Positions 1-64,000 of a stretch of 64,000 nucleotides of DNA are shown piece after piece. The notes below the pieces were generated by a model, which searched no databases, was not told the DNA's origin, and saw nothing but the letters and a program-made list of their open reading frames with translations. Location: NCBI RefSeq assembly GCF_010977555.1, contig NZ_CP048816.1:62001-126000 (forward strand), in the 5' to 3' direction. Both the position numbers and the translations under genes were made by a program. The stretch's first letter is position 1. Every line of letters starts with the position of its first letter. This DNA is from Caulobacter rhizosphaerae (GTDB lineage: Bacteria; Pseudomonadota; Alphaproteobacteria; Caulobacterales; Caulobacteraceae).

Positions 1-1
1 A

Positions 2-760
2 TCAGTCTGCATTCTGGGCGCCACCGTCAACAAGAACGTCTTTCGAGGCGAGACGCCGGTCGGCGCCCGAATGCGGATCGGCAATGTCTCGTGCGAGGTG
101 ATCGGCCTGTTGTCGGCGCGCGGGCAGGGCGGTTTTGGCGACCAGGACGACGTGGTGATCATGCCGCTCAAGACCGTTCAGCGACGCTTCACCGGCTCGA
201 CCGATCTGAAGCTGATCCTCGTGGGCGTCGACAAGGCCTATTCCACCGCGTCCGTGCAGGCCTCCATTGAGGATCTGCTGCGCGAGCGGCGCAATATCGC
301 CAACGGCAAGGACGACGACTTCTTCATCCTGGACACCAAGCAGATCAGCGACACCTTCACCGGGGTGACCAAGCTTCTGACGAGCATCGTCACGGCCGTG
401 GCCGCCATTTCCCTGGTGGTCGGCGGCATCGGCATCATGAACATCATGCTGGTGTCGGTCACCGAGCGTACGCGCGAGATCGGCATCCGGCTGGCCATCG
501 GCGCCTTGGCCGGCGAGGTTCTGATGCAGTTCCTGGTCGAGGCCGTGGCGCTCTCGTGCTTGGGAGGGCTGATGGGCCTGTTGCTGGCCCAGGCGGCCGT
601 GGCGGCCTTGGCGCCGTTGATGAAGGTCAGCTGGATCTTCGTGCCGCAGATCAATCTCATCGCGTTCGGCGTCTCGGGCCTGATCGGCGTCCTGTTTGGC
701 TATGTTCCGGCCCGGCGCGCTGCGGCGCTCAACCCGATCGACGCTCTGCGCCACGAATAA
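2..760 (+). CDS. MacB-type ABC transporter permease, C-terminal part (5' end outside window)
   Basis: The frame is open from the first bases and ends with TAA at 758-760, giving about 252 residues of a permease whose start lies upstream. The first half is the end of a periplasmic MacB_PCD-type domain (the text around ILGATVN and VGARMRIGN is typical). It is followed by an FtsX-like membrane domain: a hydrophobic helix, then GGIGIMNIMLVSVTERTREIG-type text, which is the classic MacB/LolC signature, two more hydrophobic segments, and a PARRAAALNPIDALRHE tail. MacB-family permeases export peptides, antibiotics or lipids with an ATPase and a membrane-fusion protein; those partners would lie to the left. 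The substrate cannot be told from this fragment. Confidence 0.9.
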   Translation, partial: SVCILGATVNKNVFRGETPVGARMRIGNVSCEVIGLLSARGQGGFGDQDDVVIMPLKTVQRRFTGSTDLKLILVGVDKAYSTASVQASIEDLLRERRNIANGKDDDFFILDTKQISDTFTGVTKLLTSIVTAVAAISLVVGGIGIMNIMLVSVTERTREIGIRLAIGALAGEVLMQFLVEAVALSCLGGLMGLLLAQAAVAALAPLMKVSWIFVPQINLIAFGVSGLIGVLFGYVPARRAAALNPIDALRHE

Positions 761-798
761 CGCGGGGACGCCAAGATCAGGCAGGCCGCAGCCGATGA

Positions 799-821
799 CC
801 CGCGCGCATCCGGCGCGCGGG
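799..821. terminator. GC-rich hairpin between convergent genes
   Basis: A perfect 9-bp inverted repeat (CCCGCGCGC and GCGCGCGGG, loop 808-812) lies between the stop of the permease gene at 760 and the stop of the convergent GH2 gene at 846. No T-tract follows on either strand. It is a candidate two-way terminator judged by position and stem strength only. Confidence 0.45.
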
Positions 822-845
822 CCGTCGGTCACGCCGGCCGGCGGA

Positions 846-3449
846 TCATCCGACGCGGACGGTCAGGGCGTCGCCCTTCAAGTCGGGGCTCGCCACCCGG
901 ACGAGGGCTTGCCCCCGCTGACCGTTCGGCTGCACGATCGCCAGCGCCTCGCCGTGGAAGGTGAGGGTCCGCGGATCGCTGAAGCTCTTAACGCCCCGCG
1001 GATTGGCCGAGCCGGTGGCCCGGATGGCGCCCTGGCCTTCGATCGAGAACGTCAGAGGGACTTGCGCGTCGGGCACCCGGCGGCCTTCGTCGTCCTGGAT
1101 TTCAGCGAACACATAGGCCAGGTCATTGGGCGATGCGGTGATGCGGGCGCTTTCCGCCCACAAACGCACCTTCGCGGGCGGGCCGACCGTCTGGAGCGTC
1201 TTGCGCGCCACCTCGCGGCCTTGGCGATAGGCCACGGCCGTCAACTGGCCAGGCGCGTAGGGCGCCTCGAAGCTGGCCGTCAGCCGGTCCTGCGGCGTGA
1301 GCACGGGCTTGCGGGCCACCTCCTTGCCGTTCAGGAGGAGGCGAACCTCGTCGCCCAGGCTGTAGACGCGCACCGTCATCGACTCGCCGACGTGGTCCGG
1401 CCAGGTCCAGCTCTCCAGTTCATCGGGCCACGACCAGGGCCCCAGTCGTTCGAAGGTCCCTTGCGGCGTCGGCCGCTGGACGAGCATTTCCAGCTTGCTG
1501 TTTTCCCACAGCACGTCGCGATAAAGGCCCTGGGGCTTGCGCCGGCCCAGGATGTCGATTTCGCCGCAGCCGGAGATGAACGCCGGATACTCCCATTGGA
1601 AAATGAGGAAGTCGCCGCGTTTGGGCGGGGTTTCGGTCGTGGGGCGCAGGTCCGAACCGCCCACGCCGACCTCGCCGAGATAGTCGATGCCGGACCAGAC
1701 GAATTCGCCGAGCATCCAGGGATTGGCCTGGGTCATGCGCCAGCCATCGTGGATGTCCGCCGCGTACTGCTCGGTCGACATGATCACCATGTCCGGATAG
1801 GCGGCGTGATCGGCCAGGTGGTCCTTGAGCTGATAGTTGTAACCGACCACGTCGATGCTGCGTCGAGCGACCTCGCCTGGCTTGCCGGTCGGACCGTTGA
1901 TGCCCGCGGTGATCGGACGGGAGCGATCCAGTGAAAGGACCAGGTCGCGCAACTGGGCCGCGATCTCCGCGCCCCGCGGCTTCTCGCGCTCGGGGATCTC
2001 ATTGCCGATGCTCCAGAAGACGACGCTGGGGTGGTTGCGGTCCTGACGGATCATCCGCGTCAGGTCCGTTCGCCAGTCGGCCTTGAAGTACTTGGCGTGG
2101 TCCTCGGGCGTCTTGTGCTCCTCCCAGGCGTCAAACACCTCGTCGACCACGATCAAGCCAAGCTCGTCGCAGGCGTCGAGAAACGCTTGCGGGAACATCT
2201 GGTGACCCAGACGCACGGCGTTGTAGCCGAACCGTTTGAGGATCTCGGCCTTGCGGCGCTCGGCCCGGTCAAACGACGCCGTTCCGAGGATGCCGTGATC
2301 GGCATGGATGCATGCGCCCTTGAGCTTGACCGGTCTGCCGTTGAGCCGCAGTCCCTGCTGCGCGGAGACCTCGATCGTGCGCACGCCAAACCGGGTCGTG
2401 GCGGCGTCGGTGGTCCGCCCTTGGCTGAGCACCGAGATTTCCACGGCATAGAGGTTGGGCGTTTCCGGATGCCAGAGCCGGGGACGCGGCAGGTCGATCG
2501 TCAGGCGATGCTCGCTCTTGGCGGCTGGCGCCAGCGACAGAACGCCTTGACCGTGTCCGGCGACCCGGCCGGCGGCGTCGCGCACGGTCGCCAGGATCCG
2601 CACCTCCGCGGCGGTCGCCAGATGACTTTCAAGGTCGACCACGACCTCGACCGTCGCGGAGGCCGCGTCGACCTTCGGCGTCGAGACCGCCACGCCCCAA
2701 GGCGAAATACGGACAGGACCGGTCAGGGTCAGCCAGACATGTCGATTCAGGCCCGAACCGGCGTACCAGCGCGTCGTGGCGCCCTGGTTGACGACACGGA
2801 CCGCCAGGACGTTGGGTCCTGACTTGAGACGGGATGTGATGTCGAAGCTGAAGGCGGCGTAGGCATAGCGGTTCGCGCCGATCTTCTCGCCATTGAGCCA
2901 GACCTCGCACTCGACCGAGGCACCGTCGAAGCAAAGCTCGATCCGGTCATCCCGCCCGATTGGCGGCGGCGTGAACACCTTCCGGTACCAACCCGTCCCG
3001 CCCACCGTGTAGGCTCGCATCATCGGCGAGGGGCCGGAGGCGACCGGATCGAAGGGGCCGACGAGGACCGGCGCGCCGTCCGTGGGCGGCAGGGTGACGG
3101 ACGAGATCCGTTCCAGAATGCCTTTCGTGCTGGGCTTTACGGTCCAGTTCGCGACCGCCGGCGTCCAGTCGCCCGTCGTCTTGGGCGCACCAGGCAGATC
3201 CTCGATGCTCCAGTCGTGAGGCAGGTGGACAGGGCGCCAAAGATGGTGATCGAACGAGGGTTGTTCGCCGCCAGGCGCCTCGCCGCGCAGGAACAGCCAG
3301 TTGTCGTCGAACGGCATGGTCCGGCGCGATGAGGCGTTCGCCCCATAGGTCGGGCCCGCGGGCAGGGTGATGAGGGCGGCTAAGCCGGCGCCGGCGAGCA
3401 GCGCGGTGCGGCGGTCGATCCCGTGCTTATCGAAGCAATGGCTGGTCAT
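846..3449 (-). CDS. Glycoside hydrolase family 2 (beta-galactosidase-like), Tat-exported
   Basis: The 867-residue protein starts at the ATG at 3449, with GGAGAGA about eight bases upstream. An earlier in-frame ATG at 3590 would put 47 atypical residues before the signal peptide. The leader has a twin arginine (DRRTALLAGAG) and a hydrophobic stretch, so Tat export to the periplasm is likely. The order is GH2 sugar-binding jelly roll, immunoglobulin-like domain, TIM barrel, and C-terminal beta domains. Catalytic candidates are Glu484 in WSIGNEIPE (acid/base) and Glu582 in MLGEFVWSG (nucleophile). The family removes beta-galactosyl, glucuronyl or mannosyl residues from oligosaccharides. Substrate is not decided by the sequence; the neighbourhood suggests hemicellulose side chains. 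It is divergent from the 4096 gene. Confidence 0.9.
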   Translation of the reverse strand: MTSHCFDKHGIDRRTALLAGAGLAALITLPAGPTYGANASSRRTMPFDDNWLFLRGEAPGGEQPSFDHHLWRPVHLPHDWSIEDLPGAPKTTGDWTPAVANWTVKPSTKGILERISSVTLPPTDGAPVLVGPFDPVASGPSPMMRAYTVGGTGWYRKVFTPPPIGRDDRIELCFDGASVECEVWLNGEKIGANRYAYAAFSFDITSRLKSGPNVLAVRVVNQGATTRWYAGSGLNRHVWLTLTGPVRISPWGVAVSTPKVDAASATVEVVVDLESHLATAAEVRILATVRDAAGRVAGHGQGVLSLAPAAKSEHRLTIDLPRPRLWHPETPNLYAVEISVLSQGRTTDAATTRFGVRTIEVSAQQGLRLNGRPVKLKGACIHADHGILGTASFDRAERRKAEILKRFGYNAVRLGHQMFPQAFLDACDELGLIVVDEVFDAWEEHKTPEDHAKYFKADWRTDLTRMIRQDRNHPSVVFWSIGNEIPEREKPRGAEIAAQLRDLVLSLDRSRPITAGINGPTGKPGEVARRSIDVVGYNYQLKDHLADHAAYPDMVIMSTEQYAADIHDGWRMTQANPWMLGEFVWSGIDYLGEVGVGGSDLRPTTETPPKRGDFLIFQWEYPAFISGCGEIDILGRRKPQGLYRDVLWENSKLEMLVQRPTPQGTFERLGPWSWPDELESWTWPDHVGESMTVRVYSLGDEVRLLLNGKEVARKPVLTPQDRLTASFEAPYAPGQLTAVAYRQGREVARKTLQTVGPPAKVRLWAESARITASPNDLAYVFAEIQDDEGRRVPDAQVPLTFSIEGQGAIRATGSANPRGVKSFSDPRTLTFHGEALAIVQPNGQRGQALVRVASPDLKGDALTVRVG

Positions 3450-4095
3450 GGCTCTCTCCGCTTGTTGATCAAAATGCCCTGGCGGACTGGAGCCGCGTCT
3501 CTGGAGGGTCTGAGGGAAGGTGAAGTCAGTCGTGATGGGGGCGAGCGCTGCGACCACGCGCGATGACGCGGGGTGTCGTAACGGCTTCATGGCTTGCGCG
3601 GGTGGCGCGTTCAGCGCGTCTTCCTATGACGCCATCATAGCTGCGCCGTACACGGGCGTCCATGTAAAACCAGGATGGATTGTTTGTTAAATTGGATGCG
3701 ACACTCTCGGGCTTTCCTGCGGGCGTTCGGGTCATGTCGTGACGGCAACCCCGTCGATTTCCGACTTGCGACCCAAGGGCGCGGACGGTGACGAAGGGAC
3801 GGCTGAGCCGGGCGCGGGGAGATCCCAAGTCCAGGCGACAGCTTGGCGCAGTTTGGGGCGGACAGGTCGCGTGTCAATCGACCAAGCCTCGCCTAACGGT
3901 GTCTAACTTGCAGGCCCTGGAACTCCCGGTGCTTGCTGCGACGTGACCATCCGCGCCGCCGCCGGCGGCGCGGACACCTATCGCTATTGCAAGCTCGGGC
4001 GCGCCGAAATGGGTTCAATTCCAGTCGACTTTTCCGAACGAGCTTCGGCTTCAGCGCCGTCTCGTCGCGCGATCGATCAAGACCGACCGGCGTCG
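3450..4095. other. Divergent intergenic region
   Basis: About 650 bases separate two divergent genes. Open frames here have arginine- and proline-rich text without domain signatures, and I do not accept any as a gene. An AT-rich patch near 3660-3695 (TTGTTTGTTAAATT) stands out and may hold the promoter of the GH2 gene on the minus strand. Confidence 0.4.
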
Positions 4096-6339
4096 ATGCG
4101 GCCCGCCGAAAGGCGGGGTCGCGGCCCTGGGGCCCTGCGGATCTTCCTGGCCTGCGTCGCGGCGGCTCTGGCCCTGGCGCCAACAGGGGTCCAGGCGTCC
4201 ATTCGGGTGCTGTCCAGCCGCGCGGACACGGTGAGCGGCGACAACGCGCTGCTCGCCGTCAGTCTGCCCAAGGGAACAGCGCCCTCGCAGGTGCGGATCA
4301 GCCTGGACGGCGTCGACGTCACGACGGCGTTCACGGCGCGGGGCGAGGCGATGATCGGGCTCGTGGAGGGTCTCAAGCCCGGAAAAAACACGGTCACCGC
4401 CACCACGGGCAGGCGCACCAGCCGGCTGTCGCTCGTCAACCACAGCCGCAGCGGTCCCATCTTTTCCGGCCCCCAGCAGACGCCCTTCTTCTGCGAGACC
4501 GACCAGTTCAAGCTGCCGGACGGCTCGTTGCTGGGCCCGGCGCAGGACGCCAGCTGCAACGCCCCGACCCGAGTGGTCTATCTGTATCGATCCACCGCCG
4601 GAGGCGCCTTCAAGGTCTTGCCGACGGACCAGACGGCGCCATCGGACCTGGCCACGACCACCACCTTGGAGGGGCGGACCGTCAACTATATCGTCCGGGT
4701 CGAGGTCGGGACCATCAACCGCGCGATCTATCAGATGGCGGTGTTGTTCGATCCGACGCGCGGTGAACGCGTGGGCCCGACAGCGCCGCATCCGGGCTGG
4801 AACGGTCGCGCTGTCTATGTCTTTGGCGGCGGCGTCACGTCCGGCTACCACCAAGGGACCGTGCTGGGCGAAGATGCGCTCAGCGACGCCATGCTGTCGC
4901 GGGGCTTTGGCGTGATGAGCTCCACGCTGAGCGTCATGGGAACGGTAGGCTCGGACGTCGTATCGGCCGAGACCGCCTCGATGGTGAAGGAGCATTTCAT
5001 CGAGACCTACGGCGCGCCGACCTACGTCTTCGGCTGGGGCGGCTCTGGCGGTTCGATGCAGCAGCACCTCATCGCCAACAACTACCCGGGCATCCTTGAC
5101 GGGATCGTGCCGGGAACCTCGTTTCCGGACGTCTATTCCCTGACCATGTCCGAAGACTGCGCGCTGATGAACCGCGCTTTCGAGGGCGGCAAGTCGACCT
5201 GGACGGAGGAGCAGAAGCGGGCGGCCTCGGGCCTCAACACCTGGGGAACGTGCGGCCTATGGTTACGCTTCTTCAGCCCCGAGCTGATGTTGGCGCGCCA
5301 GGCCGCGCCGAAGTTCCCGGGCCTCAGGGCCTCCAACTGCCACCTCATCGTGCCTCGCGAACTGACCTATGATCGGGTCAACAATCCCCGCGGCGCCCGC
5401 TGCGACATCTACTCCGCATCGCGCAATTCTCTGGGTTTCGACAAGTCGGGTGCGACCTATCGCGGCTTCGACAATGTCGGGGTGCAATACGGACTGCAGG
5501 CCTACCGTCAGGGCGCGATCTCCGCCGAGCAGTTCGTCGAGCTCAACGAACGGGTCGGCGGGATCGACAATGACGGCGAGTATCGCGCAGCGCGCGCCGT
5601 GGCCGACCCGATCGGCCTGCGTCGAATGTTCGAATACGGCCGCATCAACGAGGGGGCCAATCTCGGGACGATCCCCATCATCGATATTCGCCCCAATACC
5701 GATCGCGTCGCCGAGATCCACGACCCCGTCAATTCGGAGGTTATGCGCGCGCGCCTGATCCGCTCGAACGGCGACGCGGCCAACCAGGTGATCGTCCGGG
5801 GCGAGGCCGATCCGACGGTCCCGGGGGCCGGCACGGTTTCGGGGTCTGCTCGGATGGATCTGTTCGCCCTGCTGAAGATGGATGAATGGTTGTCCAACAT
5901 GGCCAAGGACGGGCGCGGCTATACGAACGCGCGGGCCAAGGTCCTCGCCGCCCGGCCGACCGACCTCAAGACCGATGTCTGCTTCTTGAAGGGCTGGATT
6001 CGGATCGACGAAGCCTCCGACATCCGCAACGGCGGCCAGTGCGGGCCGCGTCTGCCCTATTTCAGCGAGACCCGGCTCACGGCCGGCGAACCACTGACCC
6101 GGGACGTCCTGAAGTGTCGGCTGCGCCCCTTGCGCAAGTCCGACTACCAAGGTCTGACCCCGGCGCAGGCCGGCCGGCTGAAGGCCGTCTTCCCGACCGG
6201 CGTCTGCGACTATTCAAAGCCTAGCGTGGGGTACGCGCCGCTGAAGACGACCTGGCTCTCCTATCCCCAGCCCGGCGTGGGCGCGCCCATGGGGCCGGAG
6301 CCAGCCAGCGTCGAGACCGGCGCGGCCCGGCGGCGGTGA
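4096..6339 (+). CDS. DUF6351 family secreted protein, probable serine hydrolase
   Basis: The chosen ATG begins a classic leader: positively charged MRPAERRGR, then a hydrophobic run ending in APTGVQA, so the 747-residue protein is probably periplasmic. Earlier in-frame starts exist (3943, 4009) but add residues before the leader; the ribosome-binding site is weak for all. The first ~100 mature residues look like an immunoglobulin/IPT-type beta domain (VLSSRADTVSGD onward). The rest matches the DUF6351 pattern, with many cysteines and a Gly-X-Ser-X-Gly elbow at Ser317 (GWGGSGGSMQQ), as in alpha/beta hydrolases such as tannases. The family has no established biochemical role that I know of. Its place between GH2 and GH3 genes suggests an esterase acting on decorated plant polymers (inference). 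Confidence 0.7.
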   Translation: MRPAERRGRGPGALRIFLACVAAALALAPTGVQASIRVLSSRADTVSGDNALLAVSLPKGTAPSQVRISLDGVDVTTAFTARGEAMIGLVEGLKPGKNTVTATTGRRTSRLSLVNHSRSGPIFSGPQQTPFFCETDQFKLPDGSLLGPAQDASCNAPTRVVYLYRSTAGGAFKVLPTDQTAPSDLATTTTLEGRTVNYIVRVEVGTINRAIYQMAVLFDPTRGERVGPTAPHPGWNGRAVYVFGGGVTSGYHQGTVLGEDALSDAMLSRGFGVMSSTLSVMGTVGSDVVSAETASMVKEHFIETYGAPTYVFGWGGSGGSMQQHLIANNYPGILDGIVPGTSFPDVYSLTMSEDCALMNRAFEGGKSTWTEEQKRAASGLNTWGTCGLWLRFFSPELMLARQAAPKFPGLRASNCHLIVPRELTYDRVNNPRGARCDIYSASRNSLGFDKSGATYRGFDNVGVQYGLQAYRQGAISAEQFVELNERVGGIDNDGEYRAARAVADPIGLRRMFEYGRINEGANLGTIPIIDIRPNTDRVAEIHDPVNSEVMRARLIRSNGDAANQVIVRGEADPTVPGAGTVSGSARMDLFALLKMDEWLSNMAKDGRGYTNARAKVLAARPTDLKTDVCFLKGWIRIDEASDIRNGGQCGPRLPYFSETRLTAGEPLTRDVLKCRLRPLRKSDYQGLTPAQAGRLKAVFPTGVCDYSKPSVGYAPLKTTWLSYPQPGVGAPMGPEPASVETGAARRR

Positions 6340-6424
6340 CCCGCCAGCCCACGTCGCGCGAAAGGACGAGGGGACGCTCGCCGGTGGAGATCGGCGGCGT
6401 CGTCTCGTCGCCATAAAATATAAC

Positions 6425-6470
6425 AACCAGTCGATACTGTATGATATTGGTCGCGACCTGGCCCAGGAGG
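6425..6470 (+). promoter_or_regulatory. Probable promoter/operator and strong ribosome-binding site of the GH3 gene
   Basis: This AT-rich stretch sits just before the GH3 start. AGGAGG at 6465-6470 is a near-ideal ribosome-binding site 11 bases from the ATG. The segment 6434-6450 reads ATACTGTATGATATTGG and matches 13 of 17 bases of the segment at 56741-56757 upstream of the tannase-family gene, so both may share a regulator (inference). Confidence 0.45.
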
Positions 6471-6481
6471 AAAATCGAACC

Positions 6482-9160
6482 ATGTCTCACCGTCGTTGCG
6501 CGCTAGCTGTCGCCCTGCCGGCCGTCGCCCTTCTGTCCGCGGCCAGCGTGGCGCGCTCGGCGCCCGAGACCGATGTCGTCCGCGCGCGGGCCCTGGTCTC
6601 CAAGATGACCCTGGAGGAGAAGCTGGCGGTAATCCGTGGCGACGCGGAGCCGACGGCCACCTATCAGGGTCAGGCCGGATACCTTGCCGGCGTGCCGCGA
6701 CTTGGGATCCCCGCGCTGCGTTTCGCCGATGGCCCTCCGGGCGTCCTCACGCGTATCCCCTCCAGCTCGCTCACCGCGACCATGGGCCTGGCCGCCACCT
6801 TCAGCCGCGAGGACGCCCGTCTGAACGGGGTGATCATCGCCGATGAAGCCAACCGGCTGGGCGTGGACGTCGCCCTGCAGCCCTTCGTCAACATCGACCG
6901 CGATCTCAACTTCGGGCGCGCCTATAACACCTACGGTGAAGACCCGGTCCTGAGCGGTGTGGTGGGCGCCGAGCTCATCAAGGGCATCCAGTCCCGTGGG
7001 GTGATGGCCCAGGTCAAGCACTACATCGGTTACGACACCGAGGCCGCCGACGTGACGATCGACGACCAGGCCCTGCATGAGGTCTATCTCGAACCCTTCG
7101 ACGCGGCGGTGAAGGCCGGCGTCTCCTCGGTGATGTGCGCCTACAATCGGATCAACGGGCCCTATGCTTGCGGCAACAAGCATCTTCTGATCGACGTGCT
7201 TCGGGGTCAGATGAACTTTACCGGCTTCGTGACCTCCGATTGGGGCGCGATCCACGACTATGACTATTTCACCAAGGGCATGGACATGGAGATGGGCGGG
7301 CGCTCCCCGCACAACAGTCCCTTCAAGGGGCTGGGCTTTGTCTACTCCGAGCTGACGCCGGCGGCGCCGCCCGTGTCGCCGCCGGCGAGCATGTACGCCG
7401 AGTTCGCCAACATCATGACCCATCCGATGCCGGAGGAGCCGACCGCCAAGCCAATCACGCCCGCCGCGACGGAAGACAACAAATACCGCAACCTCGCCGA
7501 TGCGCTCAAGGATGGCGCCGTGACCACGGCGACGATCGACCGGGCGGCCACCCGCGTCCTGACCCAGATGTCGCGCTTTGGATATCTCGATGGCAGTCGC
7601 GCGCGGCTGATCAAGACCAACTCCGGCGTCGACATCGCCGAGACGATCCGCAAGACCAGCGAAGACGCTGCGGTGCTTTTGAAAAACGACGGCGGCGTCT
7701 TGCCGCTCGTGCCGCAGAAGGGGTCCATCGTCCTGATCGGACCCACGGCCCAACAGGTCGCCTCGATCGGCCGGTCGGGCGAGCGGGCGGTCGGGATCGT
7801 CGCACGGCAAGTCGGCCCGTACGACGCCCTGCGCAAGACGGTTCCTGGCGCGGACATCCGCCTGGCTGTCGCCAACGACCTGACCGGCAGCCCGGTGCCC
7901 GCGGCGGTTCTCACCCAGGACGGGACGCAACCGGGCCTGAACCACACGGCGGGCGAGGCCCGGGTCGGGCTCGATGGTCAGATCGATTTCACCGGCGCTC
8001 GGGCGCTGCCGGCCGGCAGCAGCCATGTCTGGGAGGGCGTGATCACCGTCCCCTCGGCCGGCCGCTACATCCTGGCGGTGCAGACCTTGGGCGCGCGGGG
8101 ACGGCTCGAAGTCGACGGCGCCAGGGTCGCCTCGACGAGCGGCGTGGTGGGCGGGCTGCATGGCGACATCGTGCAGGCCGGTCAGGACGACGCCATGCCG
8201 ACCATCGATGGCCTCAACAACGCCCGGGGCGCGGTCGAGCTCTCCGCCGGGCCGCACAAGTTGCGCTTCCGAGCCGTCGCTGACGGGTCCGGCGCGCCGG
8301 TTCAGGTGCGGCTCAATTGGGTGACCCCGGAAGCCCAGGCACGGACGCGGGCCGACGCCATCGCCGCCGCGAAGGCCGCCCACACGGCGGTCGTGTTCGC
8401 CTGGAGCCGAGACAAGCCGACGTTCCAGCTTCCAGGCGACCAGGACCAGTTCATCGCGGAGATCGCCGCGGCCAATCCCAACACCGTGGTGGTTCTCAAC
8501 ACCAGCCAGCCCGTGGCCATGCCGTGGCTGGATCAGGTTAAGGGTGTCGTGCAGATGTGGTGGCCCGGCGACGAGGGCGGCTGGTCGACGGCCAACGTCT
8601 TGGTCGGACGCAAGAACCCGGCCGGTCGTCTGCCCTTTACCTGGGCCAAGCAACTGGAAGACTACGCCAACAACGATCCGGCTCACCCCGAAAGGGCCGG
8701 GCATGACGGCAAGGCGATCTTCAGCGAAGGTCTCGACGTGGGTTACCGCTGGTTCGATCGCACCGGCAAGGCTCCGCTCTATCCGTTCGGTCATGGCCTC
8801 AGCTATACCCGTTTCGCCTATTCCAATCTGTCGCTGTCGCGGACCAAGAACGGCGGCTACGATGTGTCGTTCACGATCAAGAACGTCGGGGCCGTGGGCG
8901 GCGAGGAAGTGCCCCAGGTCTATCTCTCCGCGCCGGAAGTCGCGCCCGGGGGCGTGCAGTTCGCCGTCAACGCGTTGGCGGGCTTCGATCGCGTGTATCT
9001 GGGCTTCGCGCAAAGCAAGCGTGTGACGATCCACCTGGATCGCCGGCGCATGCAGTACTGGTCGCAGGCCAAGCAGGCCTGGATCGATGCCCCGGCGACA
9101 CGGACCGTCTCGGTCGGTGGGTCCGCGCGCGATCTCAAGCTGCGAGCCAAGATCCAGTAG
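6482..9160 (+). CDS. Glycoside hydrolase family 3 with PA14 insert (beta-glucosidase/xylosidase-like)
   Basis: The 892-residue protein has a short cleavable-type leader (MSHRRCALAVALPAVALLSA) and is probably periplasmic or exported. Domains in order: GH3 TIM barrel, with the catalytic aspartate Asp253 in GFVTSDWGA and the KHYIGYDTEA region; GH3 C-terminal alpha/beta domain; PA14-like insert at roughly residues 480-610 (GQIDFTGARALPAG...HVWEGVI); and a fibronectin-III-like C-terminus. PA14 inserts in GH3 enzymes shape access of oligosaccharides to the active site. Typical activity is removal of non-reducing beta-linked glucose or xylose. The start is fixed by an AGGAGG site. Confidence 0.92.
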   Translation: MSHRRCALAVALPAVALLSAASVARSAPETDVVRARALVSKMTLEEKLAVIRGDAEPTATYQGQAGYLAGVPRLGIPALRFADGPPGVLTRIPSSSLTATMGLAATFSREDARLNGVIIADEANRLGVDVALQPFVNIDRDLNFGRAYNTYGEDPVLSGVVGAELIKGIQSRGVMAQVKHYIGYDTEAADVTIDDQALHEVYLEPFDAAVKAGVSSVMCAYNRINGPYACGNKHLLIDVLRGQMNFTGFVTSDWGAIHDYDYFTKGMDMEMGGRSPHNSPFKGLGFVYSELTPAAPPVSPPASMYAEFANIMTHPMPEEPTAKPITPAATEDNKYRNLADALKDGAVTTATIDRAATRVLTQMSRFGYLDGSRARLIKTNSGVDIAETIRKTSEDAAVLLKNDGGVLPLVPQKGSIVLIGPTAQQVASIGRSGERAVGIVARQVGPYDALRKTVPGADIRLAVANDLTGSPVPAAVLTQDGTQPGLNHTAGEARVGLDGQIDFTGARALPAGSSHVWEGVITVPSAGRYILAVQTLGARGRLEVDGARVASTSGVVGGLHGDIVQAGQDDAMPTIDGLNNARGAVELSAGPHKLRFRAVADGSGAPVQVRLNWVTPEAQARTRADAIAAAKAAHTAVVFAWSRDKPTFQLPGDQDQFIAEIAAANPNTVVVLNTSQPVAMPWLDQVKGVVQMWWPGDEGGWSTANVLVGRKNPAGRLPFTWAKQLEDYANNDPAHPERAGHDGKAIFSEGLDVGYRWFDRTGKAPLYPFGHGLSYTRFAYSNLSLSRTKNGGYDVSFTIKNVGAVGGEEVPQVYLSAPEVAPGGVQFAVNALAGFDRVYLGFAQSKRVTIHLDRRRMQYWSQAKQAWIDAPATRTVSVGGSARDLKLRAKIQ

Positions 9161-9574
9161 GCCGAGCTGCCTCCGCGATCGGTTATGGCTGGCCGGTCGC
9201 GGAAGCCCGCGCCATTAGCCACGCGCATGCATACCCGTCATGTTGCGGACCGAGAGCCTTGCCGCGGGAGAGCTTCATGCCCCCGGGCCGTTGGCTACCC
9301 GTTATTGCGCTATCCAGGGGTTCGGATCGTGGGCCGACAGCGTGTCGCTGAAACATCGGCGACAGCCGATGACCTAACTGGCCAGAGGTGCGCAAGTGGC
9401 GCGAGCCGGTGCGGCCGTCTTGGCGACGCTCCAACCAGGTTCGCCGTTCCGTCTCAGGCCGACCTCGCCGGCGCGCCTGGCGCTTTCTGTCGAGTAGGCG
9501 ACGACAAGCGCGTGACCCTATCGGTATGATCCCGCAGGTTGAAGGTCGCGTAATGCGCGCGGGAGGTGAGGGGT
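9161..9574. other. Intergenic region without a recognised gene
   Basis: About 410 bases between the GH3 stop and the next small ORF. Open frames on both strands are rich in Arg, Pro and Ser and look non-coding. No hairpin with a T-tract was found right after the GH3 stop. Confidence 0.3.
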
Positions 9575-9784
9575 ATGCCGTCGTCGTTCGAACTCCTCTG
9601 GAAGCGGGCAGCGGAGCAGTTGGACGTCGCGGAGCTGCAGGATCTGCGCGCGGATCTCGCGGCGGCGCAGGGCCGCTCGGTGCTCGACCCGGAGCGCGCG
9701 ATGCTCGCGGCGGCGATTGTCGAGCTGGACTCGATGATCGTCGCCCGACTGACAAAGCGGCTTCGGGATCAGGCCGAGGGTTGA
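9575..9784 (+). CDS. Small helical protein of unknown function
   Basis: The ATG at 9575 is preceded by GGGAGG at 9561-9566, eight bases away, better than the in-frame GTG at 9566. The 69-residue product is acidic and predicted helical (repeated Leu/Ala heptads: AEQLDVAELQDLRADLAAAQ), with no membrane segment and no family I recognise. Third-position GC is high, as expected for a real gene here. It could be a small regulatory or binding protein; nothing around it says more. Confidence 0.5.
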   Translation: MPSSFELLWKRAAEQLDVAELQDLRADLAAAQGRSVLDPERAMLAAAIVELDSMIVARLTKRLRDQAEG

Positions 9785-10007
9785 TACTCGCAGGATGGCG
9801 AACCGTTGGGAACGCCGGCCGCGAATGTCTCGGTTATGAGGTGGTTTTGGGAGGCGACCGCAGAGACCACGCGACGAGGCGTTGACCGTGGTTCGATCGG
9901 TCGCTTGAGGGCCGATGCGAGCTCCGCCGCCAGCCGCGCGCCGACCGTTCTGGCGCCTGCGACGCTGAGACGTTGAGTGGCCTGGCTTGGAGCGGCGTGG
10001 AGCGTCG

Positions 10008-10034
10008 GCCGGCGTCGCCCTGGGCGACGCCGGC
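10008..10034 (-). terminator. Hairpin directly after the TonB-receptor stop
   Basis: A perfect 12-bp stem (GCCGGCGTCGCC with its complement) and a 3-base loop begin seven bases after the receptor stop codon on the minus strand. No T-tract follows, so it may act as a transcript-end stabiliser rather than a classical terminator. Confidence 0.5.
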
Positions 10035-10041
10035 CTTAGGC

Positions 10042-12672
10042 CTAGAACTTGGTGCGGATCCCAAATTGGATCAGACGGCCGAGCGTCGAGCCGTTGGCGA
10101 AGCCGCTGGACGCGCCGCTGGCGGTCCCGCCGTAGACGGGCGGATCCTGATCGAACAGGTTGGTCACGTTCAGCGACAGATGGGTCTCGTTCTTCAGCCG
10201 CTCGGTGGGCACGGCGTAGTCGAAGTAAAGATCAACCGTCGTGAACGATCCGACGCGATCCTGAGCCTGGGGCAGCGGGTATCCAGGCCTGGCCGGAATA
10301 GCCGGATCGATGCCATATCCCGCCTTGTGGTTGACGGAGGCGCTGGCCTGGAGGGCGCCGATCTTGGCGCCCGCCGTGGCGATCAGCAGCAGGCGAGTGT
10401 CTCCGGGCTGATCGAGCCTGTTGATGAAGGCCGCGCCGGGGACGAGCGCCTGGTCACGATTAAGGGTGTAGGTCCCCGCCAGGCTGGCGTTCACGGAGCC
10501 AAAGCTGGTCGGCCGGTCGTAACGCACGCTGAAATCGAGGCCATCGGTCTTGATCTCGCCGAGGTTCTGCACCCGGTAGTCCAGGATCGCGGTCGTCGGC
10601 GAGAAGGCGCAGGTCAGCGCCGGGGGCAGCAACGGCGAGAACACCGTCACGCCCGCGAACTCGGCCGCGGCCTGGGCGCAGGGGACATTATCCCGGAAGA
10701 AGGGTTCCAACTGCGGGGAATAGGGCTGGCCGGCGAGCAGCCCGATCACCTTCTTGAGATGGATATTGTAGTAGGTCGCGCTCAAGGTCAGGCCGGGGAT
10801 GGACCGAGGCCGGATATCGCCGCCCAGCGACCAGGTGTCGGCGGTTTGAGGACGCAATTGCGCGCCTTTGTTGCCGGCGACGACGATCACCCAGGGCGCG
10901 CTCTGGCCGTAGGGGAAGACCGAGGAAAAGATGCCGCCGGCCACCTGAACGCCGGACATGTCGGTCAGGCTGGGAGCGTTGAAGGACGTCCCCCAGTTGC
11001 CGCGCAACTTGACCCCGTCGACGGGTTCATAGGTCAGGCCCAACCTCGGATTGAAGGTGCTGCCCACGTCCGAATAGTCGTCATAGCGGCCGGACGCGGA
11101 GAAGGTCAGGCTCTGAACGCCAGGAGCGGCGTTCTCAGCGCCGACGATCGGCACGGCGAGTTCGGCGAAGGCCGACTTGACCTCCCGGCTGCCGACCAGG
11201 CGCGCGATCGAGCCTTCCGAGCCATAAGGCACCGTGCCGTTCTGGACGTTGTTCTTCTCCTTGTCGTACTCGACCCCGATCGCCATGCGGACATCGCCGC
11301 CGGGCAGGTGGAACAGGGGGCCGTCCAGGATGGCGCGACCGTTGGCCAGGCGCTGTTTGCCGTGCGCGTTGTTGTGCAGCAGGATCGCGGAGATCGTGGC
11401 GGGGGAGTTGGCGGCCAGGTCGTAGGGGTTGACGATGTTCTGCGCGACCGTGGGATCGGTCGTGGCGTTGTCCTGCTTGGTCGTGCTCCAGCCGAAGTTG
11501 CCCATGGCCCGAAGCTGCCAGTCGCCGCCCAGGCGCGCCGTGATCGTCGGGGTCACCCCATAGGAGGTGAGCACGCTGCGGTGATCCTGATTGACGATGC
11601 TCGCGAAGTTGGTGCGGACATCCTGCGAGGTCTCACCGGCGATCGACGCGAAATAGGGGTTCGCCGGCGTCACCGTCAGGTTGACGGTGTCCAGGCCCTC
11701 GTTGGTCGTCAACTCGCGACGCGCCCAGTAGCCTTTCACGTCCAGGGACACCGAACTGCTCAGGTCCTGTTCCAGGCTCGCGAAGACATTGTGCCGGTCG
11801 GTCTTGGGCCAGAAGGTCTGGGTGTCGGTGGTGTCGCATTTCGAGATCGTCCCCGCCGTATAGGCGGAGGGGTTGGGGCCCGTGATCGCGTAGTTGGTTC
11901 CGTTGGCGAAGATGGTTCCGGCGCCGCAGTAGCCGTTGTTCGGCGTGGTTTGGCGCACATAGTCGCGGTCGCGCCCGTAGATGGCGTCGTTGTGAGCCCA
12001 AGCGTAGGACACATAGGCCGAGCCAGAATCCCAGGCCTTGCCGGCGGTGAGATTGATGTCGGTCGTCTGGTAGTCGTCGGCGAAACCGGTCCGGGCGATC
12101 ACCTCGACGCCGTCGAAGTTGCGGCGGGAAATGTAGTTGATCACGCCGCCGACCGCGTCCGACCCGTAGATCGCCGACCCGCCGTCCGCGACGACATCGA
12201 CGCGCTCGAGAACGCCGGGCGGGATGACGTCGGGATCGGGGGTGGTTTGCAGCACGCCGGCCCCGACCAGGCGATGACCATCGACGATCACCAGGGTGGT
12301 CGAACCGCCCGAAGCGCCGAGGTTGCGGATGTTGGGGCGGATGATCGACATGCCCGCGTTCAGGCCGGTCGTCGGGGTCTGCAGGAAGGCGCTGCTGACC
12401 TGCGGGGTCTTGGTGAGGATCTCGTTGGCGCTGACGCCGCCCGTGGCGATGATGTCCTGGCGCGACATCGAGATCACGTTCGTGCCGATGGGCGCCACGC
12501 CGCGCAGCTGCGTTCCGGTGACGACCACTTCGCTGACGGCGCTCGCGTCCTCGGGGGCGTCGGTCGGGGTCTCTTGGGCGAGGGCCGGAGCGGCGAAGGC
12601 GCAAAGGGCCGCCAGGGCGACGCCCTGCATCAGGCGTGCGGCGATGCGCGGACGTGCGGACAGGTGGTCCAT
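10042..12672 (-). CDS. TonB-dependent outer-membrane receptor
   Basis: The start is the ATG at 12672, preceded by GGGGGAG; the product is 876 residues. A signal peptide (LMQGVALAALCAFAAPALAQ) is followed by a TonB-box-like stretch (SEVVVTGTQLRG), a plug domain (residues ~50-165, with TLVIVDGHRLVG) and a 22-strand-type beta barrel ending in a terminal phenylalanine (IQFGIRTKF), as expected for outer-membrane insertion. TonB receptors in this group import oligosaccharides as well as iron. Its position between GH3, GH43 and GH10 genes suggests transport of xylan-derived or related oligosaccharides (inference). Confidence 0.93.
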   Translation of the reverse strand: MDHLSARPRIAARLMQGVALAALCAFAAPALAQETPTDAPEDASAVSEVVVTGTQLRGVAPIGTNVISMSRQDIIATGGVSANEILTKTPQVSSAFLQTPTTGLNAGMSIIRPNIRNLGASGGSTTLVIVDGHRLVGAGVLQTTPDPDVIPPGVLERVDVVADGGSAIYGSDAVGGVINYISRRNFDGVEVIARTGFADDYQTTDINLTAGKAWDSGSAYVSYAWAHNDAIYGRDRDYVRQTTPNNGYCGAGTIFANGTNYAITGPNPSAYTAGTISKCDTTDTQTFWPKTDRHNVFASLEQDLSSSVSLDVKGYWARRELTTNEGLDTVNLTVTPANPYFASIAGETSQDVRTNFASIVNQDHRSVLTSYGVTPTITARLGGDWQLRAMGNFGWSTTKQDNATTDPTVAQNIVNPYDLAANSPATISAILLHNNAHGKQRLANGRAILDGPLFHLPGGDVRMAIGVEYDKEKNNVQNGTVPYGSEGSIARLVGSREVKSAFAELAVPIVGAENAAPGVQSLTFSASGRYDDYSDVGSTFNPRLGLTYEPVDGVKLRGNWGTSFNAPSLTDMSGVQVAGGIFSSVFPYGQSAPWVIVVAGNKGAQLRPQTADTWSLGGDIRPRSIPGLTLSATYYNIHLKKVIGLLAGQPYSPQLEPFFRDNVPCAQAAAEFAGVTVFSPLLPPALTCAFSPTTAILDYRVQNLGEIKTDGLDFSVRYDRPTSFGSVNASLAGTYTLNRDQALVPGAAFINRLDQPGDTRLLLIATAGAKIGALQASASVNHKAGYGIDPAIPARPGYPLPQAQDRVGSFTTVDLYFDYAVPTERLKNETHLSLNVTNLFDQDPPVYGGTASGASSGFANGSTLGRLIQFGIRTKF

Positions 12673-13043
12673 GGTGTCTCCCCCTCGGTGGATTTGGTTA
12701 TTGGGCGCGCGTTCCTGCGGCGTCCCAAGGCGCGAGCCCTGAAGAGCCGAGCGAACCTTCCGCCTTAGAATGCAGGGCCGGTTGGCGGGGGGCAGTATGT
12801 TACGGTTAGACCCTGGCGCTCCGCTTTGGCCCGGATGATGGTCATGCTTTCGAACATGCCGTCCGCATGAGACCCAAGGCCCGGCGCGACCCGGTACTTC
12901 CCGCAAGCCGCCGCCTCGATAGGCAAGCTCTGGCTGTTTCGGAGAGCCAGATCCTGGGGCTTGGTCTTGGCCGCGTCGGCCTGGTGTTTGAACCCCGGGG
13001 GCCGGTGTAGCGCCGGCGCGCATCCAAGACTGAGAGATCAAGC
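12673..13043. other. Divergent promoter region between TonB receptor and GH43 genes
   Basis: No gene is seen in these 370 bases. On the minus strand, 12793-12799 reads CATACTG inside an AT-rich patch, resembling the ATACTG core before the GH3 (6434) and tannase-family (56741) genes. It may hold the receptor's promoter or operator. Confidence 0.3.
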
Positions 13044-14702
13044 GTGGAAACTGATCGCCGAACAGCCATTCTCGCGACGCTGGGCCTGGCCGGAGGGTTG
13101 GGCGTGGCGCCCGGGGCGCGGGCGCAGACGAGCCCTCGGGACGCCGCCCAGGCCGTCAAGGCGGGTCGCGGAACCGGCGTCGAGGGGCGGCGCATCGCCG
13201 ATCTTGGCGATGGCCGCTTCCTCAATCCGGTCATCTCCGGCGATCGCCCCGATCCCAACGTGCTGAAGGACGGCGACGACTACTACGCCGCGTTCTCGTC
13301 TTTCATCTATTATCCGGGCGCGCACATCTGGCATTCCCGCGACCTTGTGAACTGGACGCCGCTCACGGCGGCGCTTCGCAAGGACATCGGGTTCGTCTGC
13401 GCGCTGGACATCGCCAAGCACGATGGCCGCTACTTCATCTACATTCCCGTGGCGGACTCCAAGGACCCGGCTCGGGTGTTCAAGACCTATGTCATCCACG
13501 CCGACAGCATGGCCGGGCCCTGGAGCGATCCCATCGACATGCACGTCGACGGAGAGATCGACCCCGGCCATGCGGTCGGCGAGGATGGCAAGCGCTACCT
13601 TTTCTTGAGCGGCGGCAAGCGCGTGCGCCTCTCGGACGACGGCTTGCGGGGCGAGGGCCCTCTGGAGACCGTCTATAAGGGATGGCCTATTCCCGAGGAC
13701 TACGTTCATGAGGGCATGGCCCTCGAGGGGCCCAAGGTGCTGCGTAAGGACGGCTGGTTCTATCTGTTCTCCGCCCAAGGCGGCACGGCCGGACCGCCGA
13801 CCAGCCACATGGTCGTGGTCGCGCGCTCAAGGTCGATCCATGGGCCTTGGGAGAACGCCCCGCACAATCCCATCGTCAGGACCCAATCGCGTCTGGAGCC
13901 CTGGTGGTCACGGGGCCATGCCACGCCTATCGAGGGGCCGGCCGGTGACTGGTGGCTGTCCTATCATGGCTACGAGAACGGCTTTCGGACCTTGGGGCGG
14001 CAGATGCTGCTCGAACCGATCGCCTGGACGGCGGACGGCTGGCCAATCGCCCGCGGCGGCGATCTTTCCAAGCCGCTGCGCAAGCCCGCGCCGACCTCGG
14101 CCGTGGCGGGCGGCGCCCCGTTGTCGGGTTTCACAGATGACCTGTTTGACGGCAAGTTCGCGTTCTACAAGCCCACGCCCGACTACGACGCGCGGGTCAG
14201 CATCTCGCGCGAGCGTCTGGCGATGGCGGGCCAAGGGTCTGGTCCCGCGGACGCCTCGCCTCTGCTCTTCGTGGCCGGGGACCGGTCGTACGAGGTCACG
14301 GTCGACGTGGAGGTTCCGGACGGCGCCGAAGGCGGTCTTCTGCTGTTCTATAACAGCAAGTTCTTCGCTGGCGTCGGACTGAGCGATGGCGCGGTGAAGG
14401 TCTTCAAGGTCGCCAAGCAGGATGGTCCGCCCGAGAAGGACGCGAAGATTTCAAGGCGTCTTCGCCTGCGGCTGCAGAACTCGGAAAATGTCGTGACGTT
14501 CTTCTACCAGGTTCCTGGCGAGCCCTGGAAAAAGGCGCGTTCGCTCGAGGTCTCCGGCTACAACCACAATGTCGCCGACAGCTTCTTGAGCTTGAGGCCC
14601 GGCTTCTACGCGTCGGGGACCGGCCGGGTCGAGTTCAAGAACCTGGTCTATCGCGCCATCACGCCGACCGATGGCGTCGTGCCGCTGGTCAGCCAGCCTT
14701 GA
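13044..14702 (+). CDS. Glycoside hydrolase family 43 (beta-xylosidase/arabinofuranosidase-like)
   Basis: Starts at GTG 13044 with GAGAGAT just upstream; 552 residues. The leader has a twin arginine (DRRTAILATLGLAGG) and probably uses Tat. The five-bladed propeller of GH43 is visible: base Asp70 in SGDRPDPNVL, pKa-modulating Asp173 in EIDPGHAV, and general acid Glu228 in MALEGPKVL. Residues ~345-545 form a second beta-sandwich like the C-terminal domain of GH43 xylosidases. These enzymes trim xylose or arabinose from xylan fragments. It is divergent from the TonB receptor, so both could answer one operator. Confidence 0.9.
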   Translation: METDRRTAILATLGLAGGLGVAPGARAQTSPRDAAQAVKAGRGTGVEGRRIADLGDGRFLNPVISGDRPDPNVLKDGDDYYAAFSSFIYYPGAHIWHSRDLVNWTPLTAALRKDIGFVCALDIAKHDGRYFIYIPVADSKDPARVFKTYVIHADSMAGPWSDPIDMHVDGEIDPGHAVGEDGKRYLFLSGGKRVRLSDDGLRGEGPLETVYKGWPIPEDYVHEGMALEGPKVLRKDGWFYLFSAQGGTAGPPTSHMVVVARSRSIHGPWENAPHNPIVRTQSRLEPWWSRGHATPIEGPAGDWWLSYHGYENGFRTLGRQMLLEPIAWTADGWPIARGGDLSKPLRKPAPTSAVAGGAPLSGFTDDLFDGKFAFYKPTPDYDARVSISRERLAMAGQGSGPADASPLLFVAGDRSYEVTVDVEVPDGAEGGLLLFYNSKFFAGVGLSDGAVKVFKVAKQDGPPEKDAKISRRLRLRLQNSENVVTFFYQVPGEPWKKARSLEVSGYNHNVADSFLSLRPGFYASGTGRVEFKNLVYRAITPTDGVVPLVSQP

Positions 14703-14749
14703 GGGACCTGACGCAGCTGGCCGGCATTGCACCGCGTCTGGAGGAGGAG

Positions 14750-14770
14750 GCCCGCCAAGGTTTGGTGGGC
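14750..14770 (+). terminator. Hairpin downstream of GH43
   Basis: GCCCGCCAA and TTGGTGGGC form a 9-bp stem with one G:T pair and a 3-base loop about 50 bases after the GH43 stop. Without a long T-tract, it is a modest candidate. Confidence 0.4.
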
Positions 14771-14868
14771 TCCTGACAGGTCGCATGGCGAACGGTCCAG
14801 GCCCCGGTCTGATCGTTCGCGTCCGTATCGCGAGCCGGCCTCAGGTACGGCGTGCTTTCATGATCGGC

Positions 14869-17800
14869 CTAAGCGCGCCGTGCGATCGGAAGGCGGGAGG
14901 CCTCCTCGGTAAGTTCTTCCAAAGTACGACGCGACCTCTTCTCGAGCATCACCGCATCCTGTCGGCGCGCCACCTCAAGCGACCGGTGGAGGAGGGCTTG
15001 AGCGGCGTCTATGGCCGCGGGACGCGCTTGGTGGAGGAGCTCAGCCGCGACCCTTAAGGCTTCGGCTTCCCAGACGCGCTCATCGTGCTCCTGAATGAAC
15101 TTGCGGGCCTTGGCGATCAATTCCAGACCGCGTTGGGCGTCGCCGGACCTAAGGCACATGCGCGCGCCGAGGATCAGGAGGACAGAGGTCAGGTAGCGCT
15201 CCTCGAACAGCGAAGAGCACTCGACGATGCGGTCGATATGGCGGGGATCGCCGTCGCGGCTGAAGCCGGCCCACTCGGCGCAGCCGGCGCCGAGGGGGCG
15301 CCAGTAGCGGCACTCGCGTTCCGTACAGAGGGCTTGCAATTGGGCATTGTAGTGTTCGACCGAGGAGAGATCCTCGTCGCAAAGGGCGTGGAATATGATC
15401 CAGGCAAAGACCAGCGCTAGGGTTGGCGGATGCCCCTTCGCCTGGGCTCCCGTCAAGGCCTGGGCGGCGAACCGGCGGGCCGCTTCGATGTCCCCAAGAT
15501 GCCAGACCGTCCAGGACAGGTAGGCGGCGGCCACGACGCCCGGGTCGAACCCGAAGCGCGGGCCGTGCCGGTCCGGATCGTATAGGGCGACAGCGCGTTC
15601 GTGATGGGCTCGCGCCGAGGCGAAACGACCCGTAAAGGCGTCCGAAGCGCCCCGCAGCCGAAGCGCCTCCAGTTTGATCTGCTCGTCCGGTGGTAGTCGC
15701 TGCGCGCGCGCGTCGAATTCGCGGGCCAGCTCCTGGGCGCGCGGCCAGCGCCCTCGACCCGCCTCGTAGGTCCAAAGGCAATAGACCACTTCCAACTGCC
15801 TGATGGGACGATCAAGCTCTTCGGCCAGGCTTTGCGCTCGGGTGTAAATCTCGCCGAGGTCTTCGCCAACATAGCCCTGGGCGCTTCGGATGGTGAGGCC
15901 AAGTTCGAGCAGCAGTCCCAGCTCATGCTCACGGCAGTCTTGCTCGGGCGAGGCCCGCAGGGCGACCAGGGCCATCCGCAGGTTGGCGGTCGCTTCGGCC
16001 AGGGCGTGCCGCGCGGCCGCGAGCCGGCCCGCGTCGCTCCAGAACGGGACCGAATCCGTCGACCGGCCGCCCTCCAGAAGGTGATGGGCGACAACCTCTG
16101 GCCGCTCGGCCACCAGTTCGGGGAAGGTGTCGAGCAGCACGCCCGCGATCTTGAGGTGCATGTCCCGGCGTCTCGGATCGAGAAGGGACCGATAGGCGGC
16201 GTCTCGCAACAGCGCGTGACGAAACGCAAAGGTTCGATCTCCGTCCATTCGATCGCGGACGAGGACGCCGGCCGCGACGAGCTGATCCAGGGAGGCGTCC
16301 AGCTCGGGTTCGGTACGACCAGCGCACAGCGCGAGCATCCGCCTTGAAAACACCCGTCCGATGACAGACGCCGTCTGGGCCACAAGGCGCGTCGGGCCAA
16401 GCCGATCGAGCTGAGCGGCGAGAAGATCGCTGAGGCTTTCCGGCACCGCCATAGCCGCGGATTCCGCATAATCCTCCGAGAGCACGAACCGCGTGAGTTC
16501 TTCCAGGAACAGCGGGATTCCTTCGCCCCGGTCGAGGATCAACGCGCGGGCATCGGCAGGCAGCTCCGTGCCGATCGTCAGTTGTTGGACCAGTGTGTTA
16601 GCCTCTTCACGCGGCAAGCGCGCCAGCCGGACGGCCGTGAGGTTGGTGGAGCGCAACAGTCCCGGCGCACCCTCCGGGCGGCTCGTCATCAGGACCAGCA
16701 TCGGCGTGCTCGCGGAGGCCTCGATGACGTCTTGAAGAAGTTCGAGCGTGGTTGGATCGGCCCAATGCACGTCCTCGATCAGGATGGCCACCGGCCGCCG
16801 CTGCGCCAGCGCCAGGCCCATCCTGATCAGCAGCTTGAGCGTCATTTCCTTTCGCTGGCTTGCGGAAAGCTGGTCCTCAATGTCTCCGTCCCCGCCGCTC
16901 ACCAGCCGGCCGAGAAGCGCGCTGTCCCAAGGGTCATTGAAGCCGAGCCGCCGGAGCAGGCGCTGGAGGGGCGGACGAGCATCACCGTCCGCCCGCCAGC
17001 GGGCGAGCTTGCCGCGCAGGAGCTCCACAAGGGGAAACAGGGCGCTATTGGTATGGTGAGGCGAGCACTGAACACGAAGGCGAAGCGCATTGCTGCCGAT
17101 CTCGTCGAGGGCGGCCTCGGCCACCCTGGATTTACCCATTCCCGCTTCGCCGATCACCAGGACGGCCTGACCTTCGCCCGCCTGGCTCAGGCGCCACCGG
17201 CTCGCCACCAGGGCCCGTTCCTCGCGGCGTCCGACAATTTGCGCGGCGACGCCATCGTGCCGACGCGCACGAAAGCGCGTGCTGACAGGTCTGGATCCGA
17301 GAAGGCGCCAGGTAAGGCCCGCGGCTGGGGGTGGGGTGAGTTCGCCGGCGGGCAAGAAGTGAAAGCTCGCTCCCGTCAAGCGACGGGTAGACTCCGCGAC
17401 CAGGACCGCATTGGCGGGCGCGCGCTGTTGCATCCGTGTCGCAAGCGCTGGCGCTTCGCCGATCACCGCGGGGCGCAACCCTGCTTCGGCGCCCAGTCCG
17501 CCTCGGGTGATCACGGCGCTGGTGGCCACGCCGATACGCAGGGCCACGGGCTGGCCGGCGGCGAGCCGTTGGGCTTCCGCCAGCATTTCCAGGGCGGTGT
17601 TCAGCGCCTGGATCGGGGCGTCCTCTTGAGCCACGGGCCAGCCGAAATAAACGATCAGCCGGTCGCCGGCTCGGGCGTCCACCTCGCCGCCGCGGGCGAG
17701 GCAGATACGCGCGCAGGCCTCGTGCAACTGCTCAAGCACGCCAAGCGTGGCGCCTTCGAGCGCATAGGCCGCGCTCTCGTCGCTCAGCGCGCAGGATAGC

Positions 17801-18264
17801 GCCGTCACGAAGCGACGTTCCTGCGAAAGCCAGGTCGGCGCGACTTCGGCGATCGGGACTGGCGCGGTGGCCGTATCCACCGCATTGCGCCACCGGAAGG
17901 TCGGCAGATAGGCGCCTTTGGGCACCTGCAGTTCGATCAGGTCCTCTTGCCCTTGCTCAAGGTCATACTGCGCCAGCAGCCGCCGAAGCCGACCGGCCTC
18001 GACCCGCACGACTGCGCTCGTCCCAGGTTCGAAGTCGTCCGACTTGCCAAACACGCAAGTGGCGATGGTGAATTCCTTGAGCTGCGCTTCGCGGCCGGCA
18101 AGCGTTTCCTCGACAAGGAAGGTGAGGAACCGCTGCATGCGCGGCGCGCGGGAAAAGGTCGCGCTTGCGAGAACGCGCTCCAGGTGCGCGCGGATTTGCC
18201 CCGGCGTGGGAAGGCCGGGTGACATGAGCCCAGGCCCGGCCTGCTCCGAGCTCGTCGCGATCAT
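14869..18264 (-). CDS. Large signalling ATPase: N-terminal DNA-binding-like domain, degenerate cyclase domain, AAA ATPase, TPR repeats
   Basis: The 1131-residue protein (ATG at 18264; a further in-frame ATG at 18333 is possible) starts with a domain common in bacterial regulators (residues ~20-125: LKEFTIATCVFGK, VVRVEAGRLRRLL, VPKGAYLPTF). Residues ~145-330 resemble a class III nucleotide cyclase (ERRFVTALSCALSD, GDRLIVYFGWP), but the first metal-binding Asp is absent at its usual place, so catalysis is doubtful. An ATPase follows, with Walker A Lys378 in GEAGMGKS and Walker B ILIEDVHWAD. The C-terminal half is helical and TPR-like. It is likely a cytoplasmic regulator sensing ligand or protein and controlling nearby glycan genes (inference); targets are unknown. 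Confidence 0.8.
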   Translation of the reverse strand: MIATSSEQAGPGLMSPGLPTPGQIRAHLERVLASATFSRAPRMQRFLTFLVEETLAGREAQLKEFTIATCVFGKSDDFEPGTSAVVRVEAGRLRRLLAQYDLEQGQEDLIELQVPKGAYLPTFRWRNAVDTATAPVPIAEVAPTWLSQERRFVTALSCALSDESAAYALEGATLGVLEQLHEACARICLARGGEVDARAGDRLIVYFGWPVAQEDAPIQALNTALEMLAEAQRLAAGQPVALRIGVATSAVITRGGLGAEAGLRPAVIGEAPALATRMQQRAPANAVLVAESTRRLTGASFHFLPAGELTPPPAAGLTWRLLGSRPVSTRFRARRHDGVAAQIVGRREERALVASRWRLSQAGEGQAVLVIGEAGMGKSRVAEAALDEIGSNALRLRVQCSPHHTNSALFPLVELLRGKLARWRADGDARPPLQRLLRRLGFNDPWDSALLGRLVSGGDGDIEDQLSASQRKEMTLKLLIRMGLALAQRRPVAILIEDVHWADPTTLELLQDVIEASASTPMLVLMTSRPEGAPGLLRSTNLTAVRLARLPREEANTLVQQLTIGTELPADARALILDRGEGIPLFLEELTRFVLSEDYAESAAMAVPESLSDLLAAQLDRLGPTRLVAQTASVIGRVFSRRMLALCAGRTEPELDASLDQLVAAGVLVRDRMDGDRTFAFRHALLRDAAYRSLLDPRRRDMHLKIAGVLLDTFPELVAERPEVVAHHLLEGGRSTDSVPFWSDAGRLAAARHALAEATANLRMALVALRASPEQDCREHELGLLLELGLTIRSAQGYVGEDLGEIYTRAQSLAEELDRPIRQLEVVYCLWTYEAGRGRWPRAQELAREFDARAQRLPPDEQIKLEALRLRGASDAFTGRFASARAHHERAVALYDPDRHGPRFGFDPGVVAAAYLSWTVWHLGDIEAARRFAAQALTGAQAKGHPPTLALVFAWIIFHALCDEDLSSVEHYNAQLQALCTERECRYWRPLGAGCAEWAGFSRDGDPRHIDRIVECSSLFEERYLTSVLLILGARMCLRSGDAQRGLELIAKARKFIQEHDERVWEAEALRVAAELLHQARPAAIDAAQALLHRSLEVARRQDAVMLEKRSRRTLEELTEEASRLPIARRA

Positions 18265-18581
18265 CGTTTCCACCCTAGGTGTCTTGTGGGACACTTGCTG
18301 TGCCGTTTTGCGCGACCGCTCTTTGCGGGTCACAAATCCAGCGTACCATTTCCAAGCAGGATGTCATGTTTATAAAAATCCGTCTGCCATGACGAAGGCG
18401 TTGGGCGCATGAATTCCGGTTCTTCCTGTCCAATGGGTGGCAATTTGCCGGGCGTGAACAGAGCAGGAACTTCTGCTTGATCCGAAGAGGTCGGCGGTCC
18501 AAGAAGGCGGGTCTCCGCGGCGCCGCGTCACAGCCCTGTGAAGGATGGATAACGGTAGGGTGGGGCGTTAGGGGGCGTGTC
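18265..18581. other. Intergenic region upstream of the ATPase regulator
   Basis: No gene seen. A small inverted repeat GTGTC-N6-GACAC lies at 18279-18294, just before the regulator's start, and an AT-rich patch at 18345-18375 may hold promoters. Confidence 0.3.
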
Positions 18582-18920
18582 TTGTCGGTCGAAAGCGAGT
18601 TTGTGCGAGCAGCGCTGGAGATCGGCTTGGCGGAGGCCGTCGCTGAGACGATGCGCGACATCGACCGCGCGATCGCCGAATTGCCCCAGGGGCCCGGTTC
18701 TCGCTATGCCAAGCGCCTCGACAATCAGCGTGACAGCCTACGCAGACCCACTCTGCGCACGACCGCGGCCTTGGTCGTGTCGATCTGCATTGCCGATCCA
18801 TCGCGGACGCCGATCGTCCGACGGGCGTTCGCCCGGCTGGCTGATCGTCATCCGGAGCTCGCGGGGTTCTACGGCCAATTGCCGGCCGCCGCCGACGACG
18901 GCCTGCGCCGCACGGCGTGA
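18582..18920 (+). CDS. Small uncharacterised protein
   Basis: The best-looking coding stretch begins at TTG 18582 (LSVESEFVRAALEIG) and gives 112 residues; the frame is open further upstream to 18477, but that part has atypical Arg/Gly text. The product is soluble and mostly helical, with LRRPTLRTTAALVVSICIADP in the middle. No family recognised. It begins a run of three small same-strand ORFs (18582, 18984, 19284) with 60-90 base gaps. The start is uncertain since no strong ribosome-binding site is present. Confidence 0.45.
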   Translation: MSVESEFVRAALEIGLAEAVAETMRDIDRAIAELPQGPGSRYAKRLDNQRDSLRRPTLRTTAALVVSICIADPSRTPIVRRAFARLADRHPELAGFYGQLPAAADDGLRRTA

Positions 18921-18983
18921 TCAGAGCCCTGATACCCGTTTCGAATATCGGTAGAGCTTGTGGGCTGTGCTAGCGTATCGCTG

Positions 18984-19190
18984 ATGGAAACCTACACCTT
19001 CGTTTGCCTGGCGCAGAACCAGATCGCCACGGCCGTGGACGTGCAGCCGCTCGCGCCGGACGCCTTTCGAGGGCATGCCCTGAGCTTGCTGCGGGAGCAC
19101 GCCAGCGCGGCCACGGTCGAGGTCTGGCGCGATGAAACGGTGATCGCGGTCGTCGATCGCGGCGGCGTGCGTCCCGCGCGGGATCCTTGA
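18984..19190 (+). CDS. Small uncharacterised protein
   Basis: 68 residues from the ATG at 18984 (METYTFVCLAQNQI). Predicted mixed alpha/beta: HALSLLREHASAATVEVWRD followed by ETVIAVVDRGG. The pattern looks like a compact cytoplasmic domain in which a helix is followed by two strands. Lies between two other small ORFs. Function unknown. Confidence 0.5.
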   Translation: METYTFVCLAQNQIATAVDVQPLAPDAFRGHALSLLREHASAATVEVWRDETVIAVVDRGGVRPARDP

Positions 19191-19283
19191 AGGGCGACGC
19201 ATAAGAACGGGTGGCGCTGGCCCTTTCTCGCCGCGGAGGATCGTGGCAAACGCCTCTTCATTTCGATCGAGGAAGTTTGCTTC

Positions 19284-19523
19284 GTGTTCAAGACAACGCG
19301 CCAGGAGGCGATCGCCGCGGCTCGGCGGCTCGTGCGCGGTTTCGCCAGCGCGCCGGAGCCTCGGCGCCAGGCTCAGCAGATCTATGGTGTTCTCGTGCAC
19401 GCCGAAGGCTGGTCGCCGTCTCAGGAAGCGCTCATTCTGGAGCTCGGCGCCTGGATGCAGGGCCATCCCAATCTGGGCGACTTGAAACCGCGATGCGAAG
19501 CTGTCCTGGGCAAACTGGCTTAG
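19284..19523 (+). CDS. Small helical protein of unknown function
   Basis: 79 residues from GTG 19284, with GAGGAAG about eight bases upstream. Predicted all-helical (TRQEAIAAARRLVRGFASAP, QAQQIYGVLVHAEGW). No membrane segment, no family recognised. It ends 24 bases before the convergent GH10 stop. Another frame overlapping it (from 19243) has a poorer amino-acid pattern. Confidence 0.5.
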   Translation: MFKTTRQEAIAAARRLVRGFASAPEPRRQAQQIYGVLVHAEGWSPSQEALILELGAWMQGHPNLGDLKPRCEAVLGKLA

Positions 19524-19547
19524 CCAGCGGCCCGGGAAGGACAGTGT

Positions 19548-20669
19548 TCAAGCGGACAGGATCTGGTCGAGCCGCACGGTTCCGGGCTTGGCTCGGCCAA
19601 GATTGTCGAACGGCGCGGGCGTATCGGCCGAGTTTTCGGCGACCAGCCAGGAATCCTTGTCGCGCAGGCCCCAAAAGGTGAAGGCGAACTGCTGGCGAGC
19701 TGGCAGGCGCGCGAAGGCTTCGGCGACGGCCGCATAGACCTGCGCCTGTCGCCGCCTCAGTTCGTCCGGGCCCAGGCGCTTGTCCTCGGCGCGGACCAGC
19801 GAGACGTCCAGCTCCGAGACGTGGATCGGCAGGCCAAGGCCGGCCAGATCACTCATCATCTCGAAAATCCTGGCGGGGGGAATGTCGGCGGCAAGATGCA
19901 TCTGGGCGCCTAGGCCGGTGACCGGCGCGCCCGAAGCCAGCAAACGCTCGGCCAGGCGCAGGAATGTCGCCCGCTTGGCCGGGAGGTATTCGAGATTGTA
20001 GTCGTTGATGAACAGGCGCGCGTCCGGATCGCCTTCCCGCGCGGTCCTGAAGGCCAGGGCCATGTGCTCGGTCTCCCCGAGGCGCTGGGACCACAGGCTC
20101 GAGCGCAGGCCGTTCCCATCCTCGGCGACCGGCTCGTTCACCACGTTCCAGCCGGACATGCGTCCGTGATAGCGGCCGGTGACCGCCAGGATGTAGTTGC
20201 GATAGGCGTCGCCGAAACTGATGCGGCTTTCGTCCAGGGCCCGGAAGGCGGGGTGAACCTGATCGTACCAGACCAGCGTGTGGCCAAAGAGCTTAAGGCC
20301 GTTGGCCTGGGCGAAGGCGGCGATCCTGTCGGGGGCCTCGAACTGGAAACCGCCATCCGGCCGGATGATGTATTCCATGTTCATCTGCCATTCGGCCGTC
20401 AACTGACCGACCTGGCGCAGCAACAGGCGTACAAGCTCCGGATCGTCCAGGTGCAGCGCCTGGACGCAGGTCCCGACCGGGACCGATCCGTGCTTGAGCG
20501 TGACGGTCTCCCGCGCGATCGCCGGCGCGGCGACCAAGCCGACGCCAGAGGCCAGGAAGCCGCGCCGGCTGAGGGCGCATCCGTCCGCGACCTGGGAAGC
20601 CTGCGGATCTCCGACAGGCGCCCTGGCGTCTTCGATTTGGAGCGTGAGGGGAGGGCGGCGGTCGGACAT
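19548..20669 (-). CDS. Glycoside hydrolase family 10 endo-1,4-beta-xylanase
   Basis: 373 residues from ATG 20669. The twin-arginine leader (SRRGFLASGVGLVAAPAIA) sits after a 33-residue N-region. The GH10 barrel is clear: acid/base Glu179 in WNVVNEP and nucleophile Glu286 in HVSELDVS. Two family positions differ: the usual HTLVWH is HTLVWY, and the usual AEN-x-MK strand reads AEWQMNMEY, so this is a divergent GH10 subgroup. It cleaves internal xylan bonds in the periplasm or outside. With GH43, GH3 and a TonB receptor in the same 14 kb it forms a xylan-use locus (inference). Confidence 0.9.
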   Translation of the reverse strand: MSDRRPPLTLQIEDARAPVGDPQASQVADGCALSRRGFLASGVGLVAAPAIARETVTLKHGSVPVGTCVQALHLDDPELVRLLLRQVGQLTAEWQMNMEYIIRPDGGFQFEAPDRIAAFAQANGLKLFGHTLVWYDQVHPAFRALDESRISFGDAYRNYILAVTGRYHGRMSGWNVVNEPVAEDGNGLRSSLWSQRLGETEHMALAFRTAREGDPDARLFINDYNLEYLPAKRATFLRLAERLLASGAPVTGLGAQMHLAADIPPARIFEMMSDLAGLGLPIHVSELDVSLVRAEDKRLGPDELRRRQAQVYAAVAEAFARLPARQQFAFTFWGLRDKDSWLVAENSADTPAPFDNLGRAKPGTVRLDQILSA

Positions 20670-20860
20670 CGGAGGGCGTGGGGCCTGGACGACTGGCGCG
20701 GCAAGGGCGCGCGACGGGCGTCGTCATTGTCCCAAGCGAGGTTTAAGCCGCGATGAAGAGGTGAGCACCCACGTCCAGGCCTTCAAAACGCGCTCCTTGA
20801 AGAGCGTTCAGCGCGGCTATGGCGTCGTGTGCGCGCCGGTCGGGGAGCCGTATGCCAATG

Positions 20861-23800
20861 TTAGGCCGATGCGTGCGGCCTTGACGCGGCGGCGTGGATG
20901 GCCGCGCGTTCCATGAGAAGAAGCCGCGCCGCCATCAATTCGCGGCCCACCTCGGTCATTTCACCCCGCATCATGCGCGTGCATTCCAAGGCCAGCGTAT
21001 CCGTGCCGGCGGACGCCTCGTGCTCGTCCACCAGGCGCTGGCCCATTCTACCCAGTAAACCCAGCGCTTCGGACAAAAGCGCGTCCCCATCAGCGTTCGC
21101 AATGACCAAGAGGGCCTCCACGCTTTGCGAATAGCGATCAGCTAGAACGTCCAGGAAAGCCGTTTCCGCGTCGTTGCGGCCGCGGCCGCGCTCCATCATG
21201 GCGCTGGAGGTCGTGACCACGGCGTCGACCGCACGATCGAAAAGCTTGCGAACGTCGTCATCGGGTAGGGCAGGGAAGGGGAGGCGCCCGGACCAATTCG
21301 GCCCAAACTCAATGTCGGGCAGGACGCTCGAGATGAACGTGAACGCGAAGGGCGGCACGAAGCCGTGAACGATCGGCGCGAAGGTCAGCGGGCCGCCAAG
21401 CTCCAATTGTGCGGCTAGCTCCGCGAAGACAGGTTCGAGGGCCGGGAAATCGAATAGGCTCTCAACGACCAACATCGCGGCGTATTCCGCATCAGGCCAC
21501 TTCCAGCCGCGGTCCTTGTCCAAGGGCTTTGTCGCGACCTCAACCGCAAGGCCTCGGGCGGCGAATGCGGTCTTGATCGTCTCCCGCTTTCGCTCCAGCG
21601 TCGCTTCCGTTCGAGCGCGGGCCGCCTCGGCGGCACGCCGCAGGATATTGTGGCGCCGGCTTGTCGCGCCGAAGCGAAGCGCCGCCGTGCGATGGCCTTC
21701 GGGATCCTCGGCGGCGTCGCCCAAGACCGCGCGGATCTCCCAGAGCGTGGTCTCCAGTTCGACCAGTTCCGCGATCGGAGGCTGCGCGGTGTTTCGCCAG
21801 ACGGTCGGATCCTGCAACGCCAGCGCGTCGCGCGCCAAGTCTGCCGTTCTTGCGGCCATCAGGGTGGGGCTTTCAGAAACGCCGTCGGTAAGCTCGGTCA
21901 TCAGCCGCTGCAGTCCGACCACGAATGAATGGAGCTGATCATTTCCCGCCAGGCTGCCTCGGGCGAGAGGGCCGCCGTGGGTCTCGTCAACCGACGGCGG
22001 CGCCACAAAGCTCGTCAGAAGCTTGCGAATTTGCAGCAGCCCCAGCCAAAACGCGCCGGGCCTTTGCCCGCGACAGTAGAAGTCACCCGCCTGCCGGACC
22101 CCATCGGCGATCTCCCGAATGGTCGACGCCAGCGAGGTGGTCCTTTGGGTGTCGCTCGTCGTGGCGACGAGCCGGGTGAGCGCTCTGAGTTGGGCGCGAT
22201 TCCATGCAACGCGCGCGGGGGAAGGAAAGGCCCGTCGTATCGGACGCAACGTCGCCAGGCGATACTCGCCCATGCCCGCGGGCAGGCCGTCGGCCCAGAT
22301 CGCGTTGCAGACAAAACGCTCGGCATGGGGCGTGACGGCCGCCAAGCGCCGGCAAAGCTCGAGCGCCGCGGCATGAATGTCGGGTTGAACCTCGGTGTGG
22401 ATGTGACGCAGGTGGGCGGTGACGGCTGGTTGGCCGTCAAATTCCCCGTGTTCCGGGCGGGTCGCCCAGTCCGTCTCGTGATAGACCCGATCCAGCAGGG
22501 CGTCGACACCGCCCGCCGCCGCGATCACCCGCTCGGCGAGCGCCAAGTCGCGATCGCGGAGCGTTTCGAGAAGCAAGGTCAGTTCCAGCAGATTACCCTG
22601 CGAAAGGTCGCCATCTGGAACGATGTTCAGGCTGGGCGGGGCTGTGGCGCCGTGGATGGAAAGCAGCGCCGCCGTTAGCTCATGTGCGGTAGACAAGTCG
22701 AGGACCGGCAGATTTGGCGCGCCTGGAAGCCGATCGACGACCAACTGCCGAAGATCCTGGATCGCGACCTCTTTGAACGCCCGTTGGGCCTTGTTGAAGC
22801 CCGCGAAAATTTCGGCGTCGCCCATTTCCGATCCGGCCATGACAAGGCCGAACATCGTGCCGGAATGGCGGTCCTCGATCTCCGCTTCGCGAGAAATCTC
22901 CAACCAGCGTTTGGCGATTTCGTCGGCGGTGGCCAAGCCCAAGCCGTGGAAGATATTGATCCATCCACTGGCGTCGGGGGAGGCAAGACGTTCGACCAGG
23001 CCGTTGAATAAGGCGCCCGAAACGTCAGGCCACGTCCTCAAGACATTTGGAATGAATGCGCCAAACGTGTCGGCGGCAAGGGTCGCCGTGGCGGCGGCGA
23101 CAGCGACGTCGCGTGGTTCGCCAAGGAGGTCCTGGATCGCTTGATCCAGGTGAGCGGACCGGATTTCGTGCAACCCCGCGATGGCCCCGTCCGTCCGCAT
23201 TCGCACAGCATGCTCGTCGACAAGACGCTTGAGCGCTTTGGCGAAGGAGATGGCGTCGATGTCTTCACGGGCGCGAAGCCGCTCTGGATCGACGGCCGCT
23301 CCGTTCGACGAGGCGAAGGCCACCGCCCGTAGAACCGCAAGCTCGGCGCCGCGGTCCTCGGCCAATCGGCGGCGTACCTGCTCGGCAATGGTTTGGGCCA
23401 GTCTCCGCCCCGCCGTCAGGAGGTGGAGATATTCCAGTAACAGGCCCTGGCTTTGGTCGAACGGCTCTTGCCAATAGGGGAACTTGAGCTCGCTGGTCCG
23501 CGACAGCGCGGTCCAGATATGCTCGGCCAGGACCGGCGTGAGGATCGGTCGCACTGTCGGCGTTCGCGACGCGGTCGATAGCAGGAAAAGGTCTTCTTCC
23601 CGGACGGTGCCGATCAACAATACGCCGGGGTTGGTTTCGGCTTCGCGAACGAGCGTGTCCCAACCCGCGGTATCGTCGCGGCCGACATCATCGACCACGA
23701 AGCCGACTGGGCGATCGGGGTTGGCGTCGAGTCTTCGAGCCAGTTCCGCGACCCGGCCGACATCAGCGACAAGCAGACCCCGTAGGCGATACCAACGCAC

Positions 23801-24757
23801 GGCATGGCGGCTGTGATGGGCCGCTAGCCAAGCAAGCGCGGACTTACCGGCCCCCGAGGGCCCGGCGATCAAGACGGCGCGTCGCTCCTCCAGAGCGCCG
23901 AGCACGTCGGCCATCGCCTCCGGCCGTTCAAAAACCAAGCCCGCGCCGACGTGGCCCGGGGCTGTGTTCACGCCCTCGTAAAACCCGCCCACCGGTAGGG
24001 GCGTCGTGAAATCCGCCAGTTCCGCCAGACCGGCGGTCAAGGCCAGATAGCCTGCGGGATCAATCAAGCTTCGGGCAAGGTCGAGTCTGGCCTGCACGTC
24101 CGTGCGCCCAAGCATCGCGACCTTCGTCGCGCCCGCGCGATAGTTGTCGTCCGCGGCCTTGCCCGCCGCCTCGCGGAGCATTTGCGCGACGATGTTGAGT
24201 ATCGCCGGCTCCAGGCCTGACTGTGCGAGCGCCAGCGAGGCGCCGCGGATCGGGTTGGCTTCCACGATCAGATAGGATCGCTCGAGGAGCGCCTGAGCGT
24301 CGAAGCCATCGGGCAAGGCCGTCTGGAGAGCGGTAACCAGCGGCGAGAGATCTTGGTCGATTTCGCCAATGGTGCGATCAAAATCGCCCGCCTCGAGCCC
24401 CGCCACCGGGCGCTCCAGAACGACCGCTAAGGCGTACCTATCATCGTTGGCCCACCCCTCGGGAAGATCCAGGGCAGCCTTGGCGAGAAAGCGCGCAACC
24501 TCGCCAAGATCGAATACCGCCTTTGGATCGTGACGCGACTTGAGCTGAGCGCGAAACTCACGGTCGGGTCCATGGAGGGTCAGATCGTCGACCCCTTCGG
24601 GCACGATCGTCGTCCAAGGTCGCTTCCCAAGCCAAGCCTCGGCGAGCAGCCAGCTGCCCACGGCGTCTTGGAAACGAAAGCCGCGACCAGTGCGTGCGCC
24701 GGCCCGAGTTCGTGACCAAAGCTCCGGATCAATCAGCAATCCATGGGACAGGCACAT
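20861..24757 (-). CDS. Avs-like defence protein: DUF4297/Cap4-like nuclease domain fused to STAND-type NTPase
   Basis: 1298 residues from ATG 24757. Residues ~20-90 carry a PD-(D/E)xK-like pattern (Glu54, Asp57, Asp58, then Gln71-x-Lys73 in RAQLKSRHD) as in the DUF4297/Cap4 nuclease domain of anti-phage proteins. A P-loop NTPase follows, with Walker A Lys305 in GPSGAGKS and Walker B VGFVVDDVGRDD. The remaining ~800 residues are helical repeats without clear motifs. Known Avs proteins have this order: the C-terminal part recognises a phage protein, the NTPase oligomerises and the nuclease destroys DNA. That this protein acts so is inference. It is the first of several minus-strand defence-type genes; codon use is slightly less GC-biased than in the glycan genes. 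Confidence 0.72.
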   Translation of the reverse strand: MCLSHGLLIDPELWSRTRAGARTGRGFRFQDAVGSWLLAEAWLGKRPWTTIVPEGVDDLTLHGPDREFRAQLKSRHDPKAVFDLGEVARFLAKAALDLPEGWANDDRYALAVVLERPVAGLEAGDFDRTIGEIDQDLSPLVTALQTALPDGFDAQALLERSYLIVEANPIRGASLALAQSGLEPAILNIVAQMLREAAGKAADDNYRAGATKVAMLGRTDVQARLDLARSLIDPAGYLALTAGLAELADFTTPLPVGGFYEGVNTAPGHVGAGLVFERPEAMADVLGALEERRAVLIAGPSGAGKSALAWLAAHHSRHAVRWYRLRGLLVADVGRVAELARRLDANPDRPVGFVVDDVGRDDTAGWDTLVREAETNPGVLLIGTVREEDLFLLSTASRTPTVRPILTPVLAEHIWTALSRTSELKFPYWQEPFDQSQGLLLEYLHLLTAGRRLAQTIAEQVRRRLAEDRGAELAVLRAVAFASSNGAAVDPERLRAREDIDAISFAKALKRLVDEHAVRMRTDGAIAGLHEIRSAHLDQAIQDLLGEPRDVAVAAATATLAADTFGAFIPNVLRTWPDVSGALFNGLVERLASPDASGWINIFHGLGLATADEIAKRWLEISREAEIEDRHSGTMFGLVMAGSEMGDAEIFAGFNKAQRAFKEVAIQDLRQLVVDRLPGAPNLPVLDLSTAHELTAALLSIHGATAPPSLNIVPDGDLSQGNLLELTLLLETLRDRDLALAERVIAAAGGVDALLDRVYHETDWATRPEHGEFDGQPAVTAHLRHIHTEVQPDIHAAALELCRRLAAVTPHAERFVCNAIWADGLPAGMGEYRLATLRPIRRAFPSPARVAWNRAQLRALTRLVATTSDTQRTTSLASTIREIADGVRQAGDFYCRGQRPGAFWLGLLQIRKLLTSFVAPPSVDETHGGPLARGSLAGNDQLHSFVVGLQRLMTELTDGVSESPTLMAARTADLARDALALQDPTVWRNTAQPPIAELVELETTLWEIRAVLGDAAEDPEGHRTAALRFGATSRRHNILRRAAEAARARTEATLERKRETIKTAFAARGLAVEVATKPLDKDRGWKWPDAEYAAMLVVESLFDFPALEPVFAELAAQLELGGPLTFAPIVHGFVPPFAFTFISSVLPDIEFGPNWSGRLPFPALPDDDVRKLFDRAVDAVVTTSSAMMERGRGRNDAETAFLDVLADRYSQSVEALLVIANADGDALLSEALGLLGRMGQRLVDEHEASAGTDTLALECTRMMRGEMTEVGRELMAARLLLMERAAIHAAASRPHASA

Positions 24758-24902
24758 ATCTCCCTTACCGGGGATCGGCGATCAGGCAGATCAGTTGCTA
24801 GGATACTAACCTTGGCCGTCTCCAACGGTTGTGACTCGCTCGTGCCAAATCAAGCAAGGGGCTGCTTCTGGTCGACCCGGGATCAACCATCGGGTTGGAC
24901 CG

Positions 24903-25538
24903 CTAGACGGAAATCGTGATCCCCGCCCGGCGGCCGAACTGGCGAATCTGATCGAAATGGGTCGCCGAGGTCGCCACCTCGACGCGGTCGCGAACCTGCA
25001 GGACGCTTGGTGGGACACGATCCTCGAAGAGTACGAAGGCTCGAGCCGGATCACAGCGCCGGGAAGTCCAGGCCAGTCCCGCAATGTTCGGGTCGGCCTG
25101 ATGGAACGCCTCGGCCCAGCGCGCGGTCTCCGGATAGGTCGGCGGACGCGTGTCGATCAGCTCGCCGCGGGTGCGGCCGAGGCGGTTGAGGTCGGGCTCG
25201 TGAAGGCTGGCCAGCACGAGGTCGCCGGTCACTTCCAGCCAGCTGATCGCGCGTGACGTGACCTTGGATCGGGCGATGAATTTATCGGACGCGTCATAGG
25301 GAATGTCGTGGAATACCGACTCGTGGACCGCGCATTCGAAGCTATCCCCGGCGTAGAGCGTCGGTAGGCAATCGCCTGATGGCGTCCGCAGGGGCGCAAA
25401 GCGGGTGAGCCCGCCCATGCACGGATTGAAGGCGGCGCCGTCGAAATCTGGATCGTGTAGACGCACGAGCGCCGTCCCCGCCAACAGGCGTGTGGTGTTG
25501 AAGTCGGGAAACGGAGACGGCGGCGATGGAACGGTCAC
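24903..25538 (-). CDS. RES-domain toxin
   Basis: 211 residues from GTG 25538, which directly follows the antitoxin stop (TGA 25541-25539), so the two are translated together. RES-family features are seen: Arg in TALVRLHD, the YAGDSFECAVHESVF segment with the conserved Glu, and Ser in LAWTSRRCDP. RES toxins of the MbcT/ParT type act on NAD+ or phosphoribosyl pyrophosphate synthetase and stop growth when the antitoxin is lost. The product is cytoplasmic. The order antitoxin then toxin is usual for RES-Xre pairs. Confidence 0.87.
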   Translation of the reverse strand: MTVPSPPSPFPDFNTTRLLAGTALVRLHDPDFDGAAFNPCMGGLTRFAPLRTPSGDCLPTLYAGDSFECAVHESVFHDIPYDASDKFIARSKVTSRAISWLEVTGDLVLASLHEPDLNRLGRTRGELIDTRPPTYPETARWAEAFHQADPNIAGLAWTSRRCDPARAFVLFEDRVPPSVLQVRDRVEVATSATHFDQIRQFGRRAGITISV

Positions 25539-26375
25539 TCAGCCCATCCAGGCGTCGGCCTCGTGGCGCGCCGCCGCGACCAGGGCGGCCTCGTCGTCCA
25601 AGCGCGTCACCGGCGCGGCGTCGTTCAGCCAGCTGTTGGCTCCAATGAACCAGAAGGCGATTTGCCAGCCCGACATCCCGGCCGGCAGGGCGGCGAGCAC
25701 CGGGGCGATCGAACGACGAGGCTCGCCGTTCTTGAATTCGAACGCTGGATAGACCTCACGCCCGCCCGACCGCATGCCGAAGATCTTGCCGGCGCGCTTC
25801 CAGCGCGTGGCCGTGGCGCTGCGGTTCTTCGAGGCGTGGCCGGCGCGGGCGGCGACATCCTCGGCCGACAGGACGGGCCAGCGCTGGAGAAAATGCGCCT
25901 GGGCTTCGGCGTTGTCCCGCTCCAGGTCCGGCATGGCGGCGGCTAGCGGGTCGTTGGCCATGTAGACATCGACGAGGGCGTCGATGTGCTGCTCGGTCAA
26001 GCTCTGCCGGCGCGCCCGGACGGCCCCCGGCACCTGTTCGACGACCGCCGAAATGATCGGCGCCAGCTCGGCGTCGGACTTGTGCACCAAGAGGAGCTGG
26101 GCGTAGTCGCTGAACCACTCGGACATCGACGCCTCGACCGCCGTCAGGAGCTCCGCCGCGCTGATCGCCACGCCTTTGGTCTGCACGATGAAGTGCTGCC
26201 CATCGAGGGTCAGGATGAGATCGGCGCCCGTCGGTGCCTTGCCGCCGCGTGGGGTAGCCTTGGTCTGAACGGGCGAGAGGGTGAGCCGCGAGCGCAGGCG
26301 CGTGACGACGCTTTTGGTCAGGTCGGCGCTGAGCCGGCCCGGCGCGAGAGTCTCGATAGCGGAGGTGCGGATCAT
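25539..26375 (-). CDS. RES antitoxin with an extra N-terminal nuclease-fold-like region
   Basis: 278 residues from ATG 26375. The C-terminal third (ALPAGMSGWQIAFWFIGANSWL and the following DDEAALVAAARHEAD) resembles the MbcA/ParS toxin-binding domain of RES antitoxins. Before it lies a helix-turn-helix-like stretch (SAEDVAARAGHASKNRSATATRW was read in two parts). The first ~100 residues are unusual: GADLILTL followed by FIVQTKG gives an Asp...Gln-x-Lys pattern like restriction-endonuclease folds. Usual antitoxins of this type are about half this length. It would bind the toxin and probably its own promoter (26386-26426). Confidence 0.72.
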   Translation of the reverse strand: MIRTSAIETLAPGRLSADLTKSVVTRLRSRLTLSPVQTKATPRGGKAPTGADLILTLDGQHFIVQTKGVAISAAELLTAVEASMSEWFSDYAQLLLVHKSDAELAPIISAVVEQVPGAVRARRQSLTEQHIDALVDVYMANDPLAAAMPDLERDNAEAQAHFLQRWPVLSAEDVAARAGHASKNRSATATRWKRAGKIFGMRSGGREVYPAFEFKNGEPRRSIAPVLAALPAGMSGWQIAFWFIGANSWLNDAAPVTRLDDEAALVAAARHEADAWMG

Positions 26376-26385
26376 GGACGTTTCC

Positions 26386-26426
26386 GGTGAACAGGGATAC
26401 TATCTCATACTCTAACTTAGTTCACC
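26386..26426. promoter_or_regulatory. Inverted repeat between divergent antitoxin and HEPN genes
   Basis: GGTGAAC (26386-26392) and GTTCACC (26420-26426) form a 7-bp inverted repeat with a 27-base AT-rich centre that contains two ATACT repeats. It lies between the starts at 26375 (minus) and 26482 (plus) and is a good candidate operator for antitoxin autoregulation. Confidence 0.45.
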
Positions 26427-26481
26427 AGAGTCGGTTTCCAAGGCGTTTGGAGACCCGGGGCGAACGGCCCGCGAGGCGAGG

Positions 26482-27651
26482 ATGATCGACGACCCGTACA
26501 AGAACCTGTTCCGACCCAGCGCCCTCGACGAGATCACGCGGCGTCAGCGAATGCTCGACGACCTGCTAAAGCCGTCCGCGGCTCAACGCATACTCGAACG
26601 GATCGAGCAGGCCCGGACCGCCACGAAGATGTTCGAACACCTCGATCGCCACAGCAAGCTGATGTCGTTCCTCCAGACGCCAGCCTACATGAAGGCGCTG
26701 GAGGCCGCGACCTCGGTCAGGACCTTGAGTGACATCGGCGCGCGTTTGGAATCGACCCAACTCGCCGTTCATCGTGTCGCGGACATCGGCCGATTGGCCG
26801 AGCTCGCGGCAGCGCGCGTCCGGCCGTTCGAGTCGCTTCTGCGGGTAGACAACTGGACGTCGGCCTTGACGCAGCGGATGGCCGCGATCGACGTCGACTG
26901 GGCCGTCGCTGACGCCGAGGAGGAGTCGGCGGAAGCCTTTGCCCGTCTAAGCCGCCTTTCGGACCTGACCCGCGAGGCACCGGTCTACGCGGACGAAACC
27001 ACCGAGATCCTGGTGGATGAGCTCGGCGAGCCGACCTTGGCGCCGGCCGAGGTCGAGACCTCGGAGGTGCGGGAGGCCCGCTACGATGCGGCCGGCCGAG
27101 AGCGCGAACTCATCGCGTTTCCGCCCGCACACTATAAGGAGATCCTGGTTTCCGCCGGTCACCTCGTCTCTTTCCCGCCGCCGCCCCTGGTGGCGGTCGA
27201 AGGCGGCCTGATCGAACCGGTGGCGTTCAGTCCCGAGACCGGCTTCTTGCTCCAGAGCCTGGAGGCCAATCTGCGCGAACTGGTGGTCGCGCAGTTGAAG
27301 GCACTGGAAGGTGACGCCTGGCTGAAGCGGCGTGTTCCCGAGGGCGTGCGCAAGGCCTGGATCGCTGGCCAGCAAGCCGCCCGGGAAGCCGGTAAGCCGG
27401 TCTTCGCGCCGATCCATTACGCCAATTTCATGGATCTCGCCGATGTCATCACCGCCGGGAACAACTGGGGGACTTTCCAGGGCTTCTTCGCCAACAAGGA
27501 CAATCTGCGTGTCGGCCTCATCCGACTCTACGGCATCCGCAACGACATCGCTCACGCCCGGCCGATCAGCCTGACCGACCAACTGATCGCCGTGATCGAG
27601 GGGGCGATCCTGTTCCGGGCCATGGGCCTGGCGGTCACCTTTGGCCGCTGA
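26482..27651 (+). CDS. Swt1-family HEPN domain protein
   Basis: 389 residues from ATG 26482. The N-terminal two-thirds are helical with no recognisable motif. The C-terminal ~110 residues match the Swt1-type HEPN domain (HYANFMDLADVITAGNNWG), with the Arg-X4-His motif at Arg353-His358 (RNDIAH). HEPN domains with this motif are metal-independent RNases used in toxin-antitoxin and abortive-infection systems. It is divergent from the RES antitoxin and sits between two STAND nucleases, so a defence role is likely; a direct partner antitoxin is not evident. Confidence 0.72.
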   Translation: MIDDPYKNLFRPSALDEITRRQRMLDDLLKPSAAQRILERIEQARTATKMFEHLDRHSKLMSFLQTPAYMKALEAATSVRTLSDIGARLESTQLAVHRVADIGRLAELAAARVRPFESLLRVDNWTSALTQRMAAIDVDWAVADAEEESAEAFARLSRLSDLTREAPVYADETTEILVDELGEPTLAPAEVETSEVREARYDAAGRERELIAFPPAHYKEILVSAGHLVSFPPPPLVAVEGGLIEPVAFSPETGFLLQSLEANLRELVVAQLKALEGDAWLKRRVPEGVRKAWIAGQQAAREAGKPVFAPIHYANFMDLADVITAGNNWGTFQGFFANKDNLRVGLIRLYGIRNDIAHARPISLTDQLIAVIEGAILFRAMGLAVTFGR

Positions 27652-27832
27652 GGTCGCCCGATGCAGCAACACATCTTCCTCTAGTGGCAAACGGTCTGCT
27701 GGACCGATGACCCGCCTTCGTTTGGCGGCGAGGCTGGGCCGGTTACACCGACCTGCGCGACTATGTGACTCGAGCGTCCATGACCGTGGCCGGCCGCAAC
27801 GGCAGCGCCCCGTTCGAGAACGCCCTGGGCTC

Positions 27833-30800
27833 CTAGGCGCGTGCCATCTCCTCGTTGGCGCGCCAGTTGGAACCGCGCCATCGGTCACCGTCCTTCCACC
27901 ACAGCCCACCGAAGACCTGACAAGCAAGGCCCTGGCGTCGCGCGTAGTCCGGACCAGCGCCATATCCGCCCTCCTTTTCCGCCCAGACCAACCAGGCTCC
28001 GGTGAGGCCGCGCGCGGCCAGGACCGGCTCGAGCAGGTCCAGATTGATGATCGCACCGCCTTCTCGGCCCACGGCGCTGGGACTGACGAGGCCCACGCGC
28101 CCTTGGCCGTTCACGAACCAGGGAGAGGATGGGCCGGCGGGGCGCAGGTCCAGGGCGCGCAGCACCCAGCGCCGTGGCGCCGAGAAGCTGATGTCGCCGT
28201 GGCCGCCATGGTCATACTCGCCGCGATGGGGCTGAACGGAGTCGGTCAGGCGCCCGTAACGGATTCCGCCGATGGCACGGTGCAGGATGGCGTCGTCGGC
28301 CGGCGTCAACTCTGGTCGAAACTCGGCAAAGAGGCGGGGCGTGGGCCAGCCTTCCTCATCGGCGTCGTTGTCGGGTTTCTTGAAACCCCGCAGGGCGTCG
28401 TGCAGTCTTTGCGCGTCGGCGAGCGGTAGGACGATCATCTCCAGGCTCGCGGTGCCGGTCTGCACCAAATCAACGGACTGAAGCTTGTCGTAATAGCCCT
28501 TGTCGTCGCGACCGCCGCCCAACCACCACCATCGATCACCGTCGTGACCGCGCCCTTCGACGCAGTCTGGAGGGTAAGGAAGGTCGCAAAGGTCGCGGAC
28601 CCAGATCTTGGCCGCCTCGAGGCTGGTCGGTGAAGGCAGGTCGAGCGGCGGCAGGCTCAGGCTTGGCACTTCCCGCGGCGCGCCATTGGGTTTGGGCGGG
28701 AAGAACGAAGGATCGAGATCGACGTCGCGCAGGTCGACGAGGTTTTCAAGGATCGTGGGGCTTTCGTCATAGCCGACCCGCCAGTGATGGTCGGCCAGGT
28801 AGCCGATCAGTTCATGGAAGGCGATCCACTGATACTTCTTCCCGATACGCTCGTTGATGTGGTCCTTGCGGCTCGCGTGGTAGCCGGCCTCGCGCTCGGC
28901 CGCGGCGTGCAAATCCTTGGACCAGCCCAGTTCCAGGACCCGCGCGGCCACCCACCGTTGCCCCAAGGCCAGGTTGAACCGCGAGTATTGGCGGTCATCA
29001 TGCGCCGGGTAGGGCAGGGATTGACTAGGCTTTAGCCGCAGACCCCGCGGTAGGGCCTTGCGTAGGGCGCGCTCGGCCGTCTGGGCCTCCTTGGCGATCT
29101 TGGCGTCCAGCGCTAGCGCCGCCGGATCATCCTCGACCTTACCGCCGCTACGCAGGCTCATGAAATAGGCCAGGGTGTTTTGCTGGCGGCGGGTGGCGAG
29201 GGCGTCATGCGCTTCCAGGGCAGCGGTCGCCAAGTCTGGCAGCGGCGAGGGCAGGGCGCGGACGCTGTCCCAGAACCTTGTCTTGGCCGCCCCGATCGGC
29301 TCGGGCTTTCCTTGCGCCATTCTTGCCTGGCTGAAGTCCCGCCCCAGGGCGCCCATCACGTAGCGGCCAAAGTCGCCGGCCATGTCCGTTCCACCGGATG
29401 CGGGCAGGTGCCCCACGGTCGACCAGAGCACCGCCCGAGCGCTTTCCTCGTGAGGTCGAAGGTCGGCGATGTCGGGCCAGGACGTGATCGGCTCCGAGGC
29501 GAAGGGCGGGGCGACGCGAGCAGGGTCCAGGTCCGTGACGGGGCCCTGGCTGGTCGCCAGGTTTACGAGGCCGCGAGCGTAGTGGCGGACATAGGCATGG
29601 CGCTCGATCGGATCGTTCCGAAAGACGTTGTCGTAGGCCAGGCGGGCGGCGTCCAGCACCGCGGGGGCGTCGGCGGCAAGGTGACAGGCCGCGCCGTACG
29701 CGGCCGCGAGGATGCGTTCGCGCACATAGGCGTCGTCGCGGGGCAGGAAGGCGCGCAGGGCGGGGGCCATCTGCTCGGGCGAGCGCAAGAAGAGCGCGGT
29801 GAGGGCCTTGGTGGCGCGATCGCGCAGGGGGCGCGACGGCGCGGCGAGGAACCAGCCTAGGGTCAGGACGACGAGGCGGACGCGTTCGGGGTCGGCCAGA
29901 TCGGTGCGCGCCGACAGTGACCAGTCGATCAGCACCGGCGCAGCCTCGCCTTGATGCAGGGCGTCATAGAACGCGGGGGCCAATTCGGCGTCACGCTCGG
30001 CCATGGGCATGGCGCCGAGGCGGGCGTGCAGATAGTCGGCGTTCAGCGCGTGGCGAGGATGCGAGGCCAGGCGCAACAACATGCCGATGAAACGTCGTCC
30101 GCTTTCAGGCTGATCGGCCCAGCAGCCCTGGAAGATTTCCACCGTCCGAGAGCTGGTGGCGGTATCCGCGCGCCATTGCAGGCTTTGGAGGAAGCTCGTC
30201 ACCGGCAATTTGACCGCGTCGGTGAAGCGGTGCTCCAGGTCGACCAGTTCCACGCCCAATCGCTCGGGGACCTGGACCATCAGGGCCTCGATAACGCCGG
30301 CATGACGACGCGGCTCGGCCAGAATATACGCAAGATCACCCCCGGCCTTGAGAGCGGCGGCTAGGGCGGGAGCGGTATCGAACAGCCGCAGGATGGCCTG
30401 GGCGATGAAGTGGTCGCTGAACCGCTGGAAGGTGAAGGACACGGTTTCTTCCTGGCCGCCAAACGCCGGATCTCGCCGTAGGACCCCCTCGGCGATCAGC
30501 CGGCGCAAGAGCTGGTCCTCGGCAGCGCGAGGCGCGATCGCGTTGACCTCTTGCTCCAACAGGGCCTGGGCCTGGAGGATCGGCAGGGCCTCGCAGCGCT
30601 CCAGGGCCATCTGGTCAGCCAGGCGCGAAAGAGCACGTCGAAGCCGGCCGTCGCCGTGGGCGATGCGATCGTAACCGCGACGCACCAGTTGGGCCTCGAC
30701 CCCGTCCAGCCAGAACTCGAAGAGTTCGCTGACGCCTTCCACGCCCGCCGGAAAGGCCTTGCGGCCCTCGGCGTTCAGGCGCCGCACGCAGGTGGCCAGC

Positions 30801-32359
30801 AACAAGGGGTTGGTGAAGCCGGGATCGAGGAATGGCGCGGCGGGGCGATCGATGCCGTGCCGATCCAGATAGGCCTTGGCCGCCTCGCCTTCGTCCCCCG
30901 CGAAGCCCCTGTGCACCACGCGGCTGCCCGCCCACGTCGGCGGGATACACATCGGCTCGTAGACCTCCCGGCACGACACGATCAGCGCCAGGGCCGGAAA
31001 GCGTCCGATATCCACGGCCAGGCCCGCCAGGGTGGCCGACCAGATCTGGGGGACCACGGCCTCGTTGATCGCGTCGATCACCAGGAGGGCGGGGCGTCCG
31101 GCCGCCAGGGCCGCGGCGTTCAGCGCCCCTAGGAAGTCCTCGAAAGCCCACCCCACCAGGCCGAGCCGCTCCAGGATCTGTCCGCGTGGATCGCCTTGTC
31201 CGAAGTGCTGGCCCAGCAGCAGCAGGGCCGGGGCGGCCTGCGCGACGTGGTGTTCGACGAGGTGTGCGAGAATGTGGGACTTTCCCGCGCCGGCCTCGCC
31301 CGAGATCAGGAGAGCGGGCCTTTGCAGCAGCGGCGAGTTCAGATTCGCCAGAGTGCGGCTGGCGTCGGCGAACGCCTCGGACGCCTTGCCGCAGTAGTGC
31401 TCCCGGGTCCGCGCCGCCTCCCGTGAAAGGCCGCTCGGAGCGTCACCACGCCAAGCTCGACGCACGGCGTCGACCAAGGCCGACCGCTGGAAGCGCTCCA
31501 TGGCCGCGACCAACGCGGCGAGATCGATCGGCGTCGGCTCCAGGAACTCAACCGCGGTGGCGGCTTGGCGCAGCGCGTCGAGCGCGGTCCTGGCTGTGTG
31601 AACGGCGTGGTCATCGGCCAGGTCGGGCGCGGCGCGCGCGAGTGGCTCGAGCGCCTTGCTCGCGAGAGCCAGGCTTTCCAGGTGTTGGGCGACGGCATCG
31701 CGGTAGAGCCGACCTCGGGTCGTCGTATCGAGCGTCCTCTGAATCTCGACGTCGACGTGGTCGTCGGGGAGATAGCGCTCGGACAGATCGGCGCGGGTGG
31801 TCTGGAAACGCGCTTCAAACCACGCCTGGGTCAGGCTGACCTGATCGAACCAATAGAGCCGCAGGCCGGCGTGAACCGGATCGAGGCGGGTCAGGCGGCC
31901 GATTAGTAGGCTCTCGTCCCACAAGGAAATCTTGACGGCGCGGCCGAGGGCCGAAGCCTGCTGTTCGGCCTGCGTAGCGAACGCCTCCCAGAGCGCGCGC
32001 TGCGAGCGGGCCTTGCCTTTCACGCCGCCGGACAGATTGCGCGGCAGGACCACGACATATTCCCGCATCCGCGGGTAGGCCGTGAGCGCGGCGTCGAAGG
32101 AGGTCTTGATCTGCGCGATCTGTCCCGCCCCGAACGCCTCGGTGTGATATTTTGTCTGGAACCCGATGACCGATCCGTCGGACAGGTGGGAAAGGATCTC
32201 CACGCCTCCATCCGCGCCGGGTCCCTTGTGCTCCAGGCCGATGCAGTGGCTGGGCGGTTCGGCGATCAGGAGCTGGCGGGTCAGCTCCTCGAAGCCCATG
32301 GCCCGTCCGCCGCGGTGCGGTCGGATGCGCGCGAAATCGATATCGGGGGTGTGCCGCAT
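27833..32359 (-). CDS. Avs-like defence protein: Mrr-like nuclease domain fused to STAND NTPase
   Basis: 1508 residues from ATG 32359 (a GTG codon directly before it is also possible). Residues 21-72 show a restriction-endonuclease pattern: MGFEELTRQLL, then Asp50 and Glu54 in GADGGVE and Gln68-x-Lys70 in IGFQTKYH. The NTPase has Walker A Lys360 in SGEAGAGKS, Walker B LLVIDAINEA and a downstream SCREVYE sensor, all typical of STAND proteins related to Avs. The C-terminal ~700 residues are a long helical region ending in a W-rich stretch. It probably senses an invading phage protein and then cuts DNA (inference from family). No methylase is nearby, arguing against classical restriction. Confidence 0.75.
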   Translation of the reverse strand: MRHTPDIDFARIRPHRGGRAMGFEELTRQLLIAEPPSHCIGLEHKGPGADGGVEILSHLSDGSVIGFQTKYHTEAFGAGQIAQIKTSFDAALTAYPRMREYVVVLPRNLSGGVKGKARSQRALWEAFATQAEQQASALGRAVKISLWDESLLIGRLTRLDPVHAGLRLYWFDQVSLTQAWFEARFQTTRADLSERYLPDDHVDVEIQRTLDTTTRGRLYRDAVAQHLESLALASKALEPLARAAPDLADDHAVHTARTALDALRQAATAVEFLEPTPIDLAALVAAMERFQRSALVDAVRRAWRGDAPSGLSREAARTREHYCGKASEAFADASRTLANLNSPLLQRPALLISGEAGAGKSHILAHLVEHHVAQAAPALLLLGQHFGQGDPRGQILERLGLVGWAFEDFLGALNAAALAAGRPALLVIDAINEAVVPQIWSATLAGLAVDIGRFPALALIVSCREVYEPMCIPPTWAGSRVVHRGFAGDEGEAAKAYLDRHGIDRPAAPFLDPGFTNPLLLATCVRRLNAEGRKAFPAGVEGVSELFEFWLDGVEAQLVRRGYDRIAHGDGRLRRALSRLADQMALERCEALPILQAQALLEQEVNAIAPRAAEDQLLRRLIAEGVLRRDPAFGGQEETVSFTFQRFSDHFIAQAILRLFDTAPALAAALKAGGDLAYILAEPRRHAGVIEALMVQVPERLGVELVDLEHRFTDAVKLPVTSFLQSLQWRADTATSSRTVEIFQGCWADQPESGRRFIGMLLRLASHPRHALNADYLHARLGAMPMAERDAELAPAFYDALHQGEAAPVLIDWSLSARTDLADPERVRLVVLTLGWFLAAPSRPLRDRATKALTALFLRSPEQMAPALRAFLPRDDAYVRERILAAAYGAACHLAADAPAVLDAARLAYDNVFRNDPIERHAYVRHYARGLVNLATSQGPVTDLDPARVAPPFASEPITSWPDIADLRPHEESARAVLWSTVGHLPASGGTDMAGDFGRYVMGALGRDFSQARMAQGKPEPIGAAKTRFWDSVRALPSPLPDLATAALEAHDALATRRQQNTLAYFMSLRSGGKVEDDPAALALDAKIAKEAQTAERALRKALPRGLRLKPSQSLPYPAHDDRQYSRFNLALGQRWVAARVLELGWSKDLHAAAEREAGYHASRKDHINERIGKKYQWIAFHELIGYLADHHWRVGYDESPTILENLVDLRDVDLDPSFFPPKPNGAPREVPSLSLPPLDLPSPTSLEAAKIWVRDLCDLPYPPDCVEGRGHDGDRWWWLGGGRDDKGYYDKLQSVDLVQTGTASLEMIVLPLADAQRLHDALRGFKKPDNDADEEGWPTPRLFAEFRPELTPADDAILHRAIGGIRYGRLTDSVQPHRGEYDHGGHGDISFSAPRRWVLRALDLRPAGPSSPWFVNGQGRVGLVSPSAVGREGGAIINLDLLEPVLAARGLTGAWLVWAEKEGGYGAGPDYARRQGLACQVFGGLWWKDGDRWRGSNWRANEEMARA

Positions 32360-32503
32360 CACCAGAGTTGGCGCCTATCGACCAGGAGAACGAGCCTAGG
32401 ACGGAAAGGCTCGGGAGCTGAGCCGAAAATCATGCCAGGATTCGTTGGCCGTGGGGCGCGGCGGCGTCGCGCCAACACGGTCTCGAGCCGGGAGATTGGA
32501 CGT

Positions 32504-33283
32504 ATGATCAAGCCCACCTTTCTCAAGGCTCAAATGGCCAAGGCAGCAGCCGGACGAACGCCACCGTTCCTACGCCGGTTGACGGCCGGCGTGGTCGACC
32601 GCGTGGCTACCGCCCACTATGGCCAGGCCTACGCGATGAAGTGCCTGCAGACCGCTCACGCGGTCGGGGAAGTCCTCAAGCGATTTGGTGTCGGCAGTCA
32701 GATCTGGCTGGGAGCGTTCTGCGCCGCCGAGGTGTTCGAGACCTCGGGCTTTCAGGGCTGGGGCGGCTTTTGGGGACAGGACCACCATGCGTGGCTCTAT
32801 ACGGCCAATCATGAGCTGGTCGATCTTAGCGTCGCGCATATGCATCGCCATCCGCGCGCGAGCCGCAAGGACGGCATCCCCATGCCGCCGGTTTGGTGGG
32901 ACGATGTCTCAAGCTGGCCGCCGGTCCTGCGATACTTGCCCGACAGCCCGGCCAAGATCGGTTTCCCCGACCCCCGGGACGCGGCGGACCTGAAGATGTT
33001 CATGAGCTTGGTGATGGTCGAGCTCGACAGGGTCCTGGCGGAGGACGAGGTCGACGACGTGACCTTCGGGCCGATCCTATCAGGATTAGACGCCATGGAC
33101 GCCCTGACGGAGCGCGGACATCCCTGGTTGGTCCGGGCGATCGAATTCCAGGATCGCGGAGCTCGTTTTCCCTTGTGGATCGAGCAACGACATCAGGAAC
33201 TGTTGGCGGCGTGGGCGGGTGGGTACGTCGCTCCCAGCCGCCTCAGCCAAGTGGATGGCCTCATCGGACCGGCTGGCGCCTAG
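32504..33283 (+). CDS. Uncharacterised protein with transglutaminase-like (papain-fold) pattern
   Basis: 259 residues from ATG 32504; GGAGA lies nine bases upstream. Cys47 at a helix start (MKCLQTAHAVGEVL), His94/His95 before a strand (DHHAWLYT) and Asp107 (ELVDLSV) are spaced like the Cys-His-Asp triad of transglutaminase/McjB-like peptidases. This is pattern reading, not a confident family match. No signal peptide. It lies between the big STAND gene and the EAD-protease operon, so it may belong to either defence region or be independent. Confidence 0.5.
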   Translation: MIKPTFLKAQMAKAAAGRTPPFLRRLTAGVVDRVATAHYGQAYAMKCLQTAHAVGEVLKRFGVGSQIWLGAFCAAEVFETSGFQGWGGFWGQDHHAWLYTANHELVDLSVAHMHRHPRASRKDGIPMPPVWWDDVSSWPPVLRYLPDSPAKIGFPDPRDAADLKMFMSLVMVELDRVLAEDEVDDVTFGPILSGLDAMDALTERGHPWLVRAIEFQDRGARFPLWIEQRHQELLAAWAGGYVAPSRLSQVDGLIGPAGA

Positions 33284-33694
33284 TCGCCGCGACCGCCGCT
33301 CGGGCCGTTCTTGGCCAAGAACCAGTTGCGCACCCGTTCGTTGGCGTGGCTGGGACGGACAACCGACCAGGATGGTCACGCCGCCGCGATAGTCCGGTCG
33401 CGCCATGGCAGGTTTGACGATGTGGTCGATCCAAGCGTCGAGGTCGTCGGCCAGGGCGGTAGGATCGGGGTTTCCGCCGGCGAAGGTGTCCGTCTCGAAC
33501 CACGCCAGGGTGTCGATGAAGAAGACAGTCCGCAAAAATCGGCGGGGATCGCCCTCCGCCAACAATCCTGCGAGCAGTCCGCTCTGCGTGCGCCGAAACT
33601 CGATCCAGGTTGGGCGTCGGGGCGAAATGTGACGCCTTGCCGTCGAACGCGGGCGCGATGACCGTTTCCGTGTCTTCGGGCTATGCTGAACCAA
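33280..33694 (-). pseudogene. Possible frameshifted gene remnant
   Basis: On the minus strand the text from about 33613 to 33370 looks coding (RRFLRTVFFIDTLAWFETD, DDLDAWIDHIVKPAMARPD). It then loses sense, but a shift of one base near 33355, at a run of C after GTCCGT, restores sensible text (NERVRNWFLAKNGPSGGRGD) to a TAG at 33282-33280. That suggests one gene with a single-base insertion or a sequencing error. It could not be assigned to a family. The 5' part up to an ATG at 33694 is Arg/Ser-rich and doubtful. Confidence 0.35.
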
Positions 33695-33769
33695 GGGTGG
33701 AGTATAACCTCACGGCAACGCTTGCCCGAGGCAGACACAGGCAAGGCGTGGGGATTTGGGGGAGGGGGC

Positions 33770-34864
33770 ATGAACATCCTGAATTTGCCGCGTCCGTTGG
33801 CCAGGACGTCGCTGACGGGGAGCGATCTCCAGGAGATTCATGAAGCCCTCGTCCGTTCGTATGAACCCGAGGCGCTCGCCTTGCGCGTCCTGTTCAAGTG
33901 GGGGATCCGCCTCGATTGGGAGATGGACGTGACCCAGGGCGGCCGGCGAGCCATCTATGGGCGCCTGCTCAAATGGACCGAGGAACAGGGACGCACGCGG
34001 GATTTGTTGGCCCTGGCTTGGACGGGAGCTAGCGGCAACGACTTTCTTCTCGCGGCCGCTAGTCGCCTCCTGACCGACCTCCCGGCTCTGCAGGGGCTCT
34101 ATGATCCGCCCCTTGGCGCGCAAGCGCCAACCCTGCCGAAAAGTGAACTGGAGGCTGTGGTCAGCGAGCGATCACGTTTGCAGGACTATGGCGAGTTTCT
34201 GTCACGCGTCACGGCGCTGGGGAGCGGCATCTGCAACGTGGAGACCCCCGGCGGAGGCTCGGGCACGGGTTTCCTTGTGGGACGGCGACATGTCCTGACC
34301 AACCATCATGTGGTGAAGTTGGCCATCGCCAATCGTCCGCTAGGAGAACAGATCAAATGTCGGTTCGACTATCACCGGCAGGCCGATGGCGGAGTGTCTA
34401 GCGGCCTAGGTGTTGGGCTCGCGGCCGACTGGTTGGGCGGCTTTAGTCCCCACGCTCAAAGCGACGAGACCGGAATGGGCGAGCCTAGTGCGGGTCAGTT
34501 GGACTACGCGCTTTTACGGTTGGCCGACGCCATGCCCGACGACCGCCCTGCCTTCGGGCTGCCCATCAAGCCCAGCGTCGTCGCGCCGGGCGACGTCGCC
34601 CTGATCGCGCAGCATCCAGGCGGCGACCCCTTATCGGTGGCCTATGGAGTCATCACCGAATTTCCGGCGACAGGGCTGAGGTATCGCTACAACGTCACCA
34701 CCGAGCGCGGCTCTTCGGGGGCGCCGGTTCTGTCGGCGGATCTTGATCTCATCGGCTTGCATCACGCGGCCGATCCGACCAATTCCCCGCGGTTCAATCA
34801 GGCCATCCCGTTGTTCCTGGTCGCGCGGGACCTGGCCTCGAGGCACGATTTGGATGCGCTCTAA
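33770..34864 (+). CDS. Trypsin-like serine protease with N-terminal effector-associated (EAD-like) domain
   Basis: 364 residues from ATG 33770, preceded by GGGGGAGGGGG. Residues ~13-110 form a small helical domain like EAD1 (LTGSDLQEIHEALVRSYEP ... ALAWTGASGNDFL), an adaptor that brings effectors to partner proteins in bacterial conflict systems. Residues ~150-364 are a trypsin fold with all three catalytic residues: His180 in LTNHHVV, Asp245 in QLDYALLRL, Ser316 in RGSSGAPV. No signal peptide: a cytoplasmic protease. The next gene starts in the TAATG overlap, so they form an operon. Confidence 0.82.
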   Translation: MNILNLPRPLARTSLTGSDLQEIHEALVRSYEPEALALRVLFKWGIRLDWEMDVTQGGRRAIYGRLLKWTEEQGRTRDLLALAWTGASGNDFLLAAASRLLTDLPALQGLYDPPLGAQAPTLPKSELEAVVSERSRLQDYGEFLSRVTALGSGICNVETPGGGSGTGFLVGRRHVLTNHHVVKLAIANRPLGEQIKCRFDYHRQADGGVSSGLGVGLAADWLGGFSPHAQSDETGMGEPSAGQLDYALLRLADAMPDDRPAFGLPIKPSVVAPGDVALIAQHPGGDPLSVAYGVITEFPATGLRYRYNVTTERGSSGAPVLSADLDLIGLHHAADPTNSPRFNQAIPLFLVARDLASRHDLDAL

Positions 34865-36192
34865 TGGGGCTGATCGAGGCGCCGCCGCGGCTGCTACCCG
34901 ATGAGGAATTGAGCAGCATTCTCGTCAGGGCGTTCGGCAGCGGACGACGCTCCGATTACGACATGTTGAGCGCGGTCACGTTCCAAGTGATGGGATGGAG
35001 GTTGGGCGAAGCGATCGGCGGTGACGACGAGCCCATGGTCACCCTGGTCAACAAGGTCTTGATACGCCTCGAAGACGCGGGCTCGGCCAAATGCGAGGAA
35101 GCCGCCGCCGCCTTCATGCGGGCCTTGCCGGGAAGCCGCGAACTGCGCGCCTGGGCCGGTCGTAAACGTCCAGCCTTGCTGGACCTGGTGTCCGAGGCCG
35201 ATTTTCTCGCGGCGGAACGCGAACTCCAGCGCCAACGCGTCGCGTCGGTGTCGGAGGTGTTCGATGAGCTACAGCGTTCGCGAGACGTGAACCGCATCGT
35301 CGGACAGCGGGCGCGCGATGACTTGGTGCTGGTCGCCGCGAATCTGAGCCGCCTGTCGGCTTGCAAGGGCGTCCACGACTTGCTGCACGGGGCCCAGACC
35401 GTGCCCTATGCGGAGCTGTCGTCCCTAATGGCGCCAAGCGCGGTCCTTACCGCGGAGGATGATCCACGCCTGGAGTCTCAACTCATCGCCCTGCAGACCG
35501 CCCAGGTCAGGATCGAAACCTATCTGCAGATGTTGGATGGCGATTCCGATTGGCTTCGCGATCTCCAGGACGCCATCGACCTGATCGGGACCGAGCCTCG
35601 TGATGTCGCCTCGATCCGTCTCGGTCTCTTTGGCCTCAGGGCGGTCCTGCGACAGCAATTGCCGATCTTCGACAGGGCGATCATCGAGGCGGCCCGGGAT
35701 ATTCCGTTTGGTCGGGTGGTTGAATTCCTGGGCGACACCGCGAGACTGGCGGCCGTGCCGCAGACGCTGGTCCAGCCGTTGAAGGTCGCGGCCAACGATT
35801 TGGCCGCTCTGGATCGAATCCTTGATCGCACGCTGCGCCTTCACGAACGTTGGCAGGCCATTGACGCTCGACTTTGGCCCATAGAGCAGGAATTGCAGAC
35901 GCCCGAGGGCGGTATCGAGCTCATTCGGCTTCATTGGCGGACGATCGAACGGTCCCTCGACACGCTGCGGCTATCGGCGCCTGATATGTGGGACCCAAAT
36001 CTTGATCGGGCCCGGGCCCAGGTCGGGCAGGCCCTCCTGTCGGGCGGGGTGGATCTGATGGCGGGCGCGCTGCTGACCTTCGTGCGCATCGGCCGATTGC
36101 AATTTCTTCGCGTGGACAAGGCGGTCCTTGAGCACTGCAACCGGATCGGCGCGCTTCAGCGTCCGATCCAACAGCTTTTGAGGGAAGGCTAG
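34864..36192 (+). CDS. EAD-like helical partner protein of the protease operon
   Basis: 442 residues; its ATG overlaps the previous stop by one base. The first ~95 residues (LLPDEELSSILVRAFGSG ... AFMRALPGSRELRAWA) are compatible with another effector-associated-type helical domain. The rest is a long series of helices without catalytic motifs (VLTAEDDPRLESQLIALQTA, RLGLFGLRAVLRQQLP) and could be a scaffold or coiled-coil sensor. Translational coupling to the protease says the two act together. It may be the protease's substrate or activator (inference). Confidence 0.6.
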   Translation: MGLIEAPPRLLPDEELSSILVRAFGSGRRSDYDMLSAVTFQVMGWRLGEAIGGDDEPMVTLVNKVLIRLEDAGSAKCEEAAAAFMRALPGSRELRAWAGRKRPALLDLVSEADFLAAERELQRQRVASVSEVFDELQRSRDVNRIVGQRARDDLVLVAANLSRLSACKGVHDLLHGAQTVPYAELSSLMAPSAVLTAEDDPRLESQLIALQTAQVRIETYLQMLDGDSDWLRDLQDAIDLIGTEPRDVASIRLGLFGLRAVLRQQLPIFDRAIIEAARDIPFGRVVEFLGDTARLAAVPQTLVQPLKVAANDLAALDRILDRTLRLHERWQAIDARLWPIEQELQTPEGGIELIRLHWRTIERSLDTLRLSAPDMWDPNLDRARAQVGQALLSGGVDLMAGALLTFVRIGRLQFLRVDKAVLEHCNRIGALQRPIQQLLREG

Positions 36193-36193
36193 A

Positions 36194-37711
36194 ATGGCGA
36201 GGTCGCCACGCTATTCGCCGAGCATGTCGCTGCCGGCCGTTCGTCGTCGTCACCTTGATCTGATGACGGCCTGCCCGAAGCTGAAGCCCGCCACCGTTCT
36301 GCGTCGCGCGACGGCGATCCGTCACCAAGCCGCCGAGCTTGGGCGCTGGCTGGAGGGCCCGGCCGATCGCGACGTGGCCCAGGGCATCATCGACTATTGG
36401 GCGGGGGCGATCGCCAGCCTGCCCGATCAGCCTTTTCCCGAGCTCAAGCGCCTGGCCGATTTCGATCCAGCCACCGGTCCCGCCGTCGAGGCGCGGGCGC
36501 GAAAGGTGTTCGAGGCGTTGTCTGACGCGGAAGTGGTCGCGGCCCAACATTTGTTTCTAGATTTGCTCAACGCCCCAGCGCCCTTCGGTCCGAAGGTCGA
36601 TGTCCCTCTCCTCGAAGCCGTTCGCGATAGGTTCGCCAAGGCCGGCGTCATCACCGCCGCCTTGGGCGGTCAAGGCTTCGTCATCGCCCATGAGGGCCTG
36701 TTGACGGAACACTGGCCGCAATTGGGCGCGTGGATCGCCGACGCGCGGTTCGAGGAGGCCCTGGTCGTCAAGCTCTCCAAGTCAGCCATCCTCTGGGGGA
36801 AATACAAGCGCAAGACCGATCTGTTGCTGGGCGATTCGTTGAAACGCGCCTTGCCTTATCGCGACCGCGGACCGGCGATCACGGCCTATATCGACGCCAG
36901 TTCCCGGCGGCAGCGCGTGCGCTGGGCGACCATGGCGTTGATCGCGATCATGGGCGTCGGCGCGGCCGCGCTGGTGTTCAATCGCCAGGAGTCGGACGAA
37001 GCAAGGATCAAGACGCTCGAGGACAACCTCGACCAGGTCATCGCTCCGTCCTCGACGGTCGCGCCGGACACTGCGCCTGTCGTCGATCTAGGGGCGGCGG
37101 GGCCAGAAGGCTATATTTGGATCGGAGGTTCCGGCCGCGCCTTGCTCAGACAGTATCCCTCGGCCAAGCCGGCCCTTCCCGACGCGATCGTCAAGGGCGG
37201 TCGCTACCGGAGCAACGGCAACATCGTGTTGCGCACGGGTTATCCCGATGGCGATTACCAATCGGCCCCGCGATCAGGGGTGATCGAACCCGACGCGATG
37301 GTCATCGCGCTTGATAAGCCGCGCGCCATGCAAAGACCATCGGGGCCACAATATTGGTTGCGCGTGAGAAAGCTGGTCGCCGTCTACATCCAATACAAGG
37401 GTGACCGCGCCCAAGCCGAGGCGTTGCGCCAGCGGTTGTTGGCCCAGGGCTATGATGTCCCCGGCGTCGAGGACATGAAGGACAAGGCCATCCCCGACGC
37501 CGAGGTTCGGTTCTATCGGGCGAGCGAGGCGGCATTGGCCCAGCGCCTCGGCATGGCCCTGAACGCCACGCTTTCGGGGGAGGACTCCGGGCCGGGACCG
37601 TCCTGCAAGCTGGCGACCGCCGCCCGACTTCCGCGGCCGGCGGTCCTGGAGGTTTGGATAGATTTCACCAGGCCGACGGCGGCGTCACCGAGCGTTGCCT
37701 GCCGCGTGTGA
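36194..37711 (+). CDS. Membrane-anchored adaptor with nSTAND1-like C-terminal module and SPOR/LytR_C-like tail
   Basis: 505 residues; starts one base after the preceding stop. Residues ~130-225 look like the winged-helix region that follows nSTAND1 NTPases (GFVIAHEGLLTEHWPQLGAW, then LLLGDSLKRAL), yet no P-loop precedes it, so the ATPase part is absent. One membrane helix lies at about 244-262 (WATMALIAIMGVGAAALVF). Beyond it are a small SH3-like stretch and a C-terminal alpha/beta domain (VYIQYKGDRAQAEALRQRLL, VRFYRASEA) resembling LytR_C/SPOR-type domains. The topology puts the HEGLL region in the cytoplasm and the tail in the periplasm. It could link the protease to the envelope. Confidence 0.62.
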   Translation: MARSPRYSPSMSLPAVRRRHLDLMTACPKLKPATVLRRATAIRHQAAELGRWLEGPADRDVAQGIIDYWAGAIASLPDQPFPELKRLADFDPATGPAVEARARKVFEALSDAEVVAAQHLFLDLLNAPAPFGPKVDVPLLEAVRDRFAKAGVITAALGGQGFVIAHEGLLTEHWPQLGAWIADARFEEALVVKLSKSAILWGKYKRKTDLLLGDSLKRALPYRDRGPAITAYIDASSRRQRVRWATMALIAIMGVGAAALVFNRQESDEARIKTLEDNLDQVIAPSSTVAPDTAPVVDLGAAGPEGYIWIGGSGRALLRQYPSAKPALPDAIVKGGRYRSNGNIVLRTGYPDGDYQSAPRSGVIEPDAMVIALDKPRAMQRPSGPQYWLRVRKLVAVYIQYKGDRAQAEALRQRLLAQGYDVPGVEDMKDKAIPDAEVRFYRASEAALAQRLGMALNATLSGEDSGPGPSCKLATAARLPRPAVLEVWIDFTRPTAASPSVACRV

Positions 37712-37720
37712 CGTTGGCTT

Positions 37721-38785
37721 CTAACCGGGCTTCAGTTCGGCGGTCAGGATGTTCTTCTTGATCGCCTCGAGACGCTTGGTCTTGGCCTCTTTCTGCTTGG
37801 CGTCCGTCTCGGCGCTGATCTCCGCCTGCAGCTTGAGCGCCTGCTCCCGATAGGCGATGTCGTTGGCCAGCTGGATGCCTTGCATCAGCGCGTCGATCGA
37901 GGCTTCGGCGCCGGTCTTGGCGTTGAGGAATTTCTTCAGCTGCTCGGCGGTGGCCAGGGTTGGCGCGAAGGACTCCAGGGACTTGCGTTCGGCGCCGTCG
38001 AGGCTGACCACGACATAGGGACTGTCGCCGTCGTATCGCGTGCCGGTCGCGCTCACCAATCCCAAACCGGGCTTATAGGTCAGGCCCCGGTGGTCCTCCG
38101 AGCCCATGACCCGGAAATCCGCCTTCGCGGGAACGACGCCCGGTATGTCGAAGTCGATGGTGTCGGTCGAGCTGAACGCGGGCTCGCCATCCACGAGGGC
38201 GTCGGCCCAGTCCGTGGCGATCTTCAGCAAGCCGCCGGCCGCCAGCAGGTATTCCCGGGCGGGCAGCAGTAGCGGCACGGCGGCGGCCTTGGTGAAGGAG
38301 GACGCGATCGTGTTCAGCAAGCCCTCTGGAAAGCGATCGAACGCCATTTCGACCGTGAAGATCAGCTGGTCGGTCAGGACGGCCGGCGAATAGGCCACCA
38401 CATTGGTGCCCGCGTTCACGGCCGAGGGCGCGACGAGTTGCCTTCGCGAGCCGATGCCTGGCTCGGCGAAGTTCACGGCTCGGCTGGCCGGCGCATAGGT
38501 CGCGTAGCCCTTCAACGCGGTGGTCACCAGCATGGATTTGTCGCCGCCGCCCAGGATGGTCTTCTTGGGATGCTTGCCCGTGTAGACTTCGCGGATCAGG
38601 ACCGTGAGCGGCTGGCCGCTTCCGATGGGCACGAACTGCGTGGCGCCGGTTAGATCGGATTCCAGCCCTTTCGCGCCGCCGAGCGCCGCCTCCAGGGGCG
38701 AGGGCCGATCCGGATCCGCCGACCGTGACTCAAGATATTCCGACTTGGTGACCACTTCTTCGCCGAGCACGCGAAAGACACTCAT
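37721..38785 (-). CDS. Uncharacterised protein inside the protease locus, opposite strand
   Basis: 354 residues from ATG 38785, with GGAGG abutting the start codon. No signal peptide. The first ~260 residues look beta-rich (GATQFVPIGSGQPLTVLIRE, GYATYAPASRAVNF), then a charged coiled coil ends the protein (LKLQAEISAETDAKQKEAK). I do not recognise the family. It points against its neighbours and shares a divergent promoter region with the peptidoglycan-hydrolase gene. It might be a regulator, an immunity factor or a tail-fibre-like structural protein; the sequence does not decide. Confidence 0.6.
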   Translation of the reverse strand: MSVFRVLGEEVVTKSEYLESRSADPDRPSPLEAALGGAKGLESDLTGATQFVPIGSGQPLTVLIREVYTGKHPKKTILGGGDKSMLVTTALKGYATYAPASRAVNFAEPGIGSRRQLVAPSAVNAGTNVVAYSPAVLTDQLIFTVEMAFDRFPEGLLNTIASSFTKAAAVPLLLPAREYLLAAGGLLKIATDWADALVDGEPAFSSTDTIDFDIPGVVPAKADFRVMGSEDHRGLTYKPGLGLVSATGTRYDGDSPYVVVSLDGAERKSLESFAPTLATAEQLKKFLNAKTGAEASIDALMQGIQLANDIAYREQALKLQAEISAETDAKQKEAKTKRLEAIKKNILTAELKPG

Positions 38786-38840
38786 CCTCCGACCCCCCGT
38801 TTGTCCAGAATGGAGGCCAACACTGCGACCATCGCGGGAA

Positions 38841-38893
38841 TATAATCAAGCCGATAGTTTTCATTGCAACTCAGTTTTACGTTGAGCTAGGCT
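38841..38893. promoter_or_regulatory. Divergent promoter pair
   Basis: TTGCAA at 38864-38869 is self-complementary and can serve as -35 for both strands. On the plus strand TAGGCT lies at 38888-38893 (18-base spacer). On the minus strand ATTATA lies at 38846-38841 (17-base spacer). The stretch is AT-rich compared with both flanking genes. Confidence 0.45.
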
Positions 38894-38917
38894 CGCTATT
38901 CAGCGGGGGCTGGGACG

Positions 38918-40273
38918 ATGGCTACCGAGCGAAATGAAGACCAGGTCGTGGACCTGTCACGGGACGTTCACGGCGATCCCGACGCCCCCGTCGCGGCGCC
39001 GGCGTCCCGCGGCGGACTGGAATCGTCGCCGCCCTGGCGGATCGCCGAGGCGCTGGAGGCGCTGCGCGAGCAAATCAACACGCTCGCGCCGGCTCGGGAT
39101 AAAGCCAGTGACGGGGGCGTCGGCGACGCCGCTCACCGTGCTCGCTCCAGCGATCATAATCCTTGGGTGGTCGACGGCGCCTACGGGGTGGTGACCGCTC
39201 GCGATTTCACGCACAGCCCGGGAACCGGATGCGACGCGGGCGTGCTGGCGGAAGGGCTGAGGGCCAGTCGCGACCCGCGGATCAAGTACATCATCTGGAA
39301 TCGTCGGATTTGCGCGAGCGAGCCACGGGATGGACAGGCCGCCTGGGCTTGGCGTCCATACGGCGGAACCAACCCGCATGACCACCACGTCCATGTTTCG
39401 GTGCAACCCCTTAAGGCGCTATACGACGACCCTCGCGCGTTCGCGATCACCAGCGTTTCGGCCACGCCGTCGGCGCTTCCCGTCGCCCGTGCGGAGCCTG
39501 GCCTCGAGATCGCGGCCATCGCCGCGGCGGCCAATCAGCTGGCGCAGCTGACGCCGCTACTTCAGCGTTTGATCGATCTGAAGGAAAGTCCGGACCTGAC
39601 CGTCGCAGCCCAGGCCGGACCGCTGCTGAGCCGCTATCTGGAGCTCACCCAACCGCGATCAGCGCCCGCTGGTTCCGATGGTCTTCGACTTGGCGACCTG
39701 ACCGACGAGTATGAGCGCCTTTTCTCCAGTTGCCAGATCCGCCCCGAATGGGCTGGCCAGGTGTCCTGGCACCGCAAGAAGCTGCTGGCCTTTCAACCCC
39801 GCTATGTCGCCGTGGGAAACCGGGCGCGTATCCCCTGGTGGGTGATCGGCGCCATCCACGCGATGGAGGGCGGCTTTGATTTCGCGACCCATCTGCATAA
39901 TGGCGACCCGCTCACGGGGCGCACCGTGAGGGTCCCCGCGGGCCGTCCGATCGCCACGCCCCCGCCCTATAGCTGGGAGGAAAGCGCGCTCGACGCCTTG
40001 ACGGGCCACGATCTGGCGGGCCTGGAAGATTGGAGTGTGCCCGCGACGTTGTTCCGCCTGGAGCGCTACAACGGCTTTGGTTCGCGACGGAAGGGTATCA
40101 ACACGCCATACCTGTGGAGTTTCTCGAACCACTATTCGAAGGGCAAGTTCGTGCGCGATGGTGTGTATGATCCCGAAGCGATCTCCAAGCAGTGCGGAGC
40201 CGCCGTCATGCTCAAGACGCTCGCCGACCACGGCGACATCGCCATCCGAGGCCTAGATGATCCTGCAAGGTGA
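38918..40273 (+). CDS. Two-domain peptidoglycan hydrolase (M15-like peptidase plus lysozyme-like domain), endolysin-like
   Basis: 451 residues from ATG 38918. Residues ~75-162 match the zinc site of an M15/VanY-type or endolysin peptidase: His80 in SSDHNPW, Asp96 in TARDFTH and the NPHDHHVHVS cluster (His154-159). Residues ~275-385 resemble a lysozyme/muramidase-like domain (IPWWVIGAIHAMEGGFDF, PPYSWEESALDAL). No signal peptide is visible, so, as for phage endolysins, it would need release or a hole to reach the wall. It overlaps the next EAD-protease gene by up to 17 bases. A role as the killing effector of the locus is inference. Confidence 0.7.
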   Translation: MATERNEDQVVDLSRDVHGDPDAPVAAPASRGGLESSPPWRIAEALEALREQINTLAPARDKASDGGVGDAAHRARSSDHNPWVVDGAYGVVTARDFTHSPGTGCDAGVLAEGLRASRDPRIKYIIWNRRICASEPRDGQAAWAWRPYGGTNPHDHHVHVSVQPLKALYDDPRAFAITSVSATPSALPVARAEPGLEIAAIAAAANQLAQLTPLLQRLIDLKESPDLTVAAQAGPLLSRYLELTQPRSAPAGSDGLRLGDLTDEYERLFSSCQIRPEWAGQVSWHRKKLLAFQPRYVAVGNRARIPWWVIGAIHAMEGGFDFATHLHNGDPLTGRTVRVPAGRPIATPPPYSWEESALDALTGHDLAGLEDWSVPATLFRLERYNGFGSRRKGINTPYLWSFSNHYSKGKFVRDGVYDPEAISKQCGAAVMLKTLADHGDIAIRGLDDPAR

Positions 40274-41300
40274 TATGCGGAGGCGCGTTCTCGAATCCAT
40301 TGAGAACAGCTTCAATATAAATGACATGAGCACGATTGTCTCGAGAAGACTGGATTTGCGTATTGATAATATCGTAAATGTAAATGGACTTTGGGGAAAT
40401 CAAGTCGATACGATATACGGCCATTTTGAACGGCGTAATACGGTGGAAGAGCTTCTAGCCGTCCTACGCGACGCCAGGCCGGCCGTGCCGGACTTCGCCT
40501 TCGCGCTCGACGAGCTGGGCTTCACGCGAATTTCCAATGGAGCCCAGGTTGGCCCCATCGCTCTGGAGGTCATGCTTTCCGACCGAGGCTATCGGGACGC
40601 CCCTGAATTTCGCGGCAAGCTTTCGATGCTGGAGGGGCGAGTCTGTCAGGTGAGGGCGGCGGGAACCGGGACGGGGGTGCTCATCGCGCCGGACCTGGTC
40701 CTGACCAATCGCCATGTCATCGCCGGGTTGCTCGCCGCCGATGGACGCGCCTTGTTGGGCGACGTCACGTGCGTCTTTGACTGGAAATCGGGGGGCGCCC
40801 GTTTCGCGACGCCCGAGACGCGGGTGGTCGTGAGGAGCGTGGAAGCCAGCAGCCCCCACGCGGATGGCGACCTGGTCGCCGGCCCGATGGTCGATTCAGC
40901 CAGCCACCTGGATTATGCGATCCTGCGCCTGGCCGAGCGGATCGGCGACAAGCCCATCACGGTTGGCGGCGAGCCTCGCGGCGTGGTCGAGGTCGCGCCG
41001 TCCGGATCCGGGCTGAAGACCCACGACGCGGCCCTGATCCTGCAACATCCGATGGGGCAGCCGATGATGATCGACATTGGCGCGGTGTTGGAACAAGGAC
41101 CCACGCGGTTGCGTCACAACGTCAACACCGCTTCCGGGTCCTCCGGGGCGCCCCTGTTCGACGCCACGCTGAGATTGGCGGCGCTCCATCACGCCGGCCA
41201 CGAAAACGGTCCCCCGTCTCACGGGGTCACCGGCTTCAACCAGGCCATTCCCATCGAACCGATCCTCGATGACGCGCGCCGAGAAGGAGTGATGATCTAG
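40257..41300 (+). CDS. Second trypsin-like protease with N-terminal EAD-like domain
   Basis: 347 residues from ATG 40257; an ATG at 40275 with GCAAGG upstream is equally possible. Residues ~5-90 are an EAD1-type helical domain (LESIENSFNINDMSTIVSRR ... DTIYGHFERRN). Residues ~125-345 are a trypsin fold with His153 (LTNRHVI), Asp219 (HLDYAILRL) and Ser296 (SGSSGAP). It is clearly paralogous to the protease at 33770. The EAD part is AT-rich: 40321-40440 holds 47 G/C of 120 bases, and the switch to GC-rich codons comes at the end of the domain. Cytoplasmic. Confidence 0.82.
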   Translation: MILQGDMRRRVLESIENSFNINDMSTIVSRRLDLRIDNIVNVNGLWGNQVDTIYGHFERRNTVEELLAVLRDARPAVPDFAFALDELGFTRISNGAQVGPIALEVMLSDRGYRDAPEFRGKLSMLEGRVCQVRAAGTGTGVLIAPDLVLTNRHVIAGLLAADGRALLGDVTCVFDWKSGGARFATPETRVVVRSVEASSPHADGDLVAGPMVDSASHLDYAILRLAERIGDKPITVGGEPRGVVEVAPSGSGLKTHDAALILQHPMGQPMMIDIGAVLEQGPTRLRHNVNTASGSSGAPLFDATLRLAALHHAGHENGPPSHGVTGFNQAIPIEPILDDARREGVMI

Positions 41301-41302
41301 CC

Positions 41303-42373
41303 GTGCCCCTCCTCGTCGACGAAGAACTCGCTCTCATGAGGTTGGCCGACGACCTGACCCAGGCCGAGCTCGACCATGTTCTTTTTCGGGCCGTGCAGGC
41401 GCGAACGGACCGGTTCATCGGCGCGAACTCGGCGGCGCCGGCCGTGTCGGTGGCGTTCGTGGCCTGGCTCAGAAGCCGTGAACATCTCGCGCCGGATATT
41501 CTGGCTGGGCTTCTGGTCGACTATCCCCGCCATCCCTCCAGCGTCCCGCTAGCCGCCGCCGAACAGCGGCTGAGAGCACGTCTGGCCAGGATGCCGCGCT
41601 GCGCGCCGCACGAAGCCGTGCTGGTCGGCGGCATGCCCATCGTCAATCGCGTCGAACTCCGTTCGCACCTAGCCGATCTGGTATCGGGCTATGCGTGCCC
41701 GGTGGTCGTGGTCGAGGGCGAGCGCGGCTTTGGCCGAAGCCATTCCTGGAAGCTCATTCGCCATGTCGCCGAGCAGTTGGGGCCAACCCGGATCAAGCCG
41801 ATCGGCCTGGACTTGGTGGGGCCTGTGCTGGCCAATCAGACCCTGCCAAACCTGTTCGCGCATCTCACGCGCGTTCTTGGCATTGCGGTGGGGCCCCAAC
41901 CGATCTGCGATGGCGTCACGGATGGCGCCTTGAGCGCGCTCTTCGTCGCCGAATTCCTGGCGCGCGTTGAAGCCATGCCCACGCCCTGGCCCGCGACGCC
42001 TTGGATCGTGTTCGACCACTTGGATCGGCATTTGGCTCCCGAGGTCAAACTGTTCGTCGCGGGCCTGGTGGACGCGCGCCTCAATGGCGCGTTGCATGAT
42101 TGCGTGATCTTCCTGCTTGGTCCGGATCTGAAATTGCCGATCAAGGATCCTGGCCGGTTGGCGCGCCGAGAAAGATTGACCAGTTTCCTGGACGCGGAGA
42201 TCGACGCGGCCGTTCGGGCGCTCAATCTGCTTGGGGCAAACCCGCTAGACGGGGCGGATCTGCAGGGTGAGGTGGACGCCTTGCGCGGCCTTTGCTTGCG
42301 CCATGCCGGCGCTGATTTGGCGTCAGCGGTCTTCGAGGGGCTGGTGGATCTTCGCGAAAGGGTGCGGGCATGA
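41303..42373 (+). CDS. Degenerate P-loop protein of the protease operon
   Basis: 356 residues from GTG 41303. The first ~85 residues are helical and could be another effector-associated-type domain (LADDLTQAELDHVLFRAVQA). A P-loop-like strand-loop-helix follows, VVVVEGERGFGRSHSW, in which Arg145 takes the place of the Walker A lysine; a Walker B-like strand (TPWIVFDHLDRH) lies ~100 residues later. ATP hydrolysis is therefore doubtful; it may bind nucleotide without cleaving it or act as a partner. Its stop overlaps the next start (ATGA), so the two are coupled. Confidence 0.62.
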   Translation: MPLLVDEELALMRLADDLTQAELDHVLFRAVQARTDRFIGANSAAPAVSVAFVAWLRSREHLAPDILAGLLVDYPRHPSSVPLAAAEQRLRARLARMPRCAPHEAVLVGGMPIVNRVELRSHLADLVSGYACPVVVVEGERGFGRSHSWKLIRHVAEQLGPTRIKPIGLDLVGPVLANQTLPNLFAHLTRVLGIAVGPQPICDGVTDGALSALFVAEFLARVEAMPTPWPATPWIVFDHLDRHLAPEVKLFVAGLVDARLNGALHDCVIFLLGPDLKLPIKDPGRLARRERLTSFLDAEIDAAVRALNLLGANPLDGADLQGEVDALRGLCLRHAGADLASAVFEGLVDLRERVRA

Positions 42374-45120
42374 TCGACGATCGCCGCCGCGCGCCGCCGA
42401 CCGCGGCCGAGCTGATGACGGACGGGCCGGTGCGCGATCTATGGGGGCGCGCCGCGGTTCGAGAGCGGTTCCAGTCAGGGGACCTGCTAGGTGGCTGGCT
42501 GGGCGCGCGCGGCTCTTCATCGTCGGCCCAGCTGGAGCTGGCTCAGCGCACGGCGCTTGATCTGCAGCTATTGGCGACGCCGGCGGAGGCCGCCGACGGT
42601 TCCCCCGCCGTGCGGCTCAGGCAACGCGATCGCGTGCGCGTGCTGAACGCGATCGGCGCCGCCGACGCCAAGCGTTTTCTCGACGAGATCGCGCCGGACG
42701 ACAAGACCCAGGGCGAGGCCCTGCTTTCAACGATCCTCAACGGTGACGCCGTCGCCGTGGACGCGGCCAATCGGCTCGGACTGGCGACCTGGGCTCAAGT
42801 GGCGCCGCTGGCCGAGGCGGTGGGGGCGTCCATCGCGACCGACCTCGCCACGGTTCGTCGGCGGATGGATGAGCTGGACTTTCTCAACCTCGTCGGTGGC
42901 GCGGATCTGCCACGCTTCATCGGCCGAACGCGCGAGTTGGCGAAGCTCCATCGGGCGTGGGCCAGGGGGGTGCCCGTCGTGGAAATCGAGGCTCCTGGCG
43001 GCATGGGAAAGTCCATGTTGATCGCCAGGTTCGTTTCCGAATTGCTGGAAAATCCAGAAGAGCGCCCGACGGCGATCTTTCACGTGGACTTCGATCGGCG
43101 TGACCTGCAAAGGGCCCGCCCCGTGACGATCCTGGCCGAATGCCTGCGTCAGGTTGACCGGTGGATAGACGAACCGCGAGCGCGACGGATCGCGGCGAAC
43201 GCGGTCGCGTCGGCGACCTGGGTCGACGATGAAGACGATTATGGCCACTCGCGGGCATCGGAGTCGTTTTCCATGCACCAAGACAGGTTCGCGGCCGATC
43301 TTGGCTTTCTGCTTCGCGAGAGCTCCAGGCACAAGCGTCCTCGAGTGGTGATCATCGCCGACAGCGCCGAGCAGGTTTTCGATTTCAATGACCTGGCCGC
43401 TGAAAGCCCCCTGATCGCGGCTGACATGCTGCGCCGCGAAGCCGGCTGCCAGGTCATGGTGATCTATGGGTCCCGCCATTTTCCCCCGTTCTGGCGCTCG
43501 GGCGAGCGCCGGATCATCCTTGGCGTCCTGAGCCCCGATCAGGCCAAGGCCTATCTGACGACCGAGGCGGCCCGCTTTGGGGTCACGATCGCCAAGGCTC
43601 ACTTGACGCGTGTCATCGGTGCGGTCGGCCGCTCGCCGCTGGCCCTCAGATTCGCGGCGCGCCTCTTGGCGTCCGACGAAGTCGACGACGCCGAGGCGTG
43701 GCTCGACGCCGTGGAATCCGATCCCGAACGCATTCAGGCGACGCTGTACGACCGCGTGCTGCGGCGCATTCGCGATCCGGCGTTGCGTAGGCTGGCGCGT
43801 CCGGGATTGCTCGTGCGGCGGCTGACCACAGAGGTTATCTCGCAAGTCCTAGCTGGGCCCTGTGATCTGGATTTCCGTGAGGCCTCGCCGGACGGCCTAC
43901 TGGCCGCGGCGGAAATGGAAGGGCAGCTGTTTCGCCGCGACCCCGCCGATCCAGGCGCCGTTTGGCATCGGTCGGATGTGCGCGCCCTGATGCTGCGCGA
44001 CCTCGACGCGACGATCCCCAGTTCCGTCGCGCGTGCGATAAACCTAGCCGCTATCGAGTTTTACGCCTGCTTCGACGATCCGATTTCGAGAGGCGAGGAA
44101 CTCTATCATCGTTTGCGTCTGGGCCAGTCTGGCCACCTCATCGCCGAGCGTTGGATCCCCGAGGCTGGCGATCGGCTAAAGCTGGCCGCGGAGGAGTTCG
44201 GACCAGGCGCTAGATCGACGCTGCGCAGCCTGCTCGGAACCGCGTCCCTGCGATACCGGGAAGGCGTCAAAGGCTTGCGGGAGGCCGAGGAGGCGCTGAC
44301 GGACTTTCCCGATGGATACGCCGAATTGCGACGCGTGATCAGACGCGACATTCAACAAGGCCTAGCCCCGCTTCCAACGCTGGCCCGTTACGGGTTGGAT
44401 CGTTTGGATGGGCCGCTGGGCGACGTATACGCCGAAGCCCTGGTGGTGGCCGGCTGCTGGCACGATCTCTTGATCCAGGCCAATCGGCTAAGGTCGAATT
44501 GGCGACATGTCCCTCCGTCGTCGGCCGCCTCGATCTACGCCACGACCGCCGGCGTGCTCGAAGGATTGGGTCGGCTTTCCGAGGCTTTCACCTATTGGGA
44601 TATCGCCGGAAGCATCGTGCTTGGACCGTCCACCGACCAGGATGGAGAGCGTTTGGCTCTAGGCGTTAGCGTGGGACAGGCACGAATACGTCGCAAGACG
44701 ATGCCCCTTGGCGTGTCGCGGCGAAACGCGGAGCTTGATCGCCTTTTCCGGGAGGCGCGCGGGAGCGAGCAAGCGCTACACGGCGGGGCGGTGCTTTTGC
44801 GGGAATTGGTGGCCGAACTCATCGAAATCCTGGGAGACGGCTATCACGAGGGCTTTCGGCAGGTCTTTGATTGGCTGCAGGTTCTGCTGGAGCGAAACGA
44901 AGCCTTCCCCAGCGCCCTGGACAACCCCGCTCGCGCCAAGGAGATCGCGCGCGTCCTCGGGGCGCCGGATTGGCCGATGAATGAGCTCATGTCCTTGCTT
45001 CGCAAGCAGCTCTACGAGGCGCGCCATGATGAAAGACAAATGGCCGCCTGGGCGCGCTTGCTGCGAGAGGAAGTGGATTGGACCCTGGCGAAGGCCGTCT
45101 CGCGTCGATCGTCGAACTAG
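42370..45120 (+). CDS. STAND-type ATPase sensor of the protease locus
   Basis: 916 residues; ATG 42370 in an ATGA overlap with the previous gene. Residues ~1-150 form a helical N-terminal region. The ATPase domain begins near 185 (RFIGRTRELAKLH), with Walker A Lys214 in APGGMGKSM and Walker B RVVIIADSAEQVF; a winged-helix region follows. The C-terminal ~350 residues are helical, TPR-like repeats (GLREAEEALTDFPDGYAELR). This is the STAND layout: repeats sense, ATPase switches, and the N-terminus recruits effectors, here probably the EAD protease or the P-loop partner upstream (inference). Confidence 0.72.
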   Translation: MIDDRRRAPPTAAELMTDGPVRDLWGRAAVRERFQSGDLLGGWLGARGSSSSAQLELAQRTALDLQLLATPAEAADGSPAVRLRQRDRVRVLNAIGAADAKRFLDEIAPDDKTQGEALLSTILNGDAVAVDAANRLGLATWAQVAPLAEAVGASIATDLATVRRRMDELDFLNLVGGADLPRFIGRTRELAKLHRAWARGVPVVEIEAPGGMGKSMLIARFVSELLENPEERPTAIFHVDFDRRDLQRARPVTILAECLRQVDRWIDEPRARRIAANAVASATWVDDEDDYGHSRASESFSMHQDRFAADLGFLLRESSRHKRPRVVIIADSAEQVFDFNDLAAESPLIAADMLRREAGCQVMVIYGSRHFPPFWRSGERRIILGVLSPDQAKAYLTTEAARFGVTIAKAHLTRVIGAVGRSPLALRFAARLLASDEVDDAEAWLDAVESDPERIQATLYDRVLRRIRDPALRRLARPGLLVRRLTTEVISQVLAGPCDLDFREASPDGLLAAAEMEGQLFRRDPADPGAVWHRSDVRALMLRDLDATIPSSVARAINLAAIEFYACFDDPISRGEELYHRLRLGQSGHLIAERWIPEAGDRLKLAAEEFGPGARSTLRSLLGTASLRYREGVKGLREAEEALTDFPDGYAELRRVIRRDIQQGLAPLPTLARYGLDRLDGPLGDVYAEALVVAGCWHDLLIQANRLRSNWRHVPPSSAASIYATTAGVLEGLGRLSEAFTYWDIAGSIVLGPSTDQDGERLALGVSVGQARIRRKTMPLGVSRRNAELDRLFREARGSEQALHGGAVLLRELVAELIEILGDGYHEGFRQVFDWLQVLLERNEAFPSALDNPARAKEIARVLGAPDWPMNELMSLLRKQLYEARHDERQMAAWARLLREEVDWTLAKAVSRRSSN

Positions 45121-45128
45121 CGGGGCTT

Positions 45129-45686
45129 TCAAGGACGATAGTCGGGGGCGGGAGAGGCCTTCCAGTACCGCTGATAGTATTGCTCGACGGGGAGGTCGGG
45201 CGCTCGGCGCTCGCCCGTCTTCCAGTCAGCGAAAGCCGTCTTCCAGGCCGAGGCCTCCTTGGCGTACGCGCCGCCGCCGCCCAGCCGGACGGCGCGATAC
45301 ATGACCGTGCGTCGAGCCAGACTGACGTTAAGGTCGGCCATGGCGTCGAGGAATATCCGATCGGCGAAGGCGCGTTGGCCAGTCTCGCCGATCAGGTATA
45401 GCCAGTCATGCAGGACGGCCGCCTTGGCGTGTCGGCCGAACGGCGGGAAAACGCCGCGCACGGCCGTGGGAATTGACGCGAAGTCGGTGACATAGCCCTC
45501 GGGGACGTCGATCTGAGCGCCAGACGCGGTGTGAATATAGCGGAAGCCGTAGGCCACGACCGCAGTGGTCCGGCCCTCCTTTTCCTCCGCTGAATCCAGC
45601 ACCGCCACAACCAGCGGCAGCGGCATGACCGGCGCGTAGGCTTCCAGGCCGCCCTTTGGGTTTGGCTCCAGAGGTTCGAAAGGCAA
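45129..45686 (-). CDS. DUF1353 family protein
   Basis: 185 residues from TTG 45686, with GGAG about eight bases upstream. The core is DUF1353: GYVTDFASIPTAVRG, then AAVLHDWLYLIGETGQRAFADRIF and MYRAVRLGGGGAY. DUF1353 proteins are frequent in phages and phage-derived regions; the conserved Asp/His residues suggest a small hydrolase or structural role, but none is proven. Converges on the STAND gene with eight bases between stops. It may mark an old phage insertion. Confidence 0.8.
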   Translation of the reverse strand: MPFEPLEPNPKGGLEAYAPVMPLPLVVAVLDSAEEKEGRTTAVVAYGFRYIHTASGAQIDVPEGYVTDFASIPTAVRGVFPPFGRHAKAAVLHDWLYLIGETGQRAFADRIFLDAMADLNVSLARRTVMYRAVRLGGGGAYAKEASAWKTAFADWKTGERRAPDLPVEQYYQRYWKASPAPDYRP

Positions 45687-45741
45687 TGCCCGATCTCCGC
45701 GTTTCGACTTCGCTGGCTTCCCGGTGAAGTGGTTGGGGTAA

Positions 45742-45756
45742 GATAACGGCGTTATC
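45742..45756. promoter_or_regulatory. Short palindrome between divergent ORFs
   Basis: GATAAC-GGC-GTTATC is a perfect 6-bp inverted repeat lying between the DUF1353 start (45686, minus) and a small plus-strand ORF. It is a candidate operator; no regulator gene is adjacent. Confidence 0.35.
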
Positions 45757-45757
45757 G

Positions 45758-46006
45758 ATGAATGTCATGGTGAAGCTTCGGCGCGGGCAAGACGTGTTGG
45801 GACGCATTCTTGCGAAGCTTGGCGTCCGCGTTCTCGACCGAGATTTTCTCCAGTGCGCGGGCGGAGATCCCCTCGTTCCAATAAGCGCCCCCGACGCCTG
45901 GGTTTTGACATCGCCGTGCGACCTGGCGAGCCTTTTCGATGAAGCCTGGTTCAAGGTCTGGTCCAAGGCGATCGGACTCATTCGTCCTGGTGTGGGTGTG
46001 TCCTAG
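45758..46006 (+). CDS. Possible small protein of unknown function
   Basis: 82 residues from ATG 45758 (or ATG 45767). Third positions are mostly G or C, and the residue mix is balanced (RILAKLGVRVLDRDFLQCAG, SLFDEAWFKVWSKAIGLIRP), which favours coding. No ribosome-binding site is apparent and the frame overlaps the stop of the convergent DUF5677 gene by four bases. No family recognised. Confidence 0.35.
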   Translation: MNVMVKLRRGQDVLGRILAKLGVRVLDRDFLQCAGGDPLVPISAPDAWVLTSPCDLASLFDEAWFKVWSKAIGLIRPGVGVS

Positions 46007-47097
46007 CCGAGAGCAACCGACAGGCTCTTGTGGAACTTGGCGAGGCTCTTGGCCTCGGCCTTCCGCGCGACGGGTCCGATCTCCTGACTGAGCTTCATCA
46101 GGACCCGGGCGGCGACGAGCCGATCAAGGTTCAAACGGGTGAACAGCAGGGTCGAGGTCACATGGGTCAAGCTGGCCGCGACGAGCGCCAACGGCGACGT
46201 CATGCCCGAATTGCTGGCGCCGGCAAGCAGCAGGGGGTGGTCACGTTCGCTTTGGCCCAGCAGATCTTCCGAAGGGTGATGGCCGCCATGATTATGGGCG
46301 CAAGCCCACTGATAGACACCGCGCCAATGGCCCATGTCGACACCATCCTCGATCTGCCGGAAGTTGGGCTTCTTGGCGCCGTTTAGGGCTGGGCTGGCCC
46401 AGCCATATTGATTTTCCATTTCGTCGCCAAATATCGCCTTGATCTCGACCGCCCGGCTTTCGAGCATGGCGATGGCCGCGGGATCATGAGGCTCGAAGTC
46501 GCCGGCCTTGGCCGCCGCGTTCCATGCCCTGGCCGCCTTGGCGGCCTGGACGTCGGCGTGGACCAGGTAGCGCGCCGCGATGATTGGTCCATGATCGCGA
46601 ATGAACAGCGCCACCACGTTCAACTCGTAGAGCGTCCGCCAGCGCGCGATCGCCCCATCGGCGTAGCCGCCGCCCATCAAGCAGAGCACCTCGGACGCCA
46701 CGAGCAGGCAACGGGCATGGATCGCGACAAGGGCTTGAAACACCGTGTCGTCGTCCGCATCCGCTTCGGCGTGGAAATGGCGTGCGAAGGCGTCGGACGC
46801 CTCGTAGGCGATCGCCATGATCATTTCGAGCAGGTCGAAGGCCTTGCGCCAACGTTTGAAGTTGCGGGCCTCGAACCCCTTCCGATCGGCGCGCCGACCA
46901 CGCAGCATCGCCGGAGCGCGAGCACGCAATTCCTTCAGCAGCACCTTGGCCGCGCCTTTCGAGGATCTGACGATCGTCCGATTGATGACCGCCTCGACTT
47001 CCTCGGGCGGAAGATCGGCGTCCTTGCAAGCCTTGGCGACCATTCTCTCGAATTCGCCGTGGAGATCGTCCATCGACCAGGGATCGGTCTTGCCCAT
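46003..47097 (-). CDS. DUF5677 family protein
   Basis: 364 residues from ATG 47097, with AAGGAGG upstream; the frame is open further but lacks a better site. All-helical protein. The middle (MGGGYADGAIARWRTLYELNVVALFIRDHGP) and the AARYLVHADVQAAK stretch fit DUF5677, a family found widely in accessory regions. Two C-terminal alanine-rich helices follow. No membrane segment is certain. Function unknown; DUF5677 proteins are sometimes HEPN-like, but no Arg-X4-His motif is evident here. Confidence 0.75.
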   Translation of the reverse strand: MGKTDPWSMDDLHGEFERMVAKACKDADLPPEEVEAVINRTIVRSSKGAAKVLLKELRARAPAMLRGRRADRKGFEARNFKRWRKAFDLLEMIMAIAYEASDAFARHFHAEADADDDTVFQALVAIHARCLLVASEVLCLMGGGYADGAIARWRTLYELNVVALFIRDHGPIIAARYLVHADVQAAKAARAWNAAAKAGDFEPHDPAAIAMLESRAVEIKAIFGDEMENQYGWASPALNGAKKPNFRQIEDGVDMGHWRGVYQWACAHNHGGHHPSEDLLGQSERDHPLLLAGASNSGMTSPLALVAASLTHVTSTLLFTRLNLDRLVAARVLMKLSQEIGPVARKAEAKSLAKFHKSLSVALG

Positions 47098-47206
47098 CGA
47101 GGATTCCTCCTTGCCGCTAGTTACCTGGCTAAGCTTTCGCGAGAGCAAAGGCGGCTTCGCGCAAACCGGTGGCGATGTCGATGGCGCGGCGGCTCGGTCG
47201 TGGCCA

Positions 47207-47842
47207 TCAATCCTCCTCCACGGGCACCGTGGTGGTGGGTTCTGTCACCAGGGCTTCGAGGTCGTGGATGATCCGGACGCCTTGTCCGCAGTTCAGGATC
47301 GCGGCGCTGGATCCCAGCCACAGCACGTCCACGCCAAGGCAGCGTTTGTCCAATTTGCTCTCGGGGGCCACCCGCAGACCGGTGTGATAGACGGCTGGCC
47401 AAGCGACACGACGGGTTGCCAGGCTCCAGCCCGACTTGAGGAAGCCGTGCGCGCCCCAAAGGCTGATGAACAGTGTGCCGGCCAGGGCCACGCCCAGCAC
47501 CACGTAGAGCGAGATCTGATGATCTTCTCGCGCTTCGGCCACCAACTCCTCGACGCTCCGCCGGCGTCGTGGGCCGGGGTCGAGCCTTTCGGTGATGCGT
47601 TCCGCGGCCCATCTTGACGCGGCCAGGACGATCAGACCCACGACGAAGCTCATGACGAATTTGGGGAAGAGGGAGAACCCGCCCATGACCACGTCGGTCG
47701 GGCCGGCGATCATGAAATAGCTCGCCCGCCATGCCGCCCAGAACAAGAGCCCGTTCGACAGCGCGCTGATCGCGAAGACGCCGGCGGTCGCCGCGCTGCA
47801 GAAGTAGAGGGCTCGGACAATCGGCGTGTCGGCATTGGACAA
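47207..47842 (-). CDS. Integral membrane protein of unknown function
   Basis: 211 residues from ATG 47842 with about four hydrophobic segments: one at 10-36 (ALYFCSAATAGVFAISALSN), a pair near 40-80 (GFSLFPKFVMSFVVGLIVLA), and one at 110-130 (LYVVLGVALAGTLFISLWG). A charged loop (GPRRRRSVEELVAEAREDH) sits between the third and fourth. The C-terminus is acidic. No family recognised. It is on the same strand as DUF5677, about 110 bases upstream of it, and could be co-transcribed. Confidence 0.6.
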   Translation of the reverse strand: MSNADTPIVRALYFCSAATAGVFAISALSNGLLFWAAWRASYFMIAGPTDVVMGGFSLFPKFVMSFVVGLIVLAASRWAAERITERLDPGPRRRRSVEELVAEAREDHQISLYVVLGVALAGTLFISLWGAHGFLKSGWSLATRRVAWPAVYHTGLRVAPESKLDKRCLGVDVLWLGSSAAILNCGQGVRIIHDLEALVTEPTTTVPVEED

Positions 47843-48154
47843 GGGGATGCCTTCTAGGTTGGGCGGCTGCGAACAGCGATCCTAGCCCGGCGGCTGGAAG
47901 TGCGGTGCGTCTTGTGTGCCGCGGAGAAGTATTCGTAGGGCCCAATCGGTATGGCGTGGCAGATGTCACCGACTCTTTAAGTCGCGACCGACGCGCCCGG
48001 CGAATGCGCGGGATACCGCCTAGTGCTGCCATGCAGTCTCACGACGTGACCATTTGGTTGCTTGACATGCCTAACTGGTACAGGGGTGACATTCTCATCC
48101 GGCCGCTACAGATTGTTTGCGCCTAACAAATCTTATCGGAAATAATGTCTACCC
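47843..48154. other. Intergenic region
   Basis: No convincing gene. TTGACA at 48061-48066 and the AT-rich 48108-48150 segment (with TTGTT...AACAA inverted bases) may form the promoter of the next small ORF. Confidence 0.3.
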
Positions 48155-48451
48155 TTGATCATCAGTGTCCTGACCGACCGGGAGCCGACGACAGCGGGAG
48201 CTTTCGCGCGGCGCCTTGCTCACCCACCCCAATGGGATCTGGGGTTCATCGCAGGCCTGTTGCGTGAGGCGGAAGGTGTCGCTCGCACTGGCCGCCGTGA
48301 AGGCCGCCCTGCCAGCGACCTTATCAAAACGGCGGTCCAGGATCCGAATGTTCGCGACATGCTTTCATCTGCGCTCGCCGCCCTTCGGACGTCCGAGGAC
48401 ATGGTGCGCCAGGCGATCGTCGCCGGAAGCAAGACGATTGGTTTAGACTAG
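48155..48451 (+). CDS. Small protein of unknown function
   Basis: 98 residues if started at TTG 48155; no ribosome-binding site is clear and the true start is uncertain. The text is coding-like with GC-rich third positions (WDLGFIAGLLREAEGVARTG, VRDMLSSALAALRTSEDMVR) and predicts two or three helices. No family recognised. It stands alone between the membrane-protein gene and the AbiE region. Confidence 0.42.
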   Translation: MIISVLTDREPTTAGAFARRLAHPPQWDLGFIAGLLREAEGVARTGRREGRPASDLIKTAVQDPNVRDMLSSALAALRTSEDMVRQAIVAGSKTIGLD

Positions 48452-48701
48452 CGCCGCACCTGCGCTGGGTCATTTAGCGCTGGAGCGCGATGGCGCCGTG
48501 CTGTCCAGGCCCCGTCGGAATTCTACCGGTGTCTGATCACCACTCGACAGCCCGATCGTCATCGTAGCGCATCCCTTGCAGGTAACGGCGTCTCCAAGCC
48601 TGTGGCGGCGGCCTTCCTGCGCCGATTGCGTCGGTCGATCGTGGCAGCGTTGCGCGGGAGGGCGACGCATTCCAAGGTCGCCCCACGATCGGAGCGCCAT
48701 C

Positions 48702-48971
48702 ATGACCTTCAGCATCAAGGACCATCCGTTCTATGTGCGGATGAAGCAGTTGCCGCCGCAGGAGGTGGCCGCCTGGGTGCTGGGCGAGGCGCCGGTCGAA
48801 GCGGTCGAGGCGAAGCTTCGCAAGGAGGCGTTCCGCCGGGTGGCCAAGCACATTACCGCGGGCAAGGCCGAGCGGAGCAAGCACGGCTTCAACTCCGACA
48901 CCAACGGCGAGATCGCCCGAGCGATGGAGTGGGCGTTTCAGGCCGGGCTCAAGGCCGCAAGCAAGACCTAG
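48702..48971 (+). CDS. Small conserved-looking protein of unknown function
   Basis: 89 residues from ATG 48702 with GGAG about seven bases upstream. Basic and helical: FYVRMKQLPPQEVAAWVLGE, then KHITAGKAERSKHGFNSDTN. No membrane segment. Its stop overlaps the end of the convergent AbiEii gene by four bases. A nucleic-acid-binding role is possible from the charge, but this is a guess. Confidence 0.55.
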   Translation: MTFSIKDHPFYVRMKQLPPQEVAAWVLGEAPVEAVEAKLRKEAFRRVAKHITAGKAERSKHGFNSDTNGEIARAMEWAFQAGLKAASKT

Positions 48972-50026
48972 GACGCCGGTGTGGCGTTCAATCGGGCTTC
49001 GAGGGCGACGATGCTGGCCAGCACGTCCTCGAAAGCCGGCGGCGTTCCGAAGATCATCCGGGCCATAAGGTCGTAGTCCTTGGCCAGGCGCGCGGTCATT
49101 TCATCATGGGGAACCAGCCCGTAGGTTGGCGGCCGGGCGGCGGCGAGGTTGGCGTCCGGACGATTGAAGAACAGGCGCGCGTGCAGCGCGCAGTTCTCGG
49201 CCAGGACCTGGTCAGCTAGGGCGCGTTCGCCACGGTCCGATTGGACCAGCCGGTGGAGGTCATAATAATGGCGCGACACGCGCTGACCCTCGCCCCGCAG
49301 CACGCCCTTGCTGTCGAACGCCGCGCGCAGGCCATGGAGGATGAGCACCTTGTCCCAGAATGTGCGCTCGGGATCGACCGTGGTGACGTTGGCGACCGTC
49401 AGGTCCAGGTCGGCGACCTCGGCCGCAAGATAGGGCGTGACCGCGAGGGGCGCGTTCGGGTCCAGCGCCGAGCGGGCGCCGCTTTCGATCGTCACGTGGC
49501 CGGCGATGTAGGCGTCGGCGGCCAGGGCGCTCGGATAGACCACCCGCAGGTTCAGCCGATCGGCCGGATCCTCGGCGATGCGCAGGGCGCCGGCCGGCAG
49601 GCCCAGCCGCTCGACCGTGGCGGCCGTCAGGGCCTCGAGTTCCCCGCGCAGCCGGCCCTGGATGTAACCGGCGCAGACATCGGAGAGGTTTTCCAGCCAG
49701 GCTTTGCGCTTCTTGCCTGAGAGCGCGTCGAGCTCGGTCAGGCTTTCGCCTTCGCCCAGGTCGTCGCGAAAGACCGTGACGTCGATGTCCTCCGAGAAGC
49801 GGGCGATCAGTCCAAAGCCCTTAGAGAGCGAGGTGCCGCCCTTGAAGAGCAGTCTGGGACCTCCGGCGGGCAGGCGGTTGAACAACTGATCCAGGGTCCA
49901 GCAGACCCAGAAGTCCTTCTCGACATTCTGCGGCGTGGTCCCCAGGCGAGCGGCCGTGGTGTTGAACAGGCCCCGTCGGTCATCCTCACCGGCGCCGATC
50001 ACCTGGTCGACGGCGAGGTGGGCCAT
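48968..50026 (-). CDS. abiEii: AbiEii-type nucleotidyltransferase toxin
   Basis: 352 residues from ATG 50026; the start overlaps the antitoxin stop in TGATG. The nucleotidyltransferase signature is plain: LLFKGGTSLSKGFGLI followed by RFSEDIDVTVF (Gly-Ser and Asp-x-Asp motifs), with a second acidic patch downstream (DRLNLRVVYPS) and the family's PERTFWDKVLILH segment. AbiEii/Sav1826 toxins transfer nucleotides, in known members to tRNA ends or other acceptors, and stop growth. Type IV toxin-antitoxin pairs of this kind give abortive infection against phages. The order antitoxin then toxin is standard. Confidence 0.9.
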   Translation of the reverse strand: MAHLAVDQVIGAGEDDRRGLFNTTAARLGTTPQNVEKDFWVCWTLDQLFNRLPAGGPRLLFKGGTSLSKGFGLIARFSEDIDVTVFRDDLGEGESLTELDALSGKKRKAWLENLSDVCAGYIQGRLRGELEALTAATVERLGLPAGALRIAEDPADRLNLRVVYPSALAADAYIAGHVTIESGARSALDPNAPLAVTPYLAAEVADLDLTVANVTTVDPERTFWDKVLILHGLRAAFDSKGVLRGEGQRVSRHYYDLHRLVQSDRGERALADQVLAENCALHARLFFNRPDANLAAARPPTYGLVPHDEMTARLAKDYDLMARMIFGTPPAFEDVLASIVALEARLNATPAS

Positions 50027-50691
50027 CAGGCGGTCGCGCCCCGCGCCAGTTCGTCGGCGATGAACGGCCGGACGCGGTCCTGCATCCAGGTCGGCAGGCT
50101 GGAAAAACCCGCGGCGAGATCAGCGCGCAGGTCCCCTCCCCGCTCGGGGTCTTCCAGAAGGTCGGTCAGACGGCGCAGATGCGCCGCGGTGAAATCGCCG
50201 CGCGCTTCGATGTCGCGCAGCCAATGCAGGGCCTGGACCAGGCGCATGGCCGGCCGGCCCGCCCAGACCAGCTTGGTTGGCGAGGTCGGGCGAAAGACGA
50301 TGTCCATCTGGCCCAGATGGATCGGTTTCAGGCGCCCTTCGGTATGGACTACGATCTTTGCCGGCACGGCGGTTGTGAAGCCCAGGTCGTTGGCCGCAGT
50401 CATGCCGTCCACCAGCAGGCGCAGGTGGTCACGTCGGGCCACCGCGTCGATGACGGACCTGGGGTCGGGCGGGTTGGGCTGGCGCGTCAGGCTGTTGATG
50501 GCGGGGCGGTCGTAGAAGCCGCGGTCGATGCGGCGCAAGCGGCCCTGAACGGCGCGGCGTTGCAAGGCCTTGTCGACGGCGTCGCGCGCCCCTAGGTCCA
50601 GGAAGTCGGACGGCGTCCAGACATAACGGCGCGGCGCGGCGTCGATCCGCGTGTCCATCTGAGTGCTCAAGGGTGTGGCGGCGCCGGTCAT
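50026..50691 (-). CDS. abiEi: AbiEi-type antitoxin (DUF6088-like)
   Basis: 221 residues from ATG 50691. Earlier in-frame ATGs at 50721 and 50727 lie inside or upstream of the operator/promoter, so they are less likely. The N-terminal part is a winged-helix-like domain (YVWTPSDFLDLGARDAVDKA, QGRLRRIDRGFYDRP) followed by an alpha/beta domain (PAKIVVHTEGRLKPIHLGQM) usual in this antitoxin group. The protein represses its own operon and counters the AbiEii toxin. With the predicted -10 at 50705-50700, the mRNA would start only two or three bases before the ATG, i.e. nearly leaderless. Confidence 0.82.
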   Translation of the reverse strand: MTGAATPLSTQMDTRIDAAPRRYVWTPSDFLDLGARDAVDKALQRRAVQGRLRRIDRGFYDRPAINSLTRQPNPPDPRSVIDAVARRDHLRLLVDGMTAANDLGFTTAVPAKIVVHTEGRLKPIHLGQMDIVFRPTSPTKLVWAGRPAMRLVQALHWLRDIEARGDFTAAHLRRLTDLLEDPERGGDLRADLAAGFSSLPTWMQDRVRPFIADELARGATA

Positions 50692-50728
50692 GTCCGAAAT
50701 ATGTATACGAGTTTCGGACATCTTCAAG
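50691..50728 (-). promoter_or_regulatory. AbiE operator/promoter
   Basis: TGTCCGAAA (50691-50699) and TTTCGGACA (50712-50720) are perfect 9-bp inverted repeats, with self-complementary GTATAC exactly at the centre (50703-50708). Reading minus, TTGAAG (50727-50722) and TACATA (50705-50700) form a promoter with a 16-base spacer, covered by the operator. This fits autorepression by the antitoxin. Confidence 0.65.
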
Positions 50729-50740
50729 CGCGAACACCGC

Positions 50741-50784
50741 CGCGCCCTGGCCTTATCGGCATATGCCGATAAGGCCAGGGCGCG
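50741..50784. repeat. 44-bp perfect palindrome
   Basis: The 22 bases from 50741 are followed at once by their exact reverse complement to 50784, with no spacer; the centre is GGCATATGCC. It lies just upstream of the AbiE promoter. It could be a dimeric regulator site, a two-way terminator, a recombination or a replication-related site. It is not followed by a T-tract. Confidence 0.85.
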
Positions 50785-51351
50785 AGTCGTGCAATCAAAA
50801 AGCCGTAAAAAATCAGCCGGTTGACCTGATCAATGACGAAGTCTACGCCTGAAGGGCGTAGACTAGTCGCTTGGCCGTGACATCCGCCGCCAAATGCATG
50901 CCGATCCTCGCCCTCTGGAGATGCATTTAGATCGGCAAGGCCTGGCCGTAATGGTCACTTCGCCCAGCCGCCCGCGAGGACTGAACTTCGCGACGGCAAG
51001 CACCGGTTCGCGCTTCCTCAGTCCGGTGTCCGTCGGGCGCGCGAAATGCAGAGCAAACATCTGATGATTGCGCTGCAACTAGAGGATTTAATTGTGCTTG
51101 GCGCGCTGTCGATGGGAGGCGCACTTGGTTCAAGTTCAACCTCACGTGTCGCGGAAAAATTGGTGCCTAATCGCCGGTCCTGTGTCCAAAACGCTACGTT
51201 CCTAAAAAACAAACAGGAAATACCGGTTTGTTATTTGAGCAGATGATTGTGATGTCCTATCCTCGCCGGACAATAGCCAGCTCCTCGCGGATCCGGCGGC
51301 GGCGACCAGCCGCGCCGGGCGCGAGAGGCAAAAAACCCGGGGAGGGATTTA
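50785..51351. other. Intergenic region between AbiE and the second TonB receptor
   Basis: About 570 bases with lower GC than the flanks, no convincing gene, and several short inverted repeats: GTCTACGCC/GGCGTAGAC (50841-50863, 9-bp stem, 5-base loop), AAATGCAT/ATGCATTT (50892-50928) and AACAAAC/GTTTGTT (51208-51232). Short open frames on both strands have atypical composition. It looks like regulatory DNA or a module boundary. Confidence 0.4.
51208..51232 (+). promoter_or_regulatory. Candidate operator upstream of TonB receptor
   Basis: AACAAAC and GTTTGTT are 7-bp inverted repeats with an 11-base centre, 120 bases before the receptor start. The left arm runs into CAAACAGG, also found at 53858-53865 before the esterase gene. 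Confidence 0.4.
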
Positions 51352-53658
51352 ATGAGCCATCGTCACTGGATTCTCGGACTCGTCGCCGCTTCGTCGACGT
51401 TCGCCATCACCGCCGCCGCCAGCGCTCAGACGGCCTCGGCTCCGGCCTCGCAGCCGGCGAGCGTTGATACGATCGAGGAACTCGTCGTGACCGCGCAGAA
51501 GCGCGAACAGCGCTTGATCGAAGTGCCCCTGTCGGTCGCCGCTGTCGGTTCGGATCAACTGCAGCGCCAGAACATCACCTCCATCAGCGACCTTTCGCGC
51601 GCGGTTCCCTCGATCAGCGCCAACGGCTCGGTCCGTGGCGTGTCCACCAACGGCGCGGCCCGCTCATCGGAAGGGGCGGTCGCCGTGGTGCTCGACGGTG
51701 TCGAACTGGGTCACCCGGCGGTGGGCGCGTCGCAGGTCAGCAGCATCTTCGACGTCGAGCGTGTGGAGGTCCTTAGCGGTCCTCAGGGCATGCTGTTTGG
51801 CAAGAACGCCTCGGCGGGCGTGATCAACATCGTCACCAAGGCTCCCAATCCCAGCCGCTTCGAGGCGATCGGCCACGCCGACGTCGGCAATGCCGGCTTC
51901 GTGCGCCTGCAGGGCGTCGTGAACGTGCCGGTGAGCGACAATGCGGCGTTGCGCATCAGCGCGCATCGCGACGAGAACGAGGGCATCGTCCGAAACACGC
52001 TGACGGGCGGCAAGCCGGAAAGCCACAGCACCGGGGTGCGCGGGCGCTTCCTGTGGGAGCCCAGCAGCGATCTGGCCATCAACCTGATCGCTGACTATGA
52101 CCGCGCCGGCTCCAATGGCCTTCGCGATGTCGCCTATGCCATCGCCCCGACGGCGGCGCTGCAGGCCCGGCTCGCCGCCTGCGGCATCGTCGCGAGCCTT
52201 TCGAACCGGCAAAACTGCGCCGAAGGCAATTCCAAGGTGCCGGGTCGCGACACCAAGTACGGCTTCTCGGGCCAGGTCGACTATCAGGTGGGCGGGTTCA
52301 CCCTGACCTCGATCACCGCCTACCGGCACCGCCAGACCGGTGACTTCGACTATAACGGCCTGGGCGGCGACAGCGATTTCCTGTCCACCGACATCCTCAG
52401 CACCAACCTGACGCCCGAGCGGCTGAGCACGATCAGCCAGGAGCTTCGCCTGACCTCTCCCGCCGGCGAAAAGCTCGAATATGTCGCGGGTCTGTTCTAC
52501 TCGCAGACCGACCAGCGCGACCAGGTGATCCAGGCCGGCGGTCTGGGCGCCCTGCCGCCGCCGCTGCGGATCGGCCGCATCGCCAAGCTGGACATCTACA
52601 GCCGCAGCATGGCCGCGTTCGGCCAAGCCACCTACCATGTCACCGACGCCTTCTCCCTGATCGCCGGCGCGCGCTATACCGACGACACCCTCAAGGACGT
52701 CTCCCAGTCCCTGACCAACACCACCACGCCCAGCGTCGCCGACTACGGCTACATCTACTCGCCCGCCTTCTTCCTGGCGCCGGTCAACGCCAAGGTGAAG
52801 ACCGACAACTTCTCCTGGAAACTGGGCGCGCAATACGTCTGGTCGCGTGAGCTGAACGCCTATTTCACGGCGACCCGCGGCTACAAGGGCCCGGCGGTCA
52901 ACGACCAGGCCTCCCCGCCGCTGGTCACGCCGGTCATCAAGCCCGAGATCCCCATGTACTACGAGGCGGGCCTGAAGGGCGCGTTCCTGGACGGGCGCGT
53001 GCTTGGAACGGTCGCGCTGTTCCACAACAAGGTGAAGGACTTCCAGACCTCGGTCTATTCGCCCGCGACCGCCACCAACCCGGTCGCCGGCTTTGGGCAG
53101 GGCAATGCGCCAAACATCGTCAGCAAGGGCGTGGAGGTGAACCTCACCGGCCGCGCCACGCGCGAGCTGACCTTCAGCGCCGGCGCGATCTATAACGACG
53201 CCTCATATTCCGACAGCTTCCTGGTGGCCTGCGCGCCCAGCCAGGTCGCCGGCGTGGGCGCCTGTTCGGCCGCGGGGACGACCAAGCCGGTCTCCCAGAT
53301 CGCCGGAGTCCCCAAGTGGCGGGTTCTGTTGAATGGCGAGTACGCCAAGGAAATCTCGTCGGGCCTGACCGGCTTTGTGCAATCGGATCTGACCTACGAG
53401 TCCAAGCAGTTCACCCAAGCCACCCCCGATCCGATGATCGGCCAGCCCGAGCACTGGCTCTTGGGCGGTCGCGTCGGGGTTCGATCCACCGACGGACACT
53501 GGGGCCTGAGCCTCTTTGGCCGAAACCTGCTCGACAAGCACTATGACCAGCTTTCGTACGACGTCCTGTCGGGCTTCAATGGCGGTGCGGGGCGCTCGTT
53601 CTGGATCACGCCCGCGATGGGACGCACCTGGGGCGCCACCTTGGATGCTCGGTTCTAA
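51352..53658 (+). CDS. TonB-dependent outer-membrane receptor
   Basis: 768 residues from ATG 51352 with GGGGAGGG upstream. A signal peptide (SSTFAITAAASAQ) leads to the TonB-box region (IEELVVTAQKREQ), a plug (VEVLSGPQGMLFGKNASAGV) and a beta barrel ending WGATLDARF with the terminal Phe. The sequence is of the broad 'iron complex / unknown substrate' clade common in plant-associated sphingomonads and caulobacters. The following esterase, GH1 and tannase-family genes suggest uptake of aromatic or glucosylated plant compounds (inference). A strong terminator follows at 53753. Confidence 0.93.
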   Translation: MSHRHWILGLVAASSTFAITAAASAQTASAPASQPASVDTIEELVVTAQKREQRLIEVPLSVAAVGSDQLQRQNITSISDLSRAVPSISANGSVRGVSTNGAARSSEGAVAVVLDGVELGHPAVGASQVSSIFDVERVEVLSGPQGMLFGKNASAGVINIVTKAPNPSRFEAIGHADVGNAGFVRLQGVVNVPVSDNAALRISAHRDENEGIVRNTLTGGKPESHSTGVRGRFLWEPSSDLAINLIADYDRAGSNGLRDVAYAIAPTAALQARLAACGIVASLSNRQNCAEGNSKVPGRDTKYGFSGQVDYQVGGFTLTSITAYRHRQTGDFDYNGLGGDSDFLSTDILSTNLTPERLSTISQELRLTSPAGEKLEYVAGLFYSQTDQRDQVIQAGGLGALPPPLRIGRIAKLDIYSRSMAAFGQATYHVTDAFSLIAGARYTDDTLKDVSQSLTNTTTPSVADYGYIYSPAFFLAPVNAKVKTDNFSWKLGAQYVWSRELNAYFTATRGYKGPAVNDQASPPLVTPVIKPEIPMYYEAGLKGAFLDGRVLGTVALFHNKVKDFQTSVYSPATATNPVAGFGQGNAPNIVSKGVEVNLTGRATRELTFSAGAIYNDASYSDSFLVACAPSQVAGVGACSAAGTTKPVSQIAGVPKWRVLLNGEYAKEISSGLTGFVQSDLTYESKQFTQATPDPMIGQPEHWLLGGRVGVRSTDGHWGLSLFGRNLLDKHYDQLSYDVLSGFNGGAGRSFWITPAMGRTWGATLDARF

Positions 53659-53752
53659 CAAGGCTTGCGCGCCGACCGGCGGTCGGCGCGCCTCCCCCTG
53701 GTCCCAGGACCCGCGGACCGCCTGAGCGCCAACGCGGTCACGTCATGAGATT

Positions 53753-53785
53753 GGCCAGTCACGGCGCGCCGTGGCTGGCCTTTTT
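53753..53785 (+). terminator. Intrinsic terminator after TonB receptor
   Basis: GGCCAG-T-CACGGC pairs with GCCGTG-G-CTGGCC (13-bp stem with one G:T pair) and is followed directly by TTTTT. This is the clearest intrinsic terminator in the window. Confidence 0.85.
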
Positions 53786-54013
53786 GTACGCTTGTATCCG
53801 GTGATCCCTGGCGAGCGCCAAAGGTCGGAGGCCGATGATCCATGCTCGGACTGGACACAAACAGGCTGACCTGCTTTTCATTACACTTTGATGTTCGCCA
53901 TGGCCAGGTCGGTGGACAGGACGATGGGCTTGAGGGGCGCGCCTCTAGCCGATCCGACGGGCGCGGACTTGGCTCGTGGCGTGAGAACCCTCAAACCTCC
54001 TCAAGGAAAACCC
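53786..54013. other. Leader region of the esterase gene
   Basis: Holds CAAACAGG (53858-53865), shared with the receptor's upstream region, and the AT-rich TTTTCATTACACTTTGATG (53875-53893), which may be the promoter. Open frames beginning here read into the esterase but have no leader-like sequence. Confidence 0.35.
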
Positions 54014-55015
54014 ATGAAACGTCTCGCCTGTTCAGCGCTTCTCGCCGCGCTGCTGACAACGACTTGCGTATTGGACCAAGCTTATGCGGCGTCGGCCAAG
54101 GCCGCCGCCGCGAAGCCGGCGCCCGCCAAATTGAAGTACCAGTTGACGACCTATACCTACGCGACCCGCGAGGGCGAGGCCCTCAAGTTTGATCGCATCG
54201 TTGATACGTCGTTGAAGGCGGCCGGCAAGCAGCCCGTGATCGTGTTTCTGTATGGCGGCGGCTGGGAGGGCGGGGCGAGAAATGATCCCGGCCTGGCCCC
54301 CGGCCTGCGCGAATGGGCCTCCTCGGGCTACACCGTGATCGCCGTCGACTACCGGCTAGGCGTCAAGATCGCCAAGCAGCGAAACGAGTTCAGCCCCGAG
54401 ACCAGCACGGCAATGTATCTTCGGGCCATCGAGTGGAGCGTCGAGGACGTCTTCGACGCCACCTCGCTCGTCTTGAAACACGCTGATGAGTGGAATATCG
54501 ACAAGAATCAGATCGTTCTGATGGGCGGCAGCGCGGGGGCCACAAGCTCCCTGGTGGCTGAATACAACATCGCCAACGAGACGGACCTGGCCAAGGCCCA
54601 TCTTCCGCCGAACTTCCGATATGCCGGCGTCATCTCGATGGCGGGCGCGTTCTGGCTCAAGGCCAATACGCCGCTGACCTTCAAGAACAAGCCCGCGCCG
54701 ATCATGTTCTTCCACGGCGCCAAGGATCAACTGGTGACCTATGACGAGGTGCAGGGTCCGTTCTCCGGCTATGGACCGGTGGCCTATTCGCGACTGTTCC
54801 CTGGGCCCGATTATCCCAAGTGGTTCGTTGACTACCCACAAGGCGACCACATCATCGCCGGCACCCCTGCCGGCGACTCGGTCAATGAGATGAAAGCCTT
54901 CCTCCAGAAGTTCGTGAAAGAGCGTCAGCAGAGCTCGATCCATACGGTGGAAGAAGACAAGATCCCGAAGACTTTGGAGGTCTTTTTGAAGGCTCTGGCC
55001 GCCAAGCCGAAATAG
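54014..55015 (+). CDS. Secreted alpha/beta hydrolase (carboxylesterase-like)
   Basis: 333 residues from ATG 54014 (AAGGAAAA upstream). The leader (KRLACSALLAALLTTTCVL...AYA) indicates export. The alpha/beta hydrolase core has an oxyanion-type YGGGWEGG strand-turn, Ser173 in MGGSAGATSS, Asp238 in HGAKDQLV and His279 in GDHIIAG, a complete triad. This layout is like BD-FAE/feruloyl or acetyl esterases. It would cut ester-linked groups from plant glycans or aromatic esters in the periplasm. A hairpin terminator follows. Confidence 0.83.
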   Translation: MKRLACSALLAALLTTTCVLDQAYAASAKAAAAKPAPAKLKYQLTTYTYATREGEALKFDRIVDTSLKAAGKQPVIVFLYGGGWEGGARNDPGLAPGLREWASSGYTVIAVDYRLGVKIAKQRNEFSPETSTAMYLRAIEWSVEDVFDATSLVLKHADEWNIDKNQIVLMGGSAGATSSLVAEYNIANETDLAKAHLPPNFRYAGVISMAGAFWLKANTPLTFKNKPAPIMFFHGAKDQLVTYDEVQGPFSGYGPVAYSRLFPGPDYPKWFVDYPQGDHIIAGTPAGDSVNEMKAFLQKFVKERQQSSIHTVEEDKIPKTLEVFLKALAAKPK

Positions 55016-55022
55016 CCAGGGG

Positions 55023-55051
55023 GGCGGTTGGCGCAGGCCGCGCCGACCGCC
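55023..55051 (+). terminator. Hairpin after the esterase
   Basis: GGCGGTTGGCGC and GCGCCGACCGCC form a 12-bp stem (one G:T pair) with a 5-base loop, starting seven bases after the stop. It is followed by only two T's. Confidence 0.5.
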
Positions 55052-55238
55052 TTGCGATCCGCCAGGAGACCGGCCTCCCACTTTGGAAGCGCAACCTGTC
55101 CGAAGCGGGGGCGCCGCCTGCGCCACTTTCATGCGGCCCCGGCGGATCACGATCGATCACGCTCATCATTGACAAGCCACAGACCGGTTTGGCGAGCGGC
55201 AAGCTTCGTCGATGTCCTCGGCGATAATGGTCTGGCGG

Positions 55239-55281
55239 GCGTATCGGGGCGATCGCGCGTCATCGGATCGCCCCGATACGC
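55239..55281 (-). terminator. Long perfect hairpin after GH1
   Basis: A 16-bp perfect inverted repeat (arms 55239-55254 and 55266-55281, 11-base loop) lies five bases after the GH1 stop on the minus strand, between two convergent genes. No T-tract; probably ends or protects the GH1 transcript. Confidence 0.55.
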
Positions 55282-55286
55282 GGCCC

Positions 55287-56609
55287 TCAGGCGCTCGGCA
55301 GCGCGTTGGCTCGCGCGATGGCGCCCAGCACGCCGGCGCTGGGCTTGGGCGTGCGGCGGAACGTGGTCCGGTCGACGGCGACGAGACCATATTGATGCTT
55401 GTAGCCGCTGATCCACTCGAAATTGTCGAGCAAGGACCAATGGACGTAGCCTTTGACGGGGACACCCTCGTCCATGGCGCGCTTCAACTCGGCCAGGGAT
55501 TGCTTGATCATGTCGACCCGTAAGGCGTCGTCATGGGTGTTGATGCCGTGCTCGGTGACGATGATCGGCACCTGGGCTAGCGAATAGGCGTAGCGCACGG
55601 CGTTGGCCAGCGAGGCGGGATAGACCTCCCCGCCGCCGGCGTTGCGCAAGCCGCCCGGTTCGGGCTCCAGCTTGCCCTTGGCGTCCCAGCGCTGGCGCTC
55701 GTAGTTCTGCACGCCCAGGAAATCATCCGACCGCGCCGCCTCCAGCCACGGCAGGTAGGCCTGGGCCCGGAACCTGTCGCGCATGCTGTCGGGACCGACG
55801 GCTTGGTCGTCCGGCATGGCCAGGGTCACCCCGACGGGCAAGTCGCCCCGCGCGGCCTTGATCGCGGCGCGGCCGGCCTTGTGCGCGGCGATGAGGGTCT
55901 TCGTGTATTGATCGAAATCGGTGACGCCGAGGTTGGCGAAGACGAACCGATCACTGCCCACGACCTTGGCGGCGGCGGCGAGCATCGCGTCCAGGCGCGG
56001 CTTGATCGTAGCGAGCTTGGCCACGCTCGCCGGATCGCGGATGTCGTTGGGTTCGTTCAGCGTCATAGCGTAGGCGATGCCGCCCGCCAGATGACGGGCG
56101 GCGCGATCGCAGTAGCGAGCAAAGAGTTCGGGCGCGTCGGGGTTCGTCCAGCCGCCGCGCGCGGCGAACCACCGGGGCGTCGTGAAATGGCTGAAGGTGA
56201 CCATGGGGGTGAGTCCTCGCGCGCGGCACCCCTCGATCATGGCCTTGTAGTGATCGAGCATGGCGCGAGAGAACACGCCCGGCTCAGGTTCGATGCGGGA
56301 CCACTCCAGGCTGAAGCGGTAGGTGTTAAGTCCAAGCGATTTGACTAGGTCCAGATCGCTTGGCCAAAGCTCGAAGCTGTTGTCGGCGTCCAAGGACGGC
56401 TCGGCGAAGATCGTCGGCTTGACGGTCTCGGCGACCCAGAAGTCGCTGTTGACGTTGTTGCCTTCGACCTGGTGGCCCGCGGTGGCCGCGCCCCAGAGGA
56501 AGCCCTTGGGAAAGGCTTTCGCCTTGGGTGTGGACGCCTTCGCGCCTCCCAGCGGCATGGCGGCCAGCGCCGCGCCGGCTCCCACCACGGTTCGACGATT
56601 CCAGTTCAT
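55287..56609 (-). CDS. Glycoside hydrolase family 1 beta-glucosidase, Tat-exported
   Basis: 440 residues from ATG 56609 with GGGAAG upstream. The leader has a twin arginine (NRRTVVGAGAAL). The GH1 barrel is complete: GFLWGAATAGHQVEG at the N-terminus, acid/base Glu186 in TLNEPN, nucleophile Glu353. The usual TENG around the nucleophile reads TEHG (352-355), a rare variant. The C-terminal WSLLDNFEW and YGLVAVD segments fix the family. It splits beta-glucosides; in this block perhaps phenolic glucosides or cellobiose. Exported GH1 enzymes are uncommon compared with cytoplasmic ones. Confidence 0.92.
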   Translation of the reverse strand: MNWNRRTVVGAGAALAAMPLGGAKASTPKAKAFPKGFLWGAATAGHQVEGNNVNSDFWVAETVKPTIFAEPSLDADNSFELWPSDLDLVKSLGLNTYRFSLEWSRIEPEPGVFSRAMLDHYKAMIEGCRARGLTPMVTFSHFTTPRWFAARGGWTNPDAPELFARYCDRAARHLAGGIAYAMTLNEPNDIRDPASVAKLATIKPRLDAMLAAAAKVVGSDRFVFANLGVTDFDQYTKTLIAAHKAGRAAIKAARGDLPVGVTLAMPDDQAVGPDSMRDRFRAQAYLPWLEAARSDDFLGVQNYERQRWDAKGKLEPEPGGLRNAGGGEVYPASLANAVRYAYSLAQVPIIVTEHGINTHDDALRVDMIKQSLAELKRAMDEGVPVKGYVHWSLLDNFEWISGYKHQYGLVAVDRTTFRRTPKPSAGVLGAIARANALPSA

Positions 56610-56727
56610 GTGCTTCCCTATCGATTGAGCTGAAGCCTAAGGAGTCGCCTGGGCGCATCCGACGAATAAAGCCAGGCGGCCATTTCTCGCCGCGCGGGCG
56701 CGCTTGTCGGCGACCGTTACCCATCAT

Positions 56728-56757
56728 CTATATACAAGCCATACTGTTTGCAAATGG
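56728..56757 (+). promoter_or_regulatory. Candidate promoter/operator of the tannase-family gene
   Basis: CTATATACAAGC (56728-56739) occurs again, inverted, at 63645-63634; ATACTG (56741-56746) starts a 17-base segment shared at 13 positions with 6434-6450. The AT-rich patch lies between divergent GH1 and tannase-family genes. Confidence 0.45.
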
Positions 56758-56892
56758 CTGAGGGGCGTGCTTAATGCGACGAGGTCGCCTCCGCCGTTCA
56801 GGCGCGGCCGCCGCCCGCAGCGGGCGTTGGTTGTGGCGGCGTTCATGCCGGTCTTACAGGCGCGGCGTGCAATCTCCAGGGGAGGATGGAAG

Positions 56893-58557
56893 TTGGGTCT
56901 GGCCGCTACAGTCGGGAGAATACGCCTTGCGGCGCTCGTGCTGCTCGGGCTTTTCGCCGCGATGGCGTCCTCGCCGGCCAGAGCCGCGGAGCCTTGCGAG
57001 GCCCTCGGCGGCGGCGCCAGGGTCGGCGACGCGGTCGTGGTCATGTCCCAGCAGATCGCCGCGGGCGACTACACCGCCTCGGACGGGGTGCGCCTGACCG
57101 CCCTGCCCGCATTCTGTCGCATCTTCGCCGTCGCTAGTCCTTCCCCCGCCTCACAGATCCTGATCGAGCTGTGGCTGCCGCAAGCGGCCGGCTGGAACGG
57201 CAAGTTCCTGGGCGTCGGCAATGCCGGCCACGCCGGCAAGATCGGCTCGTCCGGCTTGGCCGCGGGTTTGAAGCGCGGCTATGCCACCGCCACCACGGAC
57301 ATGGGCAGCGCGCCGGCCGCCGTCGCCGGCGTGGAGTTCAATTTCGGCAACGGCCGGCCCGAGCAGATCCGCGACTTTGGGATGCGCTCAACCCACGCCA
57401 TGACGCAGTTGTCCAAGGTGCTGGTCGCCCGCTTCTATGGGAGGGGCGCCTCGCGCGCCTACTTCGTCGGCTGTTCCACGGGGGGCAATCAGGCGCTCAC
57501 CGAAGCGCAGAAGTTCCCTGACGACTACGATGGGATCATCGCGGGCGCTCCGGCGCACAACCGCACCCACCAGCACATCCACTATTCCGCGCTTCGGCAG
57601 ATCGGAACCCAGCCAGGCTCGGTGATCCCCATGCCGCTGATGGCGGCCTGGCAAAAGGCGATCATCAGGGCCTGCGCCGGCCGAGACGGCGGCGCGCCCG
57701 GCGATCGGTTCCTGACCAATCCTCTGGCGTGCACTCTCTCGCCACGCGACCTGTCCTGCGAGCGCGTGCAGGATAAGGCTCAATGCCTGTCGAACGCCCA
57801 GGTCGGCGCTCTGGAGAAGGTCTATGCGGGCGTCGCCAATCCGCGGACGGGGGAGCGGTACTATTTCCCGGACGTGCGAGGGGCGGAGGAACTGATCTTC
57901 CCGCTGTATGACGCCTCACTCCTGCCCAGCAGCGGCTTTGACATCACCCATTGGATCCTTCCGCCCGAGCGTCCCGCGTCCAGCTTCGACTTCGACCATG
58001 ATCTGGATGCGCTCGACGCGGCCTACGGGTCGGCGCTCAACGCGATGGATCCTGATCTGACGGCCTTCGCCGCCAAGGGCGGCAAGTTGATCATGTATCA
58101 CGGCTGGGCCGATGGGATCATCACGCCGCTGGGCTCGGTGGACTACTATCAGCAGGTCTCGGCCAAGGGCAAAGCCCGCGAGACCTTCGCCAGGCTGTTC
58201 ATGGTGCCGGGCCTTGGCCATTGCGCCACCGGCCCGGGAGCCAACGATATCGGCCAGTTGATGGATTTGAAGCCGGGCGTGGCGCTGTCGCCTCGCAACG
58301 ACCTTCTCACCGCGCTTGAAACCTGGGTCGAACGCGGCGCCGCGCCCGACGAGATGCTCGCGGCCAAGTCCCCGCAAGCCTACTCGTTTCCGCCGTTCGC
58401 GATGGAAGGGGCCACGCCCGAGGCGCGTCCGGTCTGCGCGTTTCCTGCTTCGCCGCGCTACGACGGCAAGGGCGATCCCTTGAAGGCGGAAAGCTTCAGG
58501 TGCGTCAGAACGCCCATCTTGCCCTATCCGAGACCAGCGACGCGATATCTGCGCTGA
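56893..58557 (+). CDS. Tannase/feruloyl esterase family protein
   Basis: The start is set at TTG 56893 because AGGGGAGG lies seven bases before it and a signal peptide begins at once (GRIRLAALVLLGLFAAMA, then SSPARA); the frame is open to 56704, but that text is not leader-like. 554 residues. The family's CS-D-HC motif is complete: Cys194-Ser195 in GCSTGG, Asp407 in GWADGII, His443-Cys444 in GLGHCATG; the two cysteines probably form the usual disulfide beside the triad. It splits gallate, ferulate or related aromatic esters. Divergent from GH1. Confidence 0.9.
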   Translation: MGLAATVGRIRLAALVLLGLFAAMASSPARAAEPCEALGGGARVGDAVVVMSQQIAAGDYTASDGVRLTALPAFCRIFAVASPSPASQILIELWLPQAAGWNGKFLGVGNAGHAGKIGSSGLAAGLKRGYATATTDMGSAPAAVAGVEFNFGNGRPEQIRDFGMRSTHAMTQLSKVLVARFYGRGASRAYFVGCSTGGNQALTEAQKFPDDYDGIIAGAPAHNRTHQHIHYSALRQIGTQPGSVIPMPLMAAWQKAIIRACAGRDGGAPGDRFLTNPLACTLSPRDLSCERVQDKAQCLSNAQVGALEKVYAGVANPRTGERYYFPDVRGAEELIFPLYDASLLPSSGFDITHWILPPERPASSFDFDHDLDALDAAYGSALNAMDPDLTAFAAKGGKLIMYHGWADGIITPLGSVDYYQQVSAKGKARETFARLFMVPGLGHCATGPGANDIGQLMDLKPGVALSPRNDLLTALETWVERGAAPDEMLAAKSPQAYSFPPFAMEGATPEARPVCAFPASPRYDGKGDPLKAESFRCVRTPILPYPRPATRYLR

Positions 58558-58711
58558 GGCAGGGTTGATCCCTAGATCGGGCGAACTGCCGCTAGCGGTC
58601 AGGTCTTGGCCTGGAGGCAGGACGCGGCGCGAGTGATCGCTGACAGGACGCGCCGTGACAGAGGCGGCGGTGCGCGGGACTTGGCAGTCGGGAGGCGCCA
58701 GGATCGAAGGG

Positions 58712-58734
58712 CGCGCGGTCTTGGAGACCGCGCG
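58712..58734 (-). terminator. Hairpin after TraB/GumN gene
   Basis: A 10-bp perfect stem (CGCGCGGTCT and AGACCGCGCG) with a 3-base loop, ten bases after the minus-strand stop at 58744. TTC follows rather than a T-run. Confidence 0.5.
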
Positions 58735-58743
58735 GCCCAGGGC

Positions 58744-59754
58744 TCAGTTCGCCCCTTGATCCCGCGGCCGCCAGGCCGGCCCTTCGATCTGGAGGCCCTC
58801 GGCGTGGAGACGGTCCAGGACGCCGCCCTTTTCGGCCAGCACGCGCAATGGCGCGACGCCGAGCGTCACGCCCGGTGTCTTGAGCGCCTCGGACACGGCG
58901 TCCGTCCACTGGCCGCGAAGCTCGGGACCAAACCGGGGATCCCCCCACGGGAAGCACGCGCCCAGCGCCCTTTCCAAGGGCGAGGCCATGACCTTGGGAA
59001 CGTCAAACCGAGTCCAGGCGTCTCCGCGTTCGCGCACGACGCCCTCGCCCGCCTCGGCCGCCGCCATGGCCGCGTCCAGACAGGGGACATGGGCGGCGGG
59101 CGGGGCCTGCAGCAGGCTGTCGACTAGCTCGTCTCCATAGACCCGGCCGACTGGTCGGGTCGGGATGCTGTTGCGGCGCGCGGTGCGTCGGACCACGTCG
59201 CTGGCGTCATCGGTCGTGTTGCGATTGAATTTCAGGCGATTGAGCAAATCTGTCGCTGTAACGAGCGGGTGTTGGCGCTGATAGGAGCGGCCATTTTTCT
59301 GCTCCAGCGCGATCAGCCGGCGAAGCTGTTGAGGCGTCAGAAAGTCCGCGACAGTCTCGCCCTTTGGCAACTGAACGATCTTCGCGCCGCGCCAGAAAAG
59401 TCGAAAGACATCGGCCGGCGAAACCTTTTCCTGGACGCCAAGGATGACGTGTTCGGAGTGCGCCGTGGCGGTCTCCAATCGGTCGGGCCGCCAGGGCGTG
59501 GCCTTGGGCACCTCGGTGATCTCCCCGACCAGCAGGATCGTCGTCTGGCCCTTGGTGATCTGCCACATCGGCGCGCCGGAACGCCGAGCCTCGATGACGA
59601 CCTCTTCCACGGCGTCGGGTTCAGCGGGCGCGGCCTGTTGCGGGGCAGGGCCGGCCAGGCCGTGATCGGGCGCGCGCGCCTGGGCCTGGGCGCCGCACGT
59701 CGCCAACACGACGGCCGCGGCGGACAGGATATGGAGGCGCAAGTGATGGGCCAT
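58744..59754 (-). CDS. TraB/GumN family protein, secreted
   Basis: 336 residues from ATG 59754. The frame is open to 60006 but that part lies upstream of the predicted promoter (59945-59917) and has no leader; the chosen start gives a normal signal peptide (LRLHILSAAAVVLATCGAQAQA). The family signature is seen in GAPMWQITKGQTTILLVGEI and the DFLTPQQLRRLIALEQ stretch. TraB/GumN proteins are putative metalloproteases related to TIKI, usually with a GxxH motif; here the GxxH-like position reads VGEI, so a key histidine may be missing. Function in the cell is unknown. Confidence 0.78.
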   Translation of the reverse strand: MAHHLRLHILSAAAVVLATCGAQAQARAPDHGLAGPAPQQAAPAEPDAVEEVVIEARRSGAPMWQITKGQTTILLVGEITEVPKATPWRPDRLETATAHSEHVILGVQEKVSPADVFRLFWRGAKIVQLPKGETVADFLTPQQLRRLIALEQKNGRSYQRQHPLVTATDLLNRLKFNRNTTDDASDVVRRTARRNSIPTRPVGRVYGDELVDSLLQAPPAAHVPCLDAAMAAAEAGEGVVRERGDAWTRFDVPKVMASPLERALGACFPWGDPRFGPELRGQWTDAVSEALKTPGVTLGVAPLRVLAEKGGVLDRLHAEGLQIEGPAWRPRDQGAN

Positions 59755-60187
59755 GTTGGCGATCTCGTGCTGATCTTGGAGCCGATGGGAGACCGAGCCG
59801 TCGAAGAGCGTCATCGACGGCGTCGGGGGGCGAGGTGGATACGCCAACGAGCGTGAACGCCGACCGCAGCGGGCGGCGGCCGGTTCGGGCATACTCCTCC
59901 CCGGCTCAGAGCCTATGAAATATCGAAAGCGCAGCGACTTTACAAGCAGGCGAGACTTAATGTTATTTAATGGCGCCGCAGCCGCTATGTTTGGGGCGCA
60001 AACCACGGAGAGGGCGTGAACGTCTGGCCGCCAAAGCGTTTTCCAAGCCCGACTTTTTGGTCTCTTCGGCCCATCGATTCCGGGCCTCCTGACCCCCGCC
60101 TTTAGCCTCCCTCTCTATCCAAGCGCCCTGCCCCCGACCCAAACCGCCCATGCCTTGCATGAGCGATCTCACAATTTGGAGACTTCA
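59755..60187. other. Divergent region between TraB/GumN and isomerase genes
   Basis: Apart from the minus-strand promoter at 59917-59945, there is an AT-rich patch (59952-59972, TTAATGTTATTTAATGG) and a C-rich plus-strand leader. No gene accepted. Confidence 0.35.
59917..59945 (-). promoter_or_regulatory. Predicted promoter of TraB/GumN gene
   Basis: Reading minus: TTGTAA (59945-59940), a 17-base spacer, TATTTC (59922-59917). The start codon at 59754 is about 155 bases downstream. The overlapping plus-strand ACAAGCAGG resembles other ACAAGC sites in this block. Confidence 0.4.
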
Positions 60188-61138
60188 ATGCACACGAGAC
60201 TCGACCGTCGCGCGCTGATGATGGGGTTGGCCGCCGCGGCGGCGGCGCAAGGTTCGCCGGTCGCGGCGGCGCCCTCAAAGGACTTCTTCACCCGGCTTGG
60301 ACGTCCTATCGGTCTCCAACTCTATACGCTCGGCGATGAGCCTAAGAAGGACCTTGAAGGAACGCTGCGGCGCGTGGCGGAAATCGGCTATCGCGACATC
60401 GAGCTTCCCGGCCTGTTCAGCCGTGAACCGCCCGATCTGCGTCGCGCCGCCGATGCGGCGGGGCTGGCGATCAGTTCGCTCCATGTTCCCGCGGCGGGCG
60501 CGGGCGTGTCGGTTCGCAGCGAGCCGCAGGCCCTGGCCGACCTGGCCGGAGCGCTGGGAGTCAGGCAACTGGTGGTGCCGATGTTCCCCTTGCCGCCGGG
60601 CCTGAGGCTGCAGCCCGGCGTGGCTCTGGAAACGGCGATCACCCAGGCCGTGGTCCAGGCCGGCGAAGACATGTGGAAGCGCCTGGCCCAATTGCTCAAT
60701 GAACGCGCGGCCGCTCTCGCGCCCCACGGGATCACGCTGAGCTATCACAATCACAGCGTCGAGTTTCTCCCGATCGGGACCGGGACCGGTTGGGATATCC
60801 TGGCGCGGGAAACCGACCCGCGCCTGGTCTATTTCGAGATCGATATCGGCTGGGTGAGCTCGGCGGGGCTGGACCCGGTCGCGTTCTTTGGCCGCCACCG
60901 CGGCCGCGTTCGCCAGGTTCACGTCAAGGATGTCGCCAAGGGCTTCACGCCGTCGCAGGCGCTGGTCACCTCCCCGGCAGAGGTGGGCTCGGGGGTAGTC
61001 GACTGGGCTCGTGTCCTGCCGGCCGCCTACGCCGCGGGCGCGCGCCATTTCTACGTCGAGCAGGAGCCGCCCTTCACGCTCTCGCGCCTGGAATCGATCG
61101 CTCGCTCCTATACCTACCTGTCCAAGTTGCGGGCCTGA
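60188..61138 (+). CDS. Sugar phosphate isomerase/epimerase-like TIM barrel, exported
   Basis: 316 residues from ATG 60188 (GGAGAC upstream). A twin-arginine-like leader (LDRRALMMGLAAAAAA) indicates Tat export. The AP-endonuclease-2/xylose-isomerase-like barrel is visible: IGLQLYTLGDE at the first strand, YRDIELPGLF, LSYHNHSVEF, FEIDIGWV and VRQVHVKDVAKG, with Glu/His/Asp metal ligands in the late strands. Members act on sugars, inositols or 3-keto sugars. Exported members sit near glycoside hydrolase genes in many Bacteroidota and Proteobacteria and may act in 3-keto-glucoside breakdown (inference). Ends 23 bases from the convergent GH3. Confidence 0.85.
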   Translation: MHTRLDRRALMMGLAAAAAAQGSPVAAAPSKDFFTRLGRPIGLQLYTLGDEPKKDLEGTLRRVAEIGYRDIELPGLFSREPPDLRRAADAAGLAISSLHVPAAGAGVSVRSEPQALADLAGALGVRQLVVPMFPLPPGLRLQPGVALETAITQAVVQAGEDMWKRLAQLLNERAAALAPHGITLSYHNHSVEFLPIGTGTGWDILARETDPRLVYFEIDIGWVSSAGLDPVAFFGRHRGRVRQVHVKDVAKGFTPSQALVTSPAEVGSGVVDWARVLPAAYAAGARHFYVEQEPPFTLSRLESIARSYTYLSKLRA

Positions 61139-61161
61139 GCCGAAGCGCGGCGGCGATGGCC

Positions 61162-63270
61162 TTAGAGGTCCACGATGACCTCTAGCAGATCCGCCGGGTC
61201 ACCGCCCAGCATGACCCTGTGCGGACCGCTTTCGAGCTTCCAGTCGTGGGTCGTCGGGTCCCGCCAGGTCAGGGTGGCCAGTTCGACCGACAGGCGGACG
61301 ATCTTGGTCTGCCCTGGCTCCAGCCACACACGCTCGAAGCCACGGAGAAGCTTGATCGGTCGCTCCGCCGCGCGGCCTGGAAATCCGATGAACAGAAACA
61401 CCGTGTCATCCGCGGCCATCGCCCCCAGATTGGTTACGGCGAGCGTGGCTTCGATGCGATCCCCCTGTCGTCGCGCGGCGGCCGCGCGGTAGCCAAAGCG
61501 CGTGTAGGCCAGTCCATGGCCGAAGCCGTAGCGCGGCTCCAGGCCTTCACGATCGAACTTGGTGTAACCGTGCCAGTAGTCGTAGGTGATGGCCTTGGCG
61601 TCGCGATCGAAGAAGGGGTAGTCCTCGGCCCTCCTGGCCACGGTGAACGGCAGGCGGCCGCAAGGCGAGACCTGGCCGAAGAGAAGCCGAGGCAACGCCC
61701 TACCGCCTTCCATGCCGGGATAGAAGGCGTGGATGATGGCGTTGACCCGATCGCGCCAGCTCTCGACCAGGATCGCCGCGCCGCCGACCAACACGACGAT
61801 CACCGGTCTTCCGCTCTCGCTCGCCGCGCGGATCAAGGCGATCTGATCGGCGGGCAAGCCAAGCTCGAGACGGTCTCCGCCATGCGGGGACACAGGCTCG
61901 TCGGGCGAGGCCATGCCCAGGGAGACGTCGCCCTCGACGAACTCGCCCTCTTCCTCGGCGGTATAACCGGCGACGACGACGACCGCGTCGGCGGCCAGCG
62001 CCTGGCGGCGGGCTTCGACCAGATCCGCCTCGTCGCCCCGAAGGATGGCGTCTTCGCCAAGCTCGGCCTGCAGGCCCTGCAGAAAGGTCACGACATAGGG
62101 AGGGTGGACGCGGCTGGAGCCGTTGTCGCCGGTATTCTCCAGGGCCGCCAGGCGACCCAGCACGGCCAACTTGCCCGTGCGCTGGCGCGCCAAAGGCAGG
62201 GCGCCGTCATTTTCCAGGAGCACCATCGACTTGAGCGCGGCCTCCAGCGCCAGGGCCCGGTGAGTTTCGCTCGCCACCAGGTCGGGAGTGTAGGCCGGGA
62301 GCGGATCCTGACGATCCGTCAGCCGTAGTTGTGTGCGAAGAATCCGCTGGCAGGCCTGATCGACCACTTCGGGCGCCACGCTTCCGTCCTCGATGGCGGC
62401 CGCCAGCTTGGCGTAGACGATCGGTTCGGGGTTCTCGACGTCGAGCCCCGCGGCGGCGGCGTATGGATCATGGACGCCCTTGATCCAGTCGGAGTGCACG
62501 AAGCCCTCGAAACCCCACTCGCCGCGCAGAATATCGGTCAGCAGGGCACGGTTCTGGCCGCAATACTCGCCGTTGACCCGGTTATAGGCTGACATTACCG
62601 AGCCGACGCCGGCGTCGATCACGTGTTTGAAGTGCGGCAGATAGACCTCGTGGAGGGCGCGCTCGTCGACCGAGACGTCGATGTGGAAGCGGGCGTTCTC
62701 CATGGAGTTCAAGGCGAAGTGTTTGACGCTGGCGACCACGTTATGAGCCTGGATGCCCAAGCCGAGCGAGGCGCCCATGACGCCCAGATGCCAGGGATCC
62801 TCGCCATAGGTCTCCTGCGCGCGGCCCCAAGCGGGATGGCGCAGCAGGTTGATGCACACCGCTCCGGAGAAATTGCACCCGTGAGCGCGGATCTCCACGC
62901 CCATCGCCTCGCCGATCCGCCGCTCTAGGTCCGCGTCGAAGGTGGCTCCGCGGGCCATGGAGCTGGGAAAGCAGGTGGAGTTTCCGCCGGAGACGCCGCG
63001 GGGCCCGTCGGTGAAATAGAGGGCCGGAACGCCCAGGCGATCGACGCCTCCGCCAGCCCGATAGGGCTCGGCGCACCAGCGTCCCTGACTGGCCCTAAAT
63101 TGCGCGAAGAAGCCCCGTCCCGACATCATGGCGATTTTTTCGTCGAGCGTGGCGGCCGCAAGAATTGCTTCCACCCGCGCGTCAACGGCCGCGGCGGCGC
63201 TCGTTCGGCGCACGCGAGTTTCGCGGACCTCGTTAGGGGGCGCGGGCGTTTTCACTTCGGGATCAAGCAC
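61162..63270 (-). CDS. Glycoside hydrolase family 3 beta-glucosidase-like, no signal peptide
   Basis: 702 residues from GTG 63270. No leader, so it is likely cytoplasmic, unlike the GH3 at 6482. Domains: GH3 barrel with catalytic Asp261 in GFVHSDWIKG and VASVKHFALNSMENARFHID, C-terminal alpha/beta domain, and fibronectin-III-like end (YGFGHGLAYTRFGYR). It lacks the PA14 insert. It would split imported beta-linked oligosaccharides or glucosides. It may be controlled from the palindromic region at 63616-63644, about 350 bases upstream. Confidence 0.92.
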   Translation of the reverse strand: MLDPEVKTPAPPNEVRETRVRRTSAAAAVDARVEAILAAATLDEKIAMMSGRGFFAQFRASQGRWCAEPYRAGGGVDRLGVPALYFTDGPRGVSGGNSTCFPSSMARGATFDADLERRIGEAMGVEIRAHGCNFSGAVCINLLRHPAWGRAQETYGEDPWHLGVMGASLGLGIQAHNVVASVKHFALNSMENARFHIDVSVDERALHEVYLPHFKHVIDAGVGSVMSAYNRVNGEYCGQNRALLTDILRGEWGFEGFVHSDWIKGVHDPYAAAAGLDVENPEPIVYAKLAAAIEDGSVAPEVVDQACQRILRTQLRLTDRQDPLPAYTPDLVASETHRALALEAALKSMVLLENDGALPLARQRTGKLAVLGRLAALENTGDNGSSRVHPPYVVTFLQGLQAELGEDAILRGDEADLVEARRQALAADAVVVVAGYTAEEEGEFVEGDVSLGMASPDEPVSPHGGDRLELGLPADQIALIRAASESGRPVIVVLVGGAAILVESWRDRVNAIIHAFYPGMEGGRALPRLLFGQVSPCGRLPFTVARRAEDYPFFDRDAKAITYDYWHGYTKFDREGLEPRYGFGHGLAYTRFGYRAAAARRQGDRIEATLAVTNLGAMAADDTVFLFIGFPGRAAERPIKLLRGFERVWLEPGQTKIVRLSVELATLTWRDPTTHDWKLESGPHRVMLGGDPADLLEVIVDL

Positions 63271-63615
63271 AACGGTGTCTCTAACTTAAAATCAAGGCTG
63301 ACTTGATTGCATGGGCGGGGCGCTTCTGCAATCCACAAGGTCGATAACGCGTCAAAGCCGCGGGCGCTGGCGCACGGTGGAGCGAGCCTGCCTGAACGAG
63401 CGAGCAAGACTCGAACCGGCGCGCAGCCGCGACCTGCACGGCTGGGCCGGTCATGCCGGCGGCAAAGCGGGCGGCGCCCAGGACAGCCGCCGCCCGCGAG
63501 TTGAGCAGGTCCAGCGCTCGGGGGGAGCGCCGGACCTCTTCCCAGCACGCTCGGTGAGGAGCCGGCGTGCGATCCCCTCCCCGAATGCAGGTTCGGACGG
63601 GGAGATGAACGGAGG
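63271..63615. other. Intergenic region before the MerR promoter
   Basis: No convincing gene in about 345 bases; open frames on both strands are rich in Arg/Ala and lack domain text. A tRNA-like TTCGAGTC on the minus strand near 63410 does not fold into a tRNA arm. Confidence 0.3.
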
Positions 63616-63644
63616 TTACAAGCAAGCAATCTTGCTTGTATATA
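63616..63644 (+). promoter_or_regulatory. Promoter with palindromic MerR-type operator
   Basis: TTACAA (63616-63621) and TATATA (63639-63644) have a 17-base spacer. Between and over them runs a perfect 10-bp inverted repeat, TACAAGCAAG-CAAT-CTTGCTTGTA (63617-63640). MerR proteins bind such repeats between -35 and -10, so autoregulation is likely. Confidence 0.65.
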
Positions 63645-63681
63645 GGCTTTCTCCATTGTTCGCCCAAGCCGCGATGAATTC

Positions 63682-64000
63682 ATGTCTCCCCAGCCCGCGC
63701 GACGCACGCACCTGACGCCGATCAGCACGCTCGCGCCCCGTCTGGGGGTGACCACGCGCGGCCTGCGTTATTACGAAACGCTTGGTCTTATCAGCAGCGA
63801 GAAGATCGCCGCCGGCGCCCGAGGCCTCGACGCGGCTTCGGTGGAACGGCTGACCCTGATCGTGGGGTTGCGGGCCATCGGCGTTTCGGTGGAGCACATC
63901 CGGCGCGCGCTGGATCATCAGCGCATGAGGCGATCTCCCGAGGCCGTCCGCGCGCAGTTGCAACAGGCTCTGGACGAGAAGCGCGCGCTGATCGCGGCGC
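63682..64000 (+). CDS. MerR-family transcriptional regulator (3' end outside window)
   Basis: 106 residues are seen from ATG 63682 (an ATG at 63674 is out of frame). The winged-helix start is typical: THLTPISTLAPRLGVTTRGL then RYYETLGLIS, with the RYYE helix of MerR proteins; then the SVERLTLIVGLRAIGVSVEH segment and the start of the dimer coiled coil. The usual GARGLD wing reads on as expected. Effector-binding C-terminus is cut off by the window end. It may control the adjacent GH3 gene, the tannase-family gene or both, since CTATATACAAGC is present at each. Confidence 0.9.
   Translation, partial: MSPQPARRTHLTPISTLAPRLGVTTRGLRYYETLGLISSEKIAAGARGLDAASVERLTLIVGLRAIGVSVEHIRRALDHQRMRRSPEAVRAQLQQALDEKRALIAA

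What the first reader, a model, noticed from the sequence alone, without database searches (positions are those of the whole stretch)
33770..45120. A protease-centred conflict locus with two EAD-trypsins, a STAND ATPase and a cell-wall hydrolase
Seven plus-strand genes and one antisense gene combine two EAD-type trypsin-like proteases with complete triads, EAD-like partners, a membrane-anchored nSTAND1-remnant adaptor, a predicted M15/lysozyme-type peptidoglycan hydrolase, a degenerate P-loop protein and a STAND ATPase. Start/stop overlaps or near-contacts (34864, 36194, 40257, 42370) indicate coupling. EAD-protease-NTPase groupings are described for bacterial conflict systems, but the inclusion of an endolysin-like enzyme and a P-loop protein lacking the Walker lysine is a combination I do not know. 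A phage-sensing, protease-activated lysis system would fit.
Basis: partly seen in the sequence, partly recalled or inferred. Interest (0 to 1): 0.78.

Follow-up and report, generated by a model that had tools for sequence, protein, structure and literature searches.

The report
Protease-NLR locus with lysis enzymes
This Caulobacter locus joins an immune-type protease and switch-ATPase module to two enzymes of the kind phages use to burst cells, a cell-wall cutter and a phospholipase, and relatives of those enzymes sit beside a recently described bacterial lysis switch whose killing enzyme is unknown, which makes them candidates to test.

Summary
The eight genes are real, and a ninth belongs with them: a DUF1353 (phospholipase A2-type) gene at 45129-45686 (-). 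Three recurring pieces make up the locus. (1) g1-g3: EAD1-trypsin, EAD1-like helical protein, membrane protein carrying only the end of nSTAND1. (2) g6-g8: EAD1-type trypsin, degenerate P-loop protein, STAND ATPase; a like three-gene operon occurs in Paracoccus. (3) A lysis set: g4, the M15-lysozyme-type protein g5, and DUF1353. In C. vibrioides DSM 9893 the same set (71-73% identical) adjoins genes matching lypABC, the published CARD-NLR-like lysis switch of C. crescentus, whose lytic effector is unknown. A DUF1353 at least 71% identical occurs in 5 of 75 Caulobacter genomes: this one and the four with a close LypB, always divergent to lypA. In another genus an NlpC/P60-DUF1353 fusion shares an operon with g4 and g1-g3 homologues. 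Closest described systems are System 3 (NucA-trypsin) and LypABC; the window differs by lacking NucA genome-wide and any detectable CARD. Best reading: a protease/NLR-triggered envelope-lysis system in a defence island. Lysis, proteolytic activation and phage sensing are untested. New variant of a known kind, with a directly testable prediction.

The parts
33770..34864 (+). g1: EAD1 + trypsin-like protease
   Evidence: Pfam EAD1 28.9 bits, Trypsin_2 61.1 bits; protease motifs complete
34864..36192 (+). g2: helical protein with EAD1-like N-terminus
   Evidence: No Pfam family over cut-off; profile match to EAD1 E=1.4e-4 and 2e-5, controls worse; homologues next to EAD1-trypsin in L012, L025, L187
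36194..37711 (+). g3: membrane-anchored protein with only the end of nSTAND1
   Evidence: nSTAND1 positions 259-378; hydrophobic segment at 244; relative with intact Walker A in Sphingomonas
37721..38785 (-). g4: protein of unknown function, divergent from g5
   Evidence: In 4 of 199 family genomes; beside the g5 homologue in L022/L193 and L194, first of the operon in L187; structure prediction failed
38918..40273 (+). g5: M15-like zinc endopeptidase domain + lysozyme-like domain
   Evidence: Model mean pLDDT 77; first domain matches VldE structures E=7e-4; second domain family frequent in viral contigs
40257..41300 (+). g6: EAD1-type domain + trypsin-like protease
   Evidence: Trypsin_2 59.5 bits; EAD1 by profile 7.5e-6 with homologue; protease closest to LypA-type trypsin, E=1.8e-17
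41303..42373 (+). g7: degenerate P-loop protein, Walker lysine replaced by arginine
   Evidence: GERGFGRS against GANASGKS in the Paracoccus homologue
42370..45120 (+). g8: STAND/NLR-type ATPase
   Evidence: nSTAND1 26.8 bits; profile match to LypB-type proteins E=2.9e-22 with homologue; Walker A APGGMGKS
45129..45686 (-). DUF1353, phospholipase A2-type protein
   Evidence: PF07087 106.3 bits; catalytic His-Asp pair and second Asp conserved; family activity shown for TtaP
27833..32362 (-). Context: Avs2 gene of the same defence island
   Evidence: PADLOC Avs2 968 bits

Best explanation
A protease-triggered envelope-lysis system, most likely for abortive defence. Inferred sequence: a trigger makes the STAND ATPase g8, with its degenerate partner g7, assemble; EAD1-type domains gather the trypsins g6 and g1; cleavage unleashes the executioners. 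The DUF1353 phospholipase attacks the inner membrane from inside, standing in for a holin, and g5, which has no evident signal peptide, then reaches and cuts the wall. g3 holds the g1-g2 module at the membrane. g4 goes with the lysis enzymes; its role is unknown. Shown here: gene content, domain kinship, conserved catalytic residues, recurrence of modules and of the lysis set. Shown in print for the related LypABC: both trypsin activities and the NLR ATPase are needed for lysis, the NucA active site is not. Inferred: every enzyme activity in this locus, the cleavage, the order of action and the trigger.
For: The lysis set g4-g5-DUF1353 adjoins lypABC-matching genes in C. vibrioides DSM 9893. 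DUF1353 at 71% identity or more occurs in 5 of 75 genus genomes, namely this one and the four with LypB at 63% or more, and in all four is divergent to lypA. NlpC/P60 and DUF1353 are fused in one protein in an operon with g4 and g1-g3 homologues, in a genome without NucA. Lysozyme-type gene, DUF1353 and caspase lie together in two rhizobial plasmids. The M15-lysozyme fusion occurs in 7 of 80 fetched genome loci, all 7 with trypsin, NucA or S8 genes in the flanks. DUF1353 lies beside phage-type lysis genes in 3 plasmid records. TtaP, a DUF1353 protein, is a phospholipase A2. Published: LypABC lysis needs the proteases and NLR ATPase; effector unknown. Published precedent for trypsin activation of a proenzyme effector, a nuclease, in other defence systems (passages).
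Against: No activity or interaction of any protein here was tested. The LypABC Tn-seq lists 41 enriched genes; the text I read does not name the neighbours of lypABC, and I could not read the table. Ghost cells of C. crescentus keep their shape, which argues against wall cutting there. G061 has a diverged lypABC (LypB 38%) without DUF1353 or g5. G141 and G681 have lypABC and DUF1353 but no g5. The Paracoccus module has no g5 or DUF1353 in the fetched stretch but large unknown proteins, and its trypsin is nearer g1 (E=3e-48) than g6 (8e-35). The lysozyme-like fold is only weakly supported. DUF1353 is transcribed apart from the proteases. In the L187 fusion the second catalytic Asp is His.
Confidence: 0.5

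Rival explanations
1. The proteases are the effectors, cutting host or phage proteins; g5 and DUF1353 are phage-derived passengers carried in a mobile defence island.
For: Both enzyme families also occur in phage-like contexts. The two genes are not always together: DUF1353 without g5 in G141 and G681. The Paracoccus module lacks both in the fetched stretch.
Against: Independent pairings with trypsin, caspase and CHAT loci, a hydrolase-DUF1353 fusion inside the operon, catalytic residues kept and 71-73% identity to the C. vibrioides set.
Confidence: 0.2
2. The lysis set serves release of particles (gene transfer agents or a prophage), as lypABC does in C. crescentus, rather than defence.
For: LypABC controls GTA release and its relatives adjoin the same set.
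Against: This locus is on a 231-kb contig next to Avs2 and other defence-type genes; the L187 operon lies downstream of HamA and a helicase gene; no lypABC in this genome (no LypB match). Whether this genome has a GTA cluster was not tested.
Confidence: 0.15
3. Two independent systems stand side by side: g1-g2-g3, and g4-g8 plus DUF1353.
For: A module like g6-g8 stands alone in Paracoccus; C. vibrioides has the lysis set and lypABC without g1-g3 in the fetched stretch.
Against: L012 has g1-g3 next to DUF1353 and lypABC-type genes; L187 has g4, hydrolase-DUF1353 and g1-g3 overlapping in one operon; L025 has g1-g3, g5 and trypsin-NucA in a row.
Confidence: 0.1

Closest known systems
LypABC, CARD-NLR-like system of C. 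crescentus (Banks et al. 2026, PMC13236601; outline, sections 7, 9, 13 and passages read)
   Same: Trypsin related to LypA's (E=1.8e-17), NLR related to LypB (2.9e-22), a degenerate ATPase partner, and in C. vibrioides the same g4-g5-DUF1353 neighbours.
   Different: No CARD detectable (EAD1 instead), LypA's protease and ATPase parts correspond to two genes whose ATPase part shows no sequence match, no trypsin-NucA LypC, and an extra EAD1-trypsin/g2/g3 module.
System 3, NucA-trypsin conflict system (Kaur et al. 2020, PMC7159879; section 32 and passages read)
   Same: Alphaproteobacterial operon with several trypsins, EAD1, a STAND NTPase and peptidoglycan-cutting domains.
   Different: No NucA in the locus or genome; the wall hydrolase has no EAD1; DUF1353, g4 and g2 are not mentioned in the section read.
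Trypsin- or caspase-activated nuclease systems (PMC12799240; passages read)
   Same: Protease paired with an effector enzyme, moved between defence systems.
   Different: There the effector is an MBL-fold nuclease; here it would be a phospholipase and a wall hydrolase, and activation is not shown.
TtaP/TtsA pair of the typhoid toxin islet (PMC11525133; passages read)
   Same: A DUF1353 phospholipase A2 encoded with a phage-type muramidase.
   Different: Part of a toxin islet; the passages read mention no protease/NLR module there.

Membership tests
System 3 (NucA-trypsin), Kaur et al. 2020 | NucA (Endonuclease_NS) domain | tested here: not met
   0 matches to PF01223 in this genome; the control search rings in 4 of 14 genomes
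System 3 (NucA-trypsin), Kaur et al. 2020 | Trypsin-like peptidases, in a subset EAD1-fused | tested here: met
   g1 and g6
System 3 (NucA-trypsin), Kaur et al. 2020 | STAND NTPase with a trypsin and a Death-like domain at its N-terminus (in certain operons) | tested here: not met
   g8 has a STAND-type NTPase but Pfam shows no trypsin in it; Death-like domain not tested
System 3 (NucA-trypsin), Kaur et al. 2020 | Lysozyme or papain-like peptidoglycan domain linked through EAD1 | tested here: inconclusive
   g5 has peptidoglycan-type domains but Pfam shows no EAD1 on it
CARD-NLR / LypABC | Trypsin protein with N-terminal CARD | tested here: not met
   Profile of LypA-type N-termini against g6, g7, g2 and EAD1: E 0.25-0.57; structure comparison not done
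CARD-NLR / LypABC | NLR ATPase of the LypB kind | tested here: met
   g8 with homologue against LypB-type profile E=2.9e-22 over 447 columns; N-terminal domains do not match, 0.25
CARD-NLR / LypABC | LypA-type ATPase domain without Walker residues | tested here: inconclusive
   g7 lacks the Walker lysine, but profile comparison gives E=0.22-0.26
CARD-NLR / LypABC | Trypsin-NucA protein LypC | tested here: not met
   No NucA in the genome
DUF1353 phospholipase A2 (TtaP kind) | DUF1353 domain with His-Asp pair and second Asp | tested here: met
   106.3 bits; HD in 11 of 11 and second Asp in 10 of 11 aligned proteins, window copy included
DUF1353 phospholipase A2 (TtaP kind) | Phospholipase A2 activity | not testable with these tools
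   Shown for TtaP only
Peptidoglycan hydrolase (M15-like + lysozyme-like) | M15-type zinc endopeptidase fold of the first domain | tested here: met
   Foldseek to VldE catalytic domain, E=7e-4, TM-score 0.60 by target length
Peptidoglycan hydrolase (M15-like + lysozyme-like) | Lysozyme-like fold of the second domain | tested here: inconclusive
   MltF, goose-type lysozyme and MltE only at E about 1 or more; supported by fusions to PG_binding_1, M15_3 and trypsin-NucA in relatives

The most novel reading that the evidence does not exclude
A phage-type lysis pair, a DUF1353 phospholipase A2 standing in for a holin plus a muralytic enzyme, is the missing executioner of LypABC-like and EAD1-trypsin/NLR systems. 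The sensor/protease module upstream is exchangeable (lypABC, EAD1-trypsin/STAND, caspase or CHAT) while the lysis enzymes stay. In C. crescentus the candidates are CCNA_00582 and CCNA_00583.
Probability: 0.37. Interest if true: 0.88.

Novelty: new variant of a known kind. Interest (0 to 1): 0.73.

Why it matters
LypABC was reported in 2026 as a lysis switch whose lytic effector is unknown, in a bacterium where its authors found no canonical holin-endolysin homologue. This analysis names two neighbouring genes as candidates, one of which (g5 type) has no Pfam hit and so escapes ordinary family searches. They can be tested by deletion in a standard laboratory strain. If right, it ties bacterial NLR and caspase-like systems to captured phage lysis enzymes and shows how such systems could kill without a gasdermin or a nuclease.

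Tried and rejected
Rejected: NucA as a hidden effector of this genome (none). Rejected: g7 as the detached C-terminal domain of LypA (no profile match), though the layout is analogous. Rejected as evidence: the g3 C-terminal matches L003-L006; in the wider stretches L013-L015 no other locus gene was found by tblastn or phmmer. Failed: structure of g4 from two sequences (mean pLDDT 35). Led nowhere: g4 in viral contigs (35 pattern matches, none a relative), a 25% g4 match in Pseudarthrobacter without related annotated neighbours, g2 and g8 in plasmids (no match), the lysozyme domain and g5 against PDB sequences (nothing meaningful). Full-length g5 in a class sample: 2 of 385 genomes match, one of them only by the lysozyme domain.

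Limits. DUF1353 neighbourhoods from the class sample (22 of 385 genomes) were listed as ORFs but not classified, so no rate is claimed from them. Of the 15 plasmid records with DUF1353 I looked at 11: caspase gene next to it in 4 (two are assemblies of one strain), wall hydrolase or holin next to or near it in phage-like stretches in 3, neither immediately beside it in 4 (one of these has a peptidoglycan-binding protein two genes away). Profiles were seeded from window relatives and plasmid hits, so weak neighbours may be missed; single-seed 'patatin' matches in 6 of the 73 other loci were not counted. The 7-of-7, 4-of-73 and 4-of-4 figures come from related genomes and are not independent events; L027 and L066 are close relatives, as are L022/L193 and L194. 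The L024 g5 frame ends early.
Full report
What is there. The window lies on a 231,492-base contig of a two-contig, 5.96-Mb genome. The genus is inferred to be Caulobacter: genome G116 of the same genus has a contig of the same length (339,646 bases) as the named record of Caulobacter vibrioides DSM 9893, and the same locus on it. The eight ORFs are as described and the operon contacts hold.

The proteases and adaptors. g1 is EAD1 + Trypsin_2 over Pfam's cut-offs; g6 is Trypsin_2 with a sub-threshold full-length EAD1 match. A profile of EAD1 domains from relatives matches the g2 N-terminus at E=1.4e-4 and the g6 N-terminus at 0.008, with g7 at 0.45, g8 at 0.18 and four controls at 0.15-0.49. 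With one more EAD1 sequence in the profile, and Paracoccus homologues added to g6 and g7, g6 reaches 7.5e-6, g2 2e-5 and g7 0.0019 over only 28 columns, controls 0.045-0.43. g3 holds only the end of nSTAND1 plus one membrane segment. Two Sphingomonas relatives in a similar order (NucA, EAD1-trypsin, helical protein, g3-like protein) are about twice as long, and the one checked has a P-loop. It is collinear with g3 at the N-terminus, weakly in the middle and at the C-terminus by phmmer; by profile comparison only the C-terminal part aligns. I infer that the NTPase core was lost on the way to g3.

The second module. A Paracoccus plasmid carries a trypsin protein, a P-loop protein, both with EAD1 over cut-off, and a 922-residue STAND-type protein, overlapping by 4 nt each. 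They are 35%, 28% and 28% identical to g6, g7 and g8 over the aligned parts; the trypsin is, however, somewhat nearer g1 (38%) than g6. In a class sample g7 was found in 1 of 385 genomes, its own.

The lysis set. The g5 model has mean pLDDT 77. Its first domain matches structures of VldE, a pneumococcal L,D-endopeptidase (outline and abstract of PMC11667670 seen). The second domain has only weak matches to lytic transglycosylases and goose-type lysozymes; the best viral model is a phage 'peptidoglycan binding-like' protein at E=7.7e-9 but low TM-score. That domain's family is widespread: 238 relatives in genome contigs and 314 in viral contigs, best 80 kept of each. In relatives it is fused to PG_binding_1, to M15_3, or to trypsin plus NucA. 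DUF1353 is the family of TtaP, shown to be a phospholipase A2 (passages of PMC11525133). The His-Asp pair is present in 11 of 11 aligned proteins and the second Asp in 10 of 11; the exception is the fused copy in L187.

Recurrence. Of 80 genome loci with the lysozyme-like domain, 7 have the M15-lysozyme fusion, and all 7 have trypsin, NucA or S8 genes in the fetched flanks; of the other 73, by the same profiles, 4 have a caspase gene and none trypsin, NucA or S8 (Fisher p=1e-7, not corrected for relatedness, for flank length or for how the profiles were seeded). In S. meliloti one protein is trypsin-NucA-lysozyme, next to an M15-type protein and near CHAT and S8 genes. In two rhizobial plasmids a lysozyme-type gene, DUF1353 and a caspase gene lie together. 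In a genome of another genus of the family (L187) an operon reads g4, NlpC/P60-DUF1353 fusion, EAD1-trypsin, g2, g3. It lies downstream of HamA and an overlapping DEAD-box helicase gene, in a genome without NucA. Wall-cutting and phospholipase domains in one polypeptide inside such an operon are the strongest single hint that the two activities belong together.

The link to LypABC. Banks et al. 2026 (PMC13236601; outline, sections 7, 9, 13 and passages read) describe lypABC of C. crescentus: a CARD-trypsin with an ATPase domain lacking Walker residues, an NLR, and a trypsin-NucA protein. All three are needed for the lysis that releases gene transfer agents; the NucA residues are dispensable; the lytic effector is unknown. 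In C. vibrioides DSM 9893 (L022, L193) the three genes next to g4-g5-DUF1353 encode proteins of 592, 1027 and 666 residues from the starts I chose, with the published residues in place: S262, T356, S360, F361; K230, D335; and S296 if the third protein starts four residues later, at its published length of 662. In the window the same g4, g5 and DUF1353 (71%, 71% and 73% identical by tblastn) go with g6-g8 instead. Among 75 genomes of the genus, DUF1353 proteins at least 71% identical occur in 5: the window's and the four with LypB at 63% or more (hypergeometric p=4e-6, not independent). In all four it is divergent to lypA (L012, L022/L193, L194, L256). Another 41 of the 75 have only more distant DUF1353 matches, 46% or less. 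The full M15-lysozyme protein occurs in 3 of the 75, and 3 more match only by the lysozyme domain. So DUF1353 is the more constant partner of lypABC.

C. crescentus itself. I had no NA1000 sequence. A 2014 re-annotation (PMC3951458, passages seen) puts CCNA_00581 at 609290-611077 on the minus strand, 1788 bases, with CCNA_00582 on the plus strand ending at 611757, and lengthens CCNA_00583 by 191 residues. In L194 the matching lypA frame (5561-7348) is also 1788 bases, and DUF1353 ends 685 bases beyond it, against 680 in NA1000. I infer that CCNA_00582 is the DUF1353 gene and CCNA_00583 probably the M15-lysozyme gene. Banks et al. found no canonical holin-endolysin homologue; an earlier paper found no homologues of R. 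capsulatus lysis genes and none of holin/endolysin among GTA-induced genes (PMC9632790, one passage seen). A g5-type protein, which has no Pfam hit, could be missed this way.

Mechanism and weak points. The proposed order (NLR assembly, protease activation, phospholipase, wall hydrolase) is inference. Against it: the text read names no lypABC neighbour among the Tn-seq hits, and ghost cells keep their shape, which fits membrane damage better than wall damage. G061 has a diverged lypABC without DUF1353 or g5. G141 and G681 lack g5. The Paracoccus module has other neighbours. Two redundant executioners could explain silence in Tn-seq; that is untested.

Setting. The window also encodes Avs2, a RES-domain protein, an AbiEii-type gene with a DUF6088 gene, and a cyclase-AAA protein; nSTAND3 and HEPN_Swt1 matches are below Pfam's cut-offs. 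A defence role therefore seems likelier than particle release, though neither is shown. EAD1 is rare in the family (3 of 149 genomes) and g4 occurs in 4 of 199, as expected of an accessory system.

Novelty. Kaur et al. 2020, section 32 read in full, already has trypsin, EAD1, STAND, lysozyme and papain-like peptidoglycan domains around NucA, and Banks et al. state that phospholipases serve as effectors in other CARD-NLR variants. New here, as far as seen: a NucA-less form, the g4/wall-hydrolase/DUF1353 set, its sharing with lypABC, and the NlpC/P60-DUF1353 fusion. A search for DUF1353 found four papers, none on defence by title. Searches joining wall hydrolases or phospholipases with defence terms listed none whose title or abstract opening describes this pairing; one search listed 20 of 101 papers. 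Subscription-only papers and preprint servers were not searched, and supplementary files were not readable.

Noticed in passing
window 14869-27651: More defence-type genes upstream: a 1154-residue cyclase-AAA_16 protein (14869-18333), a 1298-residue protein with a weak nSTAND3 match (20861-24757), a RES-domain protein (24903-25538) and a protein with a weak HEPN_Swt1 match (26482-27651).
   Followed up: partly
window 48968-50727: AbiEii-type nucleotidyltransferase gene followed by a DUF6088 gene, possibly a toxin-antitoxin pair.
   Followed up: no
L255 (G061:C1:585000-604500): A diverged lypABC (LypB 38% identical) without DUF1353 or g5; three genes of 508, 569 and 519 residues are divergent from it and could be another effector or sensor set.
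   Followed up: no
L258 15654-24588: Downstream of the Paracoccus EAD1-trypsin/P-loop/STAND operon lie four large unknown proteins in a row; the three scanned have no Pfam match.
   Followed up: no
L200 (G000:C1:5245509): A second, distant DUF1353 copy in this genome (41% identical) with a lipoprotein-like N-terminus; similar distant copies are frequent in the genus.
   Followed up: no
L007 7862-19477: S. meliloti pCpl: trypsin-NucA-lysozyme protein, M15-type protein, alpha/beta hydrolase, PAS/GAF protein, CHAT protein and S8 peptidase in a row.
   Followed up: partly
L016 and L020: In two Methylobacterium plasmids the lysozyme-like domain protein follows cytochrome P450, HTH regulator and di-haem peroxidase genes, a different recurring context.
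   Followed up: no
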